The notes: a model not told the origin generated them from the letters alone. Numbered from the stretch's first letter, positions 1 to 64,000 are shown. The stretch: 64,000 bases of DNA from Natrinema ejinorense (GCF_002494345.1 NZ_NXNI01000001.1:620001-684000); one strand, 5' to 3'. A program made the numbers and translations.

Positions 1-32
1 CCGCCGAATACGCCGAAGAGTTCCCTGTTCAT
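1..32 (-). CDS. Possible 5' end of a gene leaving the window on the left
   Basis: A minus-strand ATG at 32-30 opens a frame that runs off the window edge and reads MNRELFGVFG. From memory this resembles the N-terminus of haloarchaeal asparagine-synthase-like proteins, which often sit in surface-glycan clusters such as the one that follows, but ten residues cannot establish a family. It would be divergent from the gene at 256. Only a tentative start call is made. Confidence 0.35.
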   Translation of the reverse strand, partial: MNRELFGVFG

Positions 33-210
33 CGTCGAAACGTCCTCACAGACGGCGTACGGTCCCGCGGGGAAGAATCGCGTTCCAACCGATCTTCGTG
101 TCCGTACGCCTCCGTGGGCCACCTTCGGACGAGCACTCAATTACTATGCTACCCTTAAGCGTCGATGCGACGGATTCGAGGCGAGTCGGACGACTGTCGC
201 TCCGGACTAT

Positions 211-225
211 CGGATCTATAATAAT
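211..225 (+). promoter_or_regulatory. TATA-like element before the first lipoprotein gene
   Basis: The stretch cggatctataataatgg contains a TATA-like core (tataata) about 36 nt upstream of the ATG at 256, which would give a very short leader. Position and composition are the only evidence. Confidence 0.4.
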
Positions 226-255
226 GGGATCGCTGTCGGTAGCTTCGGATCGTCA

Positions 256-1584
256 ATGTCACGGAAACGCGCGACGCGACGTCGGTTCCTCGCACTGTCG
301 GGTGCGGCCGGACTCACCGGTATGGCCGGCTGTGCGGATCGGCTCAAGTCGGCGTCCGAGGAAATCAACGGCGATTCAGCGGACGAACCCCCGGCCGGTT
401 CGGACGGCTCGACGCCCGGACTCACGGACGGGATGCCGCCGCTCGAGACCGAATTCGACAGTCGAGAACGGTATCGCCAGCCGGGCGAAGCGCTCGACGA
501 TTTCGGTGATCTCGATGCCTGGACCGTCAGTCGAGGATCCGGCGAAGCGGACACGGACGTCGTGTTCGACGGTGAGCAGAGCTTCAAGCTCCAGTCGAAC
601 GGCAGCGAGAATATCGTCGCGGAGCGGAGCCTCGAGGGGGAAGACCTGACGGAAACGGACCTCTCCGTGATGGTCCGGACGACGACGCCCCAGAGCATCG
701 CGATCAACCTGCGTCTCGTCGACCAGTTCGGCACCGAGAAGGTGTACTCGCTTCGGGAAATCAGGTACCGCGCTCCCGACATCGGCTGGTTCCGGACGAG
801 TCCCGGCGTCTTCCAGCAGGACGAGGTCGGACCGTCGCTGGACTATCTGGATCGGCTCGAGATTCAGGTGCTCCACTCCATGCCGGAGGCGGAGGTCTGG
901 GTCGACGATCTGCGGACCCACGAGACGCCCGACCAGGGGTACGTCATGTTGAGCTGGGACGACGGGATGCTCGACTACTACGAGACCGCCGCGCCGCTCC
1001 ACGACGAGTACGGGTTCCCGGCGGTCCAGGCACCGGTGCCGCGGTGGGTCGAACAGGGACGAGCGGGAGTCATGTCGCTCTCGGAACTGCAGGAGCGCCA
1101 GGAAGCCGGCGATCAGATCGTCGTCCACGGGACGCACGATCCGATTCACGAACTCGACGACGAAGACGTACTCGAGGAACGGCTCAGGAACGACAAACGG
1201 TGGTACATCGATAACGGCTTCGAAGGGGCGAACTACATCGTCCATCCCCACAACAGTTTCGACAAGACGAGCCTCGAGCAGACGACCGCCTACCACTACT
1301 GTGGCGGCTTCAATCAGTCCGGGAGCGTCAACACGACGAGCGTCTACGGCTTCGATCCCCTGGCGTTGCCGCGGACGATCGGACACGACCTCGGGATTTC
1401 GAAACGGAGCGTCGATCTCGCCGCCCAGCACAACCAGTGTACGATCTTGAACTTCCACACGTTCGACGCCGACAACACGATGCCCGAGGGCGACTACGAG
1501 ACGCTACTCGAGCACATCGACAGCGCCGACGTCGAGGTCATTACCTTCGACGACCTCTGGCGACTGCGAGCGGGCGACCGCTGA
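256..1584 (+). CDS. Tat lipoprotein with polysaccharide deacetylase domain
   Basis: A 442-residue exported protein probably acting on envelope or extracellular polysaccharide. The N-terminus has twin arginines followed by a hydrophobic stretch and a lipobox-like MAGC (C26), so Tat export and lipid anchoring are likely. Residues about 75-225 look like a jelly-roll carbohydrate-binding region (DLDAWTV start, VDDLR end). The C-terminal half fits the NodB/polysaccharide deacetylase fold: SWDDG at about D235-D236 and HGTHDPIH at about 291-298, giving the Asp and His-x3-His metal ligands. A paralogue at 4269 has the same architecture but altered catalytic motifs. Substrate unknown; family assignment is by motif. 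Confidence 0.8.
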   Translation: MSRKRATRRRFLALSGAAGLTGMAGCADRLKSASEEINGDSADEPPAGSDGSTPGLTDGMPPLETEFDSRERYRQPGEALDDFGDLDAWTVSRGSGEADTDVVFDGEQSFKLQSNGSENIVAERSLEGEDLTETDLSVMVRTTTPQSIAINLRLVDQFGTEKVYSLREIRYRAPDIGWFRTSPGVFQQDEVGPSLDYLDRLEIQVLHSMPEAEVWVDDLRTHETPDQGYVMLSWDDGMLDYYETAAPLHDEYGFPAVQAPVPRWVEQGRAGVMSLSELQERQEAGDQIVVHGTHDPIHELDDEDVLEERLRNDKRWYIDNGFEGANYIVHPHNSFDKTSLEQTTAYHYCGGFNQSGSVNTTSVYGFDPLALPRTIGHDLGISKRSVDLAAQHNQCTILNFHTFDADNTMPEGDYETLLEHIDSADVEVITFDDLWRLRAGDR

Positions 1585-1766
1585 TTTTCGGTTCCCGTCG
1601 GCGCCTCGCTTGCAGTCCGTGGACGACTCCCCGAAACGACCGACGCTCCGGTAGCGACGGCTCCCCGCTCACGAACCAGAAGCGATGGGGCTCCGTTCAC
1701 GAGCTGGGAGCGTCGGTGGGTACCGGTGAGTGTCGCCACGGTGGACGGCAGGACTCGACGATCGAG

Positions 1767-2966
1767 TCAGCAGTTCGCCGAGAGCGTGATCCGATCGATA
1801 TCGGTCGATCCGTCGTCGTCGACGACGCGCAACGCGACCGGATGATCGCCGTTCGCACCGATCGTCACTTCGATCGTCTCGCCGGCCGCCTCGAACGAGC
1901 CGTCGGCACCGACGCACCACTCGTAGGCCACCAGTTCGCCGTCCGGATCGCGCGACTTCGAGGCGTCGAGGGTGACCGTCTGACCCGGCTCGAGAACCGT
2001 TTCCGTCGCCGACGCCGGACGGGTCCCGATCCGTGCGATCGGCGACTCCGCCTCGGGGCTCTCGTCACCGTCCGCACCGTCGTCGACCGGCTCTTCGGGT
2101 TCGGGCTCGGGGTCCGCCGGCTCCTCGTCGACCGGTTCTTCGGACGGACTGCCGTCGTCGGCGTCGAGCAGGAGTTCGTCTTCGAGGAGCCGCTCGACGA
2201 TCGCCGTGTGCCACTGAACGCGGGTCTCGAGTTCGACGCCGGTCGAGAGGGTCTCCGCCAGGAACCCATCGGCGTCCAGATCGCGGGCGGCCTTGTGGGC
2301 GAGCAGGCCCGCCGGGTCGGTGTCGGGTTTGGAGAAGGGACCGGTCTGGAACGCGAGAGCGGGATCGTCGACGTGATTTCTGGTGACGAAGTCGGCGGCG
2401 TCCGTCGCGGCGTCGGCCGCTTCGTCGCCGCTCGAGTGGAAGATCGCCTGTCCGACGCCGTCCGCGGGATCGCCCGCGTAGATACCCGTCGACTCGTGGA
2501 GATCGATCAGTATGTCGGGATCGGACTCGCTGACGACGTCCCAGAGTTCCCGCGCGAGCCGTGTGTCCGGCGTCTCCCCCTCGGGGAACTGGCGGTTGAG
2601 GTTGGTCCCCTCGTCGTCGTTTCTGGTCCCACGCTCGATCGCGACGGCGTTGGCCTCGGGAACCGTCACGAGCGTCCCGGCGTCGATCGTCAGATCAGCG
2701 ATCCGACCTGCGGCCGCGTAGCCCGCGACCTCGTTCCCGTGCATGCCGCCGACGACGACGGCCGTCGGACCGTCCGCGCCCCCGGTCGTCACGGACACGG
2801 TGGTCTCTTCGTCCGTTCCCTCGCGAACGAGGATGGAGTCCCGATTGACGCCCTCGCCGTCGTTTTGCGCCGTGTTGCCAACGACGCTGGCGACGCTGGT
2901 GCTGATGAGCGTACAACCGGCTGTGGCGGCCAATAGAGATCGTCGTGAGAGTGTATCGCGTCTCAT
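1767..2966 (-). CDS. Secreted M14/AstE-like deacylase or carboxypeptidase with PKD domain
   Basis: A 399-residue protein with a Tat-type start (SRRSLLAATAG). Residues about 45-275 resemble the succinylglutamate desuccinylase/aspartoacylase branch of M14 zinc hydrolases: HGNE at 76-79 supplies the HxxE ligands and DLHES at 155-159 the second histidine. An acidic Pro/Glu-rich linker (about 275-315) leads to a PKD-like domain at about 315-399 (SRDPDGELVAYEW), a fold common in extracellular haloarchaeal hydrolases. It is convergent with the lipoprotein gene at 256. Whether it removes an acyl group or a C-terminal residue cannot be told from sequence. Confidence 0.78.
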   Translation of the reverse strand: MRRDTLSRRSLLAATAGCTLISTSVASVVGNTAQNDGEGVNRDSILVREGTDEETTVSVTTGGADGPTAVVVGGMHGNEVAGYAAAGRIADLTIDAGTLVTVPEANAVAIERGTRNDDEGTNLNRQFPEGETPDTRLARELWDVVSESDPDILIDLHESTGIYAGDPADGVGQAIFHSSGDEAADAATDAADFVTRNHVDDPALAFQTGPFSKPDTDPAGLLAHKAARDLDADGFLAETLSTGVELETRVQWHTAIVERLLEDELLLDADDGSPSEEPVDEEPADPEPEPEEPVDDGADGDESPEAESPIARIGTRPASATETVLEPGQTVTLDASKSRDPDGELVAYEWCVGADGSFEAAGETIEVTIGANGDHPVALRVVDDDGSTDIDRITLSANC

Positions 2967-2989
2967 CCGTCAGTTCAGTCGGTGCCGGT

Positions 2990-3000
2990 CGGTTTTACTA
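2990..3000 (-). promoter_or_regulatory. TATA-like element for the M14-like gene
   Basis: The minus strand reads tagtaaaacc about 28 nt upstream of the ATG at 2966, the spacing expected for a leaderless haloarchaeal transcript. Confidence 0.4.
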
Positions 3001-3114
3001 CCGATACGATAACCGGCGGAAACGGTCTCGTTCCGCTTTTGCAACGATCTGCGCCGCGAGAACCCGCTCACCGGGCGTTTCGGATCGGAACCGATCGGCG
3101 GCGAATCGGTGTAC

Positions 3115-4089
3115 TCACCGGGAGAGTACACGCCGACCGACCGCCGTCGCGACGAGCAGGACGACGAGCGTCGCGACGACCGGACGTGGCCGCCGTCGAA
3201 CACCGACACCGGCGACCCAGCCGACGCCGGGGTACGCCCGCGGCGACGCTGCGGCCTTGCGGAAGTGCCACGCGCCACGCAGGAACCGCCCCGCCGCGAA
3301 ATACCGCTTCGCGAGGACGAGTTCGTGGCTCGAGCGGATCTCGTAGCCCCGGTCCTCGAAGCGATCGATCTCGGCCGCGTACGCCGAGCGGTACCGTTCG
3401 CTCGCGTTCGCGACGACGGCCGCCGACGGGTGACCGGTATCCTCGCGCCGGACGAGCACCTCGTCGACGTAGGCGAGTTTCCCCTGTTCGAGCACGCGCA
3501 GACAGAACTCCGGATCCTGGAACCGGTCGAGGTCCTCGTCGAAGCCGCCGGCGTCCCTGGCGACCTCGGTCCGGACGAGTAGCGTCGAGCCGGCTCCCGG
3601 CTGGACGTTGTCCGCGAGGATCTCGCCGATCAGTTCCTCGTTCCCCTCCCGCGTCGGTTCGTCGTCACCTCGAGCGAGGACGGCTGCGGCGGTCGAACGG
3701 AGCCGACCGGTCGTTCCGGACAGGTCGTACGCCGAATCACAGTAGGTCCCGACCCAGTCGCTCGAGCGATCCTCGAGGGCCGCAAGCTGGCGTTCGAGTT
3801 TCTCGGGGTGCCACTCGTCGTCGGAGTCCAGAAAGGCGACGTACTCCCCGCGTGCGTACTCCAGTCCCGTGTTCCGAGCGACGTTTGCGCCCCGATTGGT
3901 GGCGTGCACGACCGGTCGGACCCGTGGGTCATCGTAGGCCGCCAGCACCGAGTCGGTGTCGTCCGTCGAGCCGTCGTCGACGACGACCACCTCGAGGTCG
4001 TCGACCGTCTGCTCGAGCGCGCTGTCGATCGCGATCGGAAGCGTCGCCGCTCTGTTGTACGTCGGGATGATGACGCTGACGCGAGTCAT
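3115..4089 (-). CDS. Glycosyltransferase family 2
   Basis: A GT-A-fold glycosyltransferase that transfers a sugar from a nucleotide-activated donor, presumably to a lipid carrier or surface glycan. It begins MTRVSVIIPTYNR, followed by VVVDDGSTDDTD and the DSDDEWHPEKL segment that carries the metal-binding DxD-like motif. The C-terminus (about 290-324) has a basic patch and one hydrophobic segment, so it may sit at the membrane. I chose the ATG at 4089 over the in-frame ATG 24 nt upstream because a TATA-like element (4112-4125) lies 29 nt before it and because the family starts directly with the first strand. Confidence 0.85.
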   Translation of the reverse strand: MTRVSVIIPTYNRAATLPIAIDSALEQTVDDLEVVVVDDGSTDDTDSVLAAYDDPRVRPVVHATNRGANVARNTGLEYARGEYVAFLDSDDEWHPEKLERQLAALEDRSSDWVGTYCDSAYDLSGTTGRLRSTAAAVLARGDDEPTREGNEELIGEILADNVQPGAGSTLLVRTEVARDAGGFDEDLDRFQDPEFCLRVLEQGKLAYVDEVLVRREDTGHPSAAVVANASERYRSAYAAEIDRFEDRGYEIRSSHELVLAKRYFAAGRFLRGAWHFRKAAASPRAYPGVGWVAGVGVRRRPRPVVATLVVLLVATAVGRRVLSR

Positions 4090-4111
4090 TTCCCGGTACT
4101 TCCGGGTCGTC

Positions 4112-4125
4112 AAGGATTATTATCG
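4112..4125 (-). promoter_or_regulatory. Promoter of the glycosyltransferase gene
   Basis: The minus strand reads ggcgataataatcc, a BRE/TATA-like element centred about 29 nt before the ATG at 4089. It supports leaderless transcription and the shorter start. Confidence 0.5.
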
Positions 4126-4230
4126 CCTGAATAAGCGTCACGTCCCGGCGTCACCGGCCGACGACCCGACCGGTCGCCGCCGTGGCGTTCTCGAGCCACA
4201 CGGCGAGAGCAGCGACGAACGCACTAACGC

Positions 4231-4241
4231 CCGTATAAGAA
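4231..4241 (+). promoter_or_regulatory. TATA-like element before the second lipoprotein gene
   Basis: The sequence ccgtataagaa lies about 33 nt before the ATG at 4269 and fits an archaeal TATA box. Confidence 0.45.
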
Positions 4242-4268
4242 AGGGCGGACGGTTCGTCGACGCGGTCG

Positions 4269-5534
4269 ATGACGAATCGAAACCGACGATCGTTCGTAAC
4301 CGCGGTTGCAGCGGCGGGAACGCTCGGTCTCGCCGGCTGTCTCTCGCAGGTGCGCGAATGGCGCGGTGCGGGCGGCGAGCCGACATCGGTCCGGGCGGGA
4401 GACGAGTCCCCCGCGTCCGGAACCGGCAGCCGTCCGGACGGGCCGGGGAAATCGATCGACCGCTTCGAAGACCTCGACGAATGGACGGCGATGATCGACG
4501 CCGGCGAACTCGAGGTCGGGACGGACGACCCCTACGCCGGGTCGCAGTCGGCTCGCCTCACCGCCTCCGACGAGACCGACTACGCGGCCGTCTACAGGAC
4601 CGTTCCTGACGGACTGGATCTGAGCGATCGGGCCCTCTCGCTGGCCGTCGCCTTCGACGGTCGCGACCAGCTTCATCTTACGCTCGAGTTGTTCGCGCCG
4701 AACTCGCGCAACGTACACGCCATGCAGCGGACGCTCACCGGACCGACCGATCGGTGGGTACGCGTCGACTTCGGTACCGACCGGATCGACGCCCAGCCGG
4801 ATCTCACGGACGTGCGTCAGATCCGGTTGATCGCCCGCCGACGCGGTGACATGACCGGACCGATCGACTGCCGGGTCGACGACCTCCGGGCGGTCGATCG
4901 GCCCGAAACGGGGAAGATCGTGTTGCTGTTCGACGGGACCCTCGAGAGCCATCACGCCACCGCGTTCGAACGCATGGACGCGTACGGCTTCGCGGGCGTC
5001 GAAGCAGTCATCCCCGAAGCCATCGACGGCGACGGCAGGCTCTCGCTCGAGCAACTCGGCGAACTGGACGATGCGGGCTGGGACCTGGCGGCCCGTCCGC
5101 GAACCGGTTCGCGGTTCCTCCACGAGTTTCCGCCCGAACGGCAGGCGGAGTTGATTCGGCGGACGAAAGCGTTCCTCGAGGAGCGCGGCTTCGAGGACGG
5201 CGCGAGGCACTTCGTCACGCCGCGGAACGTGCTCGGGTCGACGGCCAACGACCTCGTCCGGGAGTATCACGACCAGGCCTTCCGGTTCGGCGGCGGCCCG
5301 AACGGGTTGCCGCTGACCGACCCGCACAACGTCGGGTTCTTCGCCGGCGATGCGGGCGACGAGACGGAAACGTACGTCGACTACGCCGCCGAGTACGACC
5401 AGCTCGCCGTCTTGCACTTCGAACACATCGGCGGGGACGGCATGAGCGAGCGAGCGTTCACGGCCCTGCTCGAGTACATCGACGGCCGGAACGTCGATGT
5501 CGTCACCGCCACCGAACTGCTGGAGGTCGCATGA
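4269..5534 (+). CDS. Tat lipoprotein, degenerate polysaccharide deacetylase paralogue
   Basis: A 421-residue protein with a Tat lipoprotein signal (NRRSF, then LAGC with C24). It has the same layout as the protein at 256-1584: a jelly-roll-like region (FEDLDEWTAM to CRVDDLRAV) followed by a NodB-like domain. The catalytic positions differ. Where the paralogue has SWDDG, this protein has LLFDG, and where the paralogue has HGTHDPIH, it reads RPRTGSRF. The metal-binding Asp/His set therefore appears incomplete, which suggests a binding or structural protein. The stop overlaps the ATG of a 24-codon frame (5531-5605) that couples to the glycosyltransferase at 5605. Confidence 0.75.
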   Translation: MTNRNRRSFVTAVAAAGTLGLAGCLSQVREWRGAGGEPTSVRAGDESPASGTGSRPDGPGKSIDRFEDLDEWTAMIDAGELEVGTDDPYAGSQSARLTASDETDYAAVYRTVPDGLDLSDRALSLAVAFDGRDQLHLTLELFAPNSRNVHAMQRTLTGPTDRWVRVDFGTDRIDAQPDLTDVRQIRLIARRRGDMTGPIDCRVDDLRAVDRPETGKIVLLFDGTLESHHATAFERMDAYGFAGVEAVIPEAIDGDGRLSLEQLGELDDAGWDLAARPRTGSRFLHEFPPERQAELIRRTKAFLEERGFEDGARHFVTPRNVLGSTANDLVREYHDQAFRFGGGPNGLPLTDPHNVGFFAGDAGDETETYVDYAAEYDQLAVLHFEHIGGDGMSERAFTALLEYIDGRNVDVVTATELLEVA

Positions 5535-5605
5535 TCGCGACCGATCCGAACGCCGTCGATGCCAGCGTCGTCGATCGCGCCGCCGTGATCGGGGGTGACC
5601 GCTGA
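5531..5605 (+). CDS. 24-residue coupled small ORF
   Basis: A short frame (begins MIATDPNAVDAS, ends GGDR) that fills the gap between the lipoprotein and the glycosyltransferase. Its ATG overlaps the upstream stop (ATGA) and its TGA overlaps the downstream ATG (TGATG). The double overlap suggests it carries ribosomes from one gene to the next or is the remnant of a larger gene. No domain is recognisable, and expression as a peptide is unproven. Confidence 0.35.
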   Translation: MIATDPNAVDASVVDRAAVIGGDR

Positions 5606-6663
5606 TGTACCGGGGCGCGAGCGTCGGCGTCGTGATACCCGCCTACAACGAGGAGGGGTTCGTCGGCGACGTGATCCGCGGGATGCCGGCGTACGTCGAT
5701 CGGATCTACGCGATCGACGACCGGTCGACCGACGGCACACTGAACGAAATCCTCGAGGCCGCGCGGACGGACGCGAGCGAGAACGAGGGCCCTGCCGGCG
5801 AGACCGTCGAGCGGCTCGCGGCCGACGGCGGTGCGTCCGCACTGGCGAGTCGGGCCACGGTCCGCGACGCCATCGGTCGGGTCGTCCCGATCGAGCACCG
5901 CGAGAACCGCGGTGCCGGCGGCGCGATCAAGACCGGCTATCTCGCCGCGCTTGCGGACGGGGTGGACGCGACCGTCACCGTCGACGCGGACGGCCAGATG
6001 GACCTTTCGCGGATGCAGCGACTCCTCGATCCGATCGTGGAGAACGAGGCCGATTACACGAAGGGGAACCGGCTCCTGTCCCGGGAGTACCGAGCCGCCA
6101 TGCCGCGGTTTCGGTTCGTCGGCAACGCGACCCTGACGTTCCTGACGAAGATCGCGTCCGGGTACTGGAAGACGATGGACCCCCAGAACGGGTACACGGC
6201 GATCTCGCACGACGCGCTCGCGGCGATCGACGTGCCGGCCCTCTACGAGTATTATGGCTACTGCAACGACCTGCTGGTCAAACTGAACGTCCACGGAATG
6301 CGCGTCGCCGACGTGGCGATGCCGGCCGTCTACGGCGAAGAGGAGTCGAGTATCACGTACTCGCGATACATTCCGAAGGTGTCCCTGATGTTGCTACGCA
6401 ACTTCCTGTGGCGGCTGCAAACGAAGTATCTCGTGCTCGACTTCCACCCGCTCGCACTGCTCTACCTGTTCGGCGCAGGGACGGCTGCGAGCGCCGTTCT
6501 CGGCGCGGGAACGTCGCTTGTTTCCGCGCTCTCGAGTGGCGACGTTCCGCCCGTTCGGAGCGCGACGAGTCTGGTGCTGTTCGTCGCTGGAACCGCGTTC
6601 CTCCTGCTCGCGATGGTGTTCGACATGGCTGAGAGCGAATCCCTCGAGACGCAGGTACGATAG
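5605..6663 (+). CDS. Membrane-anchored glycosyltransferase family 2, dolichyl-phosphate sugar synthase type
   Basis: A 352-residue protein resembling DPM1/AglD-type enzymes that load a sugar onto a polyprenyl or dolichyl phosphate. It reads GVVIPAYNEEGF, AIDDRSTDGT, then TVDADGQMD for the DxD metal site, followed by KGNRL and the acceptor-region QNGYTAIS. After residue about 280 there are two hydrophobic segments, as in DPM-like proteins with a C-terminal membrane anchor. A 40-residue insert (about 50-90, rich in Glu and Ala) separates the first two motifs. It is translationally coupled to the small ORF upstream and probably co-transcribed with the lipoprotein gene. Confidence 0.85.
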   Translation: MYRGASVGVVIPAYNEEGFVGDVIRGMPAYVDRIYAIDDRSTDGTLNEILEAARTDASENEGPAGETVERLAADGGASALASRATVRDAIGRVVPIEHRENRGAGGAIKTGYLAALADGVDATVTVDADGQMDLSRMQRLLDPIVENEADYTKGNRLLSREYRAAMPRFRFVGNATLTFLTKIASGYWKTMDPQNGYTAISHDALAAIDVPALYEYYGYCNDLLVKLNVHGMRVADVAMPAVYGEEESSITYSRYIPKVSLMLLRNFLWRLQTKYLVLDFHPLALLYLFGAGTAASAVLGAGTSLVSALSSGDVPPVRSATSLVLFVAGTAFLLLAMVFDMAESESLETQVR

Positions 6664-6859
6664 CGTCGTGGGTCGCAGCCGTCGCGTGTTCCGTTCGGCT
6701 TTTCCCCCTAATTCACCCCGACGTAGCAGCGGTGAGAGCCCGCGTCGCGATGTCGTGATGAGTGTGATCTCGTCTCGCTCGAGCGACGGCTGCGAAAAAA
6801 GAGTGTCCCCCGGCCGAAGAACGACGACCCTCGATCCGTCTCGCGTCGGGGAGCGGTGC

Positions 6860-8482
6860 TCACACGCCGGGGTCGAGTACTCCCAGTGCGAGCCCCGAGA
6901 CGAGTAGGGACAGCCCGGCGACGAACAGGAGGACCTGCAACCAATTACGAGTGGATCCATCGCTCCCGGCACCCGCGATTCGACTGGCGATCACGTCCGC
7001 CGTCGACCCGATCGGGTCCGGAAACGCCGACAGCACCTCGAACGGTTCGGCGGGATCCAGTGCACCGATGAGGAGCGCGAACGCGACGAAGATCGCGAAC
7101 CCGACGGGCGGGACGACCGCGAGCGCGAGCCACGGGTTCGTGATCGCCGTCGAGAGGGCGACGATGGGAACGGCCGCGAGGACGGTCGTCAGAACCGAGC
7201 GTCCGATTCGGGCGTCGTCGAGCGGATCGAAGCCGACGAGTCGAGCGCTCCAGCAGTGGAAGACGAACATCGACCCGTATCCGACGCTGGTCGCGACGGC
7301 CGCACCCTGCATCCCGTAGCGCGGAATGAGGGCGACGTTGAGTACCAGGTTGATCAGCGCCGCGCCGCCGGTAGCCACGACCGGATACCGGAGCGTCCCT
7401 TCCCCCTGCGATACCGCGAGAATCGGTCGTGCGAGGGCGAAACCGAGCGCTCCGGGGAGCAAGAGCAACAGGGGCGTGATCGCCGGCTCGGCCTCGGTTC
7501 CGAAGTAGATCGGGACGGCGACGTTTGCCAGCGCTGCGAGCCCGACGGCCATGACGGCCGTCAGCAGAAACGTGTAGCGCGTCGTCCGCGAGGCGAGCGC
7601 CGAAATCTTCCCGTAGCGGTTCTGCGACCACAGCTCCGACGTCGAGTGGACGAAGACCGTCTGAATCGCCATCGGGACGAACCAGAGGAACTCGGCGAGC
7701 GTCAGCGCCGCCCGATAGTTCCCGACCGCCGCGTCCGTCCGGAACCGGTGGAGCATCACGATGTCGATGTGGTAGAGCGACATCAGCAGGAAGATCAGCG
7801 CGATACTCATCGAGTTGAACGCGAACATCTCCTTTCGGGGAAACCGCGCCGACGGCTTGGTGAACACGCACGACAGCGGAACCCGTCGGTGAACGAGGAC
7901 GAGTCCGACCGCGGCGACGAGGACGCTCGCGAACACGTGGCCCGCGAGCGCCCCCATCACGCCGACGCCGACGTAGGTCAGCGGGATCGCGACCGCGACG
8001 AAGCCGAGTTTGTCGAGGACCTTGAGCGGTTCCGAGTACCGCTCGAGTCCGAACCCCATGAGCGTCTTCCGTGCGTAATCGCGAAACTGGGCCGAAACCA
8101 CGAGCGCGGCGAGGACGTAGAAATACGTCGTCAGTTCGGACCCGAACACGAGGGAGACGATCCCGAATCGGGTCGCGACGACAAGCACGAGCGCGCCGAG
8201 AACGGCGAGGGAGACCGCCAGCCGGAAGTAGAAGCCGACGACGTGCTCGCTCCAGTTCGCCGCGGCGCGGTCCTCCGCGAGGAATTTCCGTACTCCGTCT
8301 GTAACTCCGGAACTGACGAAAATCATGTAAATCGCGAAGACGGACAGCAAAAACGCGTACTCGCCGAACGCCGATGCGCCGAGAAACCGGTAGAGCAGCG
8401 GCGTCGAGAGCGCAGTAACGACGAGAACGACGACCTTTGCGCTGACTACCGAGACGACGCCGCTCGCGATACTTCTGTTCAC
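6860..8482 (-). CDS. Polysaccharide flippase (Wzx/MATE-like)
   Basis: An integral membrane protein of about 540 residues with roughly 14 hydrophobic segments, fitting the polysaccharide biosynthesis (RfbX/Wzx) branch of the MOP superfamily that flips lipid-linked oligosaccharides. Recognisable elements are the N-terminal GVVSVVSAKVVVLVV helix and the mid-protein GNYRAALTLAEF. I start it at the GTG at 8482 (reads VNRSIASG), directly before the first membrane helix; a TTG 30 nt upstream is the alternative. Its neighbours (glycosyltransferases and deacetylase-like lipoproteins) fit export of a surface glycan such as an S-layer N-glycan. Confidence 0.82.
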   Translation of the reverse strand: MNRSIASGVVSVVSAKVVVLVVTALSTPLLYRFLGASAFGEYAFLLSVFAIYMIFVSSGVTDGVRKFLAEDRAAANWSEHVVGFYFRLAVSLAVLGALVLVVATRFGIVSLVFGSELTTYFYVLAALVVSAQFRDYARKTLMGFGLERYSEPLKVLDKLGFVAVAIPLTYVGVGVMGALAGHVFASVLVAAVGLVLVHRRVPLSCVFTKPSARFPRKEMFAFNSMSIALIFLLMSLYHIDIVMLHRFRTDAAVGNYRAALTLAEFLWFVPMAIQTVFVHSTSELWSQNRYGKISALASRTTRYTFLLTAVMAVGLAALANVAVPIYFGTEAEPAITPLLLLLPGALGFALARPILAVSQGEGTLRYPVVATGGAALINLVLNVALIPRYGMQGAAVATSVGYGSMFVFHCWSARLVGFDPLDDARIGRSVLTTVLAAVPIVALSTAITNPWLALAVVPPVGFAIFVAFALLIGALDPAEPFEVLSAFPDPIGSTADVIASRIAGAGSDGSTRNWLQVLLFVAGLSLLVSGLALGVLDPGV

Positions 8483-8663
8483 GGGTTCACCCCGAACTGG
8501 TCGAGTTGCCAATCGACAGCGTTCATCCCCGACGATCGGTCACGATCCGACGTACTCACTGTAGCAACACGGTGCGGACAGCGTGGCGTTATTATACGGA
8601 GGGTAAACGGGTCCGAAAGACGAATCTTTGGAGCGCAGTCTCCGATATCGACGACGCTGTGGG

Positions 8664-10313
8664 CTACTCGTAGGTGTTCTCCCAGGTCGTGACGCCGCTC
8701 GCGCCGAGGTCGCGAATCCCGTTCACCAGCCGGTTCTTCTTGAAGCTCGGATTCGTCGACGACGAGTAGAGACAGACGGCCTCGTGGCCGGCCGACGACT
8801 CGAGCGTCGAGTCACGGACGAGCGTGCCGGACCCGAGGTCGACGTACGGATACTGACTGGCCCGCAGTTCGCCCTCGTAGACGGTCAGATCCGCGCCCGT
8901 GTTGACGATGGCGTTTCGATCCACGCCGTCGCGCCCGCGCTGCGTGATGTCGACGTGACTGAACCGACAGTCGTCCCGTTCACAGCGAATGCCGTCGCGG
9001 AAGCCGCTGGCATCGCCAGCACGCCCCGAAATCGTGAGGTGCTCGCAGAGCACCTGTCCGGCGCTGTCGCTGTCCCGGATCCAGAGCGGATAGCCGCCCG
9101 CGGTTTCGTGGGTGATCTCCGTGTCGACGATCGTCGCCTCGCCGCACTCGGGCGAGAGGACGATCCCGTGATTCACTTCTCCTCCCGTGATTTGCAGGCG
9201 GGTATTCTCGATTCGAGCGCTTTCGCAGGTATTCATCACCGAGATCGCGTGGCTGGTCGGTTTGGGAGAGGTGATCTCGACGGCGGCACCGTAGACGTCG
9301 ATGTTTCGGCCGTTTTCGATCCGAATGCCGCGCTGGGATTCGTCCTCCGGTCGGGTCGAATCGACTTCGACCGTCGGCCACCGAATTTCACTGTCCCGGC
9401 CGCCGACGCGAACGTTCGCACCGTTGCTGTTCCGGTAGAGGCCCCCGTTGACGACGATCGTCCCGTCGCCGCCCGCCGCGTAGAGACCGTTGTTCGGAAA
9501 GCCACCGAGCCAGCAGCGCCTGAACTCGAGCGTTCCCGCGTTTTGATTCGCTTCGATGCCGATCGGGCCGCGCCAGCGGTTGCCCGCGTTCGGCGTATCG
9601 TTCACCCACGCGCCGCCGTCCGGTGCGCGGAACCGTTCGACGATGCCTCGGCCGTCGGGGTCGGTGACGTTGAACAGTCCCGGCCCCCAGGTCCCGCTGT
9701 CGTGGTAGCCGTTGATCGTCACGTCGCGGACCTCGAGTCGGTCGTCGGCGTAGGCCTCGATCGTCCTGATCCCGGTGTCGGGTGCCGTCTGATCGACGTC
9801 GAACCCCTCGAAGCGGAGACGTCCCCCGGGGCTGTACGAGACACCGAGGCGGAACAGTCGATACTGTGGGCCGTCGAACTCGTGGTAGTTCGCCGGGATC
9901 AGCGTCGCGTTCTCGCCGACGACGCCGAAGTTATCGAAGCCCGTGAACCTGAACTGTTCGTCCATGTAATACTCCCCCTCGGGGAACACGAGCAGCGTCT
10001 CGTCACCGCGGAGTTCCTCGAGAACGGGGGTGATCGATTCGGTCCCGGTATCGTCCGCTCCCGCCTCGGTGACGTCCACGACGGTTTCGTAGTCGTCGTA
10101 GTAGTTCCCGTAGGGCTCCGAGGATGCACTGGCAGTCGAGGTCAGTCCGATTCCGGCGGCACACGCGGCCACAGCCCCTCCCATGAACGTCCGTCGCGAT
10201 CGCGTCTTCGAAGCCGACTCGTCGAGAGATGATCGATCCGCGTTCCCACCGATCGTCCGAGAACGACGAGAAACGTCGCGATTCGACCGCTGCATACCAC
10301 TTCGTTCCGACAT
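8664..10313 (-). CDS. Secreted right-handed parallel beta-helix protein (pectate-lyase-like)
   Basis: A Tat-exported protein of about 549 residues. A long polar N-region precedes RSRRTFMGG, a hydrophobic core and an AxA-type cleavage region (STASASS). The rest is repeats of short beta-strands with Asn/Gly turns (DVTINGYHDSG, LTISGRAGDASG, VVNGGLYRNSNG), the hallmark of a right-handed parallel beta-helix as in polysaccharide lyases and tail-spike-like proteins. The start is the ATG at 10313; a TTG 15 nt upstream and an ATG at 10295 are alternatives. It may bind or cleave an extracellular polysaccharide; specificity is not predictable. Confidence 0.75.
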   Translation of the reverse strand: MSERSGMQRSNRDVSRRSRTIGGNADRSSLDESASKTRSRRTFMGGAVAACAAGIGLTSTASASSEPYGNYYDDYETVVDVTEAGADDTGTESITPVLEELRGDETLLVFPEGEYYMDEQFRFTGFDNFGVVGENATLIPANYHEFDGPQYRLFRLGVSYSPGGRLRFEGFDVDQTAPDTGIRTIEAYADDRLEVRDVTINGYHDSGTWGPGLFNVTDPDGRGIVERFRAPDGGAWVNDTPNAGNRWRGPIGIEANQNAGTLEFRRCWLGGFPNNGLYAAGGDGTIVVNGGLYRNSNGANVRVGGRDSEIRWPTVEVDSTRPEDESQRGIRIENGRNIDVYGAAVEITSPKPTSHAISVMNTCESARIENTRLQITGGEVNHGIVLSPECGEATIVDTEITHETAGGYPLWIRDSDSAGQVLCEHLTISGRAGDASGFRDGIRCERDDCRFSHVDITQRGRDGVDRNAIVNTGADLTVYEGELRASQYPYVDLGSGTLVRDSTLESSAGHEAVCLYSSSTNPSFKKNRLVNGIRDLGASGVTTWENTYE

Positions 10314-10328
10314 TGAGATTCGTTTCAA

Positions 10329-10611
10329 TATGAGTGATGATGGGGTCCAGTATCTATGGATTCGGATAGCAAGCTTTTAAGTTCGAATCGCCGGACGGCG
10401 CGGCCAGGGTGGCCACCACGTTCCCGATTGACGGAACGGTTGCACGAATCACAATCGGCTGCTTCGACCACAGTATCGTCGGTTTTTCTGCGTTCCAGAC
10501 GTGAGCTTAGTAGCCTGTTAAAACCCTCGTATCCGGACTCAACCGTCCTTCGAGCGAGTCACCTACCGGGAGATTCGGGCGGCCGGTAGGGGAGTTGCGA
10601 GTCGGTCAGAC
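10329..10611. other. Intergenic region with promoter for the beta-helix gene
   Basis: This 283-bp gap holds no supported gene. An AT-rich patch at 10371-10386 (minus strand reads ttcgaacttaaaagct) is a plausible TATA element for the minus-strand gene starting at 10313. The rest shows no repeat or RNA that I can support. Confidence 0.4.
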
Positions 10612-11274
10612 TTACCCGTATTCGTCGGGTGTGCGATCGTTCTCGAGCGTCGTGGCGATCAGTTCGGAGACGGCCCGCCGAATCCGCTGGGAGACCGCCG
10701 AATCCGAGATCCCGAGCCGATCCGCGAGGTCGTCCTGGGTGACTCGCCGCGGCACCTCGAAGTAGCCGGCATAGTACGCCATCGTGAGGATCTCGTGTTG
10801 TCGTTCGGTCAGGGAGTAGGTCCGGTCGTCGGTCGCCGACGAGTCGTACAGCTGGGTCACGTGAAACGAAATGCCGCGGTCGCGACAGTGCGTCCGGAAC
10901 GCGGACAGCGCGTCTCGATCGGGGAGGTGGATCCGTGCGATCCAGCCCCCGTCGCAACTCGTTACCGTGAAGACGAACAGCCCGTACTCGACACACCGAT
11001 CGGGAACGATCTCGAGGTCGCTATCGACGGCGACGCGATAGACCGCCCGGTTCTCGAACGTCGCGACGCGAGACGGGTCCGAGACGGTCGGATCGGCAGC
11101 CATCGCGTCCTCGAGGACCACGTGCTCGTCGCTGAAGGCCGATACGAACTGCAGACGTCGCTCGGCGGTCGTCGTCCCGTATTCGTACCTGAGCGTCACG
11201 TCCGAACAGCGTTGTATCGTCGGGACCAACGGAAGCTCGTCGTGGACGAGGTGGACTGCTGCGATAAATCCCAT
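10612..11274 (-). CDS. Bat-type helix-turn-helix transcriptional regulator
   Basis: A 220-residue haloarchaeal regulator. Residues about 1-155 form the non-DNA-binding sensor-like region typical of Bat-family proteins, and residues about 157-210 are the HTH_10 domain: LTERQHEILTMAYYAGYFEVPRR, split here by function, then DLADRLGISDSAVSQRIRRA as the recognition part. This family regulates nearby metabolic or surface genes; here the likely targets are the adjacent beta-helix and phosphatase-like genes, by neighbourhood only. A TATA-like box (ccatacttatag, 11315-11326, read on the minus strand) lies about 46 nt upstream. Confidence 0.85.
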   Translation of the reverse strand: MGFIAAVHLVHDELPLVPTIQRCSDVTLRYEYGTTTAERRLQFVSAFSDEHVVLEDAMAADPTVSDPSRVATFENRAVYRVAVDSDLEIVPDRCVEYGLFVFTVTSCDGGWIARIHLPDRDALSAFRTHCRDRGISFHVTQLYDSSATDDRTYSLTERQHEILTMAYYAGYFEVPRRVTQDDLADRLGISDSAVSQRIRRAVSELIATTLENDRTPDEYG

Positions 11275-11381
11275 TGCGATCTCGATGTCGTACTCCGTCG
11301 TCGGGACCGGTGGCCCATACTTATAGCGCGAATAAGCGGATTGCAGCGGCGCGAACCGATCCGGATCCTGCGGTCCGCGGT

Positions 11382-13067
11382 TCAGTTCATGTAGCCGAGG
11401 TCGGCCAGTCGGTCGGTGACGTCCTCGTCCGTCGCCGGTCGGGTCTCGTCGGCACCCCCCTCGTACGCTGGGTAGGACATCGGTTCGATCGAATCGACGA
11501 CGGGAACGACGCTGCCGTCCATGCGGTCGCTGTAGGGGACCCCCATCGCGGCCATGATCGTCGGCGCGACGTCGAAGAGGTGTGCCCGCTCGAGCGCGGC
11601 GTCCTCGTCGATTCCATCGCCCGCCGCGACGAAGACGCCGTCGAGCTTGTGATTCCAGGGTTCGGCCGGGCCGAAGTAGTCACCCTCGCCTACCTGCTCG
11701 GAGAGCATGTGTTCGAAGTCAGCGGGAATCGTGACGATGTCGACCGTCTCGTCGATGTTGTCGCCGTGGAAGTACTGCTCGCGGGGCGCGACCGTCTCGA
11801 AGAACGGCTCGCCGTCGGGCGTCTCGATGGCCTGTAGCGTCCGGATGAGTCCCTCCCGGACCTCCTCGTACTCCTCGGGTGAAACGACACCCGTCGGGTC
11901 ACGCCCCTCGAGATTGATTCGGACGCCGAGTTCGGTCCGCGCACGGACGTACGCTTCCGATTCGGCGAAATCGACCTGCTCGTTCGCCGTTCGAGAGACG
12001 CCGCTTGGCGCGTACTCGATCGCGAGGTCCGCCAGCCCGACCCGCTCGAGTACGGTCCGGATTCGACGGGCGGTGACACCGAATCGTGCGGCGACCGACG
12101 CTGTGCGTGCGACCATCCCCGGCTCCCACGTGTCGTACTCCTCGCCCTCGCGGAGGCGTCTGCGCATCGGCGTCCACGACGGCATCCCCTTCCCGCCGGT
12201 CGTCGTCTCGAGGTAGCCCATGTCGCGGAGGAACTCGTTGATCCGGAACTCGTACCCCTCGTACTCGCCCATTCCGTGGTCGCTCACCAGAAAGACGCGG
12301 TCCGGGTCGCAGTCCTCGAGAATCGCCCCGATCTGTTCGTCGGTCGCCTCGTAGACGCGATCGACGTGTCGTTGCTCGCCGCTGAACTCGTGAAAGACGG
12401 TGTCCGTCTTCTGGAACTGGACGAAGCCGAACTCCGGTTCGTACTCGCCGACGAGGTAGCGAAACGTCTCGCCGCGCAGCCGGACGAGTTCCCGATACTC
12501 CTCGATCTTCTCACCGTCGGAGAGCGAATCGTCGTCCCGCGTGTAGTTCGGATAGACGCGATACTCCCCGATCTCGTCGCGAATCTCGTCCAAGAGTCCG
12601 TCGGGGTGACACGGCGGGTCCTCGGGACCGAGGAATCCGGGAACCACCGCCCCGTCGAACTCGCCCGGGGGATGCGTGACCGGCGCGTTGACGATGACGC
12701 TCGAGCGGTCGTGGTGGTCCAGCAGCGTCCACAGCGGCTGCTCGCGGACGTCGTCGTTGCTCGTCACGTGCCAGTCGTACCCGTCGTAGCCGACGAAGCC
12801 GACCACGCCGTGTTTGCCGGGGTTGACCCCGGTGTAGATCGACGGCCAGGCGCTCGGCGTCCACGGTGGGATCTGTGACTCGAGCGGTGCGGTTACGCCC
12901 TCCGAACAGAGCCGCTCGATAGTCGGGATCCTGTCGGCTTCGAACAGTCGCTCGAAGACCGGCAGACACCCCGCGTCGATCCCGATAAGCAGTGTCTCCA
13001 ATCCCGTCGATTCGCGTTCGGTACGTCCAGTCGATGTCGCGCCGTCACGGGGAAACGTCCGAGTCAT
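11382..13067 (-). CDS. Alkaline phosphatase superfamily phosphodiesterase/nucleotide pyrophosphatase
   Basis: A 561-residue soluble enzyme. Early LLIGIDAGCLPVF supplies the first metal Asp, WPSIYTGVNPGKHG contains the nucleophile Thr, and FLVSDHGMGEYEG provides the DH metal pair, all as in the type I phosphodiesterase/AP superfamily. Haloarchaea carry several such genes beside glycosyltransferases, where phosphodiester bonds of lipid- or nucleotide-linked sugars are plausible substrates. No signal peptide is evident, so it is probably cytoplasmic. It is followed by the divergent-facing gap after glmM. Confidence 0.82.
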   Translation of the reverse strand: MTRTFPRDGATSTGRTERESTGLETLLIGIDAGCLPVFERLFEADRIPTIERLCSEGVTAPLESQIPPWTPSAWPSIYTGVNPGKHGVVGFVGYDGYDWHVTSNDDVREQPLWTLLDHHDRSSVIVNAPVTHPPGEFDGAVVPGFLGPEDPPCHPDGLLDEIRDEIGEYRVYPNYTRDDDSLSDGEKIEEYRELVRLRGETFRYLVGEYEPEFGFVQFQKTDTVFHEFSGEQRHVDRVYEATDEQIGAILEDCDPDRVFLVSDHGMGEYEGYEFRINEFLRDMGYLETTTGGKGMPSWTPMRRRLREGEEYDTWEPGMVARTASVAARFGVTARRIRTVLERVGLADLAIEYAPSGVSRTANEQVDFAESEAYVRARTELGVRINLEGRDPTGVVSPEEYEEVREGLIRTLQAIETPDGEPFFETVAPREQYFHGDNIDETVDIVTIPADFEHMLSEQVGEGDYFGPAEPWNHKLDGVFVAAGDGIDEDAALERAHLFDVAPTIMAAMGVPYSDRMDGSVVPVVDSIEPMSYPAYEGGADETRPATDEDVTDRLADLGYMN

Positions 13068-13318
13068 CGGTTCATCTGTGTACTCAGTCCTTTCGTTCGA
13101 CCGCTACCGATAGCCCACGGAAGCGGTATCGTTCGTTGCACCACGTATCTACACCCAGCGTAGCGGACGAAACACTTCATTATCGATCCGTTAAACGTAG
13201 CTGCCGGAACGCGGGTAATCCGCCAACTCGCGGCACAGAGCCCCCGGATCCACGACGGTACTATCCCGCGACCGATCACGTCCGAGCCGGGAGAACGGTC
13301 CGACGTCCGAACCGACGG

Positions 13319-14656
13319 TCACGGTCTGATTCCCGACACCGTTTCGATCGCGTTCTCGAGGAGTCCGATGGCGTCTGCCTCCAGGCGCTCGGCTCGAGAC
13401 TCGTCTCGCGCTTCGGCCGTGAGGCGGACGACCGGTTCGGTGCCGCTCGCACGCAGGAGGACCCAGCCGTCGCCGACGTCGACGTAGACGCCGTCGAGCG
13501 TGTCGACGTCGTCGTATCGCTCGGTGGCACACTCGCGAACCCGATTCATCACGGCAGTTTTCTCTTCGACCGCGACCGACGTGCGACGAATGGGGTACGT
13601 CTCGACGTCCTCGACGAGCGACGACAGCGGTCCGCGGTCGGCGACGAGTTCGACGAGCTTGCACGCGGCGAGTGGCCCGTCCGGACACGGCGCTTCGTCC
13701 GGCCAGATCCACGCGCCGCTCGGTTCGCCGCCGAAGATGACGCCCGGCCGCGTCGTACGGTCGGCCACGAAGGTGTCACCGACCCGCGTTCGACTCACCG
13801 TCGCGCCGACGGCCGCGAGCGCATCGTCGACGGCCATGCTCGTCCCGACCGGCGCAACGACGCTGTCGCCGTCGGTCGCAGTTTCGCGCGCGAACAGGGC
13901 GAGAAGCACGTCTTTTGGAACGAAGGTCCCCGTCTCGTCGACGGCCAGCATCCGATCGGCGTCGCCGTCGTGAGCGATCCCGAGCCGCGCGTCCGTCGCC
14001 TCGACCAGCGCCGCGAGATCACCGAGCGTCTCTCGAGTCGGCTCGCTCGGCCGTCCCGGAAAGCGCCCGTCTCGCTGCCCGTTCAGCGTAACGACGTCGC
14101 AGCCGAGGTCCGAGAGCGCGCGTGCCGTGATCCCGCCGGAACCGTTCCCGACGTCGACGGCGACGCTCGGCGGGTCGGCCACCGAGACGGCTTCGACCAG
14201 TTGCGTTGCGTGCCGATCGATCGCGTCCGCAACCGGTTCGATCGAGCCCCCTCCGTTCCAGGGTCGCAGGTCGTACTCGTCCCGGTCGACGCGAGCGGCG
14301 ATCGCGTCGCGCTGGTCGGGCCCGAACGCCTTCCCGGACGACGACCAGAGTTTGATCCCGTTGTCCGGTGCGGGGTTGTGAGACGCCGTGACGACGATAC
14401 CCGCCCCCGCGTCCGTCCGTGAGACGGTCCTCGCGACCGTCGGCGTCGACGCGACGCCGACCTCGAGCACGTCCGCGCCACACTCTCGGAGCCCGGCGGT
14501 CACTGCATCGATCAGCATGGCTCCGCTCTCTCGAGCGTCTCGACCGACGACGACGCGGTCGTAGCCGTCGGACGCGACGGCGCGACCGATCGAGAGCGCC
14601 AGCGCAGCCGTGACGTCTTCACCCACCGTTCCTCGGATACCGCTTGTACCGAACAT
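13319..14656 (-). CDS. glmM: Phosphoglucosamine mutase/phosphomannomutase
   Basis: A 445-residue alpha-D-phosphohexomutase that interconverts sugar-6-phosphate and sugar-1-phosphate, feeding nucleotide-sugar synthesis for the nearby glycosyltransferases. The four domain signatures are present: the start MFGTSGIRGTVG, the catalytic serine loop TASHNPAPDNG, the Mg loop DGDADRML, the sugar loop GGEPSG and the phosphate loop RASGTEPVVRL. Haloarchaeal genomes hold several paralogues, so GlmM versus phosphomannomutase is not certain. The ATG at 14656 is supported by a TATA element 29 nt upstream. Confidence 0.9.
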   Translation of the reverse strand: MFGTSGIRGTVGEDVTAALALSIGRAVASDGYDRVVVGRDARESGAMLIDAVTAGLRECGADVLEVGVASTPTVARTVSRTDAGAGIVVTASHNPAPDNGIKLWSSSGKAFGPDQRDAIAARVDRDEYDLRPWNGGGSIEPVADAIDRHATQLVEAVSVADPPSVAVDVGNGSGGITARALSDLGCDVVTLNGQRDGRFPGRPSEPTRETLGDLAALVEATDARLGIAHDGDADRMLAVDETGTFVPKDVLLALFARETATDGDSVVAPVGTSMAVDDALAAVGATVSRTRVGDTFVADRTTRPGVIFGGEPSGAWIWPDEAPCPDGPLAACKLVELVADRGPLSSLVEDVETYPIRRTSVAVEEKTAVMNRVRECATERYDDVDTLDGVYVDVGDGWVLLRASGTEPVVRLTAEARDESRAERLEADAIGLLENAIETVSGIRP

Positions 14657-15038
14657 GGTCGCTGCATCTGATAGTGAATTGATTATTATAGAGTTATTAG
14701 AACGGGTCTAACGGCGGTTTCGCCGCAGGACCGGGACCCAGCGCTCTCATCGACTCTCGAGCGGTTCGGGTCCGACGCCGATCACTCGGTGGTGGTGAAC
14801 AGGGGACTCGAGGCAGCGACCGACGGAACGCAGGACGAAAACGCGTTCACGCCGTCGGGACGCGGCGAGGATCGGGGTTCGATCGGGAGAAACAGCCATT
14901 CGGGCCTCGAGATACGAGACTCTGCGATCCGGCGTATCTGCGTGCGCGTCCACTCGGGCCTCGAGTGGACTGTGTCCGGGGACGTTACGATCGAATGGGT
15001 TCCGTATCGCCGAAAACAGAGTATTACTTCGAGTAATT
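14657..15038. other. Chromosomal gap between glmM and the integrated element
   Basis: No supported gene lies in these 382 bp. The glmM promoter sits at 14681-14690. The stretch just before the element is AT-rich (gtattacttcgagtaattat) and leads directly into the 19-bp attL repeat. Confidence 0.5.
14681..14690 (-). promoter_or_regulatory. glmM promoter
   Basis: The minus strand reads tataataatc, centred about 29 nt before the glmM ATG at 14656, as expected for a leaderless transcript. Confidence 0.55.
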
Positions 15039-15057
15039 ATAGTCCCGGGCGGATTCG
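15039..15057. repeat. attL, left direct repeat of the element
   Basis: A 19-bp copy of the tRNA-Gln 3' end identical to 39822-39840. Flanking bases differ (t before, tgacaaaac after), so identity is limited to these 19 bp. It has no tRNA body beside it and therefore marks the far end of the insertion. Confidence 0.9.
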
Positions 15058-15129
15058 TGACAAAACAGTACGAATCCTATAGGTCCAGTAATAGCGGGGC
15101 TTTAGTCCACGTGAAGTGAACCAGTAGAC

Positions 15130-15561
15130 ATGGTTGAAATCCCAAGAGATGAACTAGATGCAGAGTATGGATACCAACACGATTTCGCAAACAAAGTGGA
15201 AGGATGTGTGGGTGGCCAAAAAGAAGGTCAACTATGGAAGGTTTGTCGGGAAATCGAAACCACAATCCACGAGACTGACTCTGAGACAGCAACTGTTATT
15301 CTACAGGTGACAGAGAAAAAGACTATCATTGAATCTCCCGACCAACTGGGACCAGAAGACGATAATACGGAGACTGTGGAGTACCCGGAGTTAGTGGAGT
15401 TCCAGCATTCTGAGGTCCCCCTGTACAATGCCGATGCAAAACCACAGAAATTGGCTCAGTCGGACGATGACTGGCCATTTGCAGGCGAAATGCTAGTTCC
15501 GCTTGTCAAAGACTGGCACGAAGAGAGCGCCCTTCGAATTGACACTTCTGATATAGAATAA
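15130..15561 (+). CDS. Hypothetical protein at the left edge of the element
   Basis: A 143-residue acidic protein of unknown function with no cysteine cluster and no membrane segment. It begins MVEIPRDELDAEYGY, and its middle alternates beta-like strands (TATVILQVTEKKTII) with acidic loops. Its composition is more AT-rich than the host genes. It starts about 70 bp inside attL and faces the IS6-family insertion, which lies 76 bp beyond its stop. Reality is supported by a clean frame with sensible codon use and good length, not by any family match. Confidence 0.55.
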   Translation: MVEIPRDELDAEYGYQHDFANKVEGCVGGQKEGQLWKVCREIETTIHETDSETATVILQVTEKKTIIESPDQLGPEDDNTETVEYPELVEFQHSEVPLYNADAKPQKLAQSDDDWPFAGEMLVPLVKDWHEESALRIDTSDIE

Positions 15562-15629
15562 TAACCCTCTCCCGGCCTATTATTTGACTTACACGAGATT
15601 GGCAAGGTTCGAAATAATAGTCGAGCTGG

Positions 15630-15637
15630 CAGACCTC
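15630..15637. repeat. Target-site duplication of the IS6-family element, left copy
   Basis: The 8-bp sequence cagacctc occurs immediately before the left terminal repeat and again at 17283-17290 right after the right terminal repeat. An 8-bp duplication is usual for IS6-family transposition. Confidence 0.8.
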
Positions 15638-15781
15638 GGCGGTGTTCAGATAAGGATGAAGGATGAGGCGGTTCGTTTTCTGAGTGATCTATGCCCGAAA
15701 ACGACCGCCTCAACGGTTGTTTAGACGAGATCAACTTAGAGTTTGTTGAACGAGAAGCGACACCGCGATTGCTGATGAAGC

Positions 15782-16721
15782 GGCTGCGTTGAATCACTAG
15801 ATGGCGTCGGGGAAGGTCAGTAAATCGAAGGAGTTGAAGCGGGAAAATTTGGTTGTCCATGACACAAATCTCCCGCTTCACCGAGCGTTGCGTCTCGATT
15901 GCACAAAGAGTTACGGGTGAACGAGGCGAATCCGCCGCCCCGACTGGTGGCGGCGGATTCGCCGACTATGCCCTCATTTCGCTGCATTGCCTCCGGATTT
16001 ACCTCGATACGTCCTACCGGATGACGATCGATCTGTTGAAGGAAATGCCGCAAATAACAGGGGATATCGGCCTTGACGTGGCCGATCTCCCCGCTCCATC
16101 TACGCTGTGTAAGGCGTTTGATCGGATCGAAATGAGTGTCTGTCGAGTGCTACTGCACCAGTCGGCGCAGTTGCACAACCCCTCTGAACACGCTGCTATC
16201 GACGCAACATTCTACGAACGTGATCGTGCGAGCCGCCACTACTGCCACCGAACCAATTACCGCGTTCAAACGCTCAAAGTTACAAAACTCGTCGATACAG
16301 CAACGCAAGCTGTTCTCGATCTTCACTGCTCAACGACGTTAGAAGGAAGCGACGCAGACCTCGCCGAGCAGATCGCCCGCCGGAACGCGGGCGATCTGCG
16401 ATCCCTTGCCGCTGACAAGGGCTACGATAAGCAAGCGCTCCGCGACCAGCTCCGCAAACTCGACATTCGCCCGCTGATCAAACACCGGATCTTCGCTCCC
16501 TACGATCACGCTCACAACGCTCGTATTGACGAAGATCGGTACGCTCAGCGATCAATGACTGAAACCGTGAACCCCGCCATCAAGCGCTCGCTCGGCTACG
16601 CCGTGCGAGCGCGTACCTGGTATCGAGAGTTCCGTGAAATTACCCTGATGTGTATCGTCTATAACATCAAGCGGGCTGTCAAACAGTGAAATCCACCGCT
16701 GTATGGCGATTCAACACAGCC
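15782..16721. mobile_element. IS5-family (ISH1-group-like) insertion sequence
   Basis: This 940-bp element is bounded by 14-bp inverted repeats, ggctgcgttgaatc at 15782-15795 and the complement of ggctgtgttgaatc at 16708-16721 (one mismatch). It is flanked by the 8-bp target duplication gatgaagc at 15774-15781 and 16722-16729. The intact ends, duplication and open transposase frame suggest a recent, possibly still active insertion. Confidence 0.88.
15859..16689 (+). CDS. IS5-family transposase
   Basis: A DDE transposase of about 276 residues, full length for the ISH1-like group. Catalytic positions are suggested by AAIDATFYERD (first Asp), LAADKGYDKQ (second Asp) and the C-terminal WYREFREI region (Glu). 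It fills most of the 940-bp element. The ATG at 15859 is preferred over the TTG two codons upstream. Confidence 0.88.
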   Translation: MTQISRFTERCVSIAQRVTGERGESAAPTGGGGFADYALISLHCLRIYLDTSYRMTIDLLKEMPQITGDIGLDVADLPAPSTLCKAFDRIEMSVCRVLLHQSAQLHNPSEHAAIDATFYERDRASRHYCHRTNYRVQTLKVTKLVDTATQAVLDLHCSTTLEGSDADLAEQIARRNAGDLRSLAADKGYDKQALRDQLRKLDIRPLIKHRIFAPYDHAHNARIDEDRYAQRSMTETVNPAIKRSLGYAVRARTWYREFREITLMCIVYNIKRAVKQ

Positions 16722-17330
16722 GATGAAGCTCAGTATTCAACTGCACCTCGCTGGACTTTCGCTTTCGAATACTGTCTCTGTTCTTGAGGTATTCGGTGTC
16801 AAACGCGCTCGGTCTACTGTTCACAATTGGGTACACAAGGCCGATCTACAGCCCGAATCTGGCCGGTGTCCGGATCACGTTGCGGTTGACGAGACCGTGA
16901 TCCGACTGAACGATGAGCAGTATTGGCTGTACGCCGCAATCGATCCAGAGACAAACGAATTGCTCCATACAAAGCTTGAACCGACAACAACGAAGGTTCT
17001 CGCTCATTCGTTTCTTACGGAACTATCCGAGAAACACAACGTCTCTGACGCCGTGTTTCTCGTTGATGGGTCGCACTCGTTACAAGATGCATGTCAGCGC
17101 CACGGCTTCGATTTCAGATACGAAAAGCATGGAAATCGAAATGCTGTTGAACGTGTCTTTAGAGAGATAAAACGACGAACACTCTGCTTCTCAAACTGCT
17201 TCAGCAACGCCGAAGCAGAAACTGCCGACGACTGGCTCAGATCGTTCAGCTTCGCATGGAATCAGCTTATCTGAACACTACCCAGACCTCCGACCAAATA
17301 TTCAAGTAAAGAAATCTCGTCGCCGCTGAT

Positions 17331-18935
17331 ATGTCCGTAAACGACCCTCACAATTTCAGCGAACGCCTCGACCGACTCCTGTTGGAGGACATCCCTGAAC
17401 TCGAACACGAAATGGACGAGATACTCATAGAGACATACGTCGAGAAGCTCAGAGACGACCACGCAGAAGGGACGCTATACGGGAACGCGATGAAGGTGAA
17501 GACCATCATGGAACATATCGACGGCCCGCTCCTCGACTCCACCACGCGTGACATCGAACGCGTTATCAAGAAGTTAGCCCGCGACCGCGACTGGTCCACC
17601 GGCACCAAACGGAACTACGGGAAGGCCGCCCGCGCCGTCATCGGCAAGGTCCCAGAGAAAGACGACGAGTACAAATGGGACTTTAGCGCAAACCCGGGAT
17701 ACATCTCCCTCGCGTCCTCGAATTCGCAGAGTAAGATTGGCGAGGAGGACGTATTCTCCCGCGAACAGATACGGATTATGGTCGAAGAAACCGCCCGGAA
17801 CGAGCGGGATAGAATGCTGTATGGGCTCCTCCTCGACATGGGACTCCGCGTCGGGGCTATCTGTACCCTCCGGGTGAGAGACTACGAGTTCGATGAGACC
17901 GACAAGGTCGGCAAGCTGGAGATTAACCCTGATGCCATCGGAACCAAGGGAGCAGGGGGGAACAAACAGGTGACAACTTGGTCGACGCCCTACATCCAAC
18001 GCTACCTCAGCGGCGACCACCCGCGGCCGAACAACCCGAACGCACCCCTGCTCCACAAGCACACCTGGGACGAGGATGACCCAGATGACGACGGGTCGTT
18101 CGACCCGCCGGTCGTCCGCAAGCGCCTCCGCCGCCTCACCGCTGACCACGATGAGATACCGGACGACAAGATGAGCCCGCACACGTTCCGGCACACCGCG
18201 ATTACGCTCTGGGCCAAACGCGGACTCTCAGACCGAGAAATCGTACACCGAGCGGGCTGGAGCCGAGAATCGGGGCAGCTCGAAAGATATGAACACCTGA
18301 CGGACAAGGATGTGAACGACAACATCCTCCGAGCGCACGGTATCGAACCTACCGAAGAGGAAATGCCGCTACTGGCCGACTGCCCCACCTGCGGCATGAC
18401 GGTGGAGCCAGCAATGTCGTTCTGTGCAAATTGCGGCCAAAACCTCAACATCATCCGTGAGAAGCCGCAATGGTTCGAGGACATCCGAGAGGAACTTGGA
18501 GACGACGACGACCTCGTACAGTACTTCCTCGAAAACCAATACGAACTCAAAGAGGACCCCATCGAGTTACCAGCGAACCTGTACAGTCGACTGCAGACCC
18601 GCCTCGACCGGCACGTCCAAGAAACAGGCGACCCTGTAATCGGGGAGTCGTTCATCCACTCGCGCGCCCCGGAGGAGGCAGTCCTCGAAGGACTGGAAGA
18701 GGCCATCGACGACTTCGAGGCGGAGGGGCACGACCCAGACCTTGACGGCAAGACGGCAGAAATCAACCTTGACAACTGTACGTACAGTGTACCGGCGGAA
18801 GATGTGTGGGACATCCGTGACGAGATTGTGGATTTCAACAAAGTCACTGACACCGAGTTCGTCGCCATCGGTGAGGACGGGTCCGCACTCCGGGTCATTA
18901 CCATCCTCGAAGAGCGGCCAGCAGGCGCGGACTGA
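17331..18935 (+). CDS. int: Tyrosine integrase with zinc ribbon and C-terminal extension
   Basis: A site-specific recombinase that would integrate and excise the element at tRNA-Gln. Residues about 30-115 form the core-binding domain. The catalytic set is visible: R173 (GLRVGAICTL), H284 and R287 (HTFRHTAI), H306 (HRAGW) and the nucleophile Y320 (LERYEHLT). After the catalytic domain comes a zinc ribbon with C351, C354, C365 and C368, then about 165 extra acidic residues with no known fold. At 534 residues it is longer than the usual 300-400. An AT-rich TATA-like stretch (about 17296-17306) sits about 30 nt before the ATG, immediately beside the IS6 end. Confidence 0.92.
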   Translation: MSVNDPHNFSERLDRLLLEDIPELEHEMDEILIETYVEKLRDDHAEGTLYGNAMKVKTIMEHIDGPLLDSTTRDIERVIKKLARDRDWSTGTKRNYGKAARAVIGKVPEKDDEYKWDFSANPGYISLASSNSQSKIGEEDVFSREQIRIMVEETARNERDRMLYGLLLDMGLRVGAICTLRVRDYEFDETDKVGKLEINPDAIGTKGAGGNKQVTTWSTPYIQRYLSGDHPRPNNPNAPLLHKHTWDEDDPDDDGSFDPPVVRKRLRRLTADHDEIPDDKMSPHTFRHTAITLWAKRGLSDREIVHRAGWSRESGQLERYEHLTDKDVNDNILRAHGIEPTEEEMPLLADCPTCGMTVEPAMSFCANCGQNLNIIREKPQWFEDIREELGDDDDLVQYFLENQYELKEDPIELPANLYSRLQTRLDRHVQETGDPVIGESFIHSRAPEEAVLEGLEEAIDDFEAEGHDPDLDGKTAEINLDNCTYSVPAEDVWDIRDEIVDFNKVTDTEFVAIGEDGSALRVITILEERPAGAD

Positions 18936-19275
18936 GACAGACAAGGAGCGGGGCCGAGCAACGAGGGAACACCCGCTCCCACCGGCGCTGGTGGAGAGTT
19001 GCTCCCACTGGCAGCGGCGCAATAGAAAATTTGTTTTTTCGGCGGGTTGACGGCGGTCCGTTTCGCCGCGGAGATTGTCGCAACCTACGAGCGGGCTGTT
19101 TTCAGCGGTTTCAGCGGCTGCGGTCGCACCGCTCTGCCGCCGCCACCGCTACCCTACTATACCCTATCTCTAACTAATTAACACTAAACCTTCTACTTAC
19201 TACCCCCCGACTGCCGCCAACTCACGTAGTAGCGTGAACAGACATTTAGGGAAAGGGTGAGTATATCTCAGAAAG
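18936..19275. other. Intergenic region after the integrase
   Basis: This 340-bp stretch has no supported gene. A T-rich run (tttgttttttcgg, about 19030-19042) downstream of the integrase may act as an archaeal terminator. The segment 19150-19200 is strongly AT-rich (tctaactaattaacactaaa) and probably holds the promoter of the following gene. I see no iterons or long repeats that would mark an origin. Confidence 0.45.
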
Positions 19276-20433
19276 ATGATTGATTCGACACTGTACGTCG
19301 AGGACGACGCCGAGCGCAAACAGCCGACAATGGTCAAGTGGGCGGTCGACGCTCTCAGCGGCGATAACCAACTGACGAAGGGGCTCAAGGCTAATGAGGC
19401 GATTCTCTTCGACCCAGAACACGACGGGGTTAGCGACGAACTGACCCTCGTTGAAGAACAAACTGTCCGGTCGATGGAACGCTCTGCTGGCCGACCCCTC
19501 CGCGACCTCCTCGAAAAAATAATTATTGAGTCGGAGGAGCGCGGCCGGCGAATCCTCCGTGGGACTTGCTCCCTCGAAAACCCGAACGAGAGGGTACCGC
19601 GTGTGTCTGTCTATCTCATCATGGACCACATGCCGGACGGCCGCGGGCTAGGAGATGCCATTGCCACATCCCTCGCCCGCCTCGTCGGCTCCCCGTGGAA
19701 CAGCCGCTCCGACCGCATCCACGACCTCCAGCGCTTCCGGGAGATGATTGAGGATGGCCTGGACGCGGTAGCGTACGAGGACAGCGAATTCCTGCGAGCG
19801 GTCGTCGAGGGCGAGAGCGAGCATTGGGACGTTAGCGAGCTGCACCACCTCGTCCACGACCGCGAGTTCTGGGAGCGGGATGACCTCACGGTTGAGATGC
19901 TCCGCGAACACCCAGACCGCATCCCCGAGGGCTCCAAGCGGCCGGCCGCGCTGGAGACCGCGCTCTGGAACTCGGAGAGAGGGTGGACAGATGACGAGAT
20001 TCTCGACCTCATTGACGAACTATGGTCGCCGAAGACCCCGTCCACTCGTAAGGGTTACCTCGAAGCCATCTCCTACGAGCCGGAGGAAGTTGACCTCATC
20101 TCGATGGTGGACGAGAAAGTTGGGGAGGTGGTCTCCTCGGTTGAGGATGACGACCGGTTCCACGAGGAGAAGGCGTACGACGAGCTGGGAACCTACTGCC
20201 CGCCCGCAGAAATCGAGTCGTGGAAGGTTGCTGGCCTATCGGGTGACCCAGAGACTATGCTCCGGCGCGTCGACCGAGCGACGGTGGTCACCGAGGAAGA
20301 GGCGAAGCAGGCAATCTCCTTTCTGGAGTCCAAGTTCGAGAGTGACCCGAACTGGTCGCTGGTCGAGGAGGCGCAGGAAGAATTCTCGAAGAAGATGATG
20401 CAGCTGCGGGTTAACATCAGGGACGAGTTCTAA
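19276..20433 (+). CDS. Hypothetical 385-residue acidic protein
   Basis: I do not recognise this family. The protein is soluble and rich in predicted helices. It has a central stretch with VSVYLIMDHMPDGRG followed by GLGDAIATSLARLVGS, and a C-terminal coiled-coil-like part ending in KKMMQLRVNIRDEF. There are no cysteine clusters, Walker motifs or membrane segments. It follows the integrase in the same direction but with its own AT-rich upstream region. Its place next to int suggests an element-maintenance or regulatory role, but nothing in the sequence proves it. Confidence 0.7.
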   Translation: MIDSTLYVEDDAERKQPTMVKWAVDALSGDNQLTKGLKANEAILFDPEHDGVSDELTLVEEQTVRSMERSAGRPLRDLLEKIIIESEERGRRILRGTCSLENPNERVPRVSVYLIMDHMPDGRGLGDAIATSLARLVGSPWNSRSDRIHDLQRFREMIEDGLDAVAYEDSEFLRAVVEGESEHWDVSELHHLVHDREFWERDDLTVEMLREHPDRIPEGSKRPAALETALWNSERGWTDDEILDLIDELWSPKTPSTRKGYLEAISYEPEEVDLISMVDEKVGEVVSSVEDDDRFHEEKAYDELGTYCPPAEIESWKVAGLSGDPETMLRRVDRATVVTEEEAKQAISFLESKFESDPNWSLVEEAQEEFSKKMMQLRVNIRDEF

Positions 20434-20753
20434 CTACTCGTCGGCGATTGCGCGGTCGACTTTGTCGAGACCGCCCGGGGTCTGGAGCGGGCTGGCCCGG
20501 GTCGCCAACCCCCATGTTTCGCCAGGGTGGTCGCATGTACCAGACCCATACGAGCTACGTGGGGAAACATGGGGGAGACCCCCGCTAACGACACCCCTCT
20601 TGTGGGGTCACCGGTTAGAGAGCAGGTTACCCTGGGTGCGTGAGGGAAGAGTGGAAGGGTACTGTAAGTGCGAGGGCCGGTTGGCGCGTCCCGACCAGTG
20701 AGGCGAGCGGGCTGCAGGGAGCTCCTTTGGGGTCTTGTCAGACAGGGACAAGT
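20434..20753. other. Noncoding or degenerate region with inverted repeat
   Basis: A 320-bp gap without a convincing gene. A minus-strand frame ends at 20434, directly abutting the stop of the upstream gene, and reads SPLQTPGGLDKVDRAIADE at its end. It stays open for only about 57 codons, meets a stop and has no good start, so it looks like a gene remnant. The 12-bp inverted repeat at 20509-20575 lies inside it. Confidence 0.45.
20509..20575. repeat. Perfect 12-bp inverted repeat with 43-bp spacer
   Basis: The arm cccccatgtttc at 20509-20520 is exactly complementary to gaaacatggggg at 20564-20575. It could be a paired operator for one of the element's winged-helix proteins or form a stem in RNA. 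It lies between the 385-residue protein and the wHTH gene at 20754. Confidence 0.55.
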
Positions 20754-21194
20754 ATGACTCAGAGAGTTGGCCGGTCTCTGGATGTGAAGTCTCAGGCGTT
20801 CCTGCGGGTGGTCTATGCTGACGGCGGGCGCGCGGATACAACGCAAATCCGAAAGAAGACCGGTATGGACCAGGGCGAGCGAGATTATCGGTTTGGGAAG
20901 CTTGAGGGACACGGCCTCATCGACATCGAGAAAATGGATGAGAATGAACCGTTTGACGGCCCGAACCCGCCGAAGGTGGCAGTCCTCACTCCGGCGGGGG
21001 AGCGGCATGTAGACGAGGGCCTTTCTGACGCGGCGGATGAACTCATCGCTGAACACGAGCAGGATGACCGTGTTGACGAGCTGGAAGAGCGGGTAGATAT
21101 GTTGGAGACGCAGGTCCGCGACCTCCGCGACGATGTGGACACGCTAGAAGAATGGCGCGACCGCCTCGGCCGCCTTCTGATGGAAGGGGATTAG
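20754..21194 (+). CDS. Winged-helix protein with C-terminal coiled coil
   Basis: A 146-residue putative regulator. Residues about 10-80 fit a winged helix (SQAFLRVVYADGGRADTTQI, then KVAVLTPAGERHV), and about 95-140 form heptads (LEERVDMLETQVRDLRDDV) that would dimerise it. The ATG at 20754 is chosen because the frame upstream has poor codon character and this start gives the typical haloarchaeal layout. It belongs to the small DNA-binding proteins common on haloarchaeal plasmids and proviruses. Targets are unknown; nearby inverted repeats are candidates. Confidence 0.75.
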   Translation: MTQRVGRSLDVKSQAFLRVVYADGGRADTTQIRKKTGMDQGERDYRFGKLEGHGLIDIEKMDENEPFDGPNPPKVAVLTPAGERHVDEGLSDAADELIAEHEQDDRVDELEERVDMLETQVRDLRDDVDTLEEWRDRLGRLLMEGD

Positions 21195-21352
21195 CAGAAC
21201 ATCCTTTTTGGGGGGCGTCTAACCCGTTTTTCAGCACTTTATGGTATACTATCGTATAATAAAACCGATGGGGTCCAGTGCCATATTAGGGTGTGGGTTT
21301 TCAGGGAAGGAACATGACCATTCCCCGCGCCCCCGTACGACCGTCCGTCCGC

Positions 21353-21376
21353 ACGGTCACATGACCGCGTGACCGT
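21353..21376. repeat. Inverted repeat, possible operator
   Basis: The half-sites acggtcac and gtgaccgt (8 bp each, perfectly complementary) are separated by 8 bp. The site is about 65 bp upstream of the wHTH gene at 21441 and about 30 bp upstream of its TATA-like stretch (gcaatatgtag), a sensible place for an operator or activator site. Confidence 0.5.
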
Positions 21377-21440
21377 TCACTCGACCCTTTCCTGGACCCC
21401 AGGCAATATGTAGAGGTTATCTCGTGCTCTCTGATAGGGC

Positions 21441-21701
21441 ATGAAGACCAACCGAGACAAAATCTGGAACGCTACCCTCGAAGAACTCGTCGCCCGGGGA
21501 CGGTTCAAGGCCATCGACATAATGAGCAAGCTGGATATGGACGAAAGCCAGCGCCAGACCGTCCGCCGAACGCTTAACGCCCTCGAAAAGGACGGCTGGC
21601 TCGAACGGGAGAGTAAGCAGTCCAGCATCTGGCGACTTGGCTGGAAGGGCCGAATGCTGCTCAACGTATCGGAAGAGACAATCGAACGGGCGCGCGCCTA
21701 A
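21441..21701 (+). CDS. Small winged-helix DNA-binding protein
   Basis: An 86-residue protein that is essentially one winged helix: LEELVARGRFKAIDIMSKL, then the recognition helix region ESQRQTVRRTLNALEKDG and the wing WLERESKQSSIWRLG. Such proteins act as small repressors on archaeal mobile elements. It lies between the coiled-coil wHTH gene and the CoiA-like gene, all in the same direction. Confidence 0.75.
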   Translation: MKTNRDKIWNATLEELVARGRFKAIDIMSKLDMDESQRQTVRRTLNALEKDGWLERESKQSSIWRLGWKGRMLLNVSEETIERARA

Positions 21702-21775
21702 CCTAGTCATATCTGTGCATCGCTACTTTTGCCACGGGGATTAGTCCTATTTCGCCAGCAAACGCTCCATAATCT

Positions 21776-22231
21776 ATGCCATATCGAGCGATGACACTGG
21801 ACGAGGAGCCTTTAAAACCACATGATGTCCCCAAAGGGGAGAGAGTCTATTGCCCCGAGTGTACTGCCCCGATGTACGTCAGAGACCCAGATGGCTGCGA
21901 CAGACACTTTATGCATGTCGAGACTTCAGACCATTGGAGAGCAGTCCGCGAGATAACATCGGAGATGAAAGACCTACTTGGAGTCGATTTTCAGGTTGAC
22001 AATATCATGCTGGGCAACCGACCTCAAATCGGAGATAGATTCCCGGATGCGGTCGCCAATTTCGCGCGGGAACGGGATGGTCTCGGCCGCGGAATCGCCG
22101 TCGAGTGCGCAATCTACAACCATAGGTCAGACGCAAAAACAGAAGAATATCTGAATGCAGGGTATTCGGTGCTCTGGATAACTCGGGACGACGAGGGGAC
22201 TGTTATTGAGGAGGTAATCACTCCACAGTAA
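21776..22231 (+). CDS. CoiA-like zinc-ribbon/nuclease-fold protein
   Basis: A 151-residue protein that I read as a CoiA-family member. C26 and C29 (YCPEC) followed by H44 and H47 (RHFMH) match the zinc-ribbon and HFxH start of that family. The C-terminal half has a PD-(D/E)xK-like pattern: D91 (RFPDAV), E110 (GIAVECAI), then the typical TEEYLNAGYSVLWI helix-strand. CoiA proteins act in competence and recombination in Firmicutes; here it would be a DNA-processing factor of the element. The usual Q/K after the catalytic Glu is not clear (ECA), so activity is uncertain. It is convergent with the Argonaute gene. Confidence 0.6.
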   Translation: MPYRAMTLDEEPLKPHDVPKGERVYCPECTAPMYVRDPDGCDRHFMHVETSDHWRAVREITSEMKDLLGVDFQVDNIMLGNRPQIGDRFPDAVANFARERDGLGRGIAVECAIYNHRSDAKTEEYLNAGYSVLWITRDDEGTVIEEVITPQ

Positions 22232-22422
22232 CGTAGGCGCTCTGAACTGTTTTCCCGACCAGTGCCCGAAGTACGCAGGCAACGACGAGGTCGCCGAGCG
22301 GCTGCGCGCCAGTGGTCAGCGATGAACAGCGACAGAGTGCCGCGCGGGGTCGTACCCCCTAAGGGCGATACCCTCCGCATCTTGGTGCGAGACCAGCGGG
22401 CTGGCCAAGATGTAATAGATAT
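22232..22422. other. Convergent gap between the CoiA-like and Argonaute genes
   Basis: This 191-bp gap contains a short open stretch reading DQCPKYAGNDEVAERLRASG, which looks like the tail of a decayed gene, but no start. Otherwise I see no feature. Confidence 0.35.
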
Positions 22423-25086
22423 TTAGAGAAATCCGACATTAGACTCGAACGCTCCGGTCTGGACGAGATAACCCTTGGTTGCGTGAGTACTTGCCTGGTC
22501 GGCGTATGCGGTGGTGATGGGGAGGCGCGCCGTCGAGTTATGGACCTGGATATGTGACTGGGAGAGCAGGTAGACTTGGCGAGTGAGCGTCTCGATGTCG
22601 GTCTCGCCGGCGACCCGCTCAATTTGGATTGGGCGGGGGAGGCCGCCTCCATCGCGCGTCGCCAAGTATTCGGGTGCGCCGAAGCTAGCAACCGTGGCCC
22701 GTGGCTCGTTCTGGTTGATAGCGGCGATGCTCTTCACAGGCGTATCGTACTGCACATCAGAGACTGCCAGCAGGCGTGTCTGGGGCTGTTTGCAGATTTC
22801 GACGATGTCGTACTCGACACCTTGTTCATTGAGGAATTCCGTGGCGGGGTCAAGGTCCTCGTTCATGAAGCCGTCCCGGTGGATGACGATATGGGTCGGC
22901 GACTCGCCGGTCACCTGCTGGTAGCCGAGGATGGCATTCTTCATAATGTCACGAACATCCGTCGACTGTAGTTTCTCTCCGAGCTGCGGTCGGGTGGACG
23001 AGTGGCCGAGGATAGTGCCGTCCTTGTAGACGGCGGTCGCCGTCGCGGCAATGTTTATCTGGCCGCTAGCACCGTCCTCGGGGTAGCTCCGAGAGACATC
23101 AATTCCAATGAACATATCTGTGTCGCCAGGCATCGCATGTTCGGTTGTGAATGCGACGCCGCCAGCAGCTGCCAGCAGCCCGAGTGCCACGTTACGAGTA
23201 TAGAATATTTTCGCGTCGCGGAACCGGTCGAAGTACGCCATCTGGCTGTAAATGCCCATGTTGGCAAGCGACTTCTTCAGCTCGTCGTACGTCCCCGTCG
23301 GGCTGGCGAGGTCTGCGAATCCGTCTTGGTCCGGTGGGAGGACGACGAATGCCGCGTCTACCTCGCTAGGGTCGATGGCTCCCGCCACGTTGAGGCTGAT
23401 GCTCTCTGGCGAGGAGAACGCATCGTATTGGACGGTCTCGCTCTGTGTCGGTGGCGCGCCGGCTTGGCTGAGGAGGTCGGCCATATTGTCCCACTGTGCT
23501 TTGCAGGTATCTGCCTGCTGCTCAGGCAGTACCACGGCCACCTTGAACGGCTCTGGTGGATTGACGATACCCTTCGAGAATGTCTCGTCAGGATGCGCGC
23601 CGCGCGCCCCGTCGCGGAACGTCAGGACCGACTCACCATTCTCGTAGAGGAGGCGCAGTTGCTGCTCGTTGTTCCCAGTGAAAAACTCCGAAGAAAACTG
23701 TACCGCGTTTCCGTTGAGACGCACTGGGTTGAGCCGCTCGGCGAACGCTTGCGCTTTCTCGCTGCAGCGGGAGGCCGAGAGACGCGTCTTCGAGCGGGCC
23801 TGCTGATGGAACCCGTCGGAGGCGAACTGCTTGACTTGGCGCGTGTTCGGTTCGACCGCAAGCAGTTCTTGTGGGAACGAGACAGCATCATCGCCGTGTC
23901 CTTGACGTCGAGTTTCGACGACTCGCCGGTCCGCGGCCTCAATAGCGTTGAGGAGGTCAGCGTCGATAGGTGTCTGCTTGTTGCGGTGGTACGCGACAAC
24001 GGACTGGTTTCCCAGCGTGTTAAGCGAGTCGGTGGCGCACTCGTCCCGCAGACCCCAGACGATATGTCCTCGGCGGGGGCTGTACGTCGTCTTCACCCTG
24101 AGCCCGGGATAGATGTTGTCATCATCAATGTCTGCGAGCGTCAGCTTCGGGAGGAACCGGTGGCGGAAGTTGACATGAAGATACGCCCGCCCGCTGTGAC
24201 CGACTTCGACAGAGAGGTCGTACCGCTCATGTAGGTCGAACTCGTCGCAAGTCAGCACGGGCTCCTTCGAGAGGACTTTATCGATGCCGCGAACGAGGTA
24301 GTCATCCCAGAGGGAGCGTTTGAGCCCCTCTTCGACGAGTTCGCGGGCGATGGACCGGTCTTTGGCAGTGGTGTAATCGAGTGTCTGTGTCTCGTCCGCC
24401 TTGACCCGGACACCGCAATCAAGGTCAAGCGGGGTCTCGCCGAGTGGCTCTGGCGTGAGAAGCATTAGCCCGTCAGTTGCAATCGAAGCCGCATTGTGTT
24501 CGGTATAGAGTTCCCGCCGTACCGTGTATGCGAGGGTTCGTCGCGCGTACTCCGTGTCAGTCTTTGCGCCGTCCGTAGCTGTTAGCGTATACGTGTGCAG
24601 CGTCCACTCGGGGAGCTGGTCGCGGGAGGCGAACGATGTCATCACATGTCCCGAGTCGCTCTCTGTCTCCGCGTCGTCTGGCGTCTCGTTAAGCGCGTCG
24701 TCCAAGTGATGGTCGAGCGGCTCGCCGCCCGCGAACGTCTCGTCCTCGTCGGTCGTCCCGACTTCCTGAGCGGTAGCGTTCTCGACGGTCGTCTGGTACG
24801 TCGCAGTCAGATTCTCGTAGTCGTTCTTCACCTCGTAGTCAATGTTCGTGAAGACGTACGTCGAGCCCGTGGCGTAGTCGTATGTGAAGACATCTTTGGG
24901 TGTCGCGTTCTTCCACAGGGTAATGTAGCGCCGCTCGCCGTTTTCCTGCTCGAATGCGAGCGACATGCGAGGATGCTGCTCGTCGGTGTTATCGTAGACG
25001 CCGGTGAGCGTGACCGAGATGTCGTACGTGCGTCCCGATGTCAGTTCGTCTGCGGTGGTGGTCGAATCGAGGTCAATAACTGTCAT
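22423..25086 (-). CDS. ago: Long prokaryotic Argonaute, NgAgo-type
   Basis: An 887-residue Argonaute, a guide-directed nucleic-acid-binding protein and nuclease of mobile-element defence. Its length, start (MTVIDLDSTTTADEL) and many segments match the N. gregoryi Argonaute as I remember it. The N-terminal about 110 residues form the OB/ssDNA-binding-like domain special to halophilic Agos, followed by N, PAZ-like and MID regions. The PIWI domain at the C-terminus keeps a full DEDD set: D663 (FIGIDVSRS), E704 (QLGEKLQS), D738 (VIHRDGFM) and D863 (TAYADQAST). The protein ends GAFESNVGFL. It follows the DUF2797 gene with a 42-bp gap in the same direction, which suggests one transcript. Confidence 0.95.
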   Translation of the reverse strand: MTVIDLDSTTTADELTSGRTYDISVTLTGVYDNTDEQHPRMSLAFEQENGERRYITLWKNATPKDVFTYDYATGSTYVFTNIDYEVKNDYENLTATYQTTVENATAQEVGTTDEDETFAGGEPLDHHLDDALNETPDDAETESDSGHVMTSFASRDQLPEWTLHTYTLTATDGAKTDTEYARRTLAYTVRRELYTEHNAASIATDGLMLLTPEPLGETPLDLDCGVRVKADETQTLDYTTAKDRSIARELVEEGLKRSLWDDYLVRGIDKVLSKEPVLTCDEFDLHERYDLSVEVGHSGRAYLHVNFRHRFLPKLTLADIDDDNIYPGLRVKTTYSPRRGHIVWGLRDECATDSLNTLGNQSVVAYHRNKQTPIDADLLNAIEAADRRVVETRRQGHGDDAVSFPQELLAVEPNTRQVKQFASDGFHQQARSKTRLSASRCSEKAQAFAERLNPVRLNGNAVQFSSEFFTGNNEQQLRLLYENGESVLTFRDGARGAHPDETFSKGIVNPPEPFKVAVVLPEQQADTCKAQWDNMADLLSQAGAPPTQSETVQYDAFSSPESISLNVAGAIDPSEVDAAFVVLPPDQDGFADLASPTGTYDELKKSLANMGIYSQMAYFDRFRDAKIFYTRNVALGLLAAAGGVAFTTEHAMPGDTDMFIGIDVSRSYPEDGASGQINIAATATAVYKDGTILGHSSTRPQLGEKLQSTDVRDIMKNAILGYQQVTGESPTHIVIHRDGFMNEDLDPATEFLNEQGVEYDIVEICKQPQTRLLAVSDVQYDTPVKSIAAINQNEPRATVASFGAPEYLATRDGGGLPRPIQIERVAGETDIETLTRQVYLLSQSHIQVHNSTARLPITTAYADQASTHATKGYLVQTGAFESNVGFL

Positions 25087-25128
25087 GCGTTGGCGGTATC
25101 GGAGCGGGTGGTATCGTAAAACAATGCG

Positions 25129-26019
25129 TCAAGGGTGGGTTGCGTCATCGACCGTGATTGTCAAAGTCCGTCCCTTGTGGTGACTGCTTTCGAACGTGAA
25201 CGTGTCCAGCGCGAGAGCTCCACCGCGGATGGCGAGGAGCGTTCCCGTCTTGGTTTCCCCCGCATCGAGCAGCGGGCGCGATGCGGCGGCGGCATCGTTT
25301 AGCTGCTGGCAACCGGGGTACTCCAGGTCGATGATTCGGTCGGCGAGTTGCTCATCACTGACACCAGTGGTGGCGCTGCAGGACTGAACGCGGTCTGGGA
25401 TGTGGTCCTCACAGCGGCGGGCGGCCTCAACCAGCGCGGTCTGCGGGTTCTCAAGCGGCTCGAACCAGCCCTTGGGGGCGCGGTCGGTGACCGCCTCGGT
25501 GCAGCACTGTTCAATAATACCCGCAAGCTTGCGGTTCTTCGCCCGGGCGAGAATCAGAGCGTGGGTCGCCCCTTGGTCGCGGAAGCGATTTATCCGGCGA
25601 CCGCCCCGAGTAATCCCGACCTTCACGCGGTCCTTTGCGACGAGGTACACCTCGAAATCATGGCTACAGTTCTGCTCCCGAAACTCGGGGAATGGACAGT
25701 CCTGATACGTGCAGACGTTCCCTGGCGAGTAGACACACTGGGCGTGTGGTGGGGTTCCGCGGCACTCCGTGCAGGGAGAGGTCTCGCTCTTGACCCCGCA
25801 AGCCGTGCAGACGCGCTCCTCGTGGAGGGAGAGGGTGATAGTGTGCCCGAGGAGTGCACCGAGGTCAAGACCTTCCTCCTCCGTCGTGAGATATAGCGTC
25901 GGAGATGACCCATGCCACGCTATTGAGGAGAGAGGAGCGTCGCAGAGCGCTCGTTGTTGGAATGCGTCCAACGTCTGCTGACCTGATACATCTGTGTTAT
26001 TTGGAGTGGACCGATTCAC
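25129..26019 (-). CDS. DUF2797 protein, GIY-YIG-like, partner of Argonaute
   Basis: A 296-residue protein, first gene of the Argonaute operon. It has a Cys-rich segment (C71, C74, C83, C86, then C95, C103, C108, C118) that would bind zinc. Next is a region reading VYLVAKDRVKVGIT (Y125 to T137), Arg at 142/145, RFRDQGA, and E170 in LAGIIEQ. This Tyr-KVGIT-Arg-Glu order is the DUF2797 pattern and resembles the GIY-YIG nuclease core. The start GQQTLDAFQQ resembles a PCNA-interaction box (Q14, L17, F20). The GTG at 26019 is supported by a TATA box 29 nt upstream. Nuclease activity is inference. Confidence 0.75.
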   Translation of the reverse strand: MNRSTPNNTDVSGQQTLDAFQQRALCDAPLSSIAWHGSSPTLYLTTEEEGLDLGALLGHTITLSLHEERVCTACGVKSETSPCTECRGTPPHAQCVYSPGNVCTYQDCPFPEFREQNCSHDFEVYLVAKDRVKVGITRGGRRINRFRDQGATHALILARAKNRKLAGIIEQCCTEAVTDRAPKGWFEPLENPQTALVEAARRCEDHIPDRVQSCSATTGVSDEQLADRIIDLEYPGCQQLNDAAAASRPLLDAGETKTGTLLAIRGGALALDTFTFESSHHKGRTLTITVDDATHP

Positions 26020-26043
26020 GTGACAAAAATGTTCTCAGAATCC

Positions 26044-26052
26044 TATAATAAA
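26044..26052 (-). promoter_or_regulatory. Argonaute operon promoter
   Basis: The minus strand reads tttattata, centred about 29 nt upstream of the GTG at 26019. This implies a leaderless mRNA and supports the GTG start. Confidence 0.55.
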
Positions 26053-26178
26053 CGCTTCGCTGTACACTTGCCAACTTCGAGCTCAATTGATACTGAGCCG
26101 GTTGGAAAGGGCGACGAGAATACTGTAGACTCCGCTACCCAGCGGCGTGTTCAATTCCGCAGTGAATTTAATCCACTA

Positions 26179-26190
26179 TTTTTATATATT
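26179..26190 (+). promoter_or_regulatory. DISARM operon promoter
   Basis: The sequence tttttatatatt is a strong TATA-like element. Transcription would begin near 26212, giving a leader of about 30 nt that contains the ribosome binding site at 26232. Confidence 0.55.
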
Positions 26191-26231
26191 CTCTTTTCAG
26201 TTGTACATACCAGATAGATGCTGCATTCCTT

Positions 26232-26238
26232 GGAGGGG
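26232..26238 (+). promoter_or_regulatory. Ribosome binding site of drmMII
   Basis: The sequence ggagggg lies 6 nt before the GTG at 26245 and fixes that GTG as the start. A clear Shine-Dalgarno contrasts with the leaderless neighbours. Confidence 0.6.
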
Positions 26239-26244
26239 TAACAA

Positions 26245-27204
26245 GTGACAGATTACAAATTTGTTGACTTGTTCGCGGGTATTGGTGGCACTCGCGCCGC
26301 GTTCTCCCAAGTGAATGGGTACGAAGGAGAGTGCGTATTCTCGTGTGAAATCAGCGAGGAAGCGCAGGACGCCTACGAACGCAACTGGGGGGAGCCCATC
26401 ACCGAACACGACATCCGTGACGTGGACGCCGATGCGGTACCCGACCACGATGTGCTTCTCGCGTGCTGGCCCTGTCCCTCGTTCAGCCAGATGGGGAAGC
26501 AGGACGGCCTCGAAGACGAGCGCGGGATGCTCTTCTTTGAAATCGTAGACATTCTCAAGAAGAAGCAACCGAAGGCGTTCCTGCTGGAGAACGTGAAGAA
26601 TCTCCGGTCTGTCAACGATGGTAGCGCGTTCCAGACCGTCGAATCCCATCTCTCTGCGGCAGGCTACCAAGTATCCGACGAGGTGCTGAACGCACTGGAT
26701 TTTGGGTTGCCGCAGCACCGAGAGCGACTCATCCTCGTTGGCTTCCGCGAGGACATCGCCCGCGCGATGGATAGCTTCGAAATCCCTACGCAGAACGGTA
26801 ATCCGTTGGATACCGAAGAGAAGCAGCGCGCGGCTCTCGCTGAACTGCTTGAGGACGACCCCGACGACCGCTACGAGGCTAGCGAGAAAATCAAGCAGGA
26901 CCGGCGCGAGAGCGTTGAAGACCCCGACGCGATTCCCGAGCCCTCGGTGTGGCACGAGAACCGCAACGGCGGCATCAAACCACGCCCGTACTCCTCGGCA
27001 CTCCGGGCGTCTTCCTCGTGGAACTACATCCTCATCAACGGCGAACGCCACCCCACCGTGAGTGAGATGCTGCGCTTGCAGGGCTTCCCTAAGTGGTTCA
27101 AGATAGATGATAGCAACCGCTCGCGAGCACGCCGCCTTACCGGGAACACCGTCCCCGTACCCATGATTCGTGAACCCGCCGCTGCCCTTCTTGACGAAAT
27201 CTAA
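26245..27204 (+). CDS. drmMII: DNA cytosine-5 methyltransferase of class 2 DISARM (DrmMII)
   Basis: A 319-residue C5-cytosine methyltransferase that would mark host DNA as self for DISARM. Motif I is DLFAGIGG (SAM site). Motif IV is ACWPCPSFSQ with catalytic C77, unusual because the common form is PPCQ; here Trp precedes PC and Pro follows. ENV (115-117) is motif VI, QHRER (157-161) motif VIII and GNTVPVPMI (300-308) motif X. The target-recognition region between VIII and X is only about 130 residues, so recognition is probably of a short site. First gene of the five-gene operon; the others follow at 52-70 bp gaps or overlaps. Confidence 0.92.
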   Translation: MTDYKFVDLFAGIGGTRAAFSQVNGYEGECVFSCEISEEAQDAYERNWGEPITEHDIRDVDADAVPDHDVLLACWPCPSFSQMGKQDGLEDERGMLFFEIVDILKKKQPKAFLLENVKNLRSVNDGSAFQTVESHLSAAGYQVSDEVLNALDFGLPQHRERLILVGFREDIARAMDSFEIPTQNGNPLDTEEKQRAALAELLEDDPDDRYEASEKIKQDRRESVEDPDAIPEPSVWHENRNGGIKPRPYSSALRASSSWNYILINGERHPTVSEMLRLQGFPKWFKIDDSNRSRARRLTGNTVPVPMIREPAAALLDEI

Positions 27205-27256
27205 ACCATAATTGTTTAATGTGTTTGATAGCTAGCTGAAATGTGGGGGATATAGC

Positions 27257-29482
27257 ATGGACGCGGTGAGGCCCTACGCCAACGCATGTGAGGAGAGGAC
27301 GTTCCTCGCAGGGTTCCTGCAGGGCTCCATCGAAAACTCCGGCGACCCATTTCACCTCGGAGACACGGAATTGGCCATCGTCGAGGCAGCTCTCCGCGCC
27401 TTCGAGCAGCAGAAGTCGGTCGTCATCTACAATCCCTTCCCGTCCGAGTCGCTTTCCGTCGCCATCTGCGCCGCTTACGCTTACTCGCAGAAACCCACCA
27501 CCGGCGGCCCGAACCAGCCGATGCTGGTCCTCCCGTCGATGGGGTACGTCACGCGGTTCGACGATTTCCACCATTCGCGCACGTTGAACCCCGACTCGGA
27601 CGCCGTGGACTCGCTCATCCGCCGCGAAGTGGTGCGCGCCACGTCCGAGGTCGAAGACCGCTGGGGACTGTACACGGCCCTGACCAACGACACGCTCGTG
27701 TTCGATGAGGACTGCCCCCACCTCGGAGCGATGTTCGTCGATTTCCGTCGCCCCAGGTGGGCAGAGCAGTCGTTCGACCGCATCGAGAAGTTCTGTGAGA
27801 ACCACCCGGACGTGCCCGTGGTATACTACACCGACGAGGAGGACGCCGCCTTCGAACTCACATGTGACCGACTGGGCGTCGAACCCTTGCGCGTGACCAA
27901 CGACTTGCTCTCGACCGCCAACGTGTCTGACGACCCTGAGAACGGCGAGAGCGACCTGACCACCCAGCAGCGAATCTTGTCGAACGGCGGCGTGAACGTC
28001 ACGTACGTCTCCGTCGTGGACGAGGACTTCGGCGAGTTGCTAGAGGATTTCACGATGCTGAAGAACAAGCTGCAGGAGCGCGACATTGCCCCACTCGCGG
28101 TCGGGCGCGTGTACAACCTGCTGACCAAGCAGCCATTCAAGCCGAAGTACTGGACCGAGCGCGTCAAGGGCGACGGTTTTTACAGCGATGTGCCTACCTA
28201 CCTCGACCTCATCCGCACGAAGTCCGACCAAGCGGATGGCGTCGGGGGCGACCTACTCTCGAACTACGCGCGGGTCGCCAACACCGTGCAGGGTCACCTC
28301 AACGACCACCACGCGCTCCAGAACAACGTGTTCAACGCGATGCAGAACGCCGCCCGCGACGAGCGAGACACGGTGTTTGTGGTCTCGAACACGGCGGAGC
28401 GGGACGCGCTGATGAGTGCCGCTACGAGTGAGGGATACGCGATTCCCGAGAACGTGCAGTTGCTGGAGATGGGGCAACTCCAGCCGAATCCCGACCAGCA
28501 CCACATCTTCCTGTTCCCGCCGTACTCCGAGTCGTACATCTACGAGTTCCCGCCGTCGAAGCACATCGCGTACGTCCACAACGCGATGTGGCACCGCTAC
28601 GTACAGACGAACTCGAAGCGCAAAATGAACGGAAAGGCCACCCACGAGTCGCAAGCGGTCGGTGGCAACGGCGGTCCCGGCGAAATCACGGACTTCGTGT
28701 TCGACATTGATGAGGTCGAGGACGACATTGAACGCCGCCTGCGCCAGAACCCGCTCTCGCTCATCACCGACGACACCGGCGGCGAAAGCGACGACGGGGG
28801 CAACGGCGGCGGACAGGCCCGTCCGACGCGCCGCTTCTACCTCGACAACGACGAGACGCTCGACGTGACCGACCGACAGCATATTACCACATATGACAGT
28901 TCAGAGGCGGCCATCAAGCGGAAGGTCGGGAAGAACGTCTCCGCAGGCGACGAGATTCTGCTGGTTGATTCGGCCGCGGGCGACATCTACGACGTTTTGG
29001 TGGACTCAGTGGACAGTCGTGAGACAATGCGTGAGAACTTCAATACCGTGGAGAACTGGCGCGAGATGCTCGTCAGTGAGATGGAGGCGCGCAACCTTGA
29101 CGACGACGACGTACTGGACAAGCTGCAGGAACGAGGCTCCGACCTCGAAGACGACCGCACGATTCACGACTGGAGGACGGGTGACCGTTACGGTCCCGGC
29201 GACGCCGCCGACGTGCGGCGAACTCTCCAGATATTTCGCCCGCAACTCGAAGACGCGACGTTGGAGCAGGTTCACGGCGTTGTCTGGGAATCGCTGAAGA
29301 CCATCCGCACTGAGCATCGCCGCCTCGGGCGCGACGTGCGTCGTGCCATTGAAGCCGAGGTGAATCCCTCCACCAGCGCAGAGTTCAACGCAAGTGTTAA
29401 CGAAACTATGATAAAGAACGTCACGAGAGACATAGAAAAAGTCACAGTGACGAAAATTACCAAACTCAAATACACTGAGTGA
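27257..29482 (+). CDS. drmE: DISARM protein DrmE
   Basis: A 741-residue protein located between the cytosine methyltransferase and the DrmA helicase, where class 2 DISARM operons carry drmE. Its fold is not clear from motifs. The N-terminal half has alternating strand/helix segments with FVDFRRPRW and VVYYTDEEDAAF, reminiscent of a P-loop or restriction-like alpha/beta region without an obvious Walker A. An acidic Gly-rich linker lies at about 508-530 (GGESDDGGNGGGQ), and the C-terminus is helical. DrmE is diagnostic for class 2 systems but its biochemical role is unknown. The call rests mainly on operon position, size and companions. Confidence 0.82.
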   Translation: MDAVRPYANACEERTFLAGFLQGSIENSGDPFHLGDTELAIVEAALRAFEQQKSVVIYNPFPSESLSVAICAAYAYSQKPTTGGPNQPMLVLPSMGYVTRFDDFHHSRTLNPDSDAVDSLIRREVVRATSEVEDRWGLYTALTNDTLVFDEDCPHLGAMFVDFRRPRWAEQSFDRIEKFCENHPDVPVVYYTDEEDAAFELTCDRLGVEPLRVTNDLLSTANVSDDPENGESDLTTQQRILSNGGVNVTYVSVVDEDFGELLEDFTMLKNKLQERDIAPLAVGRVYNLLTKQPFKPKYWTERVKGDGFYSDVPTYLDLIRTKSDQADGVGGDLLSNYARVANTVQGHLNDHHALQNNVFNAMQNAARDERDTVFVVSNTAERDALMSAATSEGYAIPENVQLLEMGQLQPNPDQHHIFLFPPYSESYIYEFPPSKHIAYVHNAMWHRYVQTNSKRKMNGKATHESQAVGGNGGPGEITDFVFDIDEVEDDIERRLRQNPLSLITDDTGGESDDGGNGGGQARPTRRFYLDNDETLDVTDRQHITTYDSSEAAIKRKVGKNVSAGDEILLVDSAAGDIYDVLVDSVDSRETMRENFNTVENWREMLVSEMEARNLDDDDVLDKLQERGSDLEDDRTIHDWRTGDRYGPGDAADVRRTLQIFRPQLEDATLEQVHGVVWESLKTIRTEHRRLGRDVRRAIEAEVNPSTSAEFNASVNETMIKNVTRDIEKVTVTKITKLKYTE

Positions 29483-29551
29483 GCAGGGCGCCTCACCGCT
29501 CCCTCCGAGGGTGGCATCGGCACGGAACCAACAAAAAGTCAGGTCACAAAC

Positions 29552-32500
29552 GTGTTCAGCACGTCACAACCGGGGCATGACAACCCCTACGACGCCATCG
29601 GAGCATCGATTCTGAACGAAGCCCTCACGCGGGCCCGAGGCCGCCATCAGCCGTACTGCGTGGCCGAATCCCCAAAGAAGGCGTACTACGTCTCCAATCT
29701 CGCGCCCACGCACGGCACTGACGATGACGATGATTTCGTCTCCCAAATCAACCCGAGCGCCATCACGCTCGACTTCAAGCCGAAGGACCCCGACGCCACG
29801 CTCCCCGTGGCCATCGAGTTCGACCTCTACTACCCGAGTCACCCGACCTACGACGAGTACGATACGCTCGTCGAACGGTCGCGCCACGTGGCCGACATTA
29901 ACCAGCTCGGTACCTCGCCCGAGGCCGACGACGCCGAGGTCGAGGCCGACGGTGGCGCGGAAGCCGCCGCGTCCGACGCTGACGGTGGGACCGGGACCGA
30001 CGCCGTGAACGAAGACGACCTCTACGCGCTCGACAAGTCGTTCTACCGGCGCGTCACGGTCGAGTACGAGCATGACCTCGACCTCTCCAACCCTGACGCG
30101 GCTGACCAGTTCACACGCGGCATCCAGCAGGCCATCGAGAACGCCATCGACTCGGCCACCAACGAGGTGAAGATGACGCGCGAACAGCCCGACCCCGAAG
30201 ACTATCCGAACCTCGACCTTCACGACCTCGACGAGTCGGAGTTCCAACGGGTCATCGACGACCTGCCTGAGGCTCCGACCGAGGCCGTCCGGTGGAACGT
30301 CACGTTCGGCGTCGTCCAGCACAACGACGAGGTGGCTCTCCGCCTGATGAACGAACCCGTAGGTGTCGGCGACGACACGGAGAACGCCGACGAGCCTCAC
30401 GTGTTCAACCCGAAAATCGAGGTAGACGCCCGCCTCAACAAGTACAAGTTCGACCTCGGCCCCGACGACTACCGCTTCGACCAGCACATTTGGGCGAAGG
30501 GCCACAACTGCTCGACTACGGTTGAGCCCATCGACGAGGCCGCCGACGAGTACCACGTTGAGACCACGGCCACGCCGCGCAGCGAGGTCTACGAGTTCGA
30601 GTTCAACCAGGACCACGACACGCGGTTTGACGCGCTCGCGGGCAACGTCGCGGAGAAGTCCACCACTGACGTGCTCAAAGCCATCGCCGACGACATGAGG
30701 GACTACGCCGAGGAGTGGTACACCGACCACCTCGACGACTTCCTCACCGAGTACAACGCTGAGAGCGCGTGGCGCGAGTACAGCGACGACACGCGACTGG
30801 AGACCGTCTTCTCGCTGGCCGAGGAGGACCCGAACGACGACGCCAGCGCGTGGAGCGGGCCGGGCGAGGTCATCGAATATACGCGCGCCATCGTCAACTT
30901 CCTCGAAGAGGTCGAGCGGTTCAGCAAAGGCATCGAGGTCCTTGACGAGCAGCCCGATGTGCTGCGGTCATTCCAGTGGATGAACGAGGTCAACCATCGC
31001 GTCCATTGGGTAATGACGCCCGAAGACGAGGGGTTCGACGGCTGGCGGCTGTTCCAGTTGGTGTTCATCGTCTCGAACCTCCCCAGCATCGTCGCACGCG
31101 ACCCCGCGCCAGAGTACGAGCAGTACGCCTCCAAGTACGACGACATGGCGGAGGTGCTATGGTTCCCGACGGGCGGGGGCAAGACCGAGGCATATCTCGG
31201 GCTCGTCCTGTTCAACCTGTTCTTCGACCGCCTGCGCGGAAAAAAGAACGGCGTCACTGCGTGGATTCGCTTCCCGCTGCGTCTGCTGTCCCGTCAGCAG
31301 AAGTCGCGGTTTATGAAGGCGATGCTCGTCGCCGAGGACATCCGCACCACGCCCGAGGAAGAGGGCGGCCTCGGCAACGCGGGCACCGCGTTCTCGCTAG
31401 GTTACTTCCCCGGCAGCCGCGACAGCCCGAACGCGCTCGGCGGGCGGAGCAACAACTTTGACGAGACGTTCGCGGCGGCGGACACCAGCGACGCCGCCCA
31501 AGAGACGCTGGAGAACATGTGCCAGCACCTCGACGAGTGCCCGCTGTGCGGCAGCGAGGTGACCGTCCACTACGATGAGACAGCCAACAGCGTCTACCAC
31601 CACTGCTCGGGCAATGCGCTTGCAGACGGCGAGGACTGCATCGACCGCATCCCGCTGTACGTCACTGACCGCGACATCTACCGCTACACACCGTCGGTGC
31701 TGCTCGGGTCGCTCGACAAAATCGCGGTTATGGGGATGCAACCCCGGTTCGCCAACCTGTTCGGCAACTTCACTACCGAGTGCCCGATTCACGGACTGGG
31801 CTACTCCGACCGCTGCTCGGAACACGATAGCGTCTGCGACTTCGAGAAGGGCTCCGACGACCTCATTGAGGTCGAGCCCGGAACCCGCGACCCCGCCAAG
31901 CGCGGCGAGGTTGAGTACTTCGACCCCATCCCGACGCTTCACCTCATCGACGAGGTTCACCTGCTCAACGAGGAGCTTGGCGCGTTCGCCAGCCACTACG
32001 AGACGACGTACCTCTCGCTGTGCGAGAAGATTGGCGACGCCCAACCGAAGGTCATCACGTCCACCGCGACCATCGCCGAGTACGAGCGACAGGTCGAGAA
32101 CCTCTTCCAGAAGGAGGGGATGCGCTTCCCCGAGGAGGGGCCGGAACTCGGAGAGACGTTTTACGGCAAACTCAACGAACAAAAGGTCGAGCGCGAGTAC
32201 CACGGCCTCACCCCGAACAACCGCACCCACCTGTACGCGGTGCTGGACCTCGTGAAGCGGTACCACGAGGTCATCCGCGACTACTACGACAAGGACCCGG
32301 GCGACCTCGCCCGCGAGGTGGTGCGCGCATACCACGAGCGCAACCCCGATGCCTCGCCGCTCGACCCCTCGGACGAGAACGACCTCGACGACCTCGTAGA
32401 CCGCGCGGGCTGGACGGACGCCCTTGACGCCGACGAGAAGGCAGAGGTGCTGGAACTGTACGAAACCTCGCTCGTCTACTTCACCAACAAGCGCGAGAAG

Positions 32501-33418
32501 GACACCTACCGCAAGAACATCGGCAAGCAGATTGCCGACGAGATGACCGAGGACGGTTACGAGGTGCCGCTTGAAGAACAGCAGTTGACGGCGGACACCG
32601 AAGACACAGGCGTCCTCGACCGGCTCGAAGACCCCGAGGGCGATTGGCGCGACCGCATCGACACGGTGCCCGCCACCAGCTTCGTCGGCCACGGCATCGA
32701 CGTGGACCGCTTCAACTTCATGCTGTTCTTCGGGTATCCCAGCCAGACGTTCCAGTACATTCAGGCGTCCTCGCGCGTCGGGCGGCAGGACGACAAGCCC
32801 GGTCACGTGCTGGACGTATTCCGCCCGTTCGACAAGCGGGACCGCCACCGCTACAAGTACTTCGAGAAGCTCCACGAGTATCTCTCGCGGACGGTCGAGC
32901 CCGTCCCCATCGACCGCTGGGCGAAGTTCGCCGTCGAGAAGACGTTCTCGGGCGTGCTGATGAGCATTCTACTTCAGTACTACCGCCCGCTGCTGTTCCG
33001 CAAGCGGGACGCCGACGGCGACCCATACACGCTCGGGTCGGGCAGCAATGAGCAGCGGGTGAACCTCCAGAACGCCGACCACCTCTACGAGGCTATGAAC
33101 AACGACCGGTGGTTCCCAAAACTCACTAAGGACAAGCTGGCCGAACATCTCTCGGACGCCTACGGGCTCGACAACCAGTTCTACACGAACGAGCACTTCC
33201 GCGAACGCGTCATCGAGGGGTCGGCGGAGGAGGCCAGCCGCCTCGACGACATCTGGCGGTACTGGAACGACCGTCTCGACACCGAGATGGACTACCCCGA
33301 GTTCCGCGACGAGCACAAGCCGATGATTAACCTGCGTGACATCGGCACCAGCGGCGACGTAACGTCCTACACGAAGACGGGCGACTCTGACTTCATCGAG
33401 GCACTCACTCAGAACTGA
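29552..33418 (+). CDS. drmA: DISARM helicase DrmA
   Basis: A 1288-residue SF2 helicase-like protein, the core DISARM component that with DrmB loads on foreign DNA. The first 520 residues are an acidic N-terminal region. Helicase motifs follow: FPTGGGKTEAY with K544 (Walker A), IDEVHLL at 800-803 (DEVH box, motif II), TSTATI at 836-840 (motif III) and QASSRVGRQ at 1071-1079 (motif VI with R1075 and R1078). The section after motif VI (FRPFDKRDRHRY, EKTFSGVLM) matches the DUF1998-linked helicases. Cysteines near 655-680 (CPLCG then C) may bind zinc inside the helicase. The start is a GTG. Confidence 0.93.
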   Translation: MFSTSQPGHDNPYDAIGASILNEALTRARGRHQPYCVAESPKKAYYVSNLAPTHGTDDDDDFVSQINPSAITLDFKPKDPDATLPVAIEFDLYYPSHPTYDEYDTLVERSRHVADINQLGTSPEADDAEVEADGGAEAAASDADGGTGTDAVNEDDLYALDKSFYRRVTVEYEHDLDLSNPDAADQFTRGIQQAIENAIDSATNEVKMTREQPDPEDYPNLDLHDLDESEFQRVIDDLPEAPTEAVRWNVTFGVVQHNDEVALRLMNEPVGVGDDTENADEPHVFNPKIEVDARLNKYKFDLGPDDYRFDQHIWAKGHNCSTTVEPIDEAADEYHVETTATPRSEVYEFEFNQDHDTRFDALAGNVAEKSTTDVLKAIADDMRDYAEEWYTDHLDDFLTEYNAESAWREYSDDTRLETVFSLAEEDPNDDASAWSGPGEVIEYTRAIVNFLEEVERFSKGIEVLDEQPDVLRSFQWMNEVNHRVHWVMTPEDEGFDGWRLFQLVFIVSNLPSIVARDPAPEYEQYASKYDDMAEVLWFPTGGGKTEAYLGLVLFNLFFDRLRGKKNGVTAWIRFPLRLLSRQQKSRFMKAMLVAEDIRTTPEEEGGLGNAGTAFSLGYFPGSRDSPNALGGRSNNFDETFAAADTSDAAQETLENMCQHLDECPLCGSEVTVHYDETANSVYHHCSGNALADGEDCIDRIPLYVTDRDIYRYTPSVLLGSLDKIAVMGMQPRFANLFGNFTTECPIHGLGYSDRCSEHDSVCDFEKGSDDLIEVEPGTRDPAKRGEVEYFDPIPTLHLIDEVHLLNEELGAFASHYETTYLSLCEKIGDAQPKVITSTATIAEYERQVENLFQKEGMRFPEEGPELGETFYGKLNEQKVEREYHGLTPNNRTHLYAVLDLVKRYHEVIRDYYDKDPGDLAREVVRAYHERNPDASPLDPSDENDLDDLVDRAGWTDALDADEKAEVLELYETSLVYFTNKREKDTYRKNIGKQIADEMTEDGYEVPLEEQQLTADTEDTGVLDRLEDPEGDWRDRIDTVPATSFVGHGIDVDRFNFMLFFGYPSQTFQYIQASSRVGRQDDKPGHVLDVFRPFDKRDRHRYKYFEKLHEYLSRTVEPVPIDRWAKFAVEKTFSGVLMSILLQYYRPLLFRKRDADGDPYTLGSGSNEQRVNLQNADHLYEAMNNDRWFPKLTKDKLAEHLSDAYGLDNQFYTNEHFRERVIEGSAEEASRLDDIWRYWNDRLDTEMDYPEFRDEHKPMINLRDIGTSGDVTSYTKTGDSDFIEALTQN

Positions 33419-33420
33419 CC

Positions 33421-33495
33421 ATGCAGCAAAACGACATCCACGGACGCACGCACCACCCGCCGACCAGCCGCAACAACGGAGGTGACGTGCGATGA
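33421..33495 (+). CDS. 24-residue coupled small ORF between drmA and drmB
   Basis: A short frame (starts MQQNDIHGRT, ends NNGGDVR) that begins 2 nt after the drmA stop. Its own TGA overlaps the drmB ATG (ATGA). An aacggaggtgac stretch inside it supplies the drmB ribosome binding site. It may serve translational coupling or encode a basic micropeptide. The His/Arg/Asn-rich composition is unlike the acidic proteome, so a coding role is doubtful. Confidence 0.35.
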   Translation: MQQNDIHGRTHHPPTSRNNGGDVR

Positions 33496-35564
33496 GCAGC
33501 GGGCCGAAGAAGATGACGCGGCGGCAGTCGAAGTTCATCTACGAGTTCCTGCCCTACAACACGTTCAACCACGCCCACTGCAACATCAGCGGGCGGATTA
33601 TGACGCTGTACCACGAGCAAGACGACCGAGGCCGCGACGTGGACCCCGGCGTCCCAAAGAACTACCTTATTAACCGCATCCACCGGCGCATCTCCAAGTG
33701 GCCGAACGCGGAATCGATTCGTGACGACCTCTCGTACTCCGTAACCGAACTCGTCGTCCCCAACGGCGCGGGCTATCACCTCTATCCCCGCACGTTCGAG
33801 TGCGAACGCTGCGACTCCATCACAACGTTCACCCGGGACGACGACATCGAGCCCACTGCCGACGAGAACGTTGACGGTGCCGACTACACCCGCTGCAAGA
33901 ACTGCGGCGCGAAGCTGTCCGACCGCGACCAGCTTCCGTTCGTCGGCATCTGCGAGTGCGGCGGCATCAACGAACTCTACGTTCCCGACTGCTGCGACGT
34001 GGGGATGGAACTCCACCGCGAGACCACCCAGATGGCCAACTGGTACTTCCAGTGCGCCGACTCCAATTGTACGGAGGGTAGCGGCGGGTCGCGCAACACC
34101 ATCCCGTTCTTCGCCGTCGGCACGCACTGCCCACGTGGGGAGTGCGATAACGAGGAGATGGACATCATTAACCACACCGCCTCCCGCGCGTTCTACCCAC
34201 AGGTCTACAACCTCATCAACGTCCGCCCCGAACTCGACGACCTCCACGAGAGCGACCACTACCGGGGCCGCATTATCAGCGACTACCTGCGCGGCACGGA
34301 CGACACCGGGCCGAGCGACCAACAGATTCGCCGCAAGGCCGATGAAATCCTGCAGACCGAGTCCGGCGCGGGTCTACTCTCCGCCGACGAGGACGAGGCT
34401 GACGGGGCGATGGAGGACGCCCGCGAGGAACTCGGCATCGACGTGCAGGAACACCGCCGCGAGACGAACCGCTGGCTTCACAACCAGTACGACGGCGACG
34501 AGACGGACCTCGCTGAGAGCGTATACGAACACCTCAGCATTACCCACCCTGATTACGAGCCCCAGGGCGGCATCAAGGCCACGTCGTATCAGGAAATGGT
34601 GGACAACGGGGCGACCGATACCCACCTCGACCTCTCGGTCGTCAAGAAGTACAACGACCTCCGCAAGTCGCTGAACTTCGATGAGATGCGGCTCATCAAG
34701 AACTTCCCCATCACCACCGTCACCTACGGCTACACCCGCCACGCGCCCGAGCCGCCGGGAGAGCAGCGCGACCCCGCCGAGGTGGACACCGAGGAAGCCG
34801 GACGCCTCGGCGAGGAGGGGGTCACTGACGGCGAAGGAGCGAGCGACGACGCGGACGAGGACGGCCCCGACCGCCCTATTCAACTCAACCTGTTCAAGCG
34901 CGGCGACGACGCCGAGCCCCAACTCTACGTCCAGACCAACGACGCCGAGGCCGTGATGGTCAAACTCGACAAGGAGGCCGTCCTCGACTGGCTTGAAGCG
35001 AACGAGGTCATCACGCCCGACGAACGCCCAGACATGAGCGACCCCGAGGACGTGCGCCGCTGGTTCCTCACCCACATCGACGAGCCCAGCCGCTACGAGT
35101 CGCTCCCGGACCACGGCATCCAGAACTCTACGGAGGCCATCTCACGGCACTGCTACACGCTGCTGAACACCAGCGCCCACCTATTCATCAACGCGATGGG
35201 CGCGCTCGCAGGCCACCAGCGCGAGTCGCTGGTCGAGCGGCTGCTGCCGCACTCGATGACGTTCATCATCTACAAGCGGCCTGACACCGACTTCACGCTC
35301 GGCTCGCTGTGGACGCTGTTCGAAGAGCAGTTCGACGACTTCGTGAATCATCTCGACGAACTCAACGACTGCTCATACGACCCTGTGTGTATGCACGACG
35401 AGAACGGGGCGTGCGAGGACTGCCTGTACCTCGCCGCTATCTCCACGGAGAACGCCAACCACAATCTTGGACGCGCCACGTTCTACGGCGGCCCGTTCGA
35501 CGGGTTCCGCTCGCACGACGCCGACGCGCCGCGCGACGACCTCACTGGCTACCGCGACATCTAA
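33492..35564 (+). CDS. drmB: DISARM protein DrmB (DUF1998)
   Basis: A 690-residue zinc-binding protein, obligate partner of DrmA. Cysteine pairs at 104/107 (ECERC) and 135/138 (CKNC), with further ones near 154-168, form zinc sites in the N-terminal third. The middle is acidic and helical. The C-terminal part (YTLLNTSAHLFINAM, then CSYDPVC and CEDCLYL with its cysteines, ending GGPFDGF) carries the DUF1998 signature with its own zinc site. It follows drmA through an ATGA-coupled small ORF, fitting stoichiometric DrmAB production. Confidence 0.92.
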   Translation: MSSGPKKMTRRQSKFIYEFLPYNTFNHAHCNISGRIMTLYHEQDDRGRDVDPGVPKNYLINRIHRRISKWPNAESIRDDLSYSVTELVVPNGAGYHLYPRTFECERCDSITTFTRDDDIEPTADENVDGADYTRCKNCGAKLSDRDQLPFVGICECGGINELYVPDCCDVGMELHRETTQMANWYFQCADSNCTEGSGGSRNTIPFFAVGTHCPRGECDNEEMDIINHTASRAFYPQVYNLINVRPELDDLHESDHYRGRIISDYLRGTDDTGPSDQQIRRKADEILQTESGAGLLSADEDEADGAMEDAREELGIDVQEHRRETNRWLHNQYDGDETDLAESVYEHLSITHPDYEPQGGIKATSYQEMVDNGATDTHLDLSVVKKYNDLRKSLNFDEMRLIKNFPITTVTYGYTRHAPEPPGEQRDPAEVDTEEAGRLGEEGVTDGEGASDDADEDGPDRPIQLNLFKRGDDAEPQLYVQTNDAEAVMVKLDKEAVLDWLEANEVITPDERPDMSDPEDVRRWFLTHIDEPSRYESLPDHGIQNSTEAISRHCYTLLNTSAHLFINAMGALAGHQRESLVERLLPHSMTFIIYKRPDTDFTLGSLWTLFEEQFDDFVNHLDELNDCSYDPVCMHDENGACEDCLYLAAISTENANHNLGRATFYGGPFDGFRSHDADAPRDDLTGYRDI

Positions 35565-35615
35565 CCGGTTACGCGCCCTGACGTCCTCCCACGGGCGTCC
35601 TTATACCCCGACGCT

Positions 35616-36473
35616 ATGCCCAACTCAGACCTCACCCCGGACACGCTCTACGCCACGGCGGAAGCGCTCGCGGAGACGGTGCCAGTGGAGCATCTCGACG
35701 GTGTTCGCGCCACGCTAGAATACCTCCATCACGCGCCGCGCAACATCTCCATCAAGGCTCTCCGAAACCTTAGCCCCTGCGCGCTCACCGAACAGGAGGC
35801 TCAAATCGTCATCCTGCGGCTGGAGACCGAGGGCATCCTCACCGACGACCACCTCGACGACTGCGCACTCCACCTCGTGTTCGGAGCCGCCCGCTTGCTC
35901 GCCACCGAGGACGCGCCGCTTGAGAACACCGTGGTCGCCACCATCCCGTATGACGACCGCGCGCTCAACCAGTCGATGTTCGAGGCACTCCACGACAATA
36001 TGCTGTCGCTCATCCGGTCGGCGGAGGACGACCTCGTGCTGATGAGCCCGTTTCTCAGCGAGCGCGCCTACCGGCGGCTGCGCCCCGCGCTGCATACGGC
36101 GACCGACAACGGGGCCGATGTGAGGGTCATCACGCGCTATCTAACCTACGGTGGCGATGACGGTGAGTACAACCGCAAATTCGTTACCAAGGTGCTGGAA
36201 GACAGTTATCTCGGCGACTACACGACCTGCTATGAGTATATCGATGACGAGACGTGGACGACGTTCCACGCCAAACTTGTCCTTGCGGATAACCACACGG
36301 CATACCTCGGCACCGCCAACATCACGCACAAGGGGCTCGGCGACAACCTCGAACTCGGCGTGATATTCCGCGACCGCACCACCGAGCAGTTCGCCGCGCT
36401 CGTAGACGCGCTTCAAGAGTCCGAGTTACTCCACCAAGTGGCCCGTGACTCCGGGCAGTTCATTCGCATCTGA
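35616..36473 (+). CDS. drmC: DISARM phospholipase-D-family protein DrmC
   Basis: A 285-residue PLD-superfamily protein. A single clear HKD motif, FHAKLVLAD with H218, K220 and D225, is followed by TAYLGTANIT and the Gly/Asn turn LGDNLELGVIF as in PLD nucleases. The N-terminal region (about 1-100) is wHTH-like helical. The second HKD is not evident, so a dimer would be needed for a full active site. DrmC is part of the DISARM core, though reported as dispensable for protection in the original system as I recall. Last gene of the operon, 51 bp after drmB. Confidence 0.9.
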   Translation: MPNSDLTPDTLYATAEALAETVPVEHLDGVRATLEYLHHAPRNISIKALRNLSPCALTEQEAQIVILRLETEGILTDDHLDDCALHLVFGAARLLATEDAPLENTVVATIPYDDRALNQSMFEALHDNMLSLIRSAEDDLVLMSPFLSERAYRRLRPALHTATDNGADVRVITRYLTYGGDDGEYNRKFVTKVLEDSYLGDYTTCYEYIDDETWTTFHAKLVLADNHTAYLGTANITHKGLGDNLELGVIFRDRTTEQFAALVDALQESELLHQVARDSGQFIRI

Positions 36474-36551
36474 TGCGAAGTACCTTAACCTCGCCGAGTA
36501 GCACGGCGTGGAGGTTCCCGACCTACCCGCGGTCGCTACAGATGGAGGTAA

Positions 36552-37019
36552 CTAAGCTGTTCTAAGTGTATCTACCACATCTTCTGCACACTGTTTCATG
36601 TCTTCCCCATGTTGTTGAAACTCATCTGTACTCCAGCTCGTGTTCTCAACCCTTTGGCAATGTGTGAGTAATTCAATTAATTTACCCTCTGTATCATCGT
36701 CTAAATCCGGGGGAGATGCCCGTATGCGGTTGTGCATTTTCGTCTTCGTTGTACGGAGATTGCTGTGTACTGTTTGCCCCCATTCACGCTGAGCCTCGTG
36801 GGTTGACACATCCTGGTTTTCGTACTGTGTTTCCCAAGTGAGGGCAGCATCTTTAGCTAACTCGATTGCCTTTTCCCTCCACTGCTGAACTGCGTCCTCG
36901 TTCTCCCTTTGGCGTTCTCTCCACGTTTGGACTTCTTCCACCAGGAGATTCACAAAGGGGCCAAGTATGACACTAATGAGGACCGCAATGACTGCAGTAG
37001 GAACATCAACTGAAACCAT
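36552..37019 (-). CDS. Small membrane-anchored coiled-coil protein
   Basis: A 155-residue protein of unknown function, convergent with drmC. It begins MVSVDVPTAVIAVLISVILG, one transmembrane helix, then a charged helical stretch (VQTWRERQRENEDAVQQW) and a cytoplasmic helical domain. AT-rich codons set it apart from the DISARM genes. Its place at the end of a defence operon raises the idea of a membrane effector or toxin, but no motif supports that. The ATG at 37019 is preferred over the TTG two codons upstream. Confidence 0.6.
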   Translation of the reverse strand: MVSVDVPTAVIAVLISVILGPFVNLLVEEVQTWRERQRENEDAVQQWREKAIELAKDAALTWETQYENQDVSTHEAQREWGQTVHSNLRTTKTKMHNRIRASPPDLDDDTEGKLIELLTHCQRVENTSWSTDEFQQHGEDMKQCAEDVVDTLRTA

Positions 37020-37188
37020 ATCCAACCTGTACAGATTCTCATTGATTCAATCTTGTGTTCATTGTAGGCGTGATATAGAAATATCCGAAGTTACTCTTCC
37101 TTCGGACGCATAAACGACCTTTGTTTATTACTGGCGGTGAGAATTCGCTTGATTTCTTACCACCTGAGCCGGTGTTCATCTCCCAAAC

Positions 37189-37533
37189 TTACCCGTCCTC
37201 CTCGCTGAGGTCGCCGACCATCGACTCCCGGGTACTCGGGAATGCCTCCTCGCCCCACTCTTCTTTGTCACTCGCCGCGTTCTCCAGCCCACTCGGCCGC
37301 AGGTCGCGCCAGCGAAAGTCCATCTCTTCCCCATTGTCAAACTGTACACGATAGAGAACCGAGTCCCGCTCATCCCCCGTCTCCGAGCCCGCGTCGTCCT
37401 CAATAACCTCTACGACCTCACCGTGCCGACCGTGCCACGGGTCGAAGTCAGGGTCCTCAGTATCCGGGATTTCCACCCGCACGCGGTCGCCGGTGTCGAA
37501 GCACCGAACCAAACCTATGTATTTCGAGTCCAC
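37189..37533 (-). CDS. Small SH3-like beta-barrel protein
   Basis: A protein of about 114 residues. The core CFDTGDRVRVEIPDTED, then GRHGEVVEVIEDD, LYRVQFDNGEEMDF and RWRDLRP, has the strand pattern of an SH3/KOW-like barrel similar to small haloarchaeal proteins of unknown role. The C-terminal 30 residues are acidic and probably disordered. The start is uncertain: GTG at 37533 or TTG at 37551. It is surrounded by AT-rich, gene-poor DNA at the right part of the element. Confidence 0.55.
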   Translation of the reverse strand: MDSKYIGLVRCFDTGDRVRVEIPDTEDPDFDPWHGRHGEVVEVIEDDAGSETGDERDSVLYRVQFDNGEEMDFRWRDLRPSGLENAASDKEEWGEEAFPSTRESMVGDLSEEDG

Positions 37534-37721
37534 CCTCGTGAGCGTTATCAAACAAAACGGACACCCAGTAAGCTACAAGGAGCCAGTGTATCAACACGAC
37601 TACCTAAGGTCATCAACGCGTCAGCGAAACCCGCGAGAGCACCACGCTGAGCAACTTCAGTTAGCAGGATACATCTTCTCAGGTCTGCCTACTCAAACAC
37701 CCCGGGGAAATACCGAGCTAA

Positions 37722-37979
37722 CTATCTGTTCCCCGCCTCCCGTGCATCCACCCATGCCCCGTCTTCATAGACCTCCTCAGAGAGACCTCCATGATGACGG
37801 TTATCGCCGCATTCCGGGCACCGCTCTAGCCCTGGTCCGTGGTCGTCAATTTGACCAGTCCACCCACAGTTGTAGCACTGATAGTGTTTCTCGTATACGA
37901 GGTCATCATCATAGAAAATACGGATGGTCTGACCGTTTACATCTTCCTCAGTGCGTTCTTTGGATTCGTCGTACGTCAT
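37722..37979 (-). CDS. Small zinc-ribbon protein
   Basis: An 85-residue protein starting at the ATG at 37979 (MTYDESKERTEED). It has a rubredoxin-like zinc ribbon, YQCYNCGWTG followed by RCPECGDN, giving four cysteines in two CxxC knuckles. The open frame continues upstream, but those codons look noncoding. Function unknown; such ribbons bind nucleic acid or protein. Confidence 0.55.
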   Translation of the reverse strand: MTYDESKERTEEDVNGQTIRIFYDDDLVYEKHYQCYNCGWTGQIDDHGPGLERCPECGDNRHHGGLSEEVYEDGAWVDAREAGNR

Positions 37980-38175
37980 ACTCTCCAGTAATTGTCCCAA
38001 TGCAATAAGTTCTATGCGCAGACAGGACTGCACCATACCTCCGTACCAAGGGGAATTCAGCACGTACCACGTGCTCCTCGTGTCATAAAAGACCTCAAGC
38101 GCGACCTCTACAGCTTCGAGACTGTCCAAGGTACACGTGACCGGGTCGCTCGTTGACGTGACAAAGCGGAGTGAG

Positions 38176-38433
38176 CAGATTGGGTCACCGACGCGGCCGA
38201 TGACCTCGCCAAGGAAACCGGTAACGAGGACTGGTATCACGTCTTGGCCCACGACCTCAGGAGAACGTGGGCAACGAGTACGTACTGGAAGCTCTCGGCA
38301 ACGGACGGGGGCGAAGTCTTTCTTGATTCGATAGGGCGGATGGAGCGATGAGCAGACCTTCGAAGCAAACTATCTGGGCCGCGAGCCCGACCACGTCGCT
38401 GCAGAGATGATGGACGAAGCAGGACTGCGCTAA
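38176..38433 (+). pseudogene. C-terminal remnant of a second tyrosine integrase
   Basis: Translation gives WVTDAADDLAKETGNEDWY, then HVLAHDLRRTWATS, where HxxR (HDLRR) is the catalytic box II of haloarchaeal integrases. After FLDSIGR a one-base frameshift is needed to reach GWSDEQTFEANYLGRE, the typical region around the tyrosine nucleophile (NYLG), ending EMMDEAGLR and a stop. The N-terminal two thirds are missing. A similar tail (MDEVGLY, stop) occurs at 38952-38975. It differs from the active integrase at 17331, so it records an earlier integrase at the same tRNA. Confidence 0.75.
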
Positions 38434-38891
38434 TCCTCGTACCGCCGTAGTGCGTACTGGTACAGCCGAATATCAGCTTCAAGAGCCTCCCACGTGGAAG
38501 CAACGTTCTGCATCTCCTGCTTGTCGTCCGGGAGGTCGCTGGCAGAGTCGACATCATAGACATCCCGCAGCTCCTCCCGCTCGCCCAACATTGCCTGCAG
38601 TTCGCTCTCCAGTTCGCCGCGGTCGTGGTTGTCGACGAGTCTCTCGATGTCCTCGCGGAACAAGTTACTAACGTCGGGCCGGACGTGCGGCTCGCCATCG
38701 ACTTCCTCGAATCTTACCAACGCCTCATTCTGCAGGCGGCCCAGCTCGCTGTCTACCTCTTCACAGGACACATCAGCCCGCTCCGCGACCTCCTCGACAG
38801 TCGTCGGCTCGTCCAGTAACTCAACCACGGCGCGCACTCGCTCATGCGCCGTCATCTCCTCAGTCCACGCTCGTAGGTCGAAGGTCGTCAT
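38430..38891 (-). CDS. Haloarchaeal wHTH regulator (DUF7342-like)
   Basis: A 153-residue protein with the layout typical of a common haloarchaeal wHTH family often found on mobile elements: RAWTEEMTAHERVRAVVELL, then the HTH (TTVEEVAERADVSCEEVDSELGRL), a short wing, and a long C-terminal helical half ending LYQYALRRYED. Partners in other genomes are often small toxin-like proteins; here the neighbouring gene is an integrase remnant. Its stop overlaps the end of that remnant by 4 bp. The start ATG at 38891 is preferred over a GTG two codons upstream. Confidence 0.75.
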   Translation of the reverse strand: MTTFDLRAWTEEMTAHERVRAVVELLDEPTTVEEVAERADVSCEEVDSELGRLQNEALVRFEEVDGEPHVRPDVSNLFREDIERLVDNHDRGELESELQAMLGEREELRDVYDVDSASDLPDDKQEMQNVASTWEALEADIRLYQYALRRYED

Positions 38892-38951
38892 ACTCACACC
38901 CTACGACATCTATCCTTCAAATATCTATAAGACGCCGTCCTCCCCGCGCTA

Positions 38952-38975
38952 ATGGACGAAGTAGGGCTATATTGA
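38952..38975 (+). pseudogene. Possible second integrase tail fragment
   Basis: The string atggacgaagtagggctatattga closely resembles the last codons of the integrase remnant ending at 38433 (atggacgaagcaggactgcgctaa). It would read MDEVGLY and a stop. It is too short to be sure and may mark another truncated integrase end. Confidence 0.3.
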
Positions 38976-39057
38976 ACGTACATTTCCGTTGTAAAACCCC
39001 TCTTTTCCGAGGTATCAGAGCTTGTTCGTAGAGGTGCGTCTGACCAACCCACGACTA

Positions 39058-39369
39058 TCACCTGAGCTCGACAATGTCGTCCCACACCACTACGTCGTGT
39101 GTCTCAGCGAGGTCAAGTGCGTGAACACATGCCTTCTCGGCCGACCCGAACGAACCCCACGACTCCACGACCTTACGGTGCCCATCCTCGTCCTCAGCCT
39201 CTCTGAGGACGACATCATGCGCTGACCCGCCCTCAACGAGCATCTCGTCATCCTCTGGAATACGATAGACGATAACGTGGATGCGGTCAGCCACCTGCTC
39301 GTCGACAATGTGGTCGCTGAATATGTGGTCTAAGACACGGCCAGTGACACCTGCGGTATCCAGCGTCAT
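39058..39369 (-). CDS. Hypothetical protein
   Basis: A 103-residue acidic protein (MTLDTAGVTGRVL...) with predicted beta-alpha alternation: IHVIVYRIPEDDEM, VLREAEDEDGHRKVVE, SAEKACVHALDLAE. No family recognised. Codon use is compatible with a real gene. It forms a minus-strand pair with the gene at 39396. Confidence 0.5.
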   Translation of the reverse strand: MTLDTAGVTGRVLDHIFSDHIVDEQVADRIHVIVYRIPEDDEMLVEGGSAHDVVLREAEDEDGHRKVVESWGSFGSAEKACVHALDLAETHDVVVWDDIVELR

Positions 39370-39395
39370 GACTCACTATTCTGGCGAATCGACAA

Positions 39396-39680
39396 TTAAA
39401 CTACTGTAGCCGAAATACGCTCAATGTCCATCAGGTCAAGGTCGTCCTGCTCGGTTCTCGGAGGGGGTTCAGAGCCTGCATATGCACCAACGTGGGCAAG
39501 AACACGGTTGATGTGAGGGCAGCGTCGGTCACCGGGTGATACGTCCTGATGACGGGCCCATGCATCGCAATCGCACTCCGCACCCTCTAACCTCACGATG
39601 GGTTCTCCTTCAACCGGGGCGTACCAGAGGTGAACTCTAAACGGTCCAACCCACCAGTACAGACTCACTCGTTCCTCCAT
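39396..39680 (-). CDS. Small SWIM-type zinc-finger protein
   Basis: A 94-residue protein. The segment CDCDAW followed about 14 residues later by RRCPHINRVLAH gives a CxCx(n)CxH pattern as in SWIM zinc fingers, which bind DNA or proteins and occur in haloarchaeal mobile-element genes. The N-terminal part (VSLYWWVGPFRVHLWY) is beta-like. It is the last gene before attR. Confidence 0.55.
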   Translation of the reverse strand: MEERVSLYWWVGPFRVHLWYAPVEGEPIVRLEGAECDCDAWARHQDVSPGDRRCPHINRVLAHVGAYAGSEPPPRTEQDDLDLMDIERISATVV

Positions 39681-39801
39681 TCAGTGACACTTTATCACCC
39701 CAGGATATATCGCCTGAGACAAAGTACAGAGAACCGTGATGGACGTCGTTCGGATGTGCAGAAGCTGTTGGTTCTCCAACATAAGAAGCGGTCCGAAAGA
39801 A

Positions 39802-39813
39802 GGATTCGAACCG
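39802..39813. repeat. Extra copy of a tRNA T-arm block inside the element
   Basis: The 12-bp sequence ggattcgaaccg repeats the T-arm segment at 39834-39845 and lies just inside attR. Its surroundings do not fold into a tRNA T-arm. It may be a relic of an earlier integration at this tRNA or a recombinase arm-type site. Confidence 0.35.
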
Positions 39814-39821
39814 TTTTGACC

Positions 39822-39840
39822 ATAGTCCCGGGCGGATTCG
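39822..39840. repeat. attR, right direct repeat within tRNA-Gln
   Basis: A 19-bp copy of attL that forms the 3' end of the intact tRNA-Gln (acceptor strand and T-stem). Element DNA lies to the left, the rest of the tRNA to the right. Confidence 0.9.
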
Positions 39841-39925
39841 AACCGCCGTCATGGGCTTGCTTCCGTGACGGAATGAACCGAACACGTCCAAAGGCCCATA
39901 TGATTGGCCACTACACCACGGGACT
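39823..39925 (-). tRNA. tRNA-Gln (UUG) with intron
   Basis: The gene reads from 39925 to 39823. The 7-bp acceptor stem AGTCCCG pairs with CGGGACT. The T-arm is GGCGG-TTCGAAT-CCGCC. The anticodon stem TGGGC pairs with GCCCA around the loop CTTTGGA, so the anticodon is UUG (glutamine). The loop is interrupted after position 37 by a 30-nt intron. Without it, the tRNA is 73 nt including discriminator A; CCA is not encoded. Haloarchaeal tRNA-Gln(UUG) is known to carry an intron. The 3' end is the element's attachment site. Confidence 0.93.
39858..39887 (-). other. tRNA-Gln intron
   Basis: A 30-nt intron between positions 37 and 38, beginning acgtgttcgg and ending ggaagca. It contains a complementary stem (ttccgt and acggaa) and would form the bulge-helix-bulge cut by the archaeal splicing endonuclease. 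Exact ends could shift by one base. Confidence 0.8.
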
Positions 39926-40040
39926 TCTCACTCCGTTCGAAGCCCCGTGTCGCTCGTAAATCCTCCGGATTTACTCGCCACCACGGGACTTCCCGTTTCG
40001 CTCGTCACCGCGTCCGGTTCGCAAACCCGTTCGGATTTGC
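39914..40040. repeat. Short palindromic repeat cluster upstream of tRNA-Gln
   Basis: The 14-bp sequence caccacgggacttc, which covers the first 12 nt of the tRNA plus its leader, occurs at 39914-39927 and again at 39979-39992. Between and after the copies are two hairpins: gtaaatcc/ggatttac at 39956-39974 (8 bp, 3-nt loop) and gcaaaccc/ggatttgc at 40021-40040 (7 of 8 pairs). Similar gcgag...cgagc edges suggest one family of palindromic repeats. Confidence 0.6.
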
Positions 40041-40090
40041 TCACCGCCGCGGGCTTCACTTCCGGTATACGGAACCGCCGCACAATAGTG

Positions 40091-40840
40091 TTACTTTTCG
40101 CCGTCGGGCGAGACGGCTATCCGTCCCTCTTCCGCGCGTCGATGACAGCTTCGACAGAGCGTCACCACGTTCGCCAGCGTGTGTGCGTCCTCGGGATCGT
40201 CGAACGAACGGACCGGTTCGAGGTGATGGACGTCCGGGTTTCGCTTGAGTTCGTCTCTGCCGACGCCACAGTGTTGACACTCGTAGTCGTCTCGCTCAAG
40301 CGCGCGTCGTCGAACTCGCCACCACGATCGGCCGTATTCGATCGGTCCGCTCTCCCACTGATGGTGGGCCGGGCCGACGACGTTCGCTGACAGCCAGTCG
40401 CCGTAGCACGCGAGCGTACAGAAGAACCCCCGCTTTTGCTCGTCGATCCGTGCCGGCCGCACCTCGAGGTCGTCGCCACACGACTGACAACTGACCGTTA
40501 CTCGCTCCCCTTTTACCGACGGGTTGTCGGGGAGCAGTCCCTCGGCGGCTTCGACGCAGTCCGAACAGTAGACGCCCGGTTTGTCGGACGGATAGTACTC
40601 GAACGTCGATCCACAGCGTTTGCAGTCGGTCAGGTCCGTCGCGTCGCGCCAGTTCCCGTTGTGTTCGCCGGCGTTCGGATCGCAGTCGTCGCAGTATTCA
40701 CAACGTGCCTTCGAATCGTAGAACTCGAGCCCACAGCCGCGACACGTCCGATTCGGAAGCGGATCGCCGTGTACCTTCGTGTGATGCTGTCGCATTCCTC
40801 GTTCGGTAGTCAGGGACTTCCCACACGTCGGACAGTCCAT
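40091..40840 (-). CDS. HNH endonuclease with multiple zinc knuckles
   Basis: A 249-residue protein. It starts with a C2H2-like finger (MDCPTCGKSL ... HHTKVH), followed by several CxxC ribbons (CRGCG, CEYCDDC, CKRCG, CSDC, CQSCG). The C-terminal HNH nuclease domain runs from WWRVRRRALERDDYECQHCG through DVHHLEPV to NVVTLCRSCHRRAE. Such proteins are frequent in haloarchaeal chromosomes; cleavage target unknown. A TATA box 28 nt before the ATG supports the start. It lies just outside the element. Confidence 0.85.
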   Translation of the reverse strand: MDCPTCGKSLTTERGMRQHHTKVHGDPLPNRTCRGCGLEFYDSKARCEYCDDCDPNAGEHNGNWRDATDLTDCKRCGSTFEYYPSDKPGVYCSDCVEAAEGLLPDNPSVKGERVTVSCQSCGDDLEVRPARIDEQKRGFFCTLACYGDWLSANVVGPAHHQWESGPIEYGRSWWRVRRRALERDDYECQHCGVGRDELKRNPDVHHLEPVRSFDDPEDAHTLANVVTLCRSCHRRAEEGRIAVSPDGEK

Positions 40841-40862
40841 GCGGGCGGTGGCCTCGCCTTCG

Positions 40863-40872
40863 TATATAAAAT
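40863..40872 (-). promoter_or_regulatory. Promoter of the HNH gene
   Basis: The minus strand reads ttttatatac, centred about 28 nt before the ATG at 40840, consistent with a leaderless transcript. Confidence 0.55.
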
Positions 40873-40927
40873 CGCAGCTGCTCAGGAACGAGAGAACGCC
40901 AAATTGCGTCCGATCGGTCGGGAGACG

Positions 40928-42073
40928 TTACAGGTAGCCTTCCTCGGCCAGCCGCTCGATCCCTTCCTCGAGTCGCTCGTCGCTCGCCGCATACGAGATC
41001 CGCGCGTAGCCGGGAGTGCCAAAGGCGCTTCCCGGGACGGTCGCGACGTGGGCGTCCTCGATCGCACCCTCACACCATGCCTGATCGTCGTCGTCGACGG
41101 GAAGCATCATATAGAACGCGCCCTCGGGCACGGCGACGTCGACGCCGTGATCGTCGAGGAGGTCAGCGACCAGATCGCGGCGGCCTTCGAAGGCCTCGAC
41201 CATCTCCGTGACGGCGTCCTCGGTCTCGAGGGCCTCGAGACCGGCGTGCTGGACGAAGTTCACGGCCGAGGAAACGGAGTGGCTGTGGAGTTTACCCGCC
41301 TGATCGATCAGGTCCTCGGGGCCGGCGAAGTAGCCGAGCCGCCAGCCGGTCATCGAGTAGGCCTTCGAGAAGCCGTTGACGGTGATGGTGCGGTCGGCCA
41401 TCCCCTCGAGCGTGCCGAGGCTCGTCGGCTCGACGCCGTAGGTGATCTCCTTGTAGATCTCGTCGGAGATGACGGTGATGTCGTGTTCGACGGCCAGATC
41501 GCGGACGCCCTCCAGCGCCGCGTCGGAGTAGACGGCACCGGTGGGGTTCGACGGCGAGTTGACGATCAGCAGTTCGGTCTCGTCGGAGACGGCGGCCGCG
41601 AGGTCGTCGAGTGCCGGCTCGAGCTGGAACTCGTGTGCGGAGAGGTCGACCCGGGTGAGATCGCCGCCGGCCATCTTGACCATGGCCTCGTAGGAGACCC
41701 ACGCGGGATCGAGCAGGGCGACCTCGTCGCCGTCTTCGACGAGCGCCTGCACGATCTCGTAGAGAGCCTGCTTCGCGCCGGGCGTGACGATGATCTCCTC
41801 GGCGTCGTGATCGAGGCCGTCGTCGGCCAGTTTGTCGGCGATGGCCTCGCGCAACTCGAGGATGCCCGCGGAGGTCGTGTAGCCGGTGTGGCCGGCGTCC
41901 ATCGCGTCCTTGCCCGCTTCCACGATGTTCTCGGGGGTGGGGAAGTCGGGTTCGCCGACGGAGAGGTCGACGACGTCTGCGCCCTCGGCCTCGAGTTCGG
42001 TGGCGAGTGCGGAGATCGCAAGCGTTGCGGACGGTTCGACTCGGCTGACGCGGTCGGTGAATTCCATCGTCAT
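40928..42073 (-). CDS. PLP-dependent class I/II aminotransferase (aspartate aminotransferase-like)
   Basis: A 381-residue fold-type I aminotransferase in amino-acid metabolism. It has DLSVGEPDFPTPENI near the N-terminus, VNSPSNPTGAV for substrate carboxylate and PLP binding, ISDEIYKEI, and NGFSKAYSMTGWRLGY with the Schiff-base lysine. The C-terminal ISYAASDERLEEGIERL completes the small domain. Its ATG overlaps the stop of ribH by 4 bp (ATGA), so the two are co-translated even though the pathways differ. Exact substrate (Asp, aromatic or Ala) is not set by sequence. Confidence 0.92.
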   Translation of the reverse strand: MTMEFTDRVSRVEPSATLAISALATELEAEGADVVDLSVGEPDFPTPENIVEAGKDAMDAGHTGYTTSAGILELREAIADKLADDGLDHDAEEIIVTPGAKQALYEIVQALVEDGDEVALLDPAWVSYEAMVKMAGGDLTRVDLSAHEFQLEPALDDLAAAVSDETELLIVNSPSNPTGAVYSDAALEGVRDLAVEHDITVISDEIYKEITYGVEPTSLGTLEGMADRTITVNGFSKAYSMTGWRLGYFAGPEDLIDQAGKLHSHSVSSAVNFVQHAGLEALETEDAVTEMVEAFEGRRDLVADLLDDHGVDVAVPEGAFYMMLPVDDDDQAWCEGAIEDAHVATVPGSAFGTPGYARISYAASDERLEEGIERLAEEGYL

Positions 42074-42504
42074 TGTTGGGAATCGGTCGCTGGAGTGGGA
42101 TCGGGTAGTTCGTCGACGAGATCGAGCGCCCCGTCGACGGCCGTGGCCGCGTTCTCGACGCGTTCGCGCGATTCGGCGGCGGACATGCCGGGCCCGGTCA
42201 CGCCGAGGGTCACGGGCGTGTCACGCTCGAGACTCACGTCGGAGAGTCGCTGGGCGGTGGCGTCGGTGATCACCTGATCGTGATTCGTATCGCCGGTGAT
42301 GACGGTTCCGATCACGGCGACGGCGTCGACTCCCTCGCGGCGAGCGAGCCGGTCGGCTGCCAGCGGCGCGTCGTACACCCCCGGCACGTGGACCGTCTCG
42401 TACACCTCCGCACCCGCGGCGTTGGCCGCCTCGAGTGCCTCCTGCTCCATCTGCTCGGTGATCGGGCGGTTGAACTGCGCGACCACCAGTCCGAGCGTGG
42501 TCAT
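42070..42504 (-). CDS. ribH: 6,7-dimethyl-8-ribityllumazine synthase
   Basis: A 144-residue lumazine synthase, the penultimate step of riboflavin synthesis, joining an aminopyrimidine with dihydroxybutanone phosphate. Signature segments are GLVVAQFNRPITEQM, VHVPGVYDAPLAA, AVIGTVITGDTNHDQVI (with the catalytic His) and TLGVTGPGMS. The ATG at 42504 lies 27 nt after a TATA-like box. The C-terminus is acidic. It is followed by an ATGA overlap with the aminotransferase. Confidence 0.93.
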   Translation of the reverse strand: MTTLGLVVAQFNRPITEQMEQEALEAANAAGAEVYETVHVPGVYDAPLAADRLARREGVDAVAVIGTVITGDTNHDQVITDATAQRLSDVSLERDTPVTLGVTGPGMSAAESRERVENAATAVDGALDLVDELPDPTPATDSQQ

Positions 42505-42526
42505 AGGCGAGCGGTGGGGAGGGCGG

Positions 42527-42534
42527 GTAAAAGA
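42527..42534 (-). promoter_or_regulatory. ribH promoter
   Basis: The minus strand reads cttttacc, centred about 27 nt before the ribH ATG at 42504. Confidence 0.45.
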
Positions 42535-42632
42535 GGTACCGTTCTCGGGTGACCGCTCCGGTATGCGCACGACGACATGCCGTCGGCGGAGACGACTCGT
42601 CGTCCGCGTCGAAACGAGCACTGTCGACCGTG

Positions 42633-43418
42633 TTACGCCGTCGCTTCGGCCTGGGATCGGACTGTGACGTCGCCGTTCGTCGTCTCGACTCGGAGGCGAC
42701 GCGTCCCATCGCCCAGCGTCACGTCGATCGACTCGTCGCTCGAGGCGTTCGAGTCCTCGACTCCCTCGAGGGACACGTTCCCGTTCGTCGTCGAGGCGCT
42801 GATCGTCGCATCGATCGAGGCCGGAATGGCGACGGTAACCTCGCCGTTGGTGCTCTGGGCGAACAGGTCGCCGTCGCTGTCGCTCTCGACTGTGATCTCG
42901 ATATCCCCGTTGGTCGTCTCCGCGCGAACGTTGCCGTTGACGCCGGCCACCTGTACCGAGCCGTTCGTACTCTCGGCGACCAGTTCGCCGGTCACCTCGC
43001 GGACAGCGATCTCGCCGTTCGTCGTCGCTGCGCTGGCCACCCGGACCCCCTCGGGGACCGTCGCCTCGAGGTCGAATTTGGGGTCGGGACCGAACAGAAA
43101 CGGCGTGTCGTCCGTCTGTCGCGCCTCGATGTCGAGGCGACCGCCCTCGCGGCTCGTCTCGAGCGTCAGGGACTCGAGGCTGTCTTCGGTTGGGGCCGCC
43201 TTGTGGCCGCGAACCTCGATCTCGTCTCCCCGTCCCCCCTCGACGGTCACCGAGCCGTTCTCAGCCGAAAACGAGACCGCATCGAGGTCCGCGGTCTCGT
43301 ACGTTTCCGTTACGGTCTCCGTTTCTCCCCGCCCGGTCGCCAGACAGCCGGCGAGCGATGCGAGGAGGCCGAGACCCCCTCCAGCAAGCACTCGCCGCCG
43401 CGAGACGCTCGATTTCAT
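42633..43418 (-). CDS. DUF4097 Tat lipoprotein (beta-helical adhesin-like)
   Basis: A 261-residue surface protein. Twin-arginine SRRRVLAGGG and lipobox LAGC (C25) indicate Tat export and lipidation. The mature part is a run of short strands with a recurring TTNGDI/STNGSV/TTNGNV repeat, the DUF4097 pattern of a small beta-helix. It may be an adhesin or envelope protein. The ATG at 43418 begins the signal. A tataaaaacc element at 43491-43500 (minus) lies about 75 nt upstream. Confidence 0.82.
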   Translation of the reverse strand: MKSSVSRRRVLAGGGLGLLASLAGCLATGRGETETVTETYETADLDAVSFSAENGSVTVEGGRGDEIEVRGHKAAPTEDSLESLTLETSREGGRLDIEARQTDDTPFLFGPDPKFDLEATVPEGVRVASAATTNGEIAVREVTGELVAESTNGSVQVAGVNGNVRAETTNGDIEITVESDSDGDLFAQSTNGEVTVAIPASIDATISASTTNGNVSLEGVEDSNASSDESIDVTLGDGTRRLRVETTNGDVTVRSQAEATA

Positions 43419-43579
43419 GAGCGTGTCTATCGGTTGCCAGGTATGTATACGACATCGGCCAGTTTCCGTGTCGAGTGTTCTGCCCAAGGTTTTTATACCA
43501 CATCGGCACCCCGTTCGGTAGTTCGCTCGAACCGTCGATCGCGTCTCGATTGCCCGCCGAACGACGGGCCATTTGAGAA

Positions 43580-43587
43580 TTCTTAAG
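43580..43587 (+). promoter_or_regulatory. purK promoter
   Basis: The sequence ttcttaag lies about 29 nt before the purK ATG at 43613, the leaderless spacing. Confidence 0.5.
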
Positions 43588-43612
43588 CGCGAGTGACGAC
43601 AATCGCCACGCA

Positions 43613-44827
43613 ATGACGACGTTACGAACGCCGGGACCGACGATCGGCGTAGTCGGAGGGGGACAGCTCGGGCGGATGCTCGCCGAGGCGGCCGCACCGC
43701 TTGGCGTCGAGGTGGTCGTCCTCGATCCGACGCCGGACTGTCCGGCCGCGCCGGTCGTCCGCGACCAGATCGTCGCCGGGTTCGACGACGAAGCGGGGAT
43801 CCGCGAACTCGCCGCACGCGCCGACGTGCTCACGTTCGAAATCGAACTCGCCGATCAGGACGTGATGGAGCGCGTGAGCGAGGATACCGGAACGCCCGTC
43901 CACCCCGACCCCTCGACGCTCGAGACCATCCACGACAAACTCGTCCAGAAGCGCGAACTCGAGGCCGCCGGGGTTCCAGTACCGCCGTTCCGCGAGGTCG
44001 AGGACGCCGCCGACGTTCGGGCGGCGATCGACGACTACGGCGCGCCGGTGATGCTCAAGGCCCGGACCGGCGGCTACGACGGCCGGGGTAACGTCCCCGT
44101 GGAGTCGAAAGCCGACGCCGTGGACGCCCTCGAGTCGGTCGCCGGCCCCGCGATGGTCGAGTCGTTCGTCGACTTCGAACGCGAGGTGTCGGTCATCGCG
44201 GTCAAAGGCGAGGACGACGTCGCGACCTTCCCGATCGGGGAGAACGTCCACGAAGACGAGATCCTCCGGGAGACCGTCGTTCCAGCACGCTCGAGCGACG
44301 CCGTCACCGAGCGAGCCCACGCGGTCGCGCGCGATGTCCTCGAGGTAATGGACGGACGCGGCGTCTACGGGATCGAACTCTTCGAAACGAGCGGGGCGCG
44401 TAGCGCCCCGGATGACTCGAGCGGGCGAAGCCCGCGAGAGAGTGACGGCGAGATCCTGCTCAACGAAATCGCACCGCGCCCGCACAACTCCGGCCACTGG
44501 ACGATCGAGGGGGCCCAAACCTCCCAGTTCGAACAGCACGCTCGTGCCGTCCTGGGCTGGCCGCTTGGCTCGACGGAACTGCGCTCGCCGACCGTGATGA
44601 CGAATCTCCTCGGCGACGTCGACGCGGAACAGTCCGCACGGCTGGAAGACATCGACGAAATCCTCGAGACGCCCGGCGCGGCCCTCCACTGGTACGGCAA
44701 GCGGCAGGCCCGTCCGCTGCGTAAAATGGGGCACGTGACGCTCTCGGCGGCCGAAGAGAGCGAATCGGTCGACGAGCTGCTCGAGCGTGCGCGCGAGCTC
44801 GGGGACGCCGTGACGTTCCGACCGTAG
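43613..44827 (+). CDS. purK: 5-(carboxyamino)imidazole ribonucleotide synthase
   Basis: A 404-residue ATP-grasp enzyme that carboxylates AIR to N5-CAIR with ATP and bicarbonate in purine synthesis. It has IGVVGGGQLGRMLAEAA, the ATP-grasp segment VMLKARTGGYDGRGN, and LLNEIAPRPHNSGHWTIE with TSQFEQHARAVLGWP. Between YGIELFET and DGEILLNEIA there is an extra stretch, SGARSAPDDSSGRSPRES, encoded by two DNA hairpins (44393-44435) and absent from usual family members; the frame is kept. It is followed by purE after 74 bp, so the pair likely forms an operon. Confidence 0.95.
   Translation: MTTLRTPGPTIGVVGGGQLGRMLAEAAAPLGVEVVVLDPTPDCPAAPVVRDQIVAGFDDEAGIRELAARADVLTFEIELADQDVMERVSEDTGTPVHPDPSTLETIHDKLVQKRELEAAGVPVPPFREVEDAADVRAAIDDYGAPVMLKARTGGYDGRGNVPVESKADAVDALESVAGPAMVESFVDFEREVSVIAVKGEDDVATFPIGENVHEDEILRETVVPARSSDAVTERAHAVARDVLEVMDGRGVYGIELFETSGARSAPDDSSGRSPRESDGEILLNEIAPRPHNSGHWTIEGAQTSQFEQHARAVLGWPLGSTELRSPTVMTNLLGDVDAEQSARLEDIDEILETPGAALHWYGKRQARPLRKMGHVTLSAAEESESVDELLERARELGDAVTFRP
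44393..44435. repeat. Palindromic element inserted in frame in purK
   Basis: Two hairpins lie side by side: ggggcgc-gta-gcgcccc at 44393-44409 and gcgggc-gaa-gcccgc at 44421-44435, joined by ggatgactcga. They encode a low-complexity Ser/Arg/Asp-rich stretch at a loop position of PurK. The arrangement resembles the hairpins near tRNA-Gln. Confidence 0.65.
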
Positions 44828-44901
44828 CGCCGGCCGCGAGTTCACCAGTCGCTCGTCTCGTTTGCCACCGTTTCAAGTCGGTCGCCCGACCACCTCCACT
44901 T

Positions 44902-45540
44902 ATGAGCGACAGCATCACCGAACTGATCGACCGCCTGCACGACGAAGCGACGCAGGACCGTCCGTCCGAGGAAACGCCCGACGTCGGCATCGTGATGGGC
45001 AGCGACTCCGACCTCGAGACGATGATGACAGGCGGCAAACGCCCCGGTGCCTACGACGCCTTCGTCGAGGAACTGGGCTTCGCCGAGCAAACGGATTTCG
45101 AGAGTCCACCCGACGAGCGGTTCACCTTCGAGACCTACGTGACCTCTGCCCACCGAACACCCGACTTAATGACGGCTTACGCCGAGACGGCCGAGGATCG
45201 GGGCCTCGAGGTACTCATCGCCGGGGCGGGCGGCAAGTCTGCTGACCTCCCGAACATGACCGCGTCGATCGCGTACCCGCTGCCGGTCATCGGCGTCCCC
45301 GTCCAGGAGAAATCCGTCGACAGCGTCATCGGCATGCCGACCGGTGCACCGATGGTCGCGGTCGATGCCGGCAAGTCGTTCAACGCAGCGTTGTCGGCCG
45401 CCCAGATCCTCGCGCGGCAACACGACGAGATCCGGGCGCGACTGGTCGATTATCACGACGACCTGCGCGAGGGCGTCGGAACCGTTTCTCGAGACCTCCA
45501 CGATGGCGGGACTCCGGCGTTTCGGAACCGCGAGCAGTAG
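44902..45540 (+). CDS. purE: N5-carboxyaminoimidazole ribonucleotide mutase
   Basis: A 212-residue PurE that converts N5-CAIR to CAIR, the step after PurK. It has GIVMGSDSDLETM (with the catalytic Ser-Asp-Ser), VTSAHRTPDLM, IAGAGGKSADLPNMTAS and TGAPMVAVD. There is an insert of about 25 residues (TGGKRPGAYDAFVEELGF) between the first two motifs. Typical class I PurE is about 165 residues; this one has N- and C-terminal extensions. Confidence 0.95.
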   Translation: MSDSITELIDRLHDEATQDRPSEETPDVGIVMGSDSDLETMMTGGKRPGAYDAFVEELGFAEQTDFESPPDERFTFETYVTSAHRTPDLMTAYAETAEDRGLEVLIAGAGGKSADLPNMTASIAYPLPVIGVPVQEKSVDSVIGMPTGAPMVAVDAGKSFNAALSAAQILARQHDEIRARLVDYHDDLREGVGTVSRDLHDGGTPAFRNREQ

Positions 45541-45798
45541 CTCGAGGCTCCCGCCGAGCGGACGATCGATCGCCGGTCAGCCCCCGCTCGATCGCTCGAA
45601 CGGCGGTTGTCGGCGTATTTCGGCGTCGCGTAACACCGTCTTACCGATTCGTTCAGGGGTTGGACTCTTACAAATAGTATACGGTGATTATTCACGAGGG
45701 TCCACTCGGGCTGAACTCCCTTCTCGGCCCGTGTTTCCCCGAAAAACGAAGAATCAACCCTTATGTGCGTGCGGTCTGAAGCCTCGAACGTTACCGAG

Positions 45799-46203
45799 AT
45801 GAATGATTGGATCGCCATCGGGGCGCTGGCGCTCGTCGGGGTACTGATACCGGTCGGGATGATGTCGGTATCGTATCTCCTGCGGCCCACCGTGCCCGAA
45901 ACGAGCAAACGAGCCACCTACGAGAGTGGCGAGATTCCGACCGGCGGAACGCGCATCCGGTTCAATATCCAGTACTACATGGTTGCGCTGCTGTTCGTCG
46001 TCTTCGATATCGAGACCGTCCTCCTGTTCCCGTGGGCGGTCGCCTATCAGGATGCGCTCGCGGCGGATATTCCACTCGTCCGTGCGCTCGGGCCGATGCT
46101 GTTGTTCGTCGCCATCCTGCTCGTCGGACTCGCGTGGGCGTGGCGCACGGGTGCAGTACAGTGGGCACAGACACCCCGCCAGCTGGAAACTGACAGATCA
46201 TGA
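45799..46203 (+). CDS. nuoA: Complex I subunit NuoA
   Basis: A small membrane subunit of the proton-pumping complex I-like enzyme, with three predicted helices: WIAIGALALVGVLIPVG, YYMVALLFVVFDIETVLLF (containing the conserved FDIE acidic patch) and PMLLFVAILLVGLAWAW. Its position next to nuoB fits. The ATG at 45799 is used, not an ATG 36 nt upstream. The stop overlaps the nuoB start. First gene of an eleven-gene operon; a TATA-like cccttatg lies about 40 nt before the start. Confidence 0.92.
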   Translation: MNDWIAIGALALVGVLIPVGMMSVSYLLRPTVPETSKRATYESGEIPTGGTRIRFNIQYYMVALLFVVFDIETVLLFPWAVAYQDALAADIPLVRALGPMLLFVAILLVGLAWAWRTGAVQWAQTPRQLETDRS

Positions 46204-46907
46204 GTAGCGAACAACCACGCAAGCAAATCTACGACAGCACCGCACCGTCGACGGACACCCGCGACTCGCGGATCGGCGAGGGTGCCGACGACCGCTTCAA
46301 CTCCAAGCTCCGCGAGGCCTTCGGGTCGACCCCGTTCATCCTCACGAAGTTCGACAAGTTCATGAACTGGGTGCGGGGCAACTCGATGTTCATGCTCCAG
46401 TTCGGGATCGCGTGTTGCAGCATCGAGATGATGCACACGTACGCGATCAAACACGACCTCGACCGCTTCGGGGCCGGGGTCCCGCGGGCCTCGCCCCGAC
46501 AGGCCGACGTAATGATCGTTCCGGGGACGATCGTCTCGAAGTTCGGCCCCCGAATGAAGCGGGTCTACGACCAGATGCCCGAACCCAAGTTCGTCGTCGG
46601 CATGGGGTCGTGTACGATTTCGGGCGGTCCCTTCCAGGAAGGGTACAACGTCGTCAAGGGAGCCGAGGAGATCATCCCCATCGACATCCATGTCCCCGGC
46701 TGCCCGCCACGGCCGGAGGCGCTCGTCTACGGCATCGTCAAACTCCAGGAGCGGATCCGCAACGGCGAGTCGACTCCGGTCGTCGTCAAGCCCTACGAAC
46801 TCGAGGAGTTCGGCGATTTGCCCAAGGACGAACTCGTCCAGAAACTCGCGGACGACATCGACGAGGAGGACCTCGTCATGCGATACAACTGGGCTGATTC
46901 GCCATGA
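46200..46907 (+). CDS. nuoB: Complex I subunit NuoB
   Basis: A 235-residue peripheral-arm subunit that binds the terminal [4Fe-4S] cluster N2, the last electron carrier before quinone. Cluster ligands are in FGIACCSIEMMH (adjacent cysteines), GSCTISGGPF and PGCPPRPEAL. The N-terminal 50 residues are an acidic haloarchaeal extension. ATGA overlaps on both sides couple it to nuoA and nuoCD. Confidence 0.95.
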   Translation: MSSEQPRKQIYDSTAPSTDTRDSRIGEGADDRFNSKLREAFGSTPFILTKFDKFMNWVRGNSMFMLQFGIACCSIEMMHTYAIKHDLDRFGAGVPRASPRQADVMIVPGTIVSKFGPRMKRVYDQMPEPKFVVGMGSCTISGGPFQEGYNVVKGAEEIIPIDIHVPGCPPRPEALVYGIVKLQERIRNGESTPVVVKPYELEEFGDLPKDELVQKLADDIDEEDLVMRYNWADSP

Positions 46908-48565
46908 GCACGGGACTCGAGCGAGGACAGCAGCCACCGGTTGAAGTGTCGGCAGACGACCTCACGACCCTGATCGGTGATCGCGCGCTCGCACGCGACG
47001 ATCACCTGAACGCACCGGGGTTCGTTATCCGGCCGGACGACGTCCAGAGCGTCCTGAGCGACCTGCGGGACGAGGCGGGGTTCGATCACCTCGCCAACCT
47101 CACCGCACAGGAGTACGCCGACCGGTACGAATCGATCTACCACCTCCGAAAGTACGCCGATCCGACCCAGGAGGTATCGGTCGTCGTCCCGACGACCACC
47201 GACAACCCGGTCAGCCAGACCGCCGAGCCGGTCTTCCGAACCGCCGACTGGCACGAGCGGGAAGCCTTCGACCTCGTCGGCATCGACTACGAGGGCCATC
47301 CCGATCCCCGCCGGATCCTCCTGCCCGAGACCTGGCAGGGCCATCCGCTCTCGCGGGGCTACGACCAGGAGAAACCACAGCTCGTGACCCTCTCGGAGCA
47401 CGCCAATCCGGTCCAGCCGGACCACCACGACGACGAGTCGGACACGATGTTCCTCAACATCGGTCCCCACCACCCGGCGACCCACGGCGTGCTCCACATC
47501 GAGACGGTGCTGGACGGCGAGACGGTCGTCGACGTCGACCCCGACATCGGCTATCTGCACCGCTGTGAAGAGCAGATGTGCCAGAACGGGACCTACCGGC
47601 ACCAGATCATGCCGTACCCGGACCGCTGGGACTACGTCTCCGCCGGCCTGCTCAACGAGTGGGCATACGCGCGGACGGCGGAGGATCTCGCCGACATCGA
47701 GGTCCCCGACTACGCGCAGGTCATTCGAACGATGGGGGCCGAGCTCTGCCGGATCGCCTCCCACATGCTCGCGCTTGCCACCTTCGCGCTGGACGTCTAC
47801 GGCGACTTCACCGCCATCTTCCAGTATGGCATGCGCGACCGCGAGGTCGTCCAGGACATCCTGGAGGACCTGACCGGCCAGCGGCTCATGTTCAACTACT
47901 TCCGGCTCGGTGGGGTCGCCTGGGACCTGCCGGAACCCCGCGAGGAGTTCTTCGAGAAGACGCGAGACTTCCTCGACGGGCTCCCCGCGAAGGTCGACGA
48001 GTACAACGATCTGCTGACCGGCAACGAGATCTTCCAGATCCGGTGTCACGACACCGGGATTCTCGAGCCCGAAGTGGCCAAACAGTACGGCTGTACCGGG
48101 CCCGTGGCCCGGGGTTCGGGCATCGATTACGACCTCCGCCGGGACGACCCCTACGGCTACTACGAGAACCTCGAGTGGGACGTCGTCACCGAGGACGGCT
48201 GCGACAACTACTCCCGCGTCCTCGTGCGCATGCAAGAAGTCGAGGAGTCCGCGAAGATCATCGAGCAGTGTGTCGACTTGCTCGAGGACTGGCCCGAGGA
48301 CGAGCGGACGGTCCAGAGCAACGTACCACGGACGCTCAAGCCGGACGCGGACACGGAGATTTACCGCGCCGTCGAGGCCGCGAAGGGCGAACTCGGTATC
48401 TACATGCGCTCGGACGGGACGGACAAGCCGGGTCGGTTCAAGATCCGGAGTCCGTGTTTCCACAACCTCTCGGCGCTGCCCGAGCTGTCCGAAGGGGAGT
48501 ACATCCCGGACCTGATCGCGTCGCTTGGCAGCCTCGATATCGTGCTCGGGGAGGTGGACCGGTAA
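46904..48565 (+). CDS. nuoCD: Complex I fused subunit NuoCD
   Basis: A 553-residue fusion of NuoC (30-kDa, residues about 1-165; DWHEREAFDLVGIDYEGHPD) and NuoD (49-kDa, about 180-553; NIGPHHPATHGVLH, GYLHRCEEQM). NuoD forms the quinone pocket with NuoB and is related to the large subunit of NiFe hydrogenases, without metal-binding cysteines. The C-terminus ends SLDIVLGEVDR as is standard. C-D fusion is common in haloarchaea and some bacteria. Confidence 0.95.
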   Translation: MSTGLERGQQPPVEVSADDLTTLIGDRALARDDHLNAPGFVIRPDDVQSVLSDLRDEAGFDHLANLTAQEYADRYESIYHLRKYADPTQEVSVVVPTTTDNPVSQTAEPVFRTADWHEREAFDLVGIDYEGHPDPRRILLPETWQGHPLSRGYDQEKPQLVTLSEHANPVQPDHHDDESDTMFLNIGPHHPATHGVLHIETVLDGETVVDVDPDIGYLHRCEEQMCQNGTYRHQIMPYPDRWDYVSAGLLNEWAYARTAEDLADIEVPDYAQVIRTMGAELCRIASHMLALATFALDVYGDFTAIFQYGMRDREVVQDILEDLTGQRLMFNYFRLGGVAWDLPEPREEFFEKTRDFLDGLPAKVDEYNDLLTGNEIFQIRCHDTGILEPEVAKQYGCTGPVARGSGIDYDLRRDDPYGYYENLEWDVVTEDGCDNYSRVLVRMQEVEESAKIIEQCVDLLEDWPEDERTVQSNVPRTLKPDADTEIYRAVEAAKGELGIYMRSDGTDKPGRFKIRSPCFHNLSALPELSEGEYIPDLIASLGSLDIVLGEVDR

Positions 48566-48566
48566 G

Positions 48567-49646
48567 ATGTCCGGCATGGCGTCGGTCCCGCTGCAGGATA
48601 CCGTCTTACTTCCCGAACGATTGGGGAATCTGACGGGGCTCGACCAGTTCGGGCTCGCCGGCGAACTGCTGGCGACTCTCATCGGGGCGATATTCGTCGG
48701 CTCCCTGATGCTCACGATGACCGCTCTCGCTGGCCCGTGGGCGAAGCGAAAGATTACCGCCTCCTTTACGGATCGAATCTCGATCAACCAGATCGGTCCC
48801 GCCGGAATCGGGATCATCATCGCCGACGCCGTTCGGATGCTCTCGAAGGAGTTGATCGTTCCCGAGAACGCGGATCGACCAGCGTGGGATCTCGCGCCGA
48901 TCGTCGTCGTCTCCTCGGCCCTGCTGGGCTTTGCCGTCATTCCGATGGGGAACGGGATCCAACTCGCGGACCCCGAAGTCGGACTCGCCTACGTCTTCGC
49001 AGTGTCGGGAATCGCGAGCCTCGGACTGGTGATGGCCGGCTACGCGTCGGCGAACAAGTACTCGATGCTCGGCGGGCTCCGCGCGGTGGCACAGAACGTC
49101 GCCTACGAGATCCCGCTGGTCGTCACCGGGATGTCCGTCGTGATCTTCGCCGGCACGCTGCAGATGGGCGAAATCGTCGCGGCGCAGGGGGAGACGTTCG
49201 TGACGATCGTGGGGATCGACGTTCCGCGGTGGTACGCGCTGGTCAATCCCTTCGCGTTCGTCCTCTTTCTGGTGGCGAACTTCGCGGAGGTCGGCCGCAA
49301 CCCCTTCGACACGCCTGAGGCACCGACCGAGATCGTCGCTGGCTACCAGACCGAGTACTCCTCGGTCTACTTCGTGTTGATCTATCTCGGGGAGTTCCTC
49401 CACATCTTCCTCGGCGGTGCGATCATCGCGACGATCTTCCTCGGCGGACCCGCCGGTCCCGTCCTGCCGGGCATCGTCTGGTTCATCATCAAGATCTGGG
49501 CGGTGTTCTTCGCGACGCAGTGGCTGCGCTCGGCGGTTCCCCGCGTCCGGATCGACCAACTGATCGAGATCGGCTGGAAGGGGCTGCTCGTGTTGGCCTT
49601 CGCCAATCTCGTCTTGACCGCGGTAATCGTGGGACTGATAGCATGA
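48567..49646 (+). CDS. nuoH: Complex I subunit NuoH
   Basis: A 359-residue membrane subunit with about eight helices that links the quinone site to the proton channels. It has RISINQIGPAGIGIIIADAV, the AYEIPLVVTGM segment and the strongly conserved EVGRNPFDTPEAPTEIV loop with its acidic residues. The ATG at 48567 directly follows the nuoCD stop. Its end overlaps nuoI (ATGA). Confidence 0.95.
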   Translation: MSGMASVPLQDTVLLPERLGNLTGLDQFGLAGELLATLIGAIFVGSLMLTMTALAGPWAKRKITASFTDRISINQIGPAGIGIIIADAVRMLSKELIVPENADRPAWDLAPIVVVSSALLGFAVIPMGNGIQLADPEVGLAYVFAVSGIASLGLVMAGYASANKYSMLGGLRAVAQNVAYEIPLVVTGMSVVIFAGTLQMGEIVAAQGETFVTIVGIDVPRWYALVNPFAFVLFLVANFAEVGRNPFDTPEAPTEIVAGYQTEYSSVYFVLIYLGEFLHIFLGGAIIATIFLGGPAGPVLPGIVWFIIKIWAVFFATQWLRSAVPRVRIDQLIEIGWKGLLVLAFANLVLTAVIVGLIA

Positions 49647-50104
49647 TCGGGATACTCAAATCGATGGCAACGACGATGAAGCACGCACTGGACGGCTCCA
49701 CCTTCACGGTGGAGTATCCGGAGACCGCACCCGACGTCTCGCCGCGCTTTCGCGGCGTCCACAAGTTCAGTCAGGAGCGGTGCATCTGGTGTCGTCAGTG
49801 CGAGAACGTCTGTCCGAACGATACGATCCAGATCGTCACGAACGACCAACGACAGGGCGAACAGTACAACCTCCACATCGGGCAGTGTATCTACTGCCGA
49901 CTCTGCGAGGAAGTCTGTCCCGTCGACGCCATCCTCCTCACGGAGAACTTCGAGTTCACCGCGGACACGAAACACGACTTCGTCTACAACAAAGAACAGC
50001 TGAAAGCCGTTCCGTGGTACAAGGACATCGACCCGCTCGCCGCCCGCGAACCCGATCGGGACGCGTGGGTCGGTGAAGGCGAGGGAGAGGTCGACTACCA
50101 GTAA
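49643..50104 (+). CDS. nuoI: Complex I ferredoxin subunit NuoI
   Basis: A 153-residue peripheral subunit with two [4Fe-4S] clusters, N6a and N6b, from CIWCRQCENVCP and CIYCRLCEEVCP. In this organism, without nuoEFG, it is likely where electrons from the unknown donor enter. The start at 49643 overlaps the nuoH stop. The following 39-bp gap before nuoJ is the largest in the operon. Confidence 0.95.
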   Translation: MIGILKSMATTMKHALDGSTFTVEYPETAPDVSPRFRGVHKFSQERCIWCRQCENVCPNDTIQIVTNDQRQGEQYNLHIGQCIYCRLCEEVCPVDAILLTENFEFTADTKHDFVYNKEQLKAVPWYKDIDPLAAREPDRDAWVGEGEGEVDYQ

Positions 50105-50143
50105 CGGGTCCGCCCGTCCCGCAAACGGGCACTACTAACAACC

Positions 50144-50419
50144 ATGAACTACGAGCTGATCGCGTTCGCGCTGTTTGCCCTCGTGACGCTGGCCAGCGCG
50201 ATGGGTGTCGTGCTCATGCAGGACCCGTGGCATTCGGCGCTCCTGCTGGGCGTGGCGCTGCTTAGCGTGGCGGTCCACTACGTGATGCTGGCGGCGGAGT
50301 TCGTCGCCATGATGCAGGTCCTCGTCTACGTCGGCGGGGTCCTCGTCCTCATCACGTTCGCCGTCATGTTGACCCAGCGCGACGACACCGACGCTGACAC
50401 AGAGGTGGTACAGGCATGA
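50144..50419 (+). CDS. nuoJ1: Complex I subunit NuoJ, N-terminal half
   Basis: A 91-residue membrane protein with three helices matching the first part of NuoJ (MNYELIAFALFALVTLAS, then EFVAMMQVLVYVGGVLVLITF, the key pi-bulge helix TM3). It ends shortly after, with an acidic tail. The second half is a separate gene that overlaps it by 4 bp, so the two products together replace one NuoJ. Confidence 0.92.
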   Translation: MNYELIAFALFALVTLASAMGVVLMQDPWHSALLLGVALLSVAVHYVMLAAEFVAMMQVLVYVGGVLVLITFAVMLTQRDDTDADTEVVQA

Positions 50420-50853
50420 CGACCGGTCCGAAACTCCGACTCGGCAAGACGCTGGTCCCGGGACTACTCGCCGTCGGTCTGTTCGCGGTGATGGCGCTTA
50501 TCACTCTGAACACGACGTTCGAGCCGATGACCCGGGCTGCGGGGGCCGGTTTCCCCGAGAACGTCTCGATCACGGCCGAACTCGGGTACGCCCTGTTTGG
50601 CTTCGACGAGTTGCAGACGATCGGCGGCACCGAACCGTTCCTCGCCGCCGTCTTGCTCGTCGCCGTCGCACTCGACGCCGCACTCGACGCCTCGCTCGTC
50701 CTCGCGAAACGCGAGGAGGGCGGCGAACCCGTGTCCGCGCTCTCGAGCGCCGGCGAGGCCTCGAGTGGCAGTGAGGATGCAACGCCGGCCGTCGCCGACG
50801 GCGGTTCCCGGTCGGACAGCGGTTCGACCGAAACCGGAGGTGAGAGCCGATGA
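50416..50853 (+). CDS. nuoJ2: Complex I subunit NuoJ, C-terminal half
   Basis: A 145-residue protein with two hydrophobic segments (LVPGLLAVGLFAVMALITL and PFLAAVLLVAVALDAAL) that correspond to the last helices of NuoJ. The C-terminal 40 residues are Ser/Gly/Glu-rich and probably disordered. ATGA overlaps at both ends. Splitting of nuoJ is typical of haloarchaeal nuo operons. Confidence 0.85.
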   Translation: MTTGPKLRLGKTLVPGLLAVGLFAVMALITLNTTFEPMTRAAGAGFPENVSITAELGYALFGFDELQTIGGTEPFLAAVLLVAVALDAALDASLVLAKREEGGEPVSALSSAGEASSGSEDATPAVADGGSRSDSGSTETGGESR

Positions 50854-51155
50854 CCGTCGACGTACAGTACTACGTACTGTTGTCGATGGCCGTGTTCTGT
50901 ATCGGCCTGTTCGGGGTGCTGACGCGTCGCAACGCACTGTTGTTCCTGATGTCCGTCGAACTCATGTTGAACGCCGCGAATATCAATCTGATCGCGTTCG
51001 CGTTCTATCACGGCAACCTCACCGGCCAGCTGTTCGCGCTGTTTACGATGGCGCTGGCTGCCGCCGAGGTCGCCGTCGGGCTCGGGATCATCCTGGTGTT
51101 GTACCGTAACTTCCGTGACGTCGACGTCACGGTTCCAAGGACGATGAGGTGGTAA
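50850..51155 (+). CDS. nuoK: Complex I subunit NuoK
   Basis: A 101-residue membrane subunit with three helices. It contains the MSVELMLNAANIN segment with the conserved membrane Glu and ALAAAEVAVGLGIILVLYR with the second one, both on the proton pathway. It overlaps nuoJ2 and ends 1 nt before nuoL. Confidence 0.95.
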   Translation: MTVDVQYYVLLSMAVFCIGLFGVLTRRNALLFLMSVELMLNAANINLIAFAFYHGNLTGQLFALFTMALAAAEVAVGLGIILVLYRNFRDVDVTVPRTMRW

Positions 51156-51156
51156 G

Positions 51157-53205
51157 ATGGCAGCAACAGCAACAGGACCGTTCGGATTCGCACCGGCGAT
51201 CGCAGTGTTCCCGCTCGTGGCCTTCGTAATCGCGCTCCTCTTCGGGAAACGCCTGCCGAAAAAGGGCGCGATCCCGGGTATCCTCGCGACGGGGGGGTCG
51301 CTCGTGGTTTCGCTGGTTATGTTCGCGGCCGTCGCGGGCGGCGACGTCCATCACACGACGCTCTACGAGTGGACGGCCGGCGCTGCCGAGAGCGCCACCG
51401 GGGTCGAGACGATCGCGTTCTCCTTTGGGATCCTGATCGATCCGCTCTCGGCGCTCATGCTGGTGATCGTCTCGCTCGTCGCCTTGCTCGTCCACGTCTT
51501 CAGTCTCGGCTACATGAACGCCGAGGGAGAGACCGGGTTGCCGCGGTACTACGCCGAACTCGGCCTCTTTACGTTCAGCATGCTCGCGTTCGTCTTCGCG
51601 GACAACCTGCTGATGGCGTTTATGTTCTTCGAGCTCGTCGGCCTCTGTTCGTACCTGCTGATCGGGTTCTGGTTCCGGACGGAATCGGCCCCCTCGGCCG
51701 CGAAGAAGGCGTTCCTGGTCACCCGCTTCGGTGACTACTTCTTCCTGATCGGGGTCGTCGCCATCGCGGCGACGTTCGGCACGGTCGGCTTCGCCGGCGA
51801 GGAGTCGTTCGTCACCGCCGCCGAGACGGCGATCGACGACGGCACGACCCTGTTCGGCTTCGACGCCGAGACCTGGGTGACGATTACCGGACTGCTCGTC
51901 CTCGGCGGGGTGTTGGGCAAGTCCGCGCAGTTCCCCTTCCACACCTGGCTGCCCGACGCCATGGAGGGTCCGACCACCGTCTCCGCGCTCATTCACGCGG
52001 CGACGATGGTCGCGGCCGGGGTCTACCTGGTCGCCCGGATGTTCGGCTACTACGCGCTGAGTCCGACCGCGCTGACGATCATCGCCTTCGTCGGCGGCTT
52101 CACCGCCTTGTTCGCCGCGACCATGGCCGTCGTCAAAGACGACATCAAACAGGTGCTGGCGTACTCGACGATCAGCCAGTATGGCTACATGATGCTCGGT
52201 CTCGGCGTCGGCGGCTACGTCGCCGGCGTCTTCCACCTCATGAACCACGCCTTCTTCAAGGCCTTACTGTTCCTCGGTGCCGGTGCCGTCATCATCCTGA
52301 TGCACCACGAACAGGACATGTGGGAGATGGGCGGCCTCAAAGACAAAGCGCCCGTCACATACTACACGTTCCTCGCCGGCGCGCTCGCGCTCGCGGGGAT
52401 CGTCCCCTTCTCGGGCTTCTGGTCGAAAGACGAGGTGCTGTTCGATGCCCTGGCCGTCGGGTTGGAGCAGCCGATCATCCTCGCGGCCTACGCGATGGGG
52501 CTGCTCGCCGTGTTCTTCACCGGCTTCTACACGTTCCGGATGGTCTTCCTGACCTTCCACGGCGAACCCCGGACCGAGACGGCCGCCGATCCCCACGCGG
52601 TCGGCTGGGCCGTCAAGGTCCCGCTGCTCGCCCTCGGGACGCTCGCGGCCGTCGCCGGCTTCGCGAACCTCGCACCCGTCGCCGAACTGCTCCACGCCGA
52701 CATCACCTTCCTCGAGTCCTGGCTCGACGGCGAGTACGGCGCCGTCGAGGGGCTGACCTACCACGCGTACCACGAGACGGTCGCGTTCGAGGAGGGCGTC
52801 ATCGGCTCCGAGACGACGACGATGCTGCTGAGCGCGGGGCTGTCGCTCGGCCTCGCGCTGGCCGGCGCGTTCACGGCGCACACGCTCTACAACGTGCCCG
52901 AGCCGTCCCGTCACACGGCGAAACTCGGCGGCGCGTACCGCGTCCTGAAACACAACTACTATCAGGACGAGTACCAGGTCTGGCTCGCGGAGGGTCTGAC
53001 GCTGCCGCTGGCTCGAGCGGCCGATCGGTTCGATCAGACCGTCATCGACGGGGTCGTCAACGGCACGTCGACGGTGAGCCTGTTCGGCAGCAGTTGGATA
53101 AAGCGGCTGCAGACTGGTATCGTGACTAACTACGCGGCGTTGCTGGTGGCCGGATTCATCGGCTTACTGTTGCTGCTGGGCGCTCTCGGAGGGTGGTTCG
53201 TATGA
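51157..53205 (+). CDS. nuoL: Complex I antiporter-like subunit NuoL
   Basis: A 682-residue proton-pumping subunit, related to Mrp antiporters, with about 15-16 helices. It has FFELVGLCSYLLIGFW, the FPFHTWLPDAMEGPTTVSALIHAATMV region (cut here by function into the conserved Lys/His helices), and DDIKQVLAYSTISQYGYM. The long C-terminal amphipathic arm region is shorter than in E. coli. The stop overlaps nuoM. Confidence 0.95.
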   Translation: MAATATGPFGFAPAIAVFPLVAFVIALLFGKRLPKKGAIPGILATGGSLVVSLVMFAAVAGGDVHHTTLYEWTAGAAESATGVETIAFSFGILIDPLSALMLVIVSLVALLVHVFSLGYMNAEGETGLPRYYAELGLFTFSMLAFVFADNLLMAFMFFELVGLCSYLLIGFWFRTESAPSAAKKAFLVTRFGDYFFLIGVVAIAATFGTVGFAGEESFVTAAETAIDDGTTLFGFDAETWVTITGLLVLGGVLGKSAQFPFHTWLPDAMEGPTTVSALIHAATMVAAGVYLVARMFGYYALSPTALTIIAFVGGFTALFAATMAVVKDDIKQVLAYSTISQYGYMMLGLGVGGYVAGVFHLMNHAFFKALLFLGAGAVIILMHHEQDMWEMGGLKDKAPVTYYTFLAGALALAGIVPFSGFWSKDEVLFDALAVGLEQPIILAAYAMGLLAVFFTGFYTFRMVFLTFHGEPRTETAADPHAVGWAVKVPLLALGTLAAVAGFANLAPVAELLHADITFLESWLDGEYGAVEGLTYHAYHETVAFEEGVIGSETTTMLLSAGLSLGLALAGAFTAHTLYNVPEPSRHTAKLGGAYRVLKHNYYQDEYQVWLAEGLTLPLARAADRFDQTVIDGVVNGTSTVSLFGSSWIKRLQTGIVTNYAALLVAGFIGLLLLLGALGGWFV

Positions 53206-54725
53206 TGATCGAAGCACTGATCGCGGTCGCACTAATCGGCGCGCTGGTAACCTTCATCGCGCCGAATCGCATCGCCGGCAAGCTGGCCTTCGCCATCAGC
53301 CTCGTACCGGCGGCGCTCAGCCTCTGGCTGTTCGCCGCCTTCGACGGCAGCGGGAACGCCCTTCGCGACGGCGAACTGGCGTTCGAATCGCAAGCGGCGT
53401 GGCTCGAGGTCGGGAACTACTCGATCTCGTGGTTCGTCGGCCTCGATGGCATCAGCCTGCCGCTGGTCGTCCTGACGACGATCCTCTGTACGCTGGCGAT
53501 CGTCAGCTCCTGGACGCCCATCGACGAGCGCGAATCCCAGTTCTACGGGCTCATCCTCTTCATCGAGGCGAACCTGATCGGCGTCTTCGCGGCGCTGGAT
53601 TTCTTCCTCTGGTTCGTCTTCTGGGAGGCGGTCCTGATCCCGATGTATCTGCTGATCGGTATCTGGGGCGGCCCACGCCGGAAGTACGCCGCGATCAAGT
53701 TCTTCGTCTACACGAACGTGGCGTCGCTGGTGATGTTCGGTGCCTTCATCGCGCTCGTCTTCGGGCTCGGTGACTCGGTCACCTCCTTCGCGTTGCCCGA
53801 AATCACGACTGCGATGCTCGATGGCGGTCCCGAGGGCCTCTTCGGCCTCGGCGGGACGACGCTCGCCTCGGTCGTCTTCGTCGCGATGTTCCTCGGCTTC
53901 GCGGTGAAGGTGCCGATCGTCCCCTTCCACACGTGGCTGCCCGACGCCCACGTCGAGGCGCCGACGCCGGCATCGGTGTTGCTCGCCGGTGTCTTGCTGA
54001 AGATGGGGACATACGCCCTGCTTCGATTCAACTTCACGATGTTCCCCGATCAGGTGGCGACCTACGCGGTACCGATCGCGGCGATCGCCGTGATCAGCGT
54101 TATCTACGGCGCAATGTTGGCACTCGCCCAGACCGACCTCAAACGGATCGTCGCCTACTCTTCCGTGTCGTCGATGGGCTACGTCATCCTCGGGCTGGTC
54201 GCGTACACCCAGTTCGGGGTCGGCGGGGCGACCTTCCAGATGGTCTCGCACGGCCTGATCTCCGGGCTGATGTTCATGGCCGTCGGCGTCATCTACAACG
54301 CGACCCACACACGGATGGTTACCGACATGTCGGGAATGGCCGACCGAATGCCGATCGCAGTCGGTATTCTCATCGCCGGTGCCTTCGGCTATATGGGACT
54401 GCCGCTGATGAGCGGGTTCGCTGCCGAGTACTTCATCTTCTTCGGTGCCTTCGGGTCCGGAATCCCGTACGCACCACTGTTTACCGCGCTGGCGATGTTC
54501 GGCATCGTCATCGTCGCGGGCTACCTGCTCTTTGCGCTCCAGCGGACGGTGTTCGGACCGTACCGACTCGAAACCGACTACGAGGTGGGCCGCGCGCCCG
54601 TCCACGACGTCGCGTCGATGGTCGTGCTCCTGGGACTCATCATCGCCCTGGGCGTGGCTCCCGACCTGATCTTCGACATGATAACCGACGCAATCGATCC
54701 GATCGTCCAGGGAGGTGAGTTCTGA
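53202..54725 (+). CDS. nuoM: Complex I antiporter-like subunit NuoM
   Basis: A 507-residue membrane subunit with about 14 helices. It has FLWFVFWEAVLIPMYLLIG with the key Glu, VPFHTWLPDAHVEAPT and DLKRIVAYSSVSSMGYV, all typical of NuoM. Either of two consecutive ATG codons (53202, 53205) may start it. Its stop shares a base with the nuoN start (TGATG). Confidence 0.95.
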   Translation: MMIEALIAVALIGALVTFIAPNRIAGKLAFAISLVPAALSLWLFAAFDGSGNALRDGELAFESQAAWLEVGNYSISWFVGLDGISLPLVVLTTILCTLAIVSSWTPIDERESQFYGLILFIEANLIGVFAALDFFLWFVFWEAVLIPMYLLIGIWGGPRRKYAAIKFFVYTNVASLVMFGAFIALVFGLGDSVTSFALPEITTAMLDGGPEGLFGLGGTTLASVVFVAMFLGFAVKVPIVPFHTWLPDAHVEAPTPASVLLAGVLLKMGTYALLRFNFTMFPDQVATYAVPIAAIAVISVIYGAMLALAQTDLKRIVAYSSVSSMGYVILGLVAYTQFGVGGATFQMVSHGLISGLMFMAVGVIYNATHTRMVTDMSGMADRMPIAVGILIAGAFGYMGLPLMSGFAAEYFIFFGAFGSGIPYAPLFTALAMFGIVIVAGYLLFALQRTVFGPYRLETDYEVGRAPVHDVASMVVLLGLIIALGVAPDLIFDMITDAIDPIVQGGEF

Positions 54726-56266
54726 TGGCGGTTCTGCAACTTCCCGAGTGGACGGCACTCGCCCCGGCGCTCATCCTGGCAGGGACGGCACTAATCCTGT
54801 TCCTGATAGATAGCATCGACCCCCACTCGACGAATCGCACGCTGCTGGCCGGCACCGCCGTCCTCGGCTCGCTGTCGTCGCTGGCCGTCGCCGTCTGGTA
54901 CACCGCCGCCGGCGTCGGCGCGACGGGGATCGACAACTATGGCGTCATCGACCTGCTGGGCGGCCAGTTCGTCGTCGACCAACTGGCGCTGTACTTCATG
55001 ATCATCATCGCGGTCGTCACCGCCCTCGTCGCGGTCGCGAGCCACGATTACCTTCGGGATCACACCTACCAGGCCGAGTACTACTCGCTGGTCATGCTTG
55101 CCGCGACCGGGATGTCGACGATGGCCGCCTCGAACAGCCTCGTGACGATCTTCATCGCGCTCGAGTTGACGAGCCTGCCGTCGTACGCGCTCGTCGCGAT
55201 CTTGAAGGACAACCGCGGCAGCGTCGAGGCCGGCCTGAAGTACTTCCTGATCGGGGCCGTTTCCTCGGCGATCTTCGTCTACGGCGTGAGTCTCGTCTAC
55301 GGCGCGACCGGCTCCTTGCAACTCACGAATATCGCTGCGGTTCTCGAGAGCGGTGACGGGGCCGTCGCCGAGATGGACGGCCTGCTCGGACTCGGCATCC
55401 TCATGTTGATCGGCGGCATCGCGTTCAAGACCGCGAGCGTGCCCTTCCACTTCTGGGCCCCCGAGGCCTACGAGGGCGCGCCCGCGCCGATCGCCGCGTT
55501 CCTCTCCTCGGCCTCGAAGGCCGCCGGCTTCGTGCTCGCCTTCCGCGTGTTCACGACGGCGTTCCCGCTCGAGGCGACGACGGCCGTCATCGGCGTCGAC
55601 TGGACGCTGGCGTTCGTGATCCTCGCGATCGTCACCATGACGGTCGGGAACTTCGCGGCGGCGACCCAGGAGAACGTCAAGCGGATGCTCGCCTACTCCT
55701 CGATCGGCCACGCCGGCTACGTGCTGATCGGGCTCGCGGGTCTCTCCGCGGACGGCGGCGAACTCGTCATGGGCGCGGCCATGATGCACCTGCTGGTCTA
55801 TGGCTTCATGAACACGGGCGCGTTCCTGTTCGTCGGGCTGGCGGAGTACTGGGGCGTCGGCCGGGCCTTCGAGGACTACAACGGCCTCTCGACGCAGGCT
55901 CCGTTCGCCTGCGGGGCGATGGCGATCTTCATGTTCAGCCTCGCGGGCGTCCCGCCCTTCGGCGGCTTCTGGAGCAAGTATCTCCTCTACAGCGCGACGC
56001 TCGAGGCGGCCGCGGACAACACCGTCTTGCTCGTCCTCGCGGCCGCGCTGGTGATCAACAGTGCGCTCTCGCTGTACTACTACTCGCGGCTGGTCAAGGC
56101 CCTCTGGATCGAGGAGCCGATTCTCGACCGGGACTCCCTCGCCCAGCCGACGGCGCTCTACGCGGCGATCGTCGCCGCCGCCGTGATGACGGTAGTCATC
56201 CTGCCGGCGTTCGGCCCGATCGCCGACGCCGCGACCGAGGCGGCGGCCGCGATCGTCACGCAATAG
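54725..56266 (+). CDS. nuoN: Complex I antiporter-like subunit NuoN
   Basis: A 513-residue membrane subunit with about 14 helices, last gene of the operon. It has FIALELTSLPSYALVAI, VPFHFWAPEAYEGAPAPI and NVKRMLAYSSIGHAGYVLIG. The operon ends here: no nuoEFG (the NADH dehydrogenase module) follows, so the electron donor is not evident from the window. A 132-bp gap precedes the next gene. Confidence 0.95.
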   Translation: MAVLQLPEWTALAPALILAGTALILFLIDSIDPHSTNRTLLAGTAVLGSLSSLAVAVWYTAAGVGATGIDNYGVIDLLGGQFVVDQLALYFMIIIAVVTALVAVASHDYLRDHTYQAEYYSLVMLAATGMSTMAASNSLVTIFIALELTSLPSYALVAILKDNRGSVEAGLKYFLIGAVSSAIFVYGVSLVYGATGSLQLTNIAAVLESGDGAVAEMDGLLGLGILMLIGGIAFKTASVPFHFWAPEAYEGAPAPIAAFLSSASKAAGFVLAFRVFTTAFPLEATTAVIGVDWTLAFVILAIVTMTVGNFAAATQENVKRMLAYSSIGHAGYVLIGLAGLSADGGELVMGAAMMHLLVYGFMNTGAFLFVGLAEYWGVGRAFEDYNGLSTQAPFACGAMAIFMFSLAGVPPFGGFWSKYLLYSATLEAAADNTVLLVLAAALVINSALSLYYYSRLVKALWIEEPILDRDSLAQPTALYAAIVAAAVMTVVILPAFGPIADAATEAAAAIVTQ

Positions 56267-56363
56267 CTCCTGCCAGTCAGTGCCCGCCCAGCCACACGGC
56301 GGGTCGCTGCCGGGCCGGGTCCCAGTGTCAGCGGACCCTACGAGGTGCCGACGAACGACCCGG

Positions 56364-56374
56364 TAGCTTTTACC
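56364..56374 (+). promoter_or_regulatory. Promoter of the DHH phosphoesterase gene
   Basis: The sequence agcttttaccg lies about 29 nt before the ATG at 56399 and marks a separate transcription unit after the nuo operon. Confidence 0.45.
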
Positions 56375-56398
56375 GGCCGGGGTTGCAAGCCGCGATAA

Positions 56399-57898
56399 AT
56401 GGGTTTCCGGCTGGTGCTTGGCTGCGGGACTGTCTGTCGACAGGTGACGGAGCGGCTGCCAGATCGCGACGGGGATCGATCGCTCGTCATCACCGACGAC
56501 GAAAGCACCGTCGAGACGTTGCGCGAGGAGAGCGTGCCGGCCCGCGACGCCGACCCCACCGATCCCGCGACCATCGCGAACGTCGACCGGCCGGACCTGA
56601 TCTTCGTCGCCAGCGACCGTACGGACGTCAACCGGGCCACGCTCGAGGCCGCTCGGGACCGCTTCCCCGAGGCGGTGATCGTCGCCTATCTGGGCGGGAA
56701 CGCGACGGCTACGGATCGCGATCGGTTCGACGAACTCGCCGACGCCGTCGTCGATCCCGACGGCGCTATCGCCGCGCAGGTACTCGACGACGCGGCGAGC
56801 CCCTCGGCCGAGGCCGCGATCGAACTCCGGGAGTACCTCACGGGGATCGACGGCCGACTGGCGGTCGTGGCCCACGACAACCCGGACCCGGACGCGATCG
56901 CGAGTGCCGTCGCGCTCGTAGACATCGCCGAGTCGGTCGGCGTCGACGCCGACGCCTGCTACTTCGGCGAGATCTCTCACCAGGAGAACCGGGCGATGGT
57001 CAACCTGCTCGACCTCGACCTTCGAAACCTGGCTCCCGATGCGTCGATCTCGGAGTACTCGGCCTTCGCGCTGGTCGATCACTCCCGCCCCGGCGTCAAC
57101 GATCAGCTCCCCGAGGACCTCCACGTGGATATCGTCATCGATCACCATCCGCCTCGAGGCCCGGTTCCCGGCGAGTTCGTCGACCTTCGGCAGGGAGCGG
57201 GCGCAACCAGTACGATCCTGGCCGAGTACCTCGATCGGTTCGACCTCTCGTTCGACGTCTCGACCGCGACGGCGCTGCTGTACGGGATTCGGATCGATAC
57301 GAACGACTTCACTCGAGAGGTCTCTCCCGACGACTTTCGGGCCGCGTCGCTGTTGTGGCCCCACGTCGATAGTTCGCTGCTCGATCAGATCGAACAGCCC
57401 TCGCTCGAGGGCGAGACCCTCGAGACGATCGCCAAGGCGATCAAGAACCGAGTCCAGCGCGGGTCGGTTGCGGTCGCGAGCGTCGGGCGCATCGGTGATC
57501 GAGATGCGTTACCCCAGGCGGCCGATCAGTTGCTCACGATGGACGGCATCGAAACGACGCTCGTCTTTGGCTTCAACGACGAGATGGTGTTCCTGTCGGC
57601 CCGGTCGCGGGCCGCCGACGTCGATCTCGGAGAGACGCTTCGGGACGGATTCGACCGGATCGGCAGCGCGGGCGGTCACGCCGACATGGCGGGTGCACAA
57701 CTCGAGATAGGCATCTTGGGCAGTGCCGACGACGAGGGGGAGGTCGAGTCGATCGTCAGCGTGGTCGAAGAGGTGATCACGAACCGCTTTTTCGAGGCGA
57801 TCGACACGCGGCCGGGGGTTCCGGTCGGCGCGTACACCCAGACCAGCGAGTGGCTGTTCACCCAGCGGGGCGAGCGAGACGACGGCGAGTCGGCGTAA
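56399..57898 (+). CDS. DHH-family phosphoesterase with Rossmann-like N-domain
   Basis: A 499-residue protein. Residues about 1-120 resemble a TrkA-N/Rossmann fold (RLVLGCGTVCRQV, DLIFVASDRTDVN) without a full glycine motif. Residues about 155-460 hold the DHH phosphoesterase: VVAHDNPDPDAIASA (motif I Asp residues), ALVDHSRPG, VIDHHPP (DHH) and the C-terminal DHHA1 signature GSAGGHADMAGAQ. Members hydrolyse oligonucleotides or cyclic dinucleotides. Substrate here unknown; the fusion is common in haloarchaea. Confidence 0.88.
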   Translation: MGFRLVLGCGTVCRQVTERLPDRDGDRSLVITDDESTVETLREESVPARDADPTDPATIANVDRPDLIFVASDRTDVNRATLEAARDRFPEAVIVAYLGGNATATDRDRFDELADAVVDPDGAIAAQVLDDAASPSAEAAIELREYLTGIDGRLAVVAHDNPDPDAIASAVALVDIAESVGVDADACYFGEISHQENRAMVNLLDLDLRNLAPDASISEYSAFALVDHSRPGVNDQLPEDLHVDIVIDHHPPRGPVPGEFVDLRQGAGATSTILAEYLDRFDLSFDVSTATALLYGIRIDTNDFTREVSPDDFRAASLLWPHVDSSLLDQIEQPSLEGETLETIAKAIKNRVQRGSVAVASVGRIGDRDALPQAADQLLTMDGIETTLVFGFNDEMVFLSARSRAADVDLGETLRDGFDRIGSAGGHADMAGAQLEIGILGSADDEGEVESIVSVVEEVITNRFFEAIDTRPGVPVGAYTQTSEWLFTQRGERDDGESA

Positions 57899-57967
57899 TC
57901 GGTGTGGGTGCCAGCGGCGCGGACCGTCAGTGACAGTCCTTTTGCGCGGGGCTCTCGTAGTTCGGGT

Positions 57968-58801
57968 ATGGAAGTCGCGTCGGACCGGACGAAGCCGAAG
58001 GTCGAAGACTACATGACGCGTGACGTGGCGACGGTGTCGCCCGACGAGACCGTCGGCGACGTTTCGACGCGGATCGCCGAAAGCGAGGAACACAGCGGCT
58101 TTCCGGTCTGCGATCGACGCCGCGTCGAGGGGTTCGTCAGCGCCCGCGATCTGCTGCTCGCGGACGACGACGATCCGATCTTTACCGTCATGGCGACCGA
58201 TCTGCTCGTCGCCCATCCCGAAATGAAGGTGACGGACGCCGCACGCGTGATCCTGCGGTCCGGCATCCAGAAACTCCCCGTCGTCGACGACGCGGGCAAC
58301 CTCGTGGGGATCATCTCCAACGCCGACGTCATCCGCAGCCAGATCGAACGCGCGACCCCCGAGAAGGTCGGCAAACTCATGCGAACGCTCGAGCAGATCC
58401 ACGAGATCGAACTGACGGAGGAGCGACGAACGGTTCCCCTCTCGGAGCTGACGCCGACGCAGGGCCGGGTCTACGCCGACGAACTCGAGGGACGGCGGTA
58501 CGAACTCGAGCGTGGGCTGGCCGAACCGTTAGTGGTAATCGACAACGATGGCACGCTCCTGTTGGCGGACGGCCATCACCGCGTGCTCGCGGCCGACAGG
58601 TTGGATATCGACGAGATGGATGCCTACGTTATCGTCATCGACCAGGAGATCGATCTGGGGATGGCACGGACGGCCGAAAAGGAGGAGCTAGAGCGGATCG
58701 ACGACATCGACGTCGTCGACTACGCGCGCCATCCGCTGGTCCAGACGACGAAGCGACTCCAGTCCAGGAGCGGAAGCGACGACGACGACGGACTGGTGTA
58801 G
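57968..58801 (+). CDS. CBS-domain and ParB-like protein
   Basis: A 277-residue protein with a CBS pair (about 10-130: VEDYMTRDVATVSPDETVGD, KLPVVDDAGNLVGIIS) that probably binds an adenine nucleotide. A ParB/Srx-like domain follows (about 155-245: LSELTPTQGRVY, LVVIDNDGTLLLADGHHRVLAA). The pairing suggests an energy-sensing regulator or kinase-like Srx-fold enzyme. The ATG at 57968 is chosen because the upstream codons are not conserved-looking. Confidence 0.85.
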   Translation: MEVASDRTKPKVEDYMTRDVATVSPDETVGDVSTRIAESEEHSGFPVCDRRRVEGFVSARDLLLADDDDPIFTVMATDLLVAHPEMKVTDAARVILRSGIQKLPVVDDAGNLVGIISNADVIRSQIERATPEKVGKLMRTLEQIHEIELTEERRTVPLSELTPTQGRVYADELEGRRYELERGLAEPLVVIDNDGTLLLADGHHRVLAADRLDIDEMDAYVIVIDQEIDLGMARTAEKEELERIDDIDVVDYARHPLVQTTKRLQSRSGSDDDDGLV

Positions 58802-58957
58802 ACGAGAGCGATCACGACGCGTCTCGAGGGGTTCCGCGTCGGAACGGCTGGTGCTACTCCCGCGTCCGAGCAGTGTTCACGGTCGGTATCTCGCTTTCGC
58901 TGTCGTCGCCACAAAGGTTTAACTCCGCGCGAACCCTCCTCCTGTACGAGTAGACAC

Positions 58958-59599
58958 ATGAGTTCCGACGATACTGACGAGCATCCGGTCGACGGGACAG
59001 AGGAGGACGAGGAACCGATCGAGGGACCGGACGACTTCTTCGCAGACGACGGGGAAGGCGTCGGCCGAGCGCCGACCGCCGAGGAACTCGACCAGCGAAT
59101 CGTCGACCTGCTCTCGTGGATCTTGGACACGGAGACCCGCGCGAAGATCTACGTGTATCTGCTGGCAAACCCCGGGAGCACTTCCGAGGAGGTCGCGAAG
59201 GGGACCGGTCTCTACCCGAGTACCGTCCGCGAAGCGCTCGCGGAACTCCACGACGAAGACCGCGTGACACGAGAGAAACGGGCCAGCGACGGTGCCGGGA
59301 ACAACCCCTACGAGTACGCGGCGATCCAGCCGAGCGAACTCGTCGGCGGCGTCGTCGACCAGGTCCAGCACGAACTGAACACCATCTTTCGGCTCGATCG
59401 CGTCCTCGACCGGGAGCCCGACCGGGAGTCGAGCCCCGACCTCGAGGACGACGTCGAACCGGTCACGATCACCGTCGACGACACGGCTCCGACGGCGGAC
59501 ACCGATGCCGATTCGGACGATGAATCGGGGACCGACGGCGACGTCATCGAGTTCGACGACGACGGCGATGCCGACGACGATCACAGTCAACCGACCTGA
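58958..59599 (+). CDS. Winged-helix transcriptional regulator
   Basis: A 213-residue protein with an acidic N-terminal 40 residues, a winged helix at about 48-120 (ILDTETRAKIYVYLLANPG, SEEVAKGTGLYPSTVREAL, DDEDR wing region) and a very acidic, probably disordered tail. The family is a conserved haloarchaeal MarR/TrmB-like regulator of unknown target. A ggtttaac element lies about 38 nt upstream. Confidence 0.82.
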   Translation: MSSDDTDEHPVDGTEEDEEPIEGPDDFFADDGEGVGRAPTAEELDQRIVDLLSWILDTETRAKIYVYLLANPGSTSEEVAKGTGLYPSTVREALAELHDEDRVTREKRASDGAGNNPYEYAAIQPSELVGGVVDQVQHELNTIFRLDRVLDREPDRESSPDLEDDVEPVTITVDDTAPTADTDADSDDESGTDGDVIEFDDDGDADDDHSQPT

Positions 59600-59623
59600 T
59601 CCGGTCGGTCGGTTTCGGATTAC

Positions 59624-60745
59624 TTACTCCTCGAGTTCGAGGACCGTCGGCCGCTCGAGTTCACGGTCGCGGCCGACTGCCTCGACGGTCGTCGTCGGCC
59701 AGCGGTCCGTCGCCGTCAGGAACTCGATTTCGTCGTCGGTGACCAGTGCGGTGTCCTCGCTTTTCGCCCCCTGAACGGACGGATTCCACGCGTAGGCCAT
59801 CGGCGATTCGACCGGCGCGTCGTGGTCGGGCGTCGCGATCCACTCGCGTCCGGCGAAGCCGGCAGCGCCGCCCTGATGGTGATGTTCCCACTCGCCGTCG
59901 TAGCCGACCGCGTCGTAGGCGTTCTGGATCGCGGCGAACACGTCGCCAGCGGTTTCGCCGTCGGCCCCACTGCCGCCGCTCGTGGCGGCCGCCTGGGTCG
60001 CCGCCAGCGCCGTCGTCTCCACGCGAGCGGCGGCCTCGTGGCGCTCCTCGAGCCACGATGGCGGATCGAAGGCGACGGTCCGAGTACAACTCGCGTGGAG
60101 GCCGGCCCGCTGGGTGGTCACGGAGACGAGCGCGTAGTCGCCGAGTTCGGCTTCGGTCGGCGTGTAGTGACGATACTGCTGGACCCGCTTTGCACCCCCC
60201 ACGAGCACGACGGGCGTTTCGATGTTCCGCGCCGAGAGGGCGACTCGAAGCGCCGACGCGACCTCGTGTTCGGTATCCTCGGGGCGCAGTTCCCGACAGA
60301 CTGACTCGACGGCGGACGCCGTCTGCCCGCCGAGTTCGCGGTATCGCTCGCGGTCGCGGTCGGTCAACGGCTGGCGCAGTGACGTCGGGTCGATGCGCGT
60401 GAACCCCGGAATCGAGACGTCGGCCACGGCCCGGTCGTCGCCGTCGACGTGCGCTGCGATCGCTTCCTCGAGCGACGATGCGTGCCAGGGAACCTCCACG
60501 ATCGAAACCTCGCTCGCCTCGAGATCGGGGAGCTCCTCCGCGACGAGCCGGTCGGCTTCGATGTTGTCCGTCACGAGGGACACCTCGTCCCCGTCGTACC
60601 CCACGGCAGCGACGCCGGTATCGGCTTCGCGGTCGACGACGTTGCTCCCGCCCGTGAACCACGCAAACGAGTTGGGCCGGGCGAGCCAGATCGAATCGAG
60701 GTCGTGGGACTCGAGGGCAGCCTCGAGTCGCTCGCGTTTGTCCAT
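59624..60745 (-). CDS. M24-family aminopeptidase (Xaa-Pro peptidase-like)
   Basis: A 373-residue pita-bread-fold protein. The N-terminal creatinase-like domain starts LEAALESHDLDSIWLARPNS; the C-terminal half has the M24 fold. Canonical metal ligands are only partly visible (HHHQGGAAGF and HASCTRTVAF in place of the usual DxG...D), so it may be a divergent or inactive member. It is convergent with the wHTH gene. Confidence 0.8.
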   Translation of the reverse strand: MDKRERLEAALESHDLDSIWLARPNSFAWFTGGSNVVDREADTGVAAVGYDGDEVSLVTDNIEADRLVAEELPDLEASEVSIVEVPWHASSLEEAIAAHVDGDDRAVADVSIPGFTRIDPTSLRQPLTDRDRERYRELGGQTASAVESVCRELRPEDTEHEVASALRVALSARNIETPVVLVGGAKRVQQYRHYTPTEAELGDYALVSVTTQRAGLHASCTRTVAFDPPSWLEERHEAAARVETTALAATQAAATSGGSGADGETAGDVFAAIQNAYDAVGYDGEWEHHHQGGAAGFAGREWIATPDHDAPVESPMAYAWNPSVQGAKSEDTALVTDDEIEFLTATDRWPTTTVEAVGRDRELERPTVLELEE

Positions 60746-60867
60746 GTCGGGTTCTGGCGAGGATCGTTCTTGAATCCGGCGAACGCTTCTTTGGTGGCCA
60801 ACCGAAGCGGGCTGTCAGGACGTGGACGAACCCATGGCCCTGTCGAACCCGATCGGCTTCCGCCCCG

Positions 60868-61416
60868 TTAGCGCTCGAGTCGCCGTTCGATCGGCCGGTC
60901 GTGGAGGTCGACCGTCGCGGCAAAGACTGTTCCGAGGACGACGCCGAACAGGGCGTGACCGAGCAGGCTGCCGGCAGCGGTCGTGGGAAACTGCTCGGTG
61001 CTACCCCCGACTGCGGTCGCCCAGACGGGGAGGACGAGCAACGGGAGAACCGCCCAGACTGCGATCCCGTAGACGAGACCGGCACCGGTCATCCGGGAGG
61101 GGACGCCGGTTCGAGAGAGCGCATCGGTTTCGACGTCGGTCCACAACACGCCGAGGACCGATGGGCGCGTGACGAGGAAGCCGAACACGAGTCAGAGGAC
61201 GATTCCGTGAGCGACGTGGATCGCCCAGCCGAGGGGACCGGCTGGCTCGAGGCCGTAGATCGCGGGGATCGCGGCCTCGAGGACGTCCGGCTCGAGGAGC
61301 ACCATGACGATCCCGAACGCGATCGCGCCGACCGCGCCACCGAGCGCGCCGCCGACGAGCCAGCCGGCAGGGCCACTCACTCCGAACGCGGCTGCGGTGT
61401 CGGATTCGCCACTCAT
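60868..61416 (-). pseudogene. Membrane-protein gene with an in-frame TGA
   Basis: Starting at the ATG at 61416 the frame gives about 74 residues with hydrophobic helices (GWLVGGALGGAVGAIAFGIV, AIHVAHGIVL). It then meets TGA at 61194-61192 and continues in the same frame as LVFGFLVTRPSVLG and two more helices to RPIERRLER at 60868. One stop codon splits one four-helix protein of about 182 residues. A GGA to TGA change would explain it, since Gly fits this helix. The family is an unnamed haloarchaeal membrane protein. Confidence 0.7.
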
Positions 61417-61536
61417 CGTCGGACGGCTACCACGAAGGAGTCCAAAAGCGTTGGTGGGGTCAGCGATTCGGTATCTCGGCTCCGGGTGACAGTTCCGAGC
61501 CCGAGCATTGTAGTGGCTCGCTCGCGAAGCAATCCC

Positions 61537-62082
61537 GTGGAGTACGAACTGCTCGCGTGGCCGCCCGACGGACCCAAACTCCGACTCGACCACGAACGGT
61601 TCAGCTACGCCGGCAAGTTCGTCATGACGAACACCGGCAAGGCGGTCGCCCGCGCCGACGACGGCCGGCTCGTCGGGGCCGTCGCGTTCAACGAGGATCG
61701 CACCGACGGCGACGTGCTGTGGCTTCGCTACGTGACCGTCGACCGCGACCGCCGCGGCGAGGGGATCGGCCCTGCGCTCTGCCGGCGAGTGCGGGATCGC
61801 GCCCTCGAGCGCGGCTACGACCGACTCCGGATCGCCGTCAACAACCCCTACGCCTACGAGGCGCTCTATCGGACGGGATTTGTCTACACCGGCGAGACGA
61901 CGGGTATCGCCGAACTGATCCTCGAGTATCCGACGTCGACCGACGAGCCACGGTGGGACGAACGGGACCGGTATCAGGCGGGTCTCGACGAGTTTCGCGA
62001 CCGCGACCTCTCCGAGGCGGAGGAGACCTTCCTTCGCTCCCGGCGCGAGGCCGAGCCCCCCGCCCTCGAGTCCGGCGAGTAG
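61537..62082 (+). CDS. GNAT-family N-acetyltransferase
   Basis: A protein of about 181 residues. The acetyl-CoA-binding segment LRYVTVDRDRRGEGIGPALC contains the RRGEGIG motif A, followed by LRIAVNNPYAYEALYRTGF (motif B). Typical of haloarchaeal GNAT proteins that begin with an xEYELLAWPPDGP stretch, for which the GTG at 61537 is the best start; a GTG at 61513 is an alternative. The C-terminal 35 residues are acidic. Substrate unknown. Confidence 0.85.
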   Translation: MEYELLAWPPDGPKLRLDHERFSYAGKFVMTNTGKAVARADDGRLVGAVAFNEDRTDGDVLWLRYVTVDRDRRGEGIGPALCRRVRDRALERGYDRLRIAVNNPYAYEALYRTGFVYTGETTGIAELILEYPTSTDEPRWDERDRYQAGLDEFRDRDLSEAEETFLRSRREAEPPALESGE

Positions 62083-62161
62083 CGATCTCGGCTTCGCCGT
62101 CGACTGCTCCGCGTTGTGTTCAAGCACCCGATTCAACTCGCTCGGGGGCGAACGCGATGGT

Positions 62162-62674
62162 ATGGTCGATGAGCCACTCGACAATCTCGACCGCCGTATC
62201 CTGCACTTGCTCCAGGTGGACGCCCGCGGTGCCAGCGACACGGCCATCGCCGACGAAACCGACGTCACAGGGACGACGATCAACAATCGGATCACGCAAC
62301 TGGAGGAGAAGGGCGTCATTCTCGGCTACAATCCCGAGATCAATTACGAGGCCGCGGGGTATCCGATGCGCGTCCTCTTCATTTGCTCGACCGACCTCTC
62401 CCGGCGGTCGGAAATGGCGGAGCAGGCACTCGAGGTGCGGGGCGTCGTCAACGTCCGGGAGATGTTGTCCGGCGAGGAGAACCTCCACGTGGAGGTAGTG
62501 GCCGAAGCGACGACGGACATCAAGCAAAGCACCGAACAGTTAGACGAGCTGGGGCTACAGCTCGTGAGCAGCAACATCCTGGCGGAGGAACACGTCCAAC
62601 CGTGGAATCACTTCCACCAGGAACTCGTCGGCGAGCCCGACGCGCTCTCGGACCGCGAGTCCACCGAAGAGTAG
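62162..62674 (+). CDS. Lrp/AsnC-family transcriptional regulator
   Basis: A 170-residue regulator. The HTH (LDNLDRRILHLLQVDAR, then SDTAIADETDVTGTTINNRI) has Lrp/AsnC character, followed by an effector-binding ferredoxin-like domain (EVRGVVNVREMLSGEENLHVEVVA). The C-terminal 30 residues are an extension beyond the usual 150. The ATG at 62162 is chosen. It probably controls amino-acid or central metabolism; no operator is evident. Confidence 0.85.
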   Translation: MVDEPLDNLDRRILHLLQVDARGASDTAIADETDVTGTTINNRITQLEEKGVILGYNPEINYEAAGYPMRVLFICSTDLSRRSEMAEQALEVRGVVNVREMLSGEENLHVEVVAEATTDIKQSTEQLDELGLQLVSSNILAEEHVQPWNHFHQELVGEPDALSDRESTEE

Positions 62675-62814
62675 CCATCGAAGCCGATATTGATTGGAGT
62701 ATTGAACTGTTACCGGCGAGTCTCCGGCCGAATCGCCCCCGTTCGCTTGAAAAAACCAATCGGCCAGCGGTCTCTCCACAGGATTGTAAAGTATGCAAAG
62801 TTATCGCAAAAAAG

Positions 62815-62823
62815 AGGTTAAGA
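62815..62823 (+). promoter_or_regulatory. Promoter of the ArsR-like gene
   Basis: The sequence gaggttaag is centred about 28 nt before the ATG at 62847, supporting that start for a leaderless transcript. Confidence 0.45.
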
Positions 62824-62846
62824 GGGGCGAGACCAATCGATACGTG

Positions 62847-63203
62847 ATGGCAGGACCGCATACGTCACGACTGACCGAAACGTTCGATCTTTTGTCGCAT
62901 CCCTACCGGCGCTACGTGCTATACTATCTCACGAGAGAATCCGAGGCGGTCGGGATCGACACCCTCGCAGCCGTGATCGCCAACTGGGACGGTGACGGGA
63001 CGATGACGGCTCCCGGGAGCGGTCACGGAGACGTCGAGACCGCGCTCCGTCACACGCACCTCCCGAAACTCGCCGACGCCGGCATCGTACTGTTCGGCGC
63101 GAACGCGGACGCGATCGAGTTCAGGGCAACGGACAGGTTCGACCGGTTTCTCGAGGAGACGGCACGTCTCGACGGCTACGTGCAAACCGCCACCAGCGAG
63201 TGA
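62847..63203 (+). CDS. Haloarchaeal winged-helix protein (DUF7344-like)
   Basis: A 118-residue protein. It opens with LTETFDLLSHPYRRYVLYYL, the first helices of the ArsR-like fold used by many haloarchaeal regulators, then DTLAAVIANWDGDG and a helix-wing part HTHLPKLADAGIVLF. Similar proteins pair with HalOD1-domain genes, and one lies directly next to it on the other strand. No effector-binding cysteines. Confidence 0.8.
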   Translation: MAGPHTSRLTETFDLLSHPYRRYVLYYLTRESEAVGIDTLAAVIANWDGDGTMTAPGSGHGDVETALRHTHLPKLADAGIVLFGANADAIEFRATDRFDRFLEETARLDGYVQTATSE

Positions 63204-63235
63204 CTGTGAGAAGCGCACGCGGTCGACTGGATCGT

Positions 63236-63511
63236 TCAATCGTAGCGGATCGTCAATCCATCCTCGGTGATTCGAATCCCGTAATCGGCGATCGAAAACG
63301 AAATAACGAGCCGACTGTCGGCGGTAACGAGCGCATCGAGTGCTTCGGGATCGACGTAATCGTAGAGGGTGTTGTCCAGTGTCGTCGAGAGGTCGGCCGG
63401 TGTAACCTCTTCTAAGGACGCGATCGCTCCGATGATAGCCATACTCGGCTCGGTGGTCGCCCAATCGTAGTGATGGTGGACGGTCTCGGAGTAGGTAGAG
63501 CAGTCACCCAT
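63236..63511 (-). CDS. HalOD1 output-domain protein
   Basis: A 91-residue single-domain protein of the HalOD1 family, common in halophilic archaea and proposed to be a signalling output module. It has HHHYDWATTEPSMAIIGAIA, LYDYVDPEALDALV and a C-terminal ISFSIADYGIRITEDG strand pair. The ATG at 63511 is chosen, 27 nt after a TATA-like box. It is convergent with the wHTH gene, 32 bp apart. Confidence 0.82.
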   Translation of the reverse strand: MGDCSTYSETVHHHYDWATTEPSMAIIGAIASLEEVTPADLSTTLDNTLYDYVDPEALDALVTADSRLVISFSIADYGIRITEDGLTIRYD

Positions 63512-63532
63512 AGCCACCAGTAGCGCTGAGTT

Positions 63533-63543
63533 CGCTTATAATT
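63533..63543 (-). promoter_or_regulatory. Promoter of the HalOD1 gene
   Basis: The minus strand reads caattataagc, centred about 27 nt before the ATG at 63511. Confidence 0.5.
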
Positions 63544-63724
63544 GCCGTGCCGTGTGAACGAAAGCGACCCCCGCTTGGACGGTCGCTGCCGCTGTGGGGT
63601 CGCCAGTTCCGTCGCCGGGGGTCCGGAAGGGTGAGGACGGTTCGCTCGCTGACCGAACGCGGATCCACGGGGATGCCGACTGCGAAGCCAACGATTCAAA
63701 TCCCAGTCCGCCTAACTGCCGCCA

Positions 63725-64000
63725 ATGGGAAACGCTGCACTTCGGGACATCGCCGTCATCGAGGACATCCCCTTCGCGGACATCGAGGGCGTCGTCGCCG
63801 TCGACGCACACAACTGGCTCTATCGATACCTGACGACGACGGTCAAGTGGACCGACAGCGGCACGTACACGACCGGCGACGGAACCGAGGTCGCCAACCT
63901 CGTCGGGATCGTCCAGGGACTCCCCAAGTTCTTCGAACACGACATCACGCCGGTGATGGTCTTCGACGGCGGTCCCTCGGAGCTCAAAGACGACGAGATC
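63725..64000 (+). CDS. fen: Flap endonuclease 1, 5' part
   Basis: The first 92 codons of FEN1, cut by the window end. FEN1 removes 5' flaps during Okazaki fragment maturation and repair. The start [17 protein letters not shown] and the N-terminal metal site segment [14 protein letters not shown] (with the first Asp) are typical; [13 protein letters not shown] carries a second Asp. The protein normally ends with a PCNA-binding box, which lies beyond the window. Confidence 0.93.

Follow-up and report, generated by a model that had tools for sequence, protein, structure and literature searches.

The question raised by this locus is whether an Argonaute (Ago) of the NgAgo clade works alone or together with the DUF2797 protein encoded directly ahead of it. 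NgAgo, once promoted as a genome-editing tool, is one of the most contested Argonautes; it was studied as a single gene in a functional analysis that mentions neither an operon nor a neighbouring gene (PMC9040764). We analyzed a 64,000-nucleotide stretch of DNA from Natrinema ejinorense (the window) that carries both genes, and compared the pair with its relatives in other haloarchaea.

The Argonaute gene and its surroundings

The preliminary description of this DNA reported an 887-residue Ago with a complete set of catalytic residues, encoded second in a two-gene operon 42 bp after a DUF2797 gene. Our ORF calls agree with this layout, and the ORF, the Piwi match, and the alignment together confirm the protein and its active site (Table 1). 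The DEDX tetrad is intact in the window and is kept across 20 aligned haloarchaeal Agos with the sole exception of locus L044, where the C-terminus of the protein is interrupted by an insertion. The Ago of the window was 38-95% identical, over most or all of its length, to the NgAgo-clade Agos of 14 other genomes. The preliminary description placed it close to the Natronobacterium gregoryi protein; a genome of another genus (G052), which is probably that of N. gregoryi, encodes an 887-aa Ago that is 95.5% identical.

Table 1. Features of the Ago-DUF2797 locus, with positions counted from the first nucleotide of the window and DUF2797 residues numbered from the GTG start as 1
Feature	Position	Strand	Evidence or remark
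Long-A Argonaute, NgAgo clade, 887 aa, ATG start	22423..25086	-	ORF; Piwi (Pfam), 60.6 bits; PADLOC pAgo PDLC02391, 1208.7 bits; solved relative PDB 6qzk, E 2.1e-36
Ago catalytic D863 codon	22498..22500	-	alignment of 20 haloarchaeal Agos
Ago catalytic D738 codon	22873..22875	-	alignment of 20 haloarchaeal Agos
Ago catalytic E704 codon	22975..22977	-	alignment of 20 haloarchaeal Agos
Ago catalytic D663 codon	23098..23100	-	alignment of 20 haloarchaeal Agos
Gap between DUF2797 and Ago genes, 42 bp	25087..25128	-	sequence; coordinates of relatives
DUF2797 partner, 296 aa, GTG start	25129..26019	-	PF10977, 106.5 bits (cut-off 25; model positions 1-224 of 227); adjoins every NgAgo-clade Ago found, upstream
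GIY-YIG-like domain, residues 117-207 (Y125, K133-x-G135, R145, Q149-G150-A151, E170)	25399..25671	-	hhalign, domain model, conservation
Zinc-cysteine region (C71, C74, C83, C86, C95, C103, C108, C118, H120)	25660..25809	-	invariant in Ago-linked copies; putative metal binding
TATA-like TTTATTA, ~29 nt upstream of DUF2797 GTG	26045..26051	-	sequence; putative promoter
DISARM DrmMII-type cytosine methyltransferase, divergent from Ago operon	26245..27204	+	PF00145; DrmMII 204 bits, outscored by generic type II MTase models
DISARM DrmE	27257..29482	+	DrmE_N, DrmE_C
DISARM DrmA helicase	29552..33418	+	PADLOC DrmA, 381.6 bits
DISARM DrmB	33492..35564	+	PADLOC DrmB, 118.9 bits
DISARM DrmC (PLD)	35616..36473	+	PADLOC DrmC, 58.5 bits; PLDc_2
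14-kb cassette (pair and class 2 DISARM) common to window and G052	22423..36480	.	blastn, 93.8-95.9% nt

In most relatives the ends of the DUF2797 and Ago genes overlap by ∼4 bp, as opposed to the short gap found in the window. Strand, spacing, and this overlap suggest that the two genes are probably transcribed as one shared mRNA, and the position of the TATA-like element would fit a leaderless haloarchaeal transcript.

Beyond the pair, the gene context differs by lineage. The window holds a complete class 2 DISARM set (drmMII, drmE, drmA, drmB, and drmC), and the cassette that it forms with the pair ends at the Ago stop codon on one side and just beyond the drmC stop codon on the other. We considered DISARM as an obligate part of the Ago-DUF2797 system and rejected it, since the combination was found only in the window and G052. 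At loci L036-L039 and L181, there is an apparent common run of genes encoding a 376-aa protein, a 238-aa protein, DUF2797, Ago, an RNaseH/HHH protein, and an MrfA-like helicase, and this run lies opposite Mre11-like, Rad50-like, and NurA genes. A module of HerA, NurA-like, and Rad50-like genes occurs at six NgAgo-clade loci. As an obligate third part of the system this module was also rejected, because the HerA type is present at only 6 of the 15 loci; accessory HerA is found in ∼45 of 382 genomes, and we therefore regard the HerA/NurA/Rad50-like modules as companions rather than core components. The DISARM, HerA/NurA/Rad50-like/Mre11-like, and MrfA-like neighbours are counted in favour of a defence unit.

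Pairing and shared history of Ago and DUF2797

An NgAgo-clade Ago was found in 15 of 391 haloarchaeal genomes, with 38-95% identity and E values no higher than about 1e-148; Agos that are more distant, or fragments, were present in ∼40. DUF2797 is far more widespread, occurring in 384 of the 391 genomes and nearly always as a single copy. Two copies were present in exactly 15 genomes, which are the same 15 that carry the NgAgo-clade Ago, and in every one of these (15/15) the additional copy is found immediately upstream of Ago on the same strand. No second DUF2797 was detected in the other 376 genomes, nor did any of the distant haloarchaeal Agos in the sample, the published APAP type included, coincide with one. 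Outside the sample, a family-wide search for DUF2797 proteins returned one more copy of the Ago-linked type, in genome G523, with a full-length NgAgo-clade Ago encoded directly downstream. The presence of DUF2797 beside related halophilic Agos, on which the preliminary description had staked its reading, is thus seen in all 15 genomes of the survey and in G523.

DUF2797 adjoins Ago in all four deep lineages of these Agos, the other neighbours of which differ. In three genomes (G003, G061, and G065) the Ago gene is frameshifted or interrupted and DUF2797 is intact. The pairing is obligate in the genomes sampled and not incidental. The neighbours of housekeeping DUF2797 genes in four genomes included no informative conserved gene, and a search of viral contigs with both proteins revealed no relative of either Ago or DUF2797.

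A tree built by a quick method from the Ago-linked copies, 42 archaeal housekeeping proteins, and four bacterial proteins united the Ago-linked DUF2797 proteins in one clade (SH-aLRT 99), to be read with a warning about long branches, which part these proteins from the other copies. Trees built separately and with more care for the 15 Agos and for their 15 DUF2797 partners had 11 of 12 splits in common, compared to at most three when the labels were shuffled (n = 2000), and the clades cut across host families. The congruence of the trees and the spread of the clades across families indicate that the pair travels between lineages as a unit; by this phylogenetic evidence, Ago and DUF2797 have a common history and are co-transferred. 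Both genes are under purifying selection, with dN/dS values of 0.05-0.16.

Domain structure of the DUF2797 partner

A plain Pfam hmmscan of the partner returned DUF2797 only and no GIY-YIG family. When the alignment of Ago-linked copies was compared by hhalign to the MUG113/T5orf172 profile, a match over 76 columns was obtained with a probability of 87 and a score of 40.6; the highest score among 40 column-shuffled controls was 20.7, the MUG113/T5orf172 alignment being a small one. For scale, MUG113 scored 24.9 against canonical GIY-YIG in the same test. The canonical family (PF01541) was considered as the family of the partner and set aside, as its match to the Ago-linked DUF2797 did not exceed the controls and only the MUG113 type matched. 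The core haloarchaeal DUF2797 proteins alone, compared by hhalign to MUG113, also did not rise above controls. Searches of PDB sequences with one DUF2797 protein and with the alignment gave chance matches only.

AlphaFold modelling of the entire DUF2797 protein from three sequences reached a pLDDT of 39.5, and this model was set aside. The GIY-YIG-like domain modelled alone reached a pLDDT of 81 and displayed the beta-beta-alpha-beta-alpha-alpha order expected for GIY-YIG. In a structural comparison with this model, the top entries were mostly GIY-YIG proteins (Slx1, the UvrC N-domain, HIGLE, PD-T4-3, and UPF0213), with weak scores (Z 3.6-4.6); unrelated MbtH-like entries scored about equally, and no Z exceeded 5. 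Foldseek found no significant match of the model in the PDB, and several of the top viral matches are annotated as GIY-YIG. In the structural check called for at the outset, the topology of the model and the MUG113 profile match, which stands well above its shuffled controls, agree with a GIY-YIG-like domain, and the structural matches are weak.

Tyr125, Lys133, Gly135, Arg145, Gln-Gly-Ala149-151, and Glu170 do not vary among 61 DUF2797 sequences. We favour Arg145 as the catalytic arginine because Arg141 is lost in the bacterial copies. The zinc cysteines and the Tyr/KVGIT/Arg/Glu order that had been likened to a GIY-YIG core are present and conserved, but the second Tyr of the canonical signature (YIG) is replaced by Lys133. 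The sampled MUG113/T5orf172 proteins likewise have Lys at this position, so that the substitution excludes canonical GIY-YIG and not the T5orf172/MUG113 type. The partner shares with T5orf172/MUG113 nucleases the order of Tyr, KxG, Arg, and Glu and a Trp-aromatic motif after the Glu; it differs from them in having zinc-type cysteines in front and the DUF2797 C-terminal region behind, and may be regarded as a putative nuclease. Taken with the domain model, these features make it likely that the partner has a GIY-YIG-like fold of the T5orf172/MUG113 type. An assignment is thereby proposed for DUF2797, an uncharacterised family that is a housekeeping gene in nearly all haloarchaea.

The housekeeping haloarchaeal proteins belong to the same Pfam family and have the same core residues as the Ago-linked copies but form a separate clade and are without the C71, C103, H120, H153, R163, and W185 of the Ago-linked one. 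In the housekeeping DUF2797 of nearly every haloarchaeon, the GIY-YIG-like residues are just as well conserved, so they need not be defence-specific. As a whole, the interpretation of DUF2797 as a partner gene is supported, the pairing having been kept and a GIY-YIG-like profile with conserved residues having been found.

Possible roles of the pair and relation to known systems

We judge the chances to be about even (probability roughly 0.5) that the two proteins form a single unit of defence against foreign DNA, in which the guided Ago makes nicks and a zinc GIY-YIG-type nuclease cuts the DNA that results. Ago with a short guide would find and nick matching invader DNA; DUF2797, acting with Ago as a zinc-containing nuclease of this type, would most likely cut the branched, bubbled, or nicked DNA made by Ago, and the guided nick would thus become a double-strand break or lead to wider degradation. 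UvrC, Slx1, and similar GIY-YIG enzymes cut bubbles, flaps, and nicked branches. Since such substrates are the kind of DNA that Ago leaves, we favour a partner that finishes the cuts at Ago-marked DNA. The cooperation of the two proteins is what their pairing would imply, and we infer a physical Ago-DUF2797 complex, a partner that is active as a nuclease, and the point in the process at which it intervenes. No report on the biochemistry of any DUF2797 protein was found in the literature, and we count this against the nuclease reading, together with the weak structural matches and the equal conservation of the GIY-YIG-like residues in the housekeeping proteins. More tentative, and in our estimate closer to one chance in three, is a stronger proposal in which the NgAgo-type Ago would be half of an obligate two-protein machine, the other half being a structure-specific GIY-YIG nuclease that converts guided nicks into double-strand breaks. 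If true, this proposal could offer a reason for the inconsistent behaviour of NgAgo when tested alone.

A minor possibility is that DUF2797 supplies Ago with short guides by cutting or trimming the DNA or RNA of invaders, as might be expected of a nuclease-like protein whose gene immediately precedes that of an NgAgo-type enzyme requiring short guides; GIY-YIG enzymes, however, as a rule cut once, at a particular structure or site, rather than producing short oligomers. Moreover, NgAgo expressed on its own clears plasmids and guards E. coli against T7 (PMC9040764). Guides can thus arise without DUF2797, and activity there does not strictly need the partner, which counts against the favoured reading as well.

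It also seems rather unlikely that the partner is a noncatalytic adaptor, whose zinc and GIY-YIG-like domains would bind DNA or Ago and load or position Ago without cutting. The zinc-type cysteines, the Lys in place of the canonical second Tyr, and the DNA-binding annotation that T5orf172-type domains also carry are compatible with such a role, but the residues expected to be catalytic (Tyr125, Arg145, and Glu170) are invariant, which goes beyond the needs of a scaffold.

We consider improbable a restraint or abortive pair, in which a toxic protein would be kept in check by the other member until an invader is detected. APAP provides the precedent, as AgaP is toxic on its own and its toxicity is suppressed by Ago (PMC11442185), and the tight gene overlap and obligate pairing would suit such an arrangement. 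Yet the three genomes that keep an intact DUF2797 beside a broken Ago disfavour strong toxicity of the partner, as they seem to tolerate it unrestrained, unless the Ago fragments work. That DUF2797 is a mere passenger that neighbours Ago in a defence island is highly improbable: it is a common haloarchaeal family, but it adjoins Ago in all four deep lineages despite their differing neighbours, the two trees are congruent, and the second copy never occurs elsewhere.

We know of no earlier GIY-YIG partner of an Argonaute. No report of a link between Ago and DUF2797 was found in a literature search that took in main texts and a part of the NgAgo papers, so that an earlier mention is possible; DUF2797 itself was found mentioned only in another connection and otherwise, judging by its title, in a survey of protein-family variability. 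The main texts of two surveys, those of Makarova (PMC2743648) and Ryazansky (PMC6299218), contain no mention of GIY-YIG. A nuclease-like neighbour of a long Ago is not in itself unusual, and the preliminary description erred in calling it rare: 45% of active long-A Argonaute operons carry a nuclease-like gene (PMC6299218), and ∼44% of haloarchaeal ago genes are paired with a PLD gene (PMC11442185). What appears to be new is that the partner is a DUF2797 protein and that the NgAgo clade is obligately linked to it.

The pair most closely invites comparison with APAP, which likewise combines a haloarchaeal, catalytically complete long-A Ago with a nuclease-like partner in a closely spaced two-gene layout, and in which the PLD nuclease-like protein works with Ago (PMC11442185). 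The APAP Agos, however, form a separate clade with ∼25-30% identity to the NgAgo-clade Agos, and their partner is the PLD protein AgaP (PMC11442185) as opposed to the zinc/GIY-YIG-like DUF2797 of the window. No PLD gene adjoins ago in the window, where the sole nearby PLD protein is the DrmC of DISARM; lacking the defining PLD gene, the pair is not a member of APAP. Locus L042 encodes an additional PLD protein with 35-36% identity to the proteins found where APAP loci encode AgaP.

NgAgo of N. gregoryi has the same length as the Ago of the window and belongs to the same clade, and the Ago of G052 has the same DUF2797 partner. That this partner accompanies every close relative found, and is inherited with Ago in several archaeal families, suggests a native NgAgo-type system of two components, which provides a testable reason for studying NgAgo activity anew together with the partner.

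The cassette and its flanks

In the window, the Argonaute pair (the long-A Argonaute and its upstream DUF2797 gene) and a complete, divergently oriented class 2 DISARM operon both lie within a single transferred cassette. To its left is lower-GC DNA that encodes two transposases and a tyrosine integrase, features consistent with a mobile island, the left edge of which was not located. At the right edge, similarity to the same-species genome G005 restarts at about 40047, near an HNH endonuclease gene.

Coordinates of features in the window and at related haloarchaeal loci (L)
Feature	Location	Remark
Two transposases, tyrosine integrase with zinc ribbon	window 15853-18935	left of cassette
Class 2 DISARM operon	window 26245-36473	drmMII, drmE, drmA, drmB, drmC
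HNH endonuclease	window 40091-40837	right edge
Argonaute disruption	L044:10880-12300	
Argonaute disruption	L041 ~8680-8780	
Argonaute disruption	L004/L043	
PLD protein	L042:12969-15008	between HerA and DUF2797

DUF2797 beside broken Argonautes and as a housekeeping gene

The Argonaute genes of L044, L041, and L004/L043 are disrupted by an ∼1.4-kb insertion or frameshifted, yet the neighboring DUF2797 is still intact. Almost every haloarchaeal genome (384 of 391) carries a housekeeping DUF2797 distinct from the Argonaute-linked copy, represented by L002 in the genome that holds the window; its GIY-YIG-like residues are those of the linked copy, and no conserved neighbors were found in the four genomes compared.

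Other Argonaute neighborhoods

Loci L036-L039 and L181 share an ∼15-kb conserved arrangement of DUF2797-Argonaute with an RNaseH/HHH and MrfA-like pair, with Mre11-like, Rad50-like, and NurA genes on the divergent side; L181 is 80 to 88% identical in nucleotide sequence to L036-L039, spanning host families. The surrounding genes are the same at L051, but its Argonaute belongs to the clade of APAP, the published Argonaute-AgaP system (PMC11442185), and the gene is broken by TAA.

Both kinds of Argonaute partner, the PLD protein and DUF2797, are present together in one locus, L042, where the PLD protein shows 35 to 36% identity to the PLD proteins that APAP loci carry in the AgaP position.
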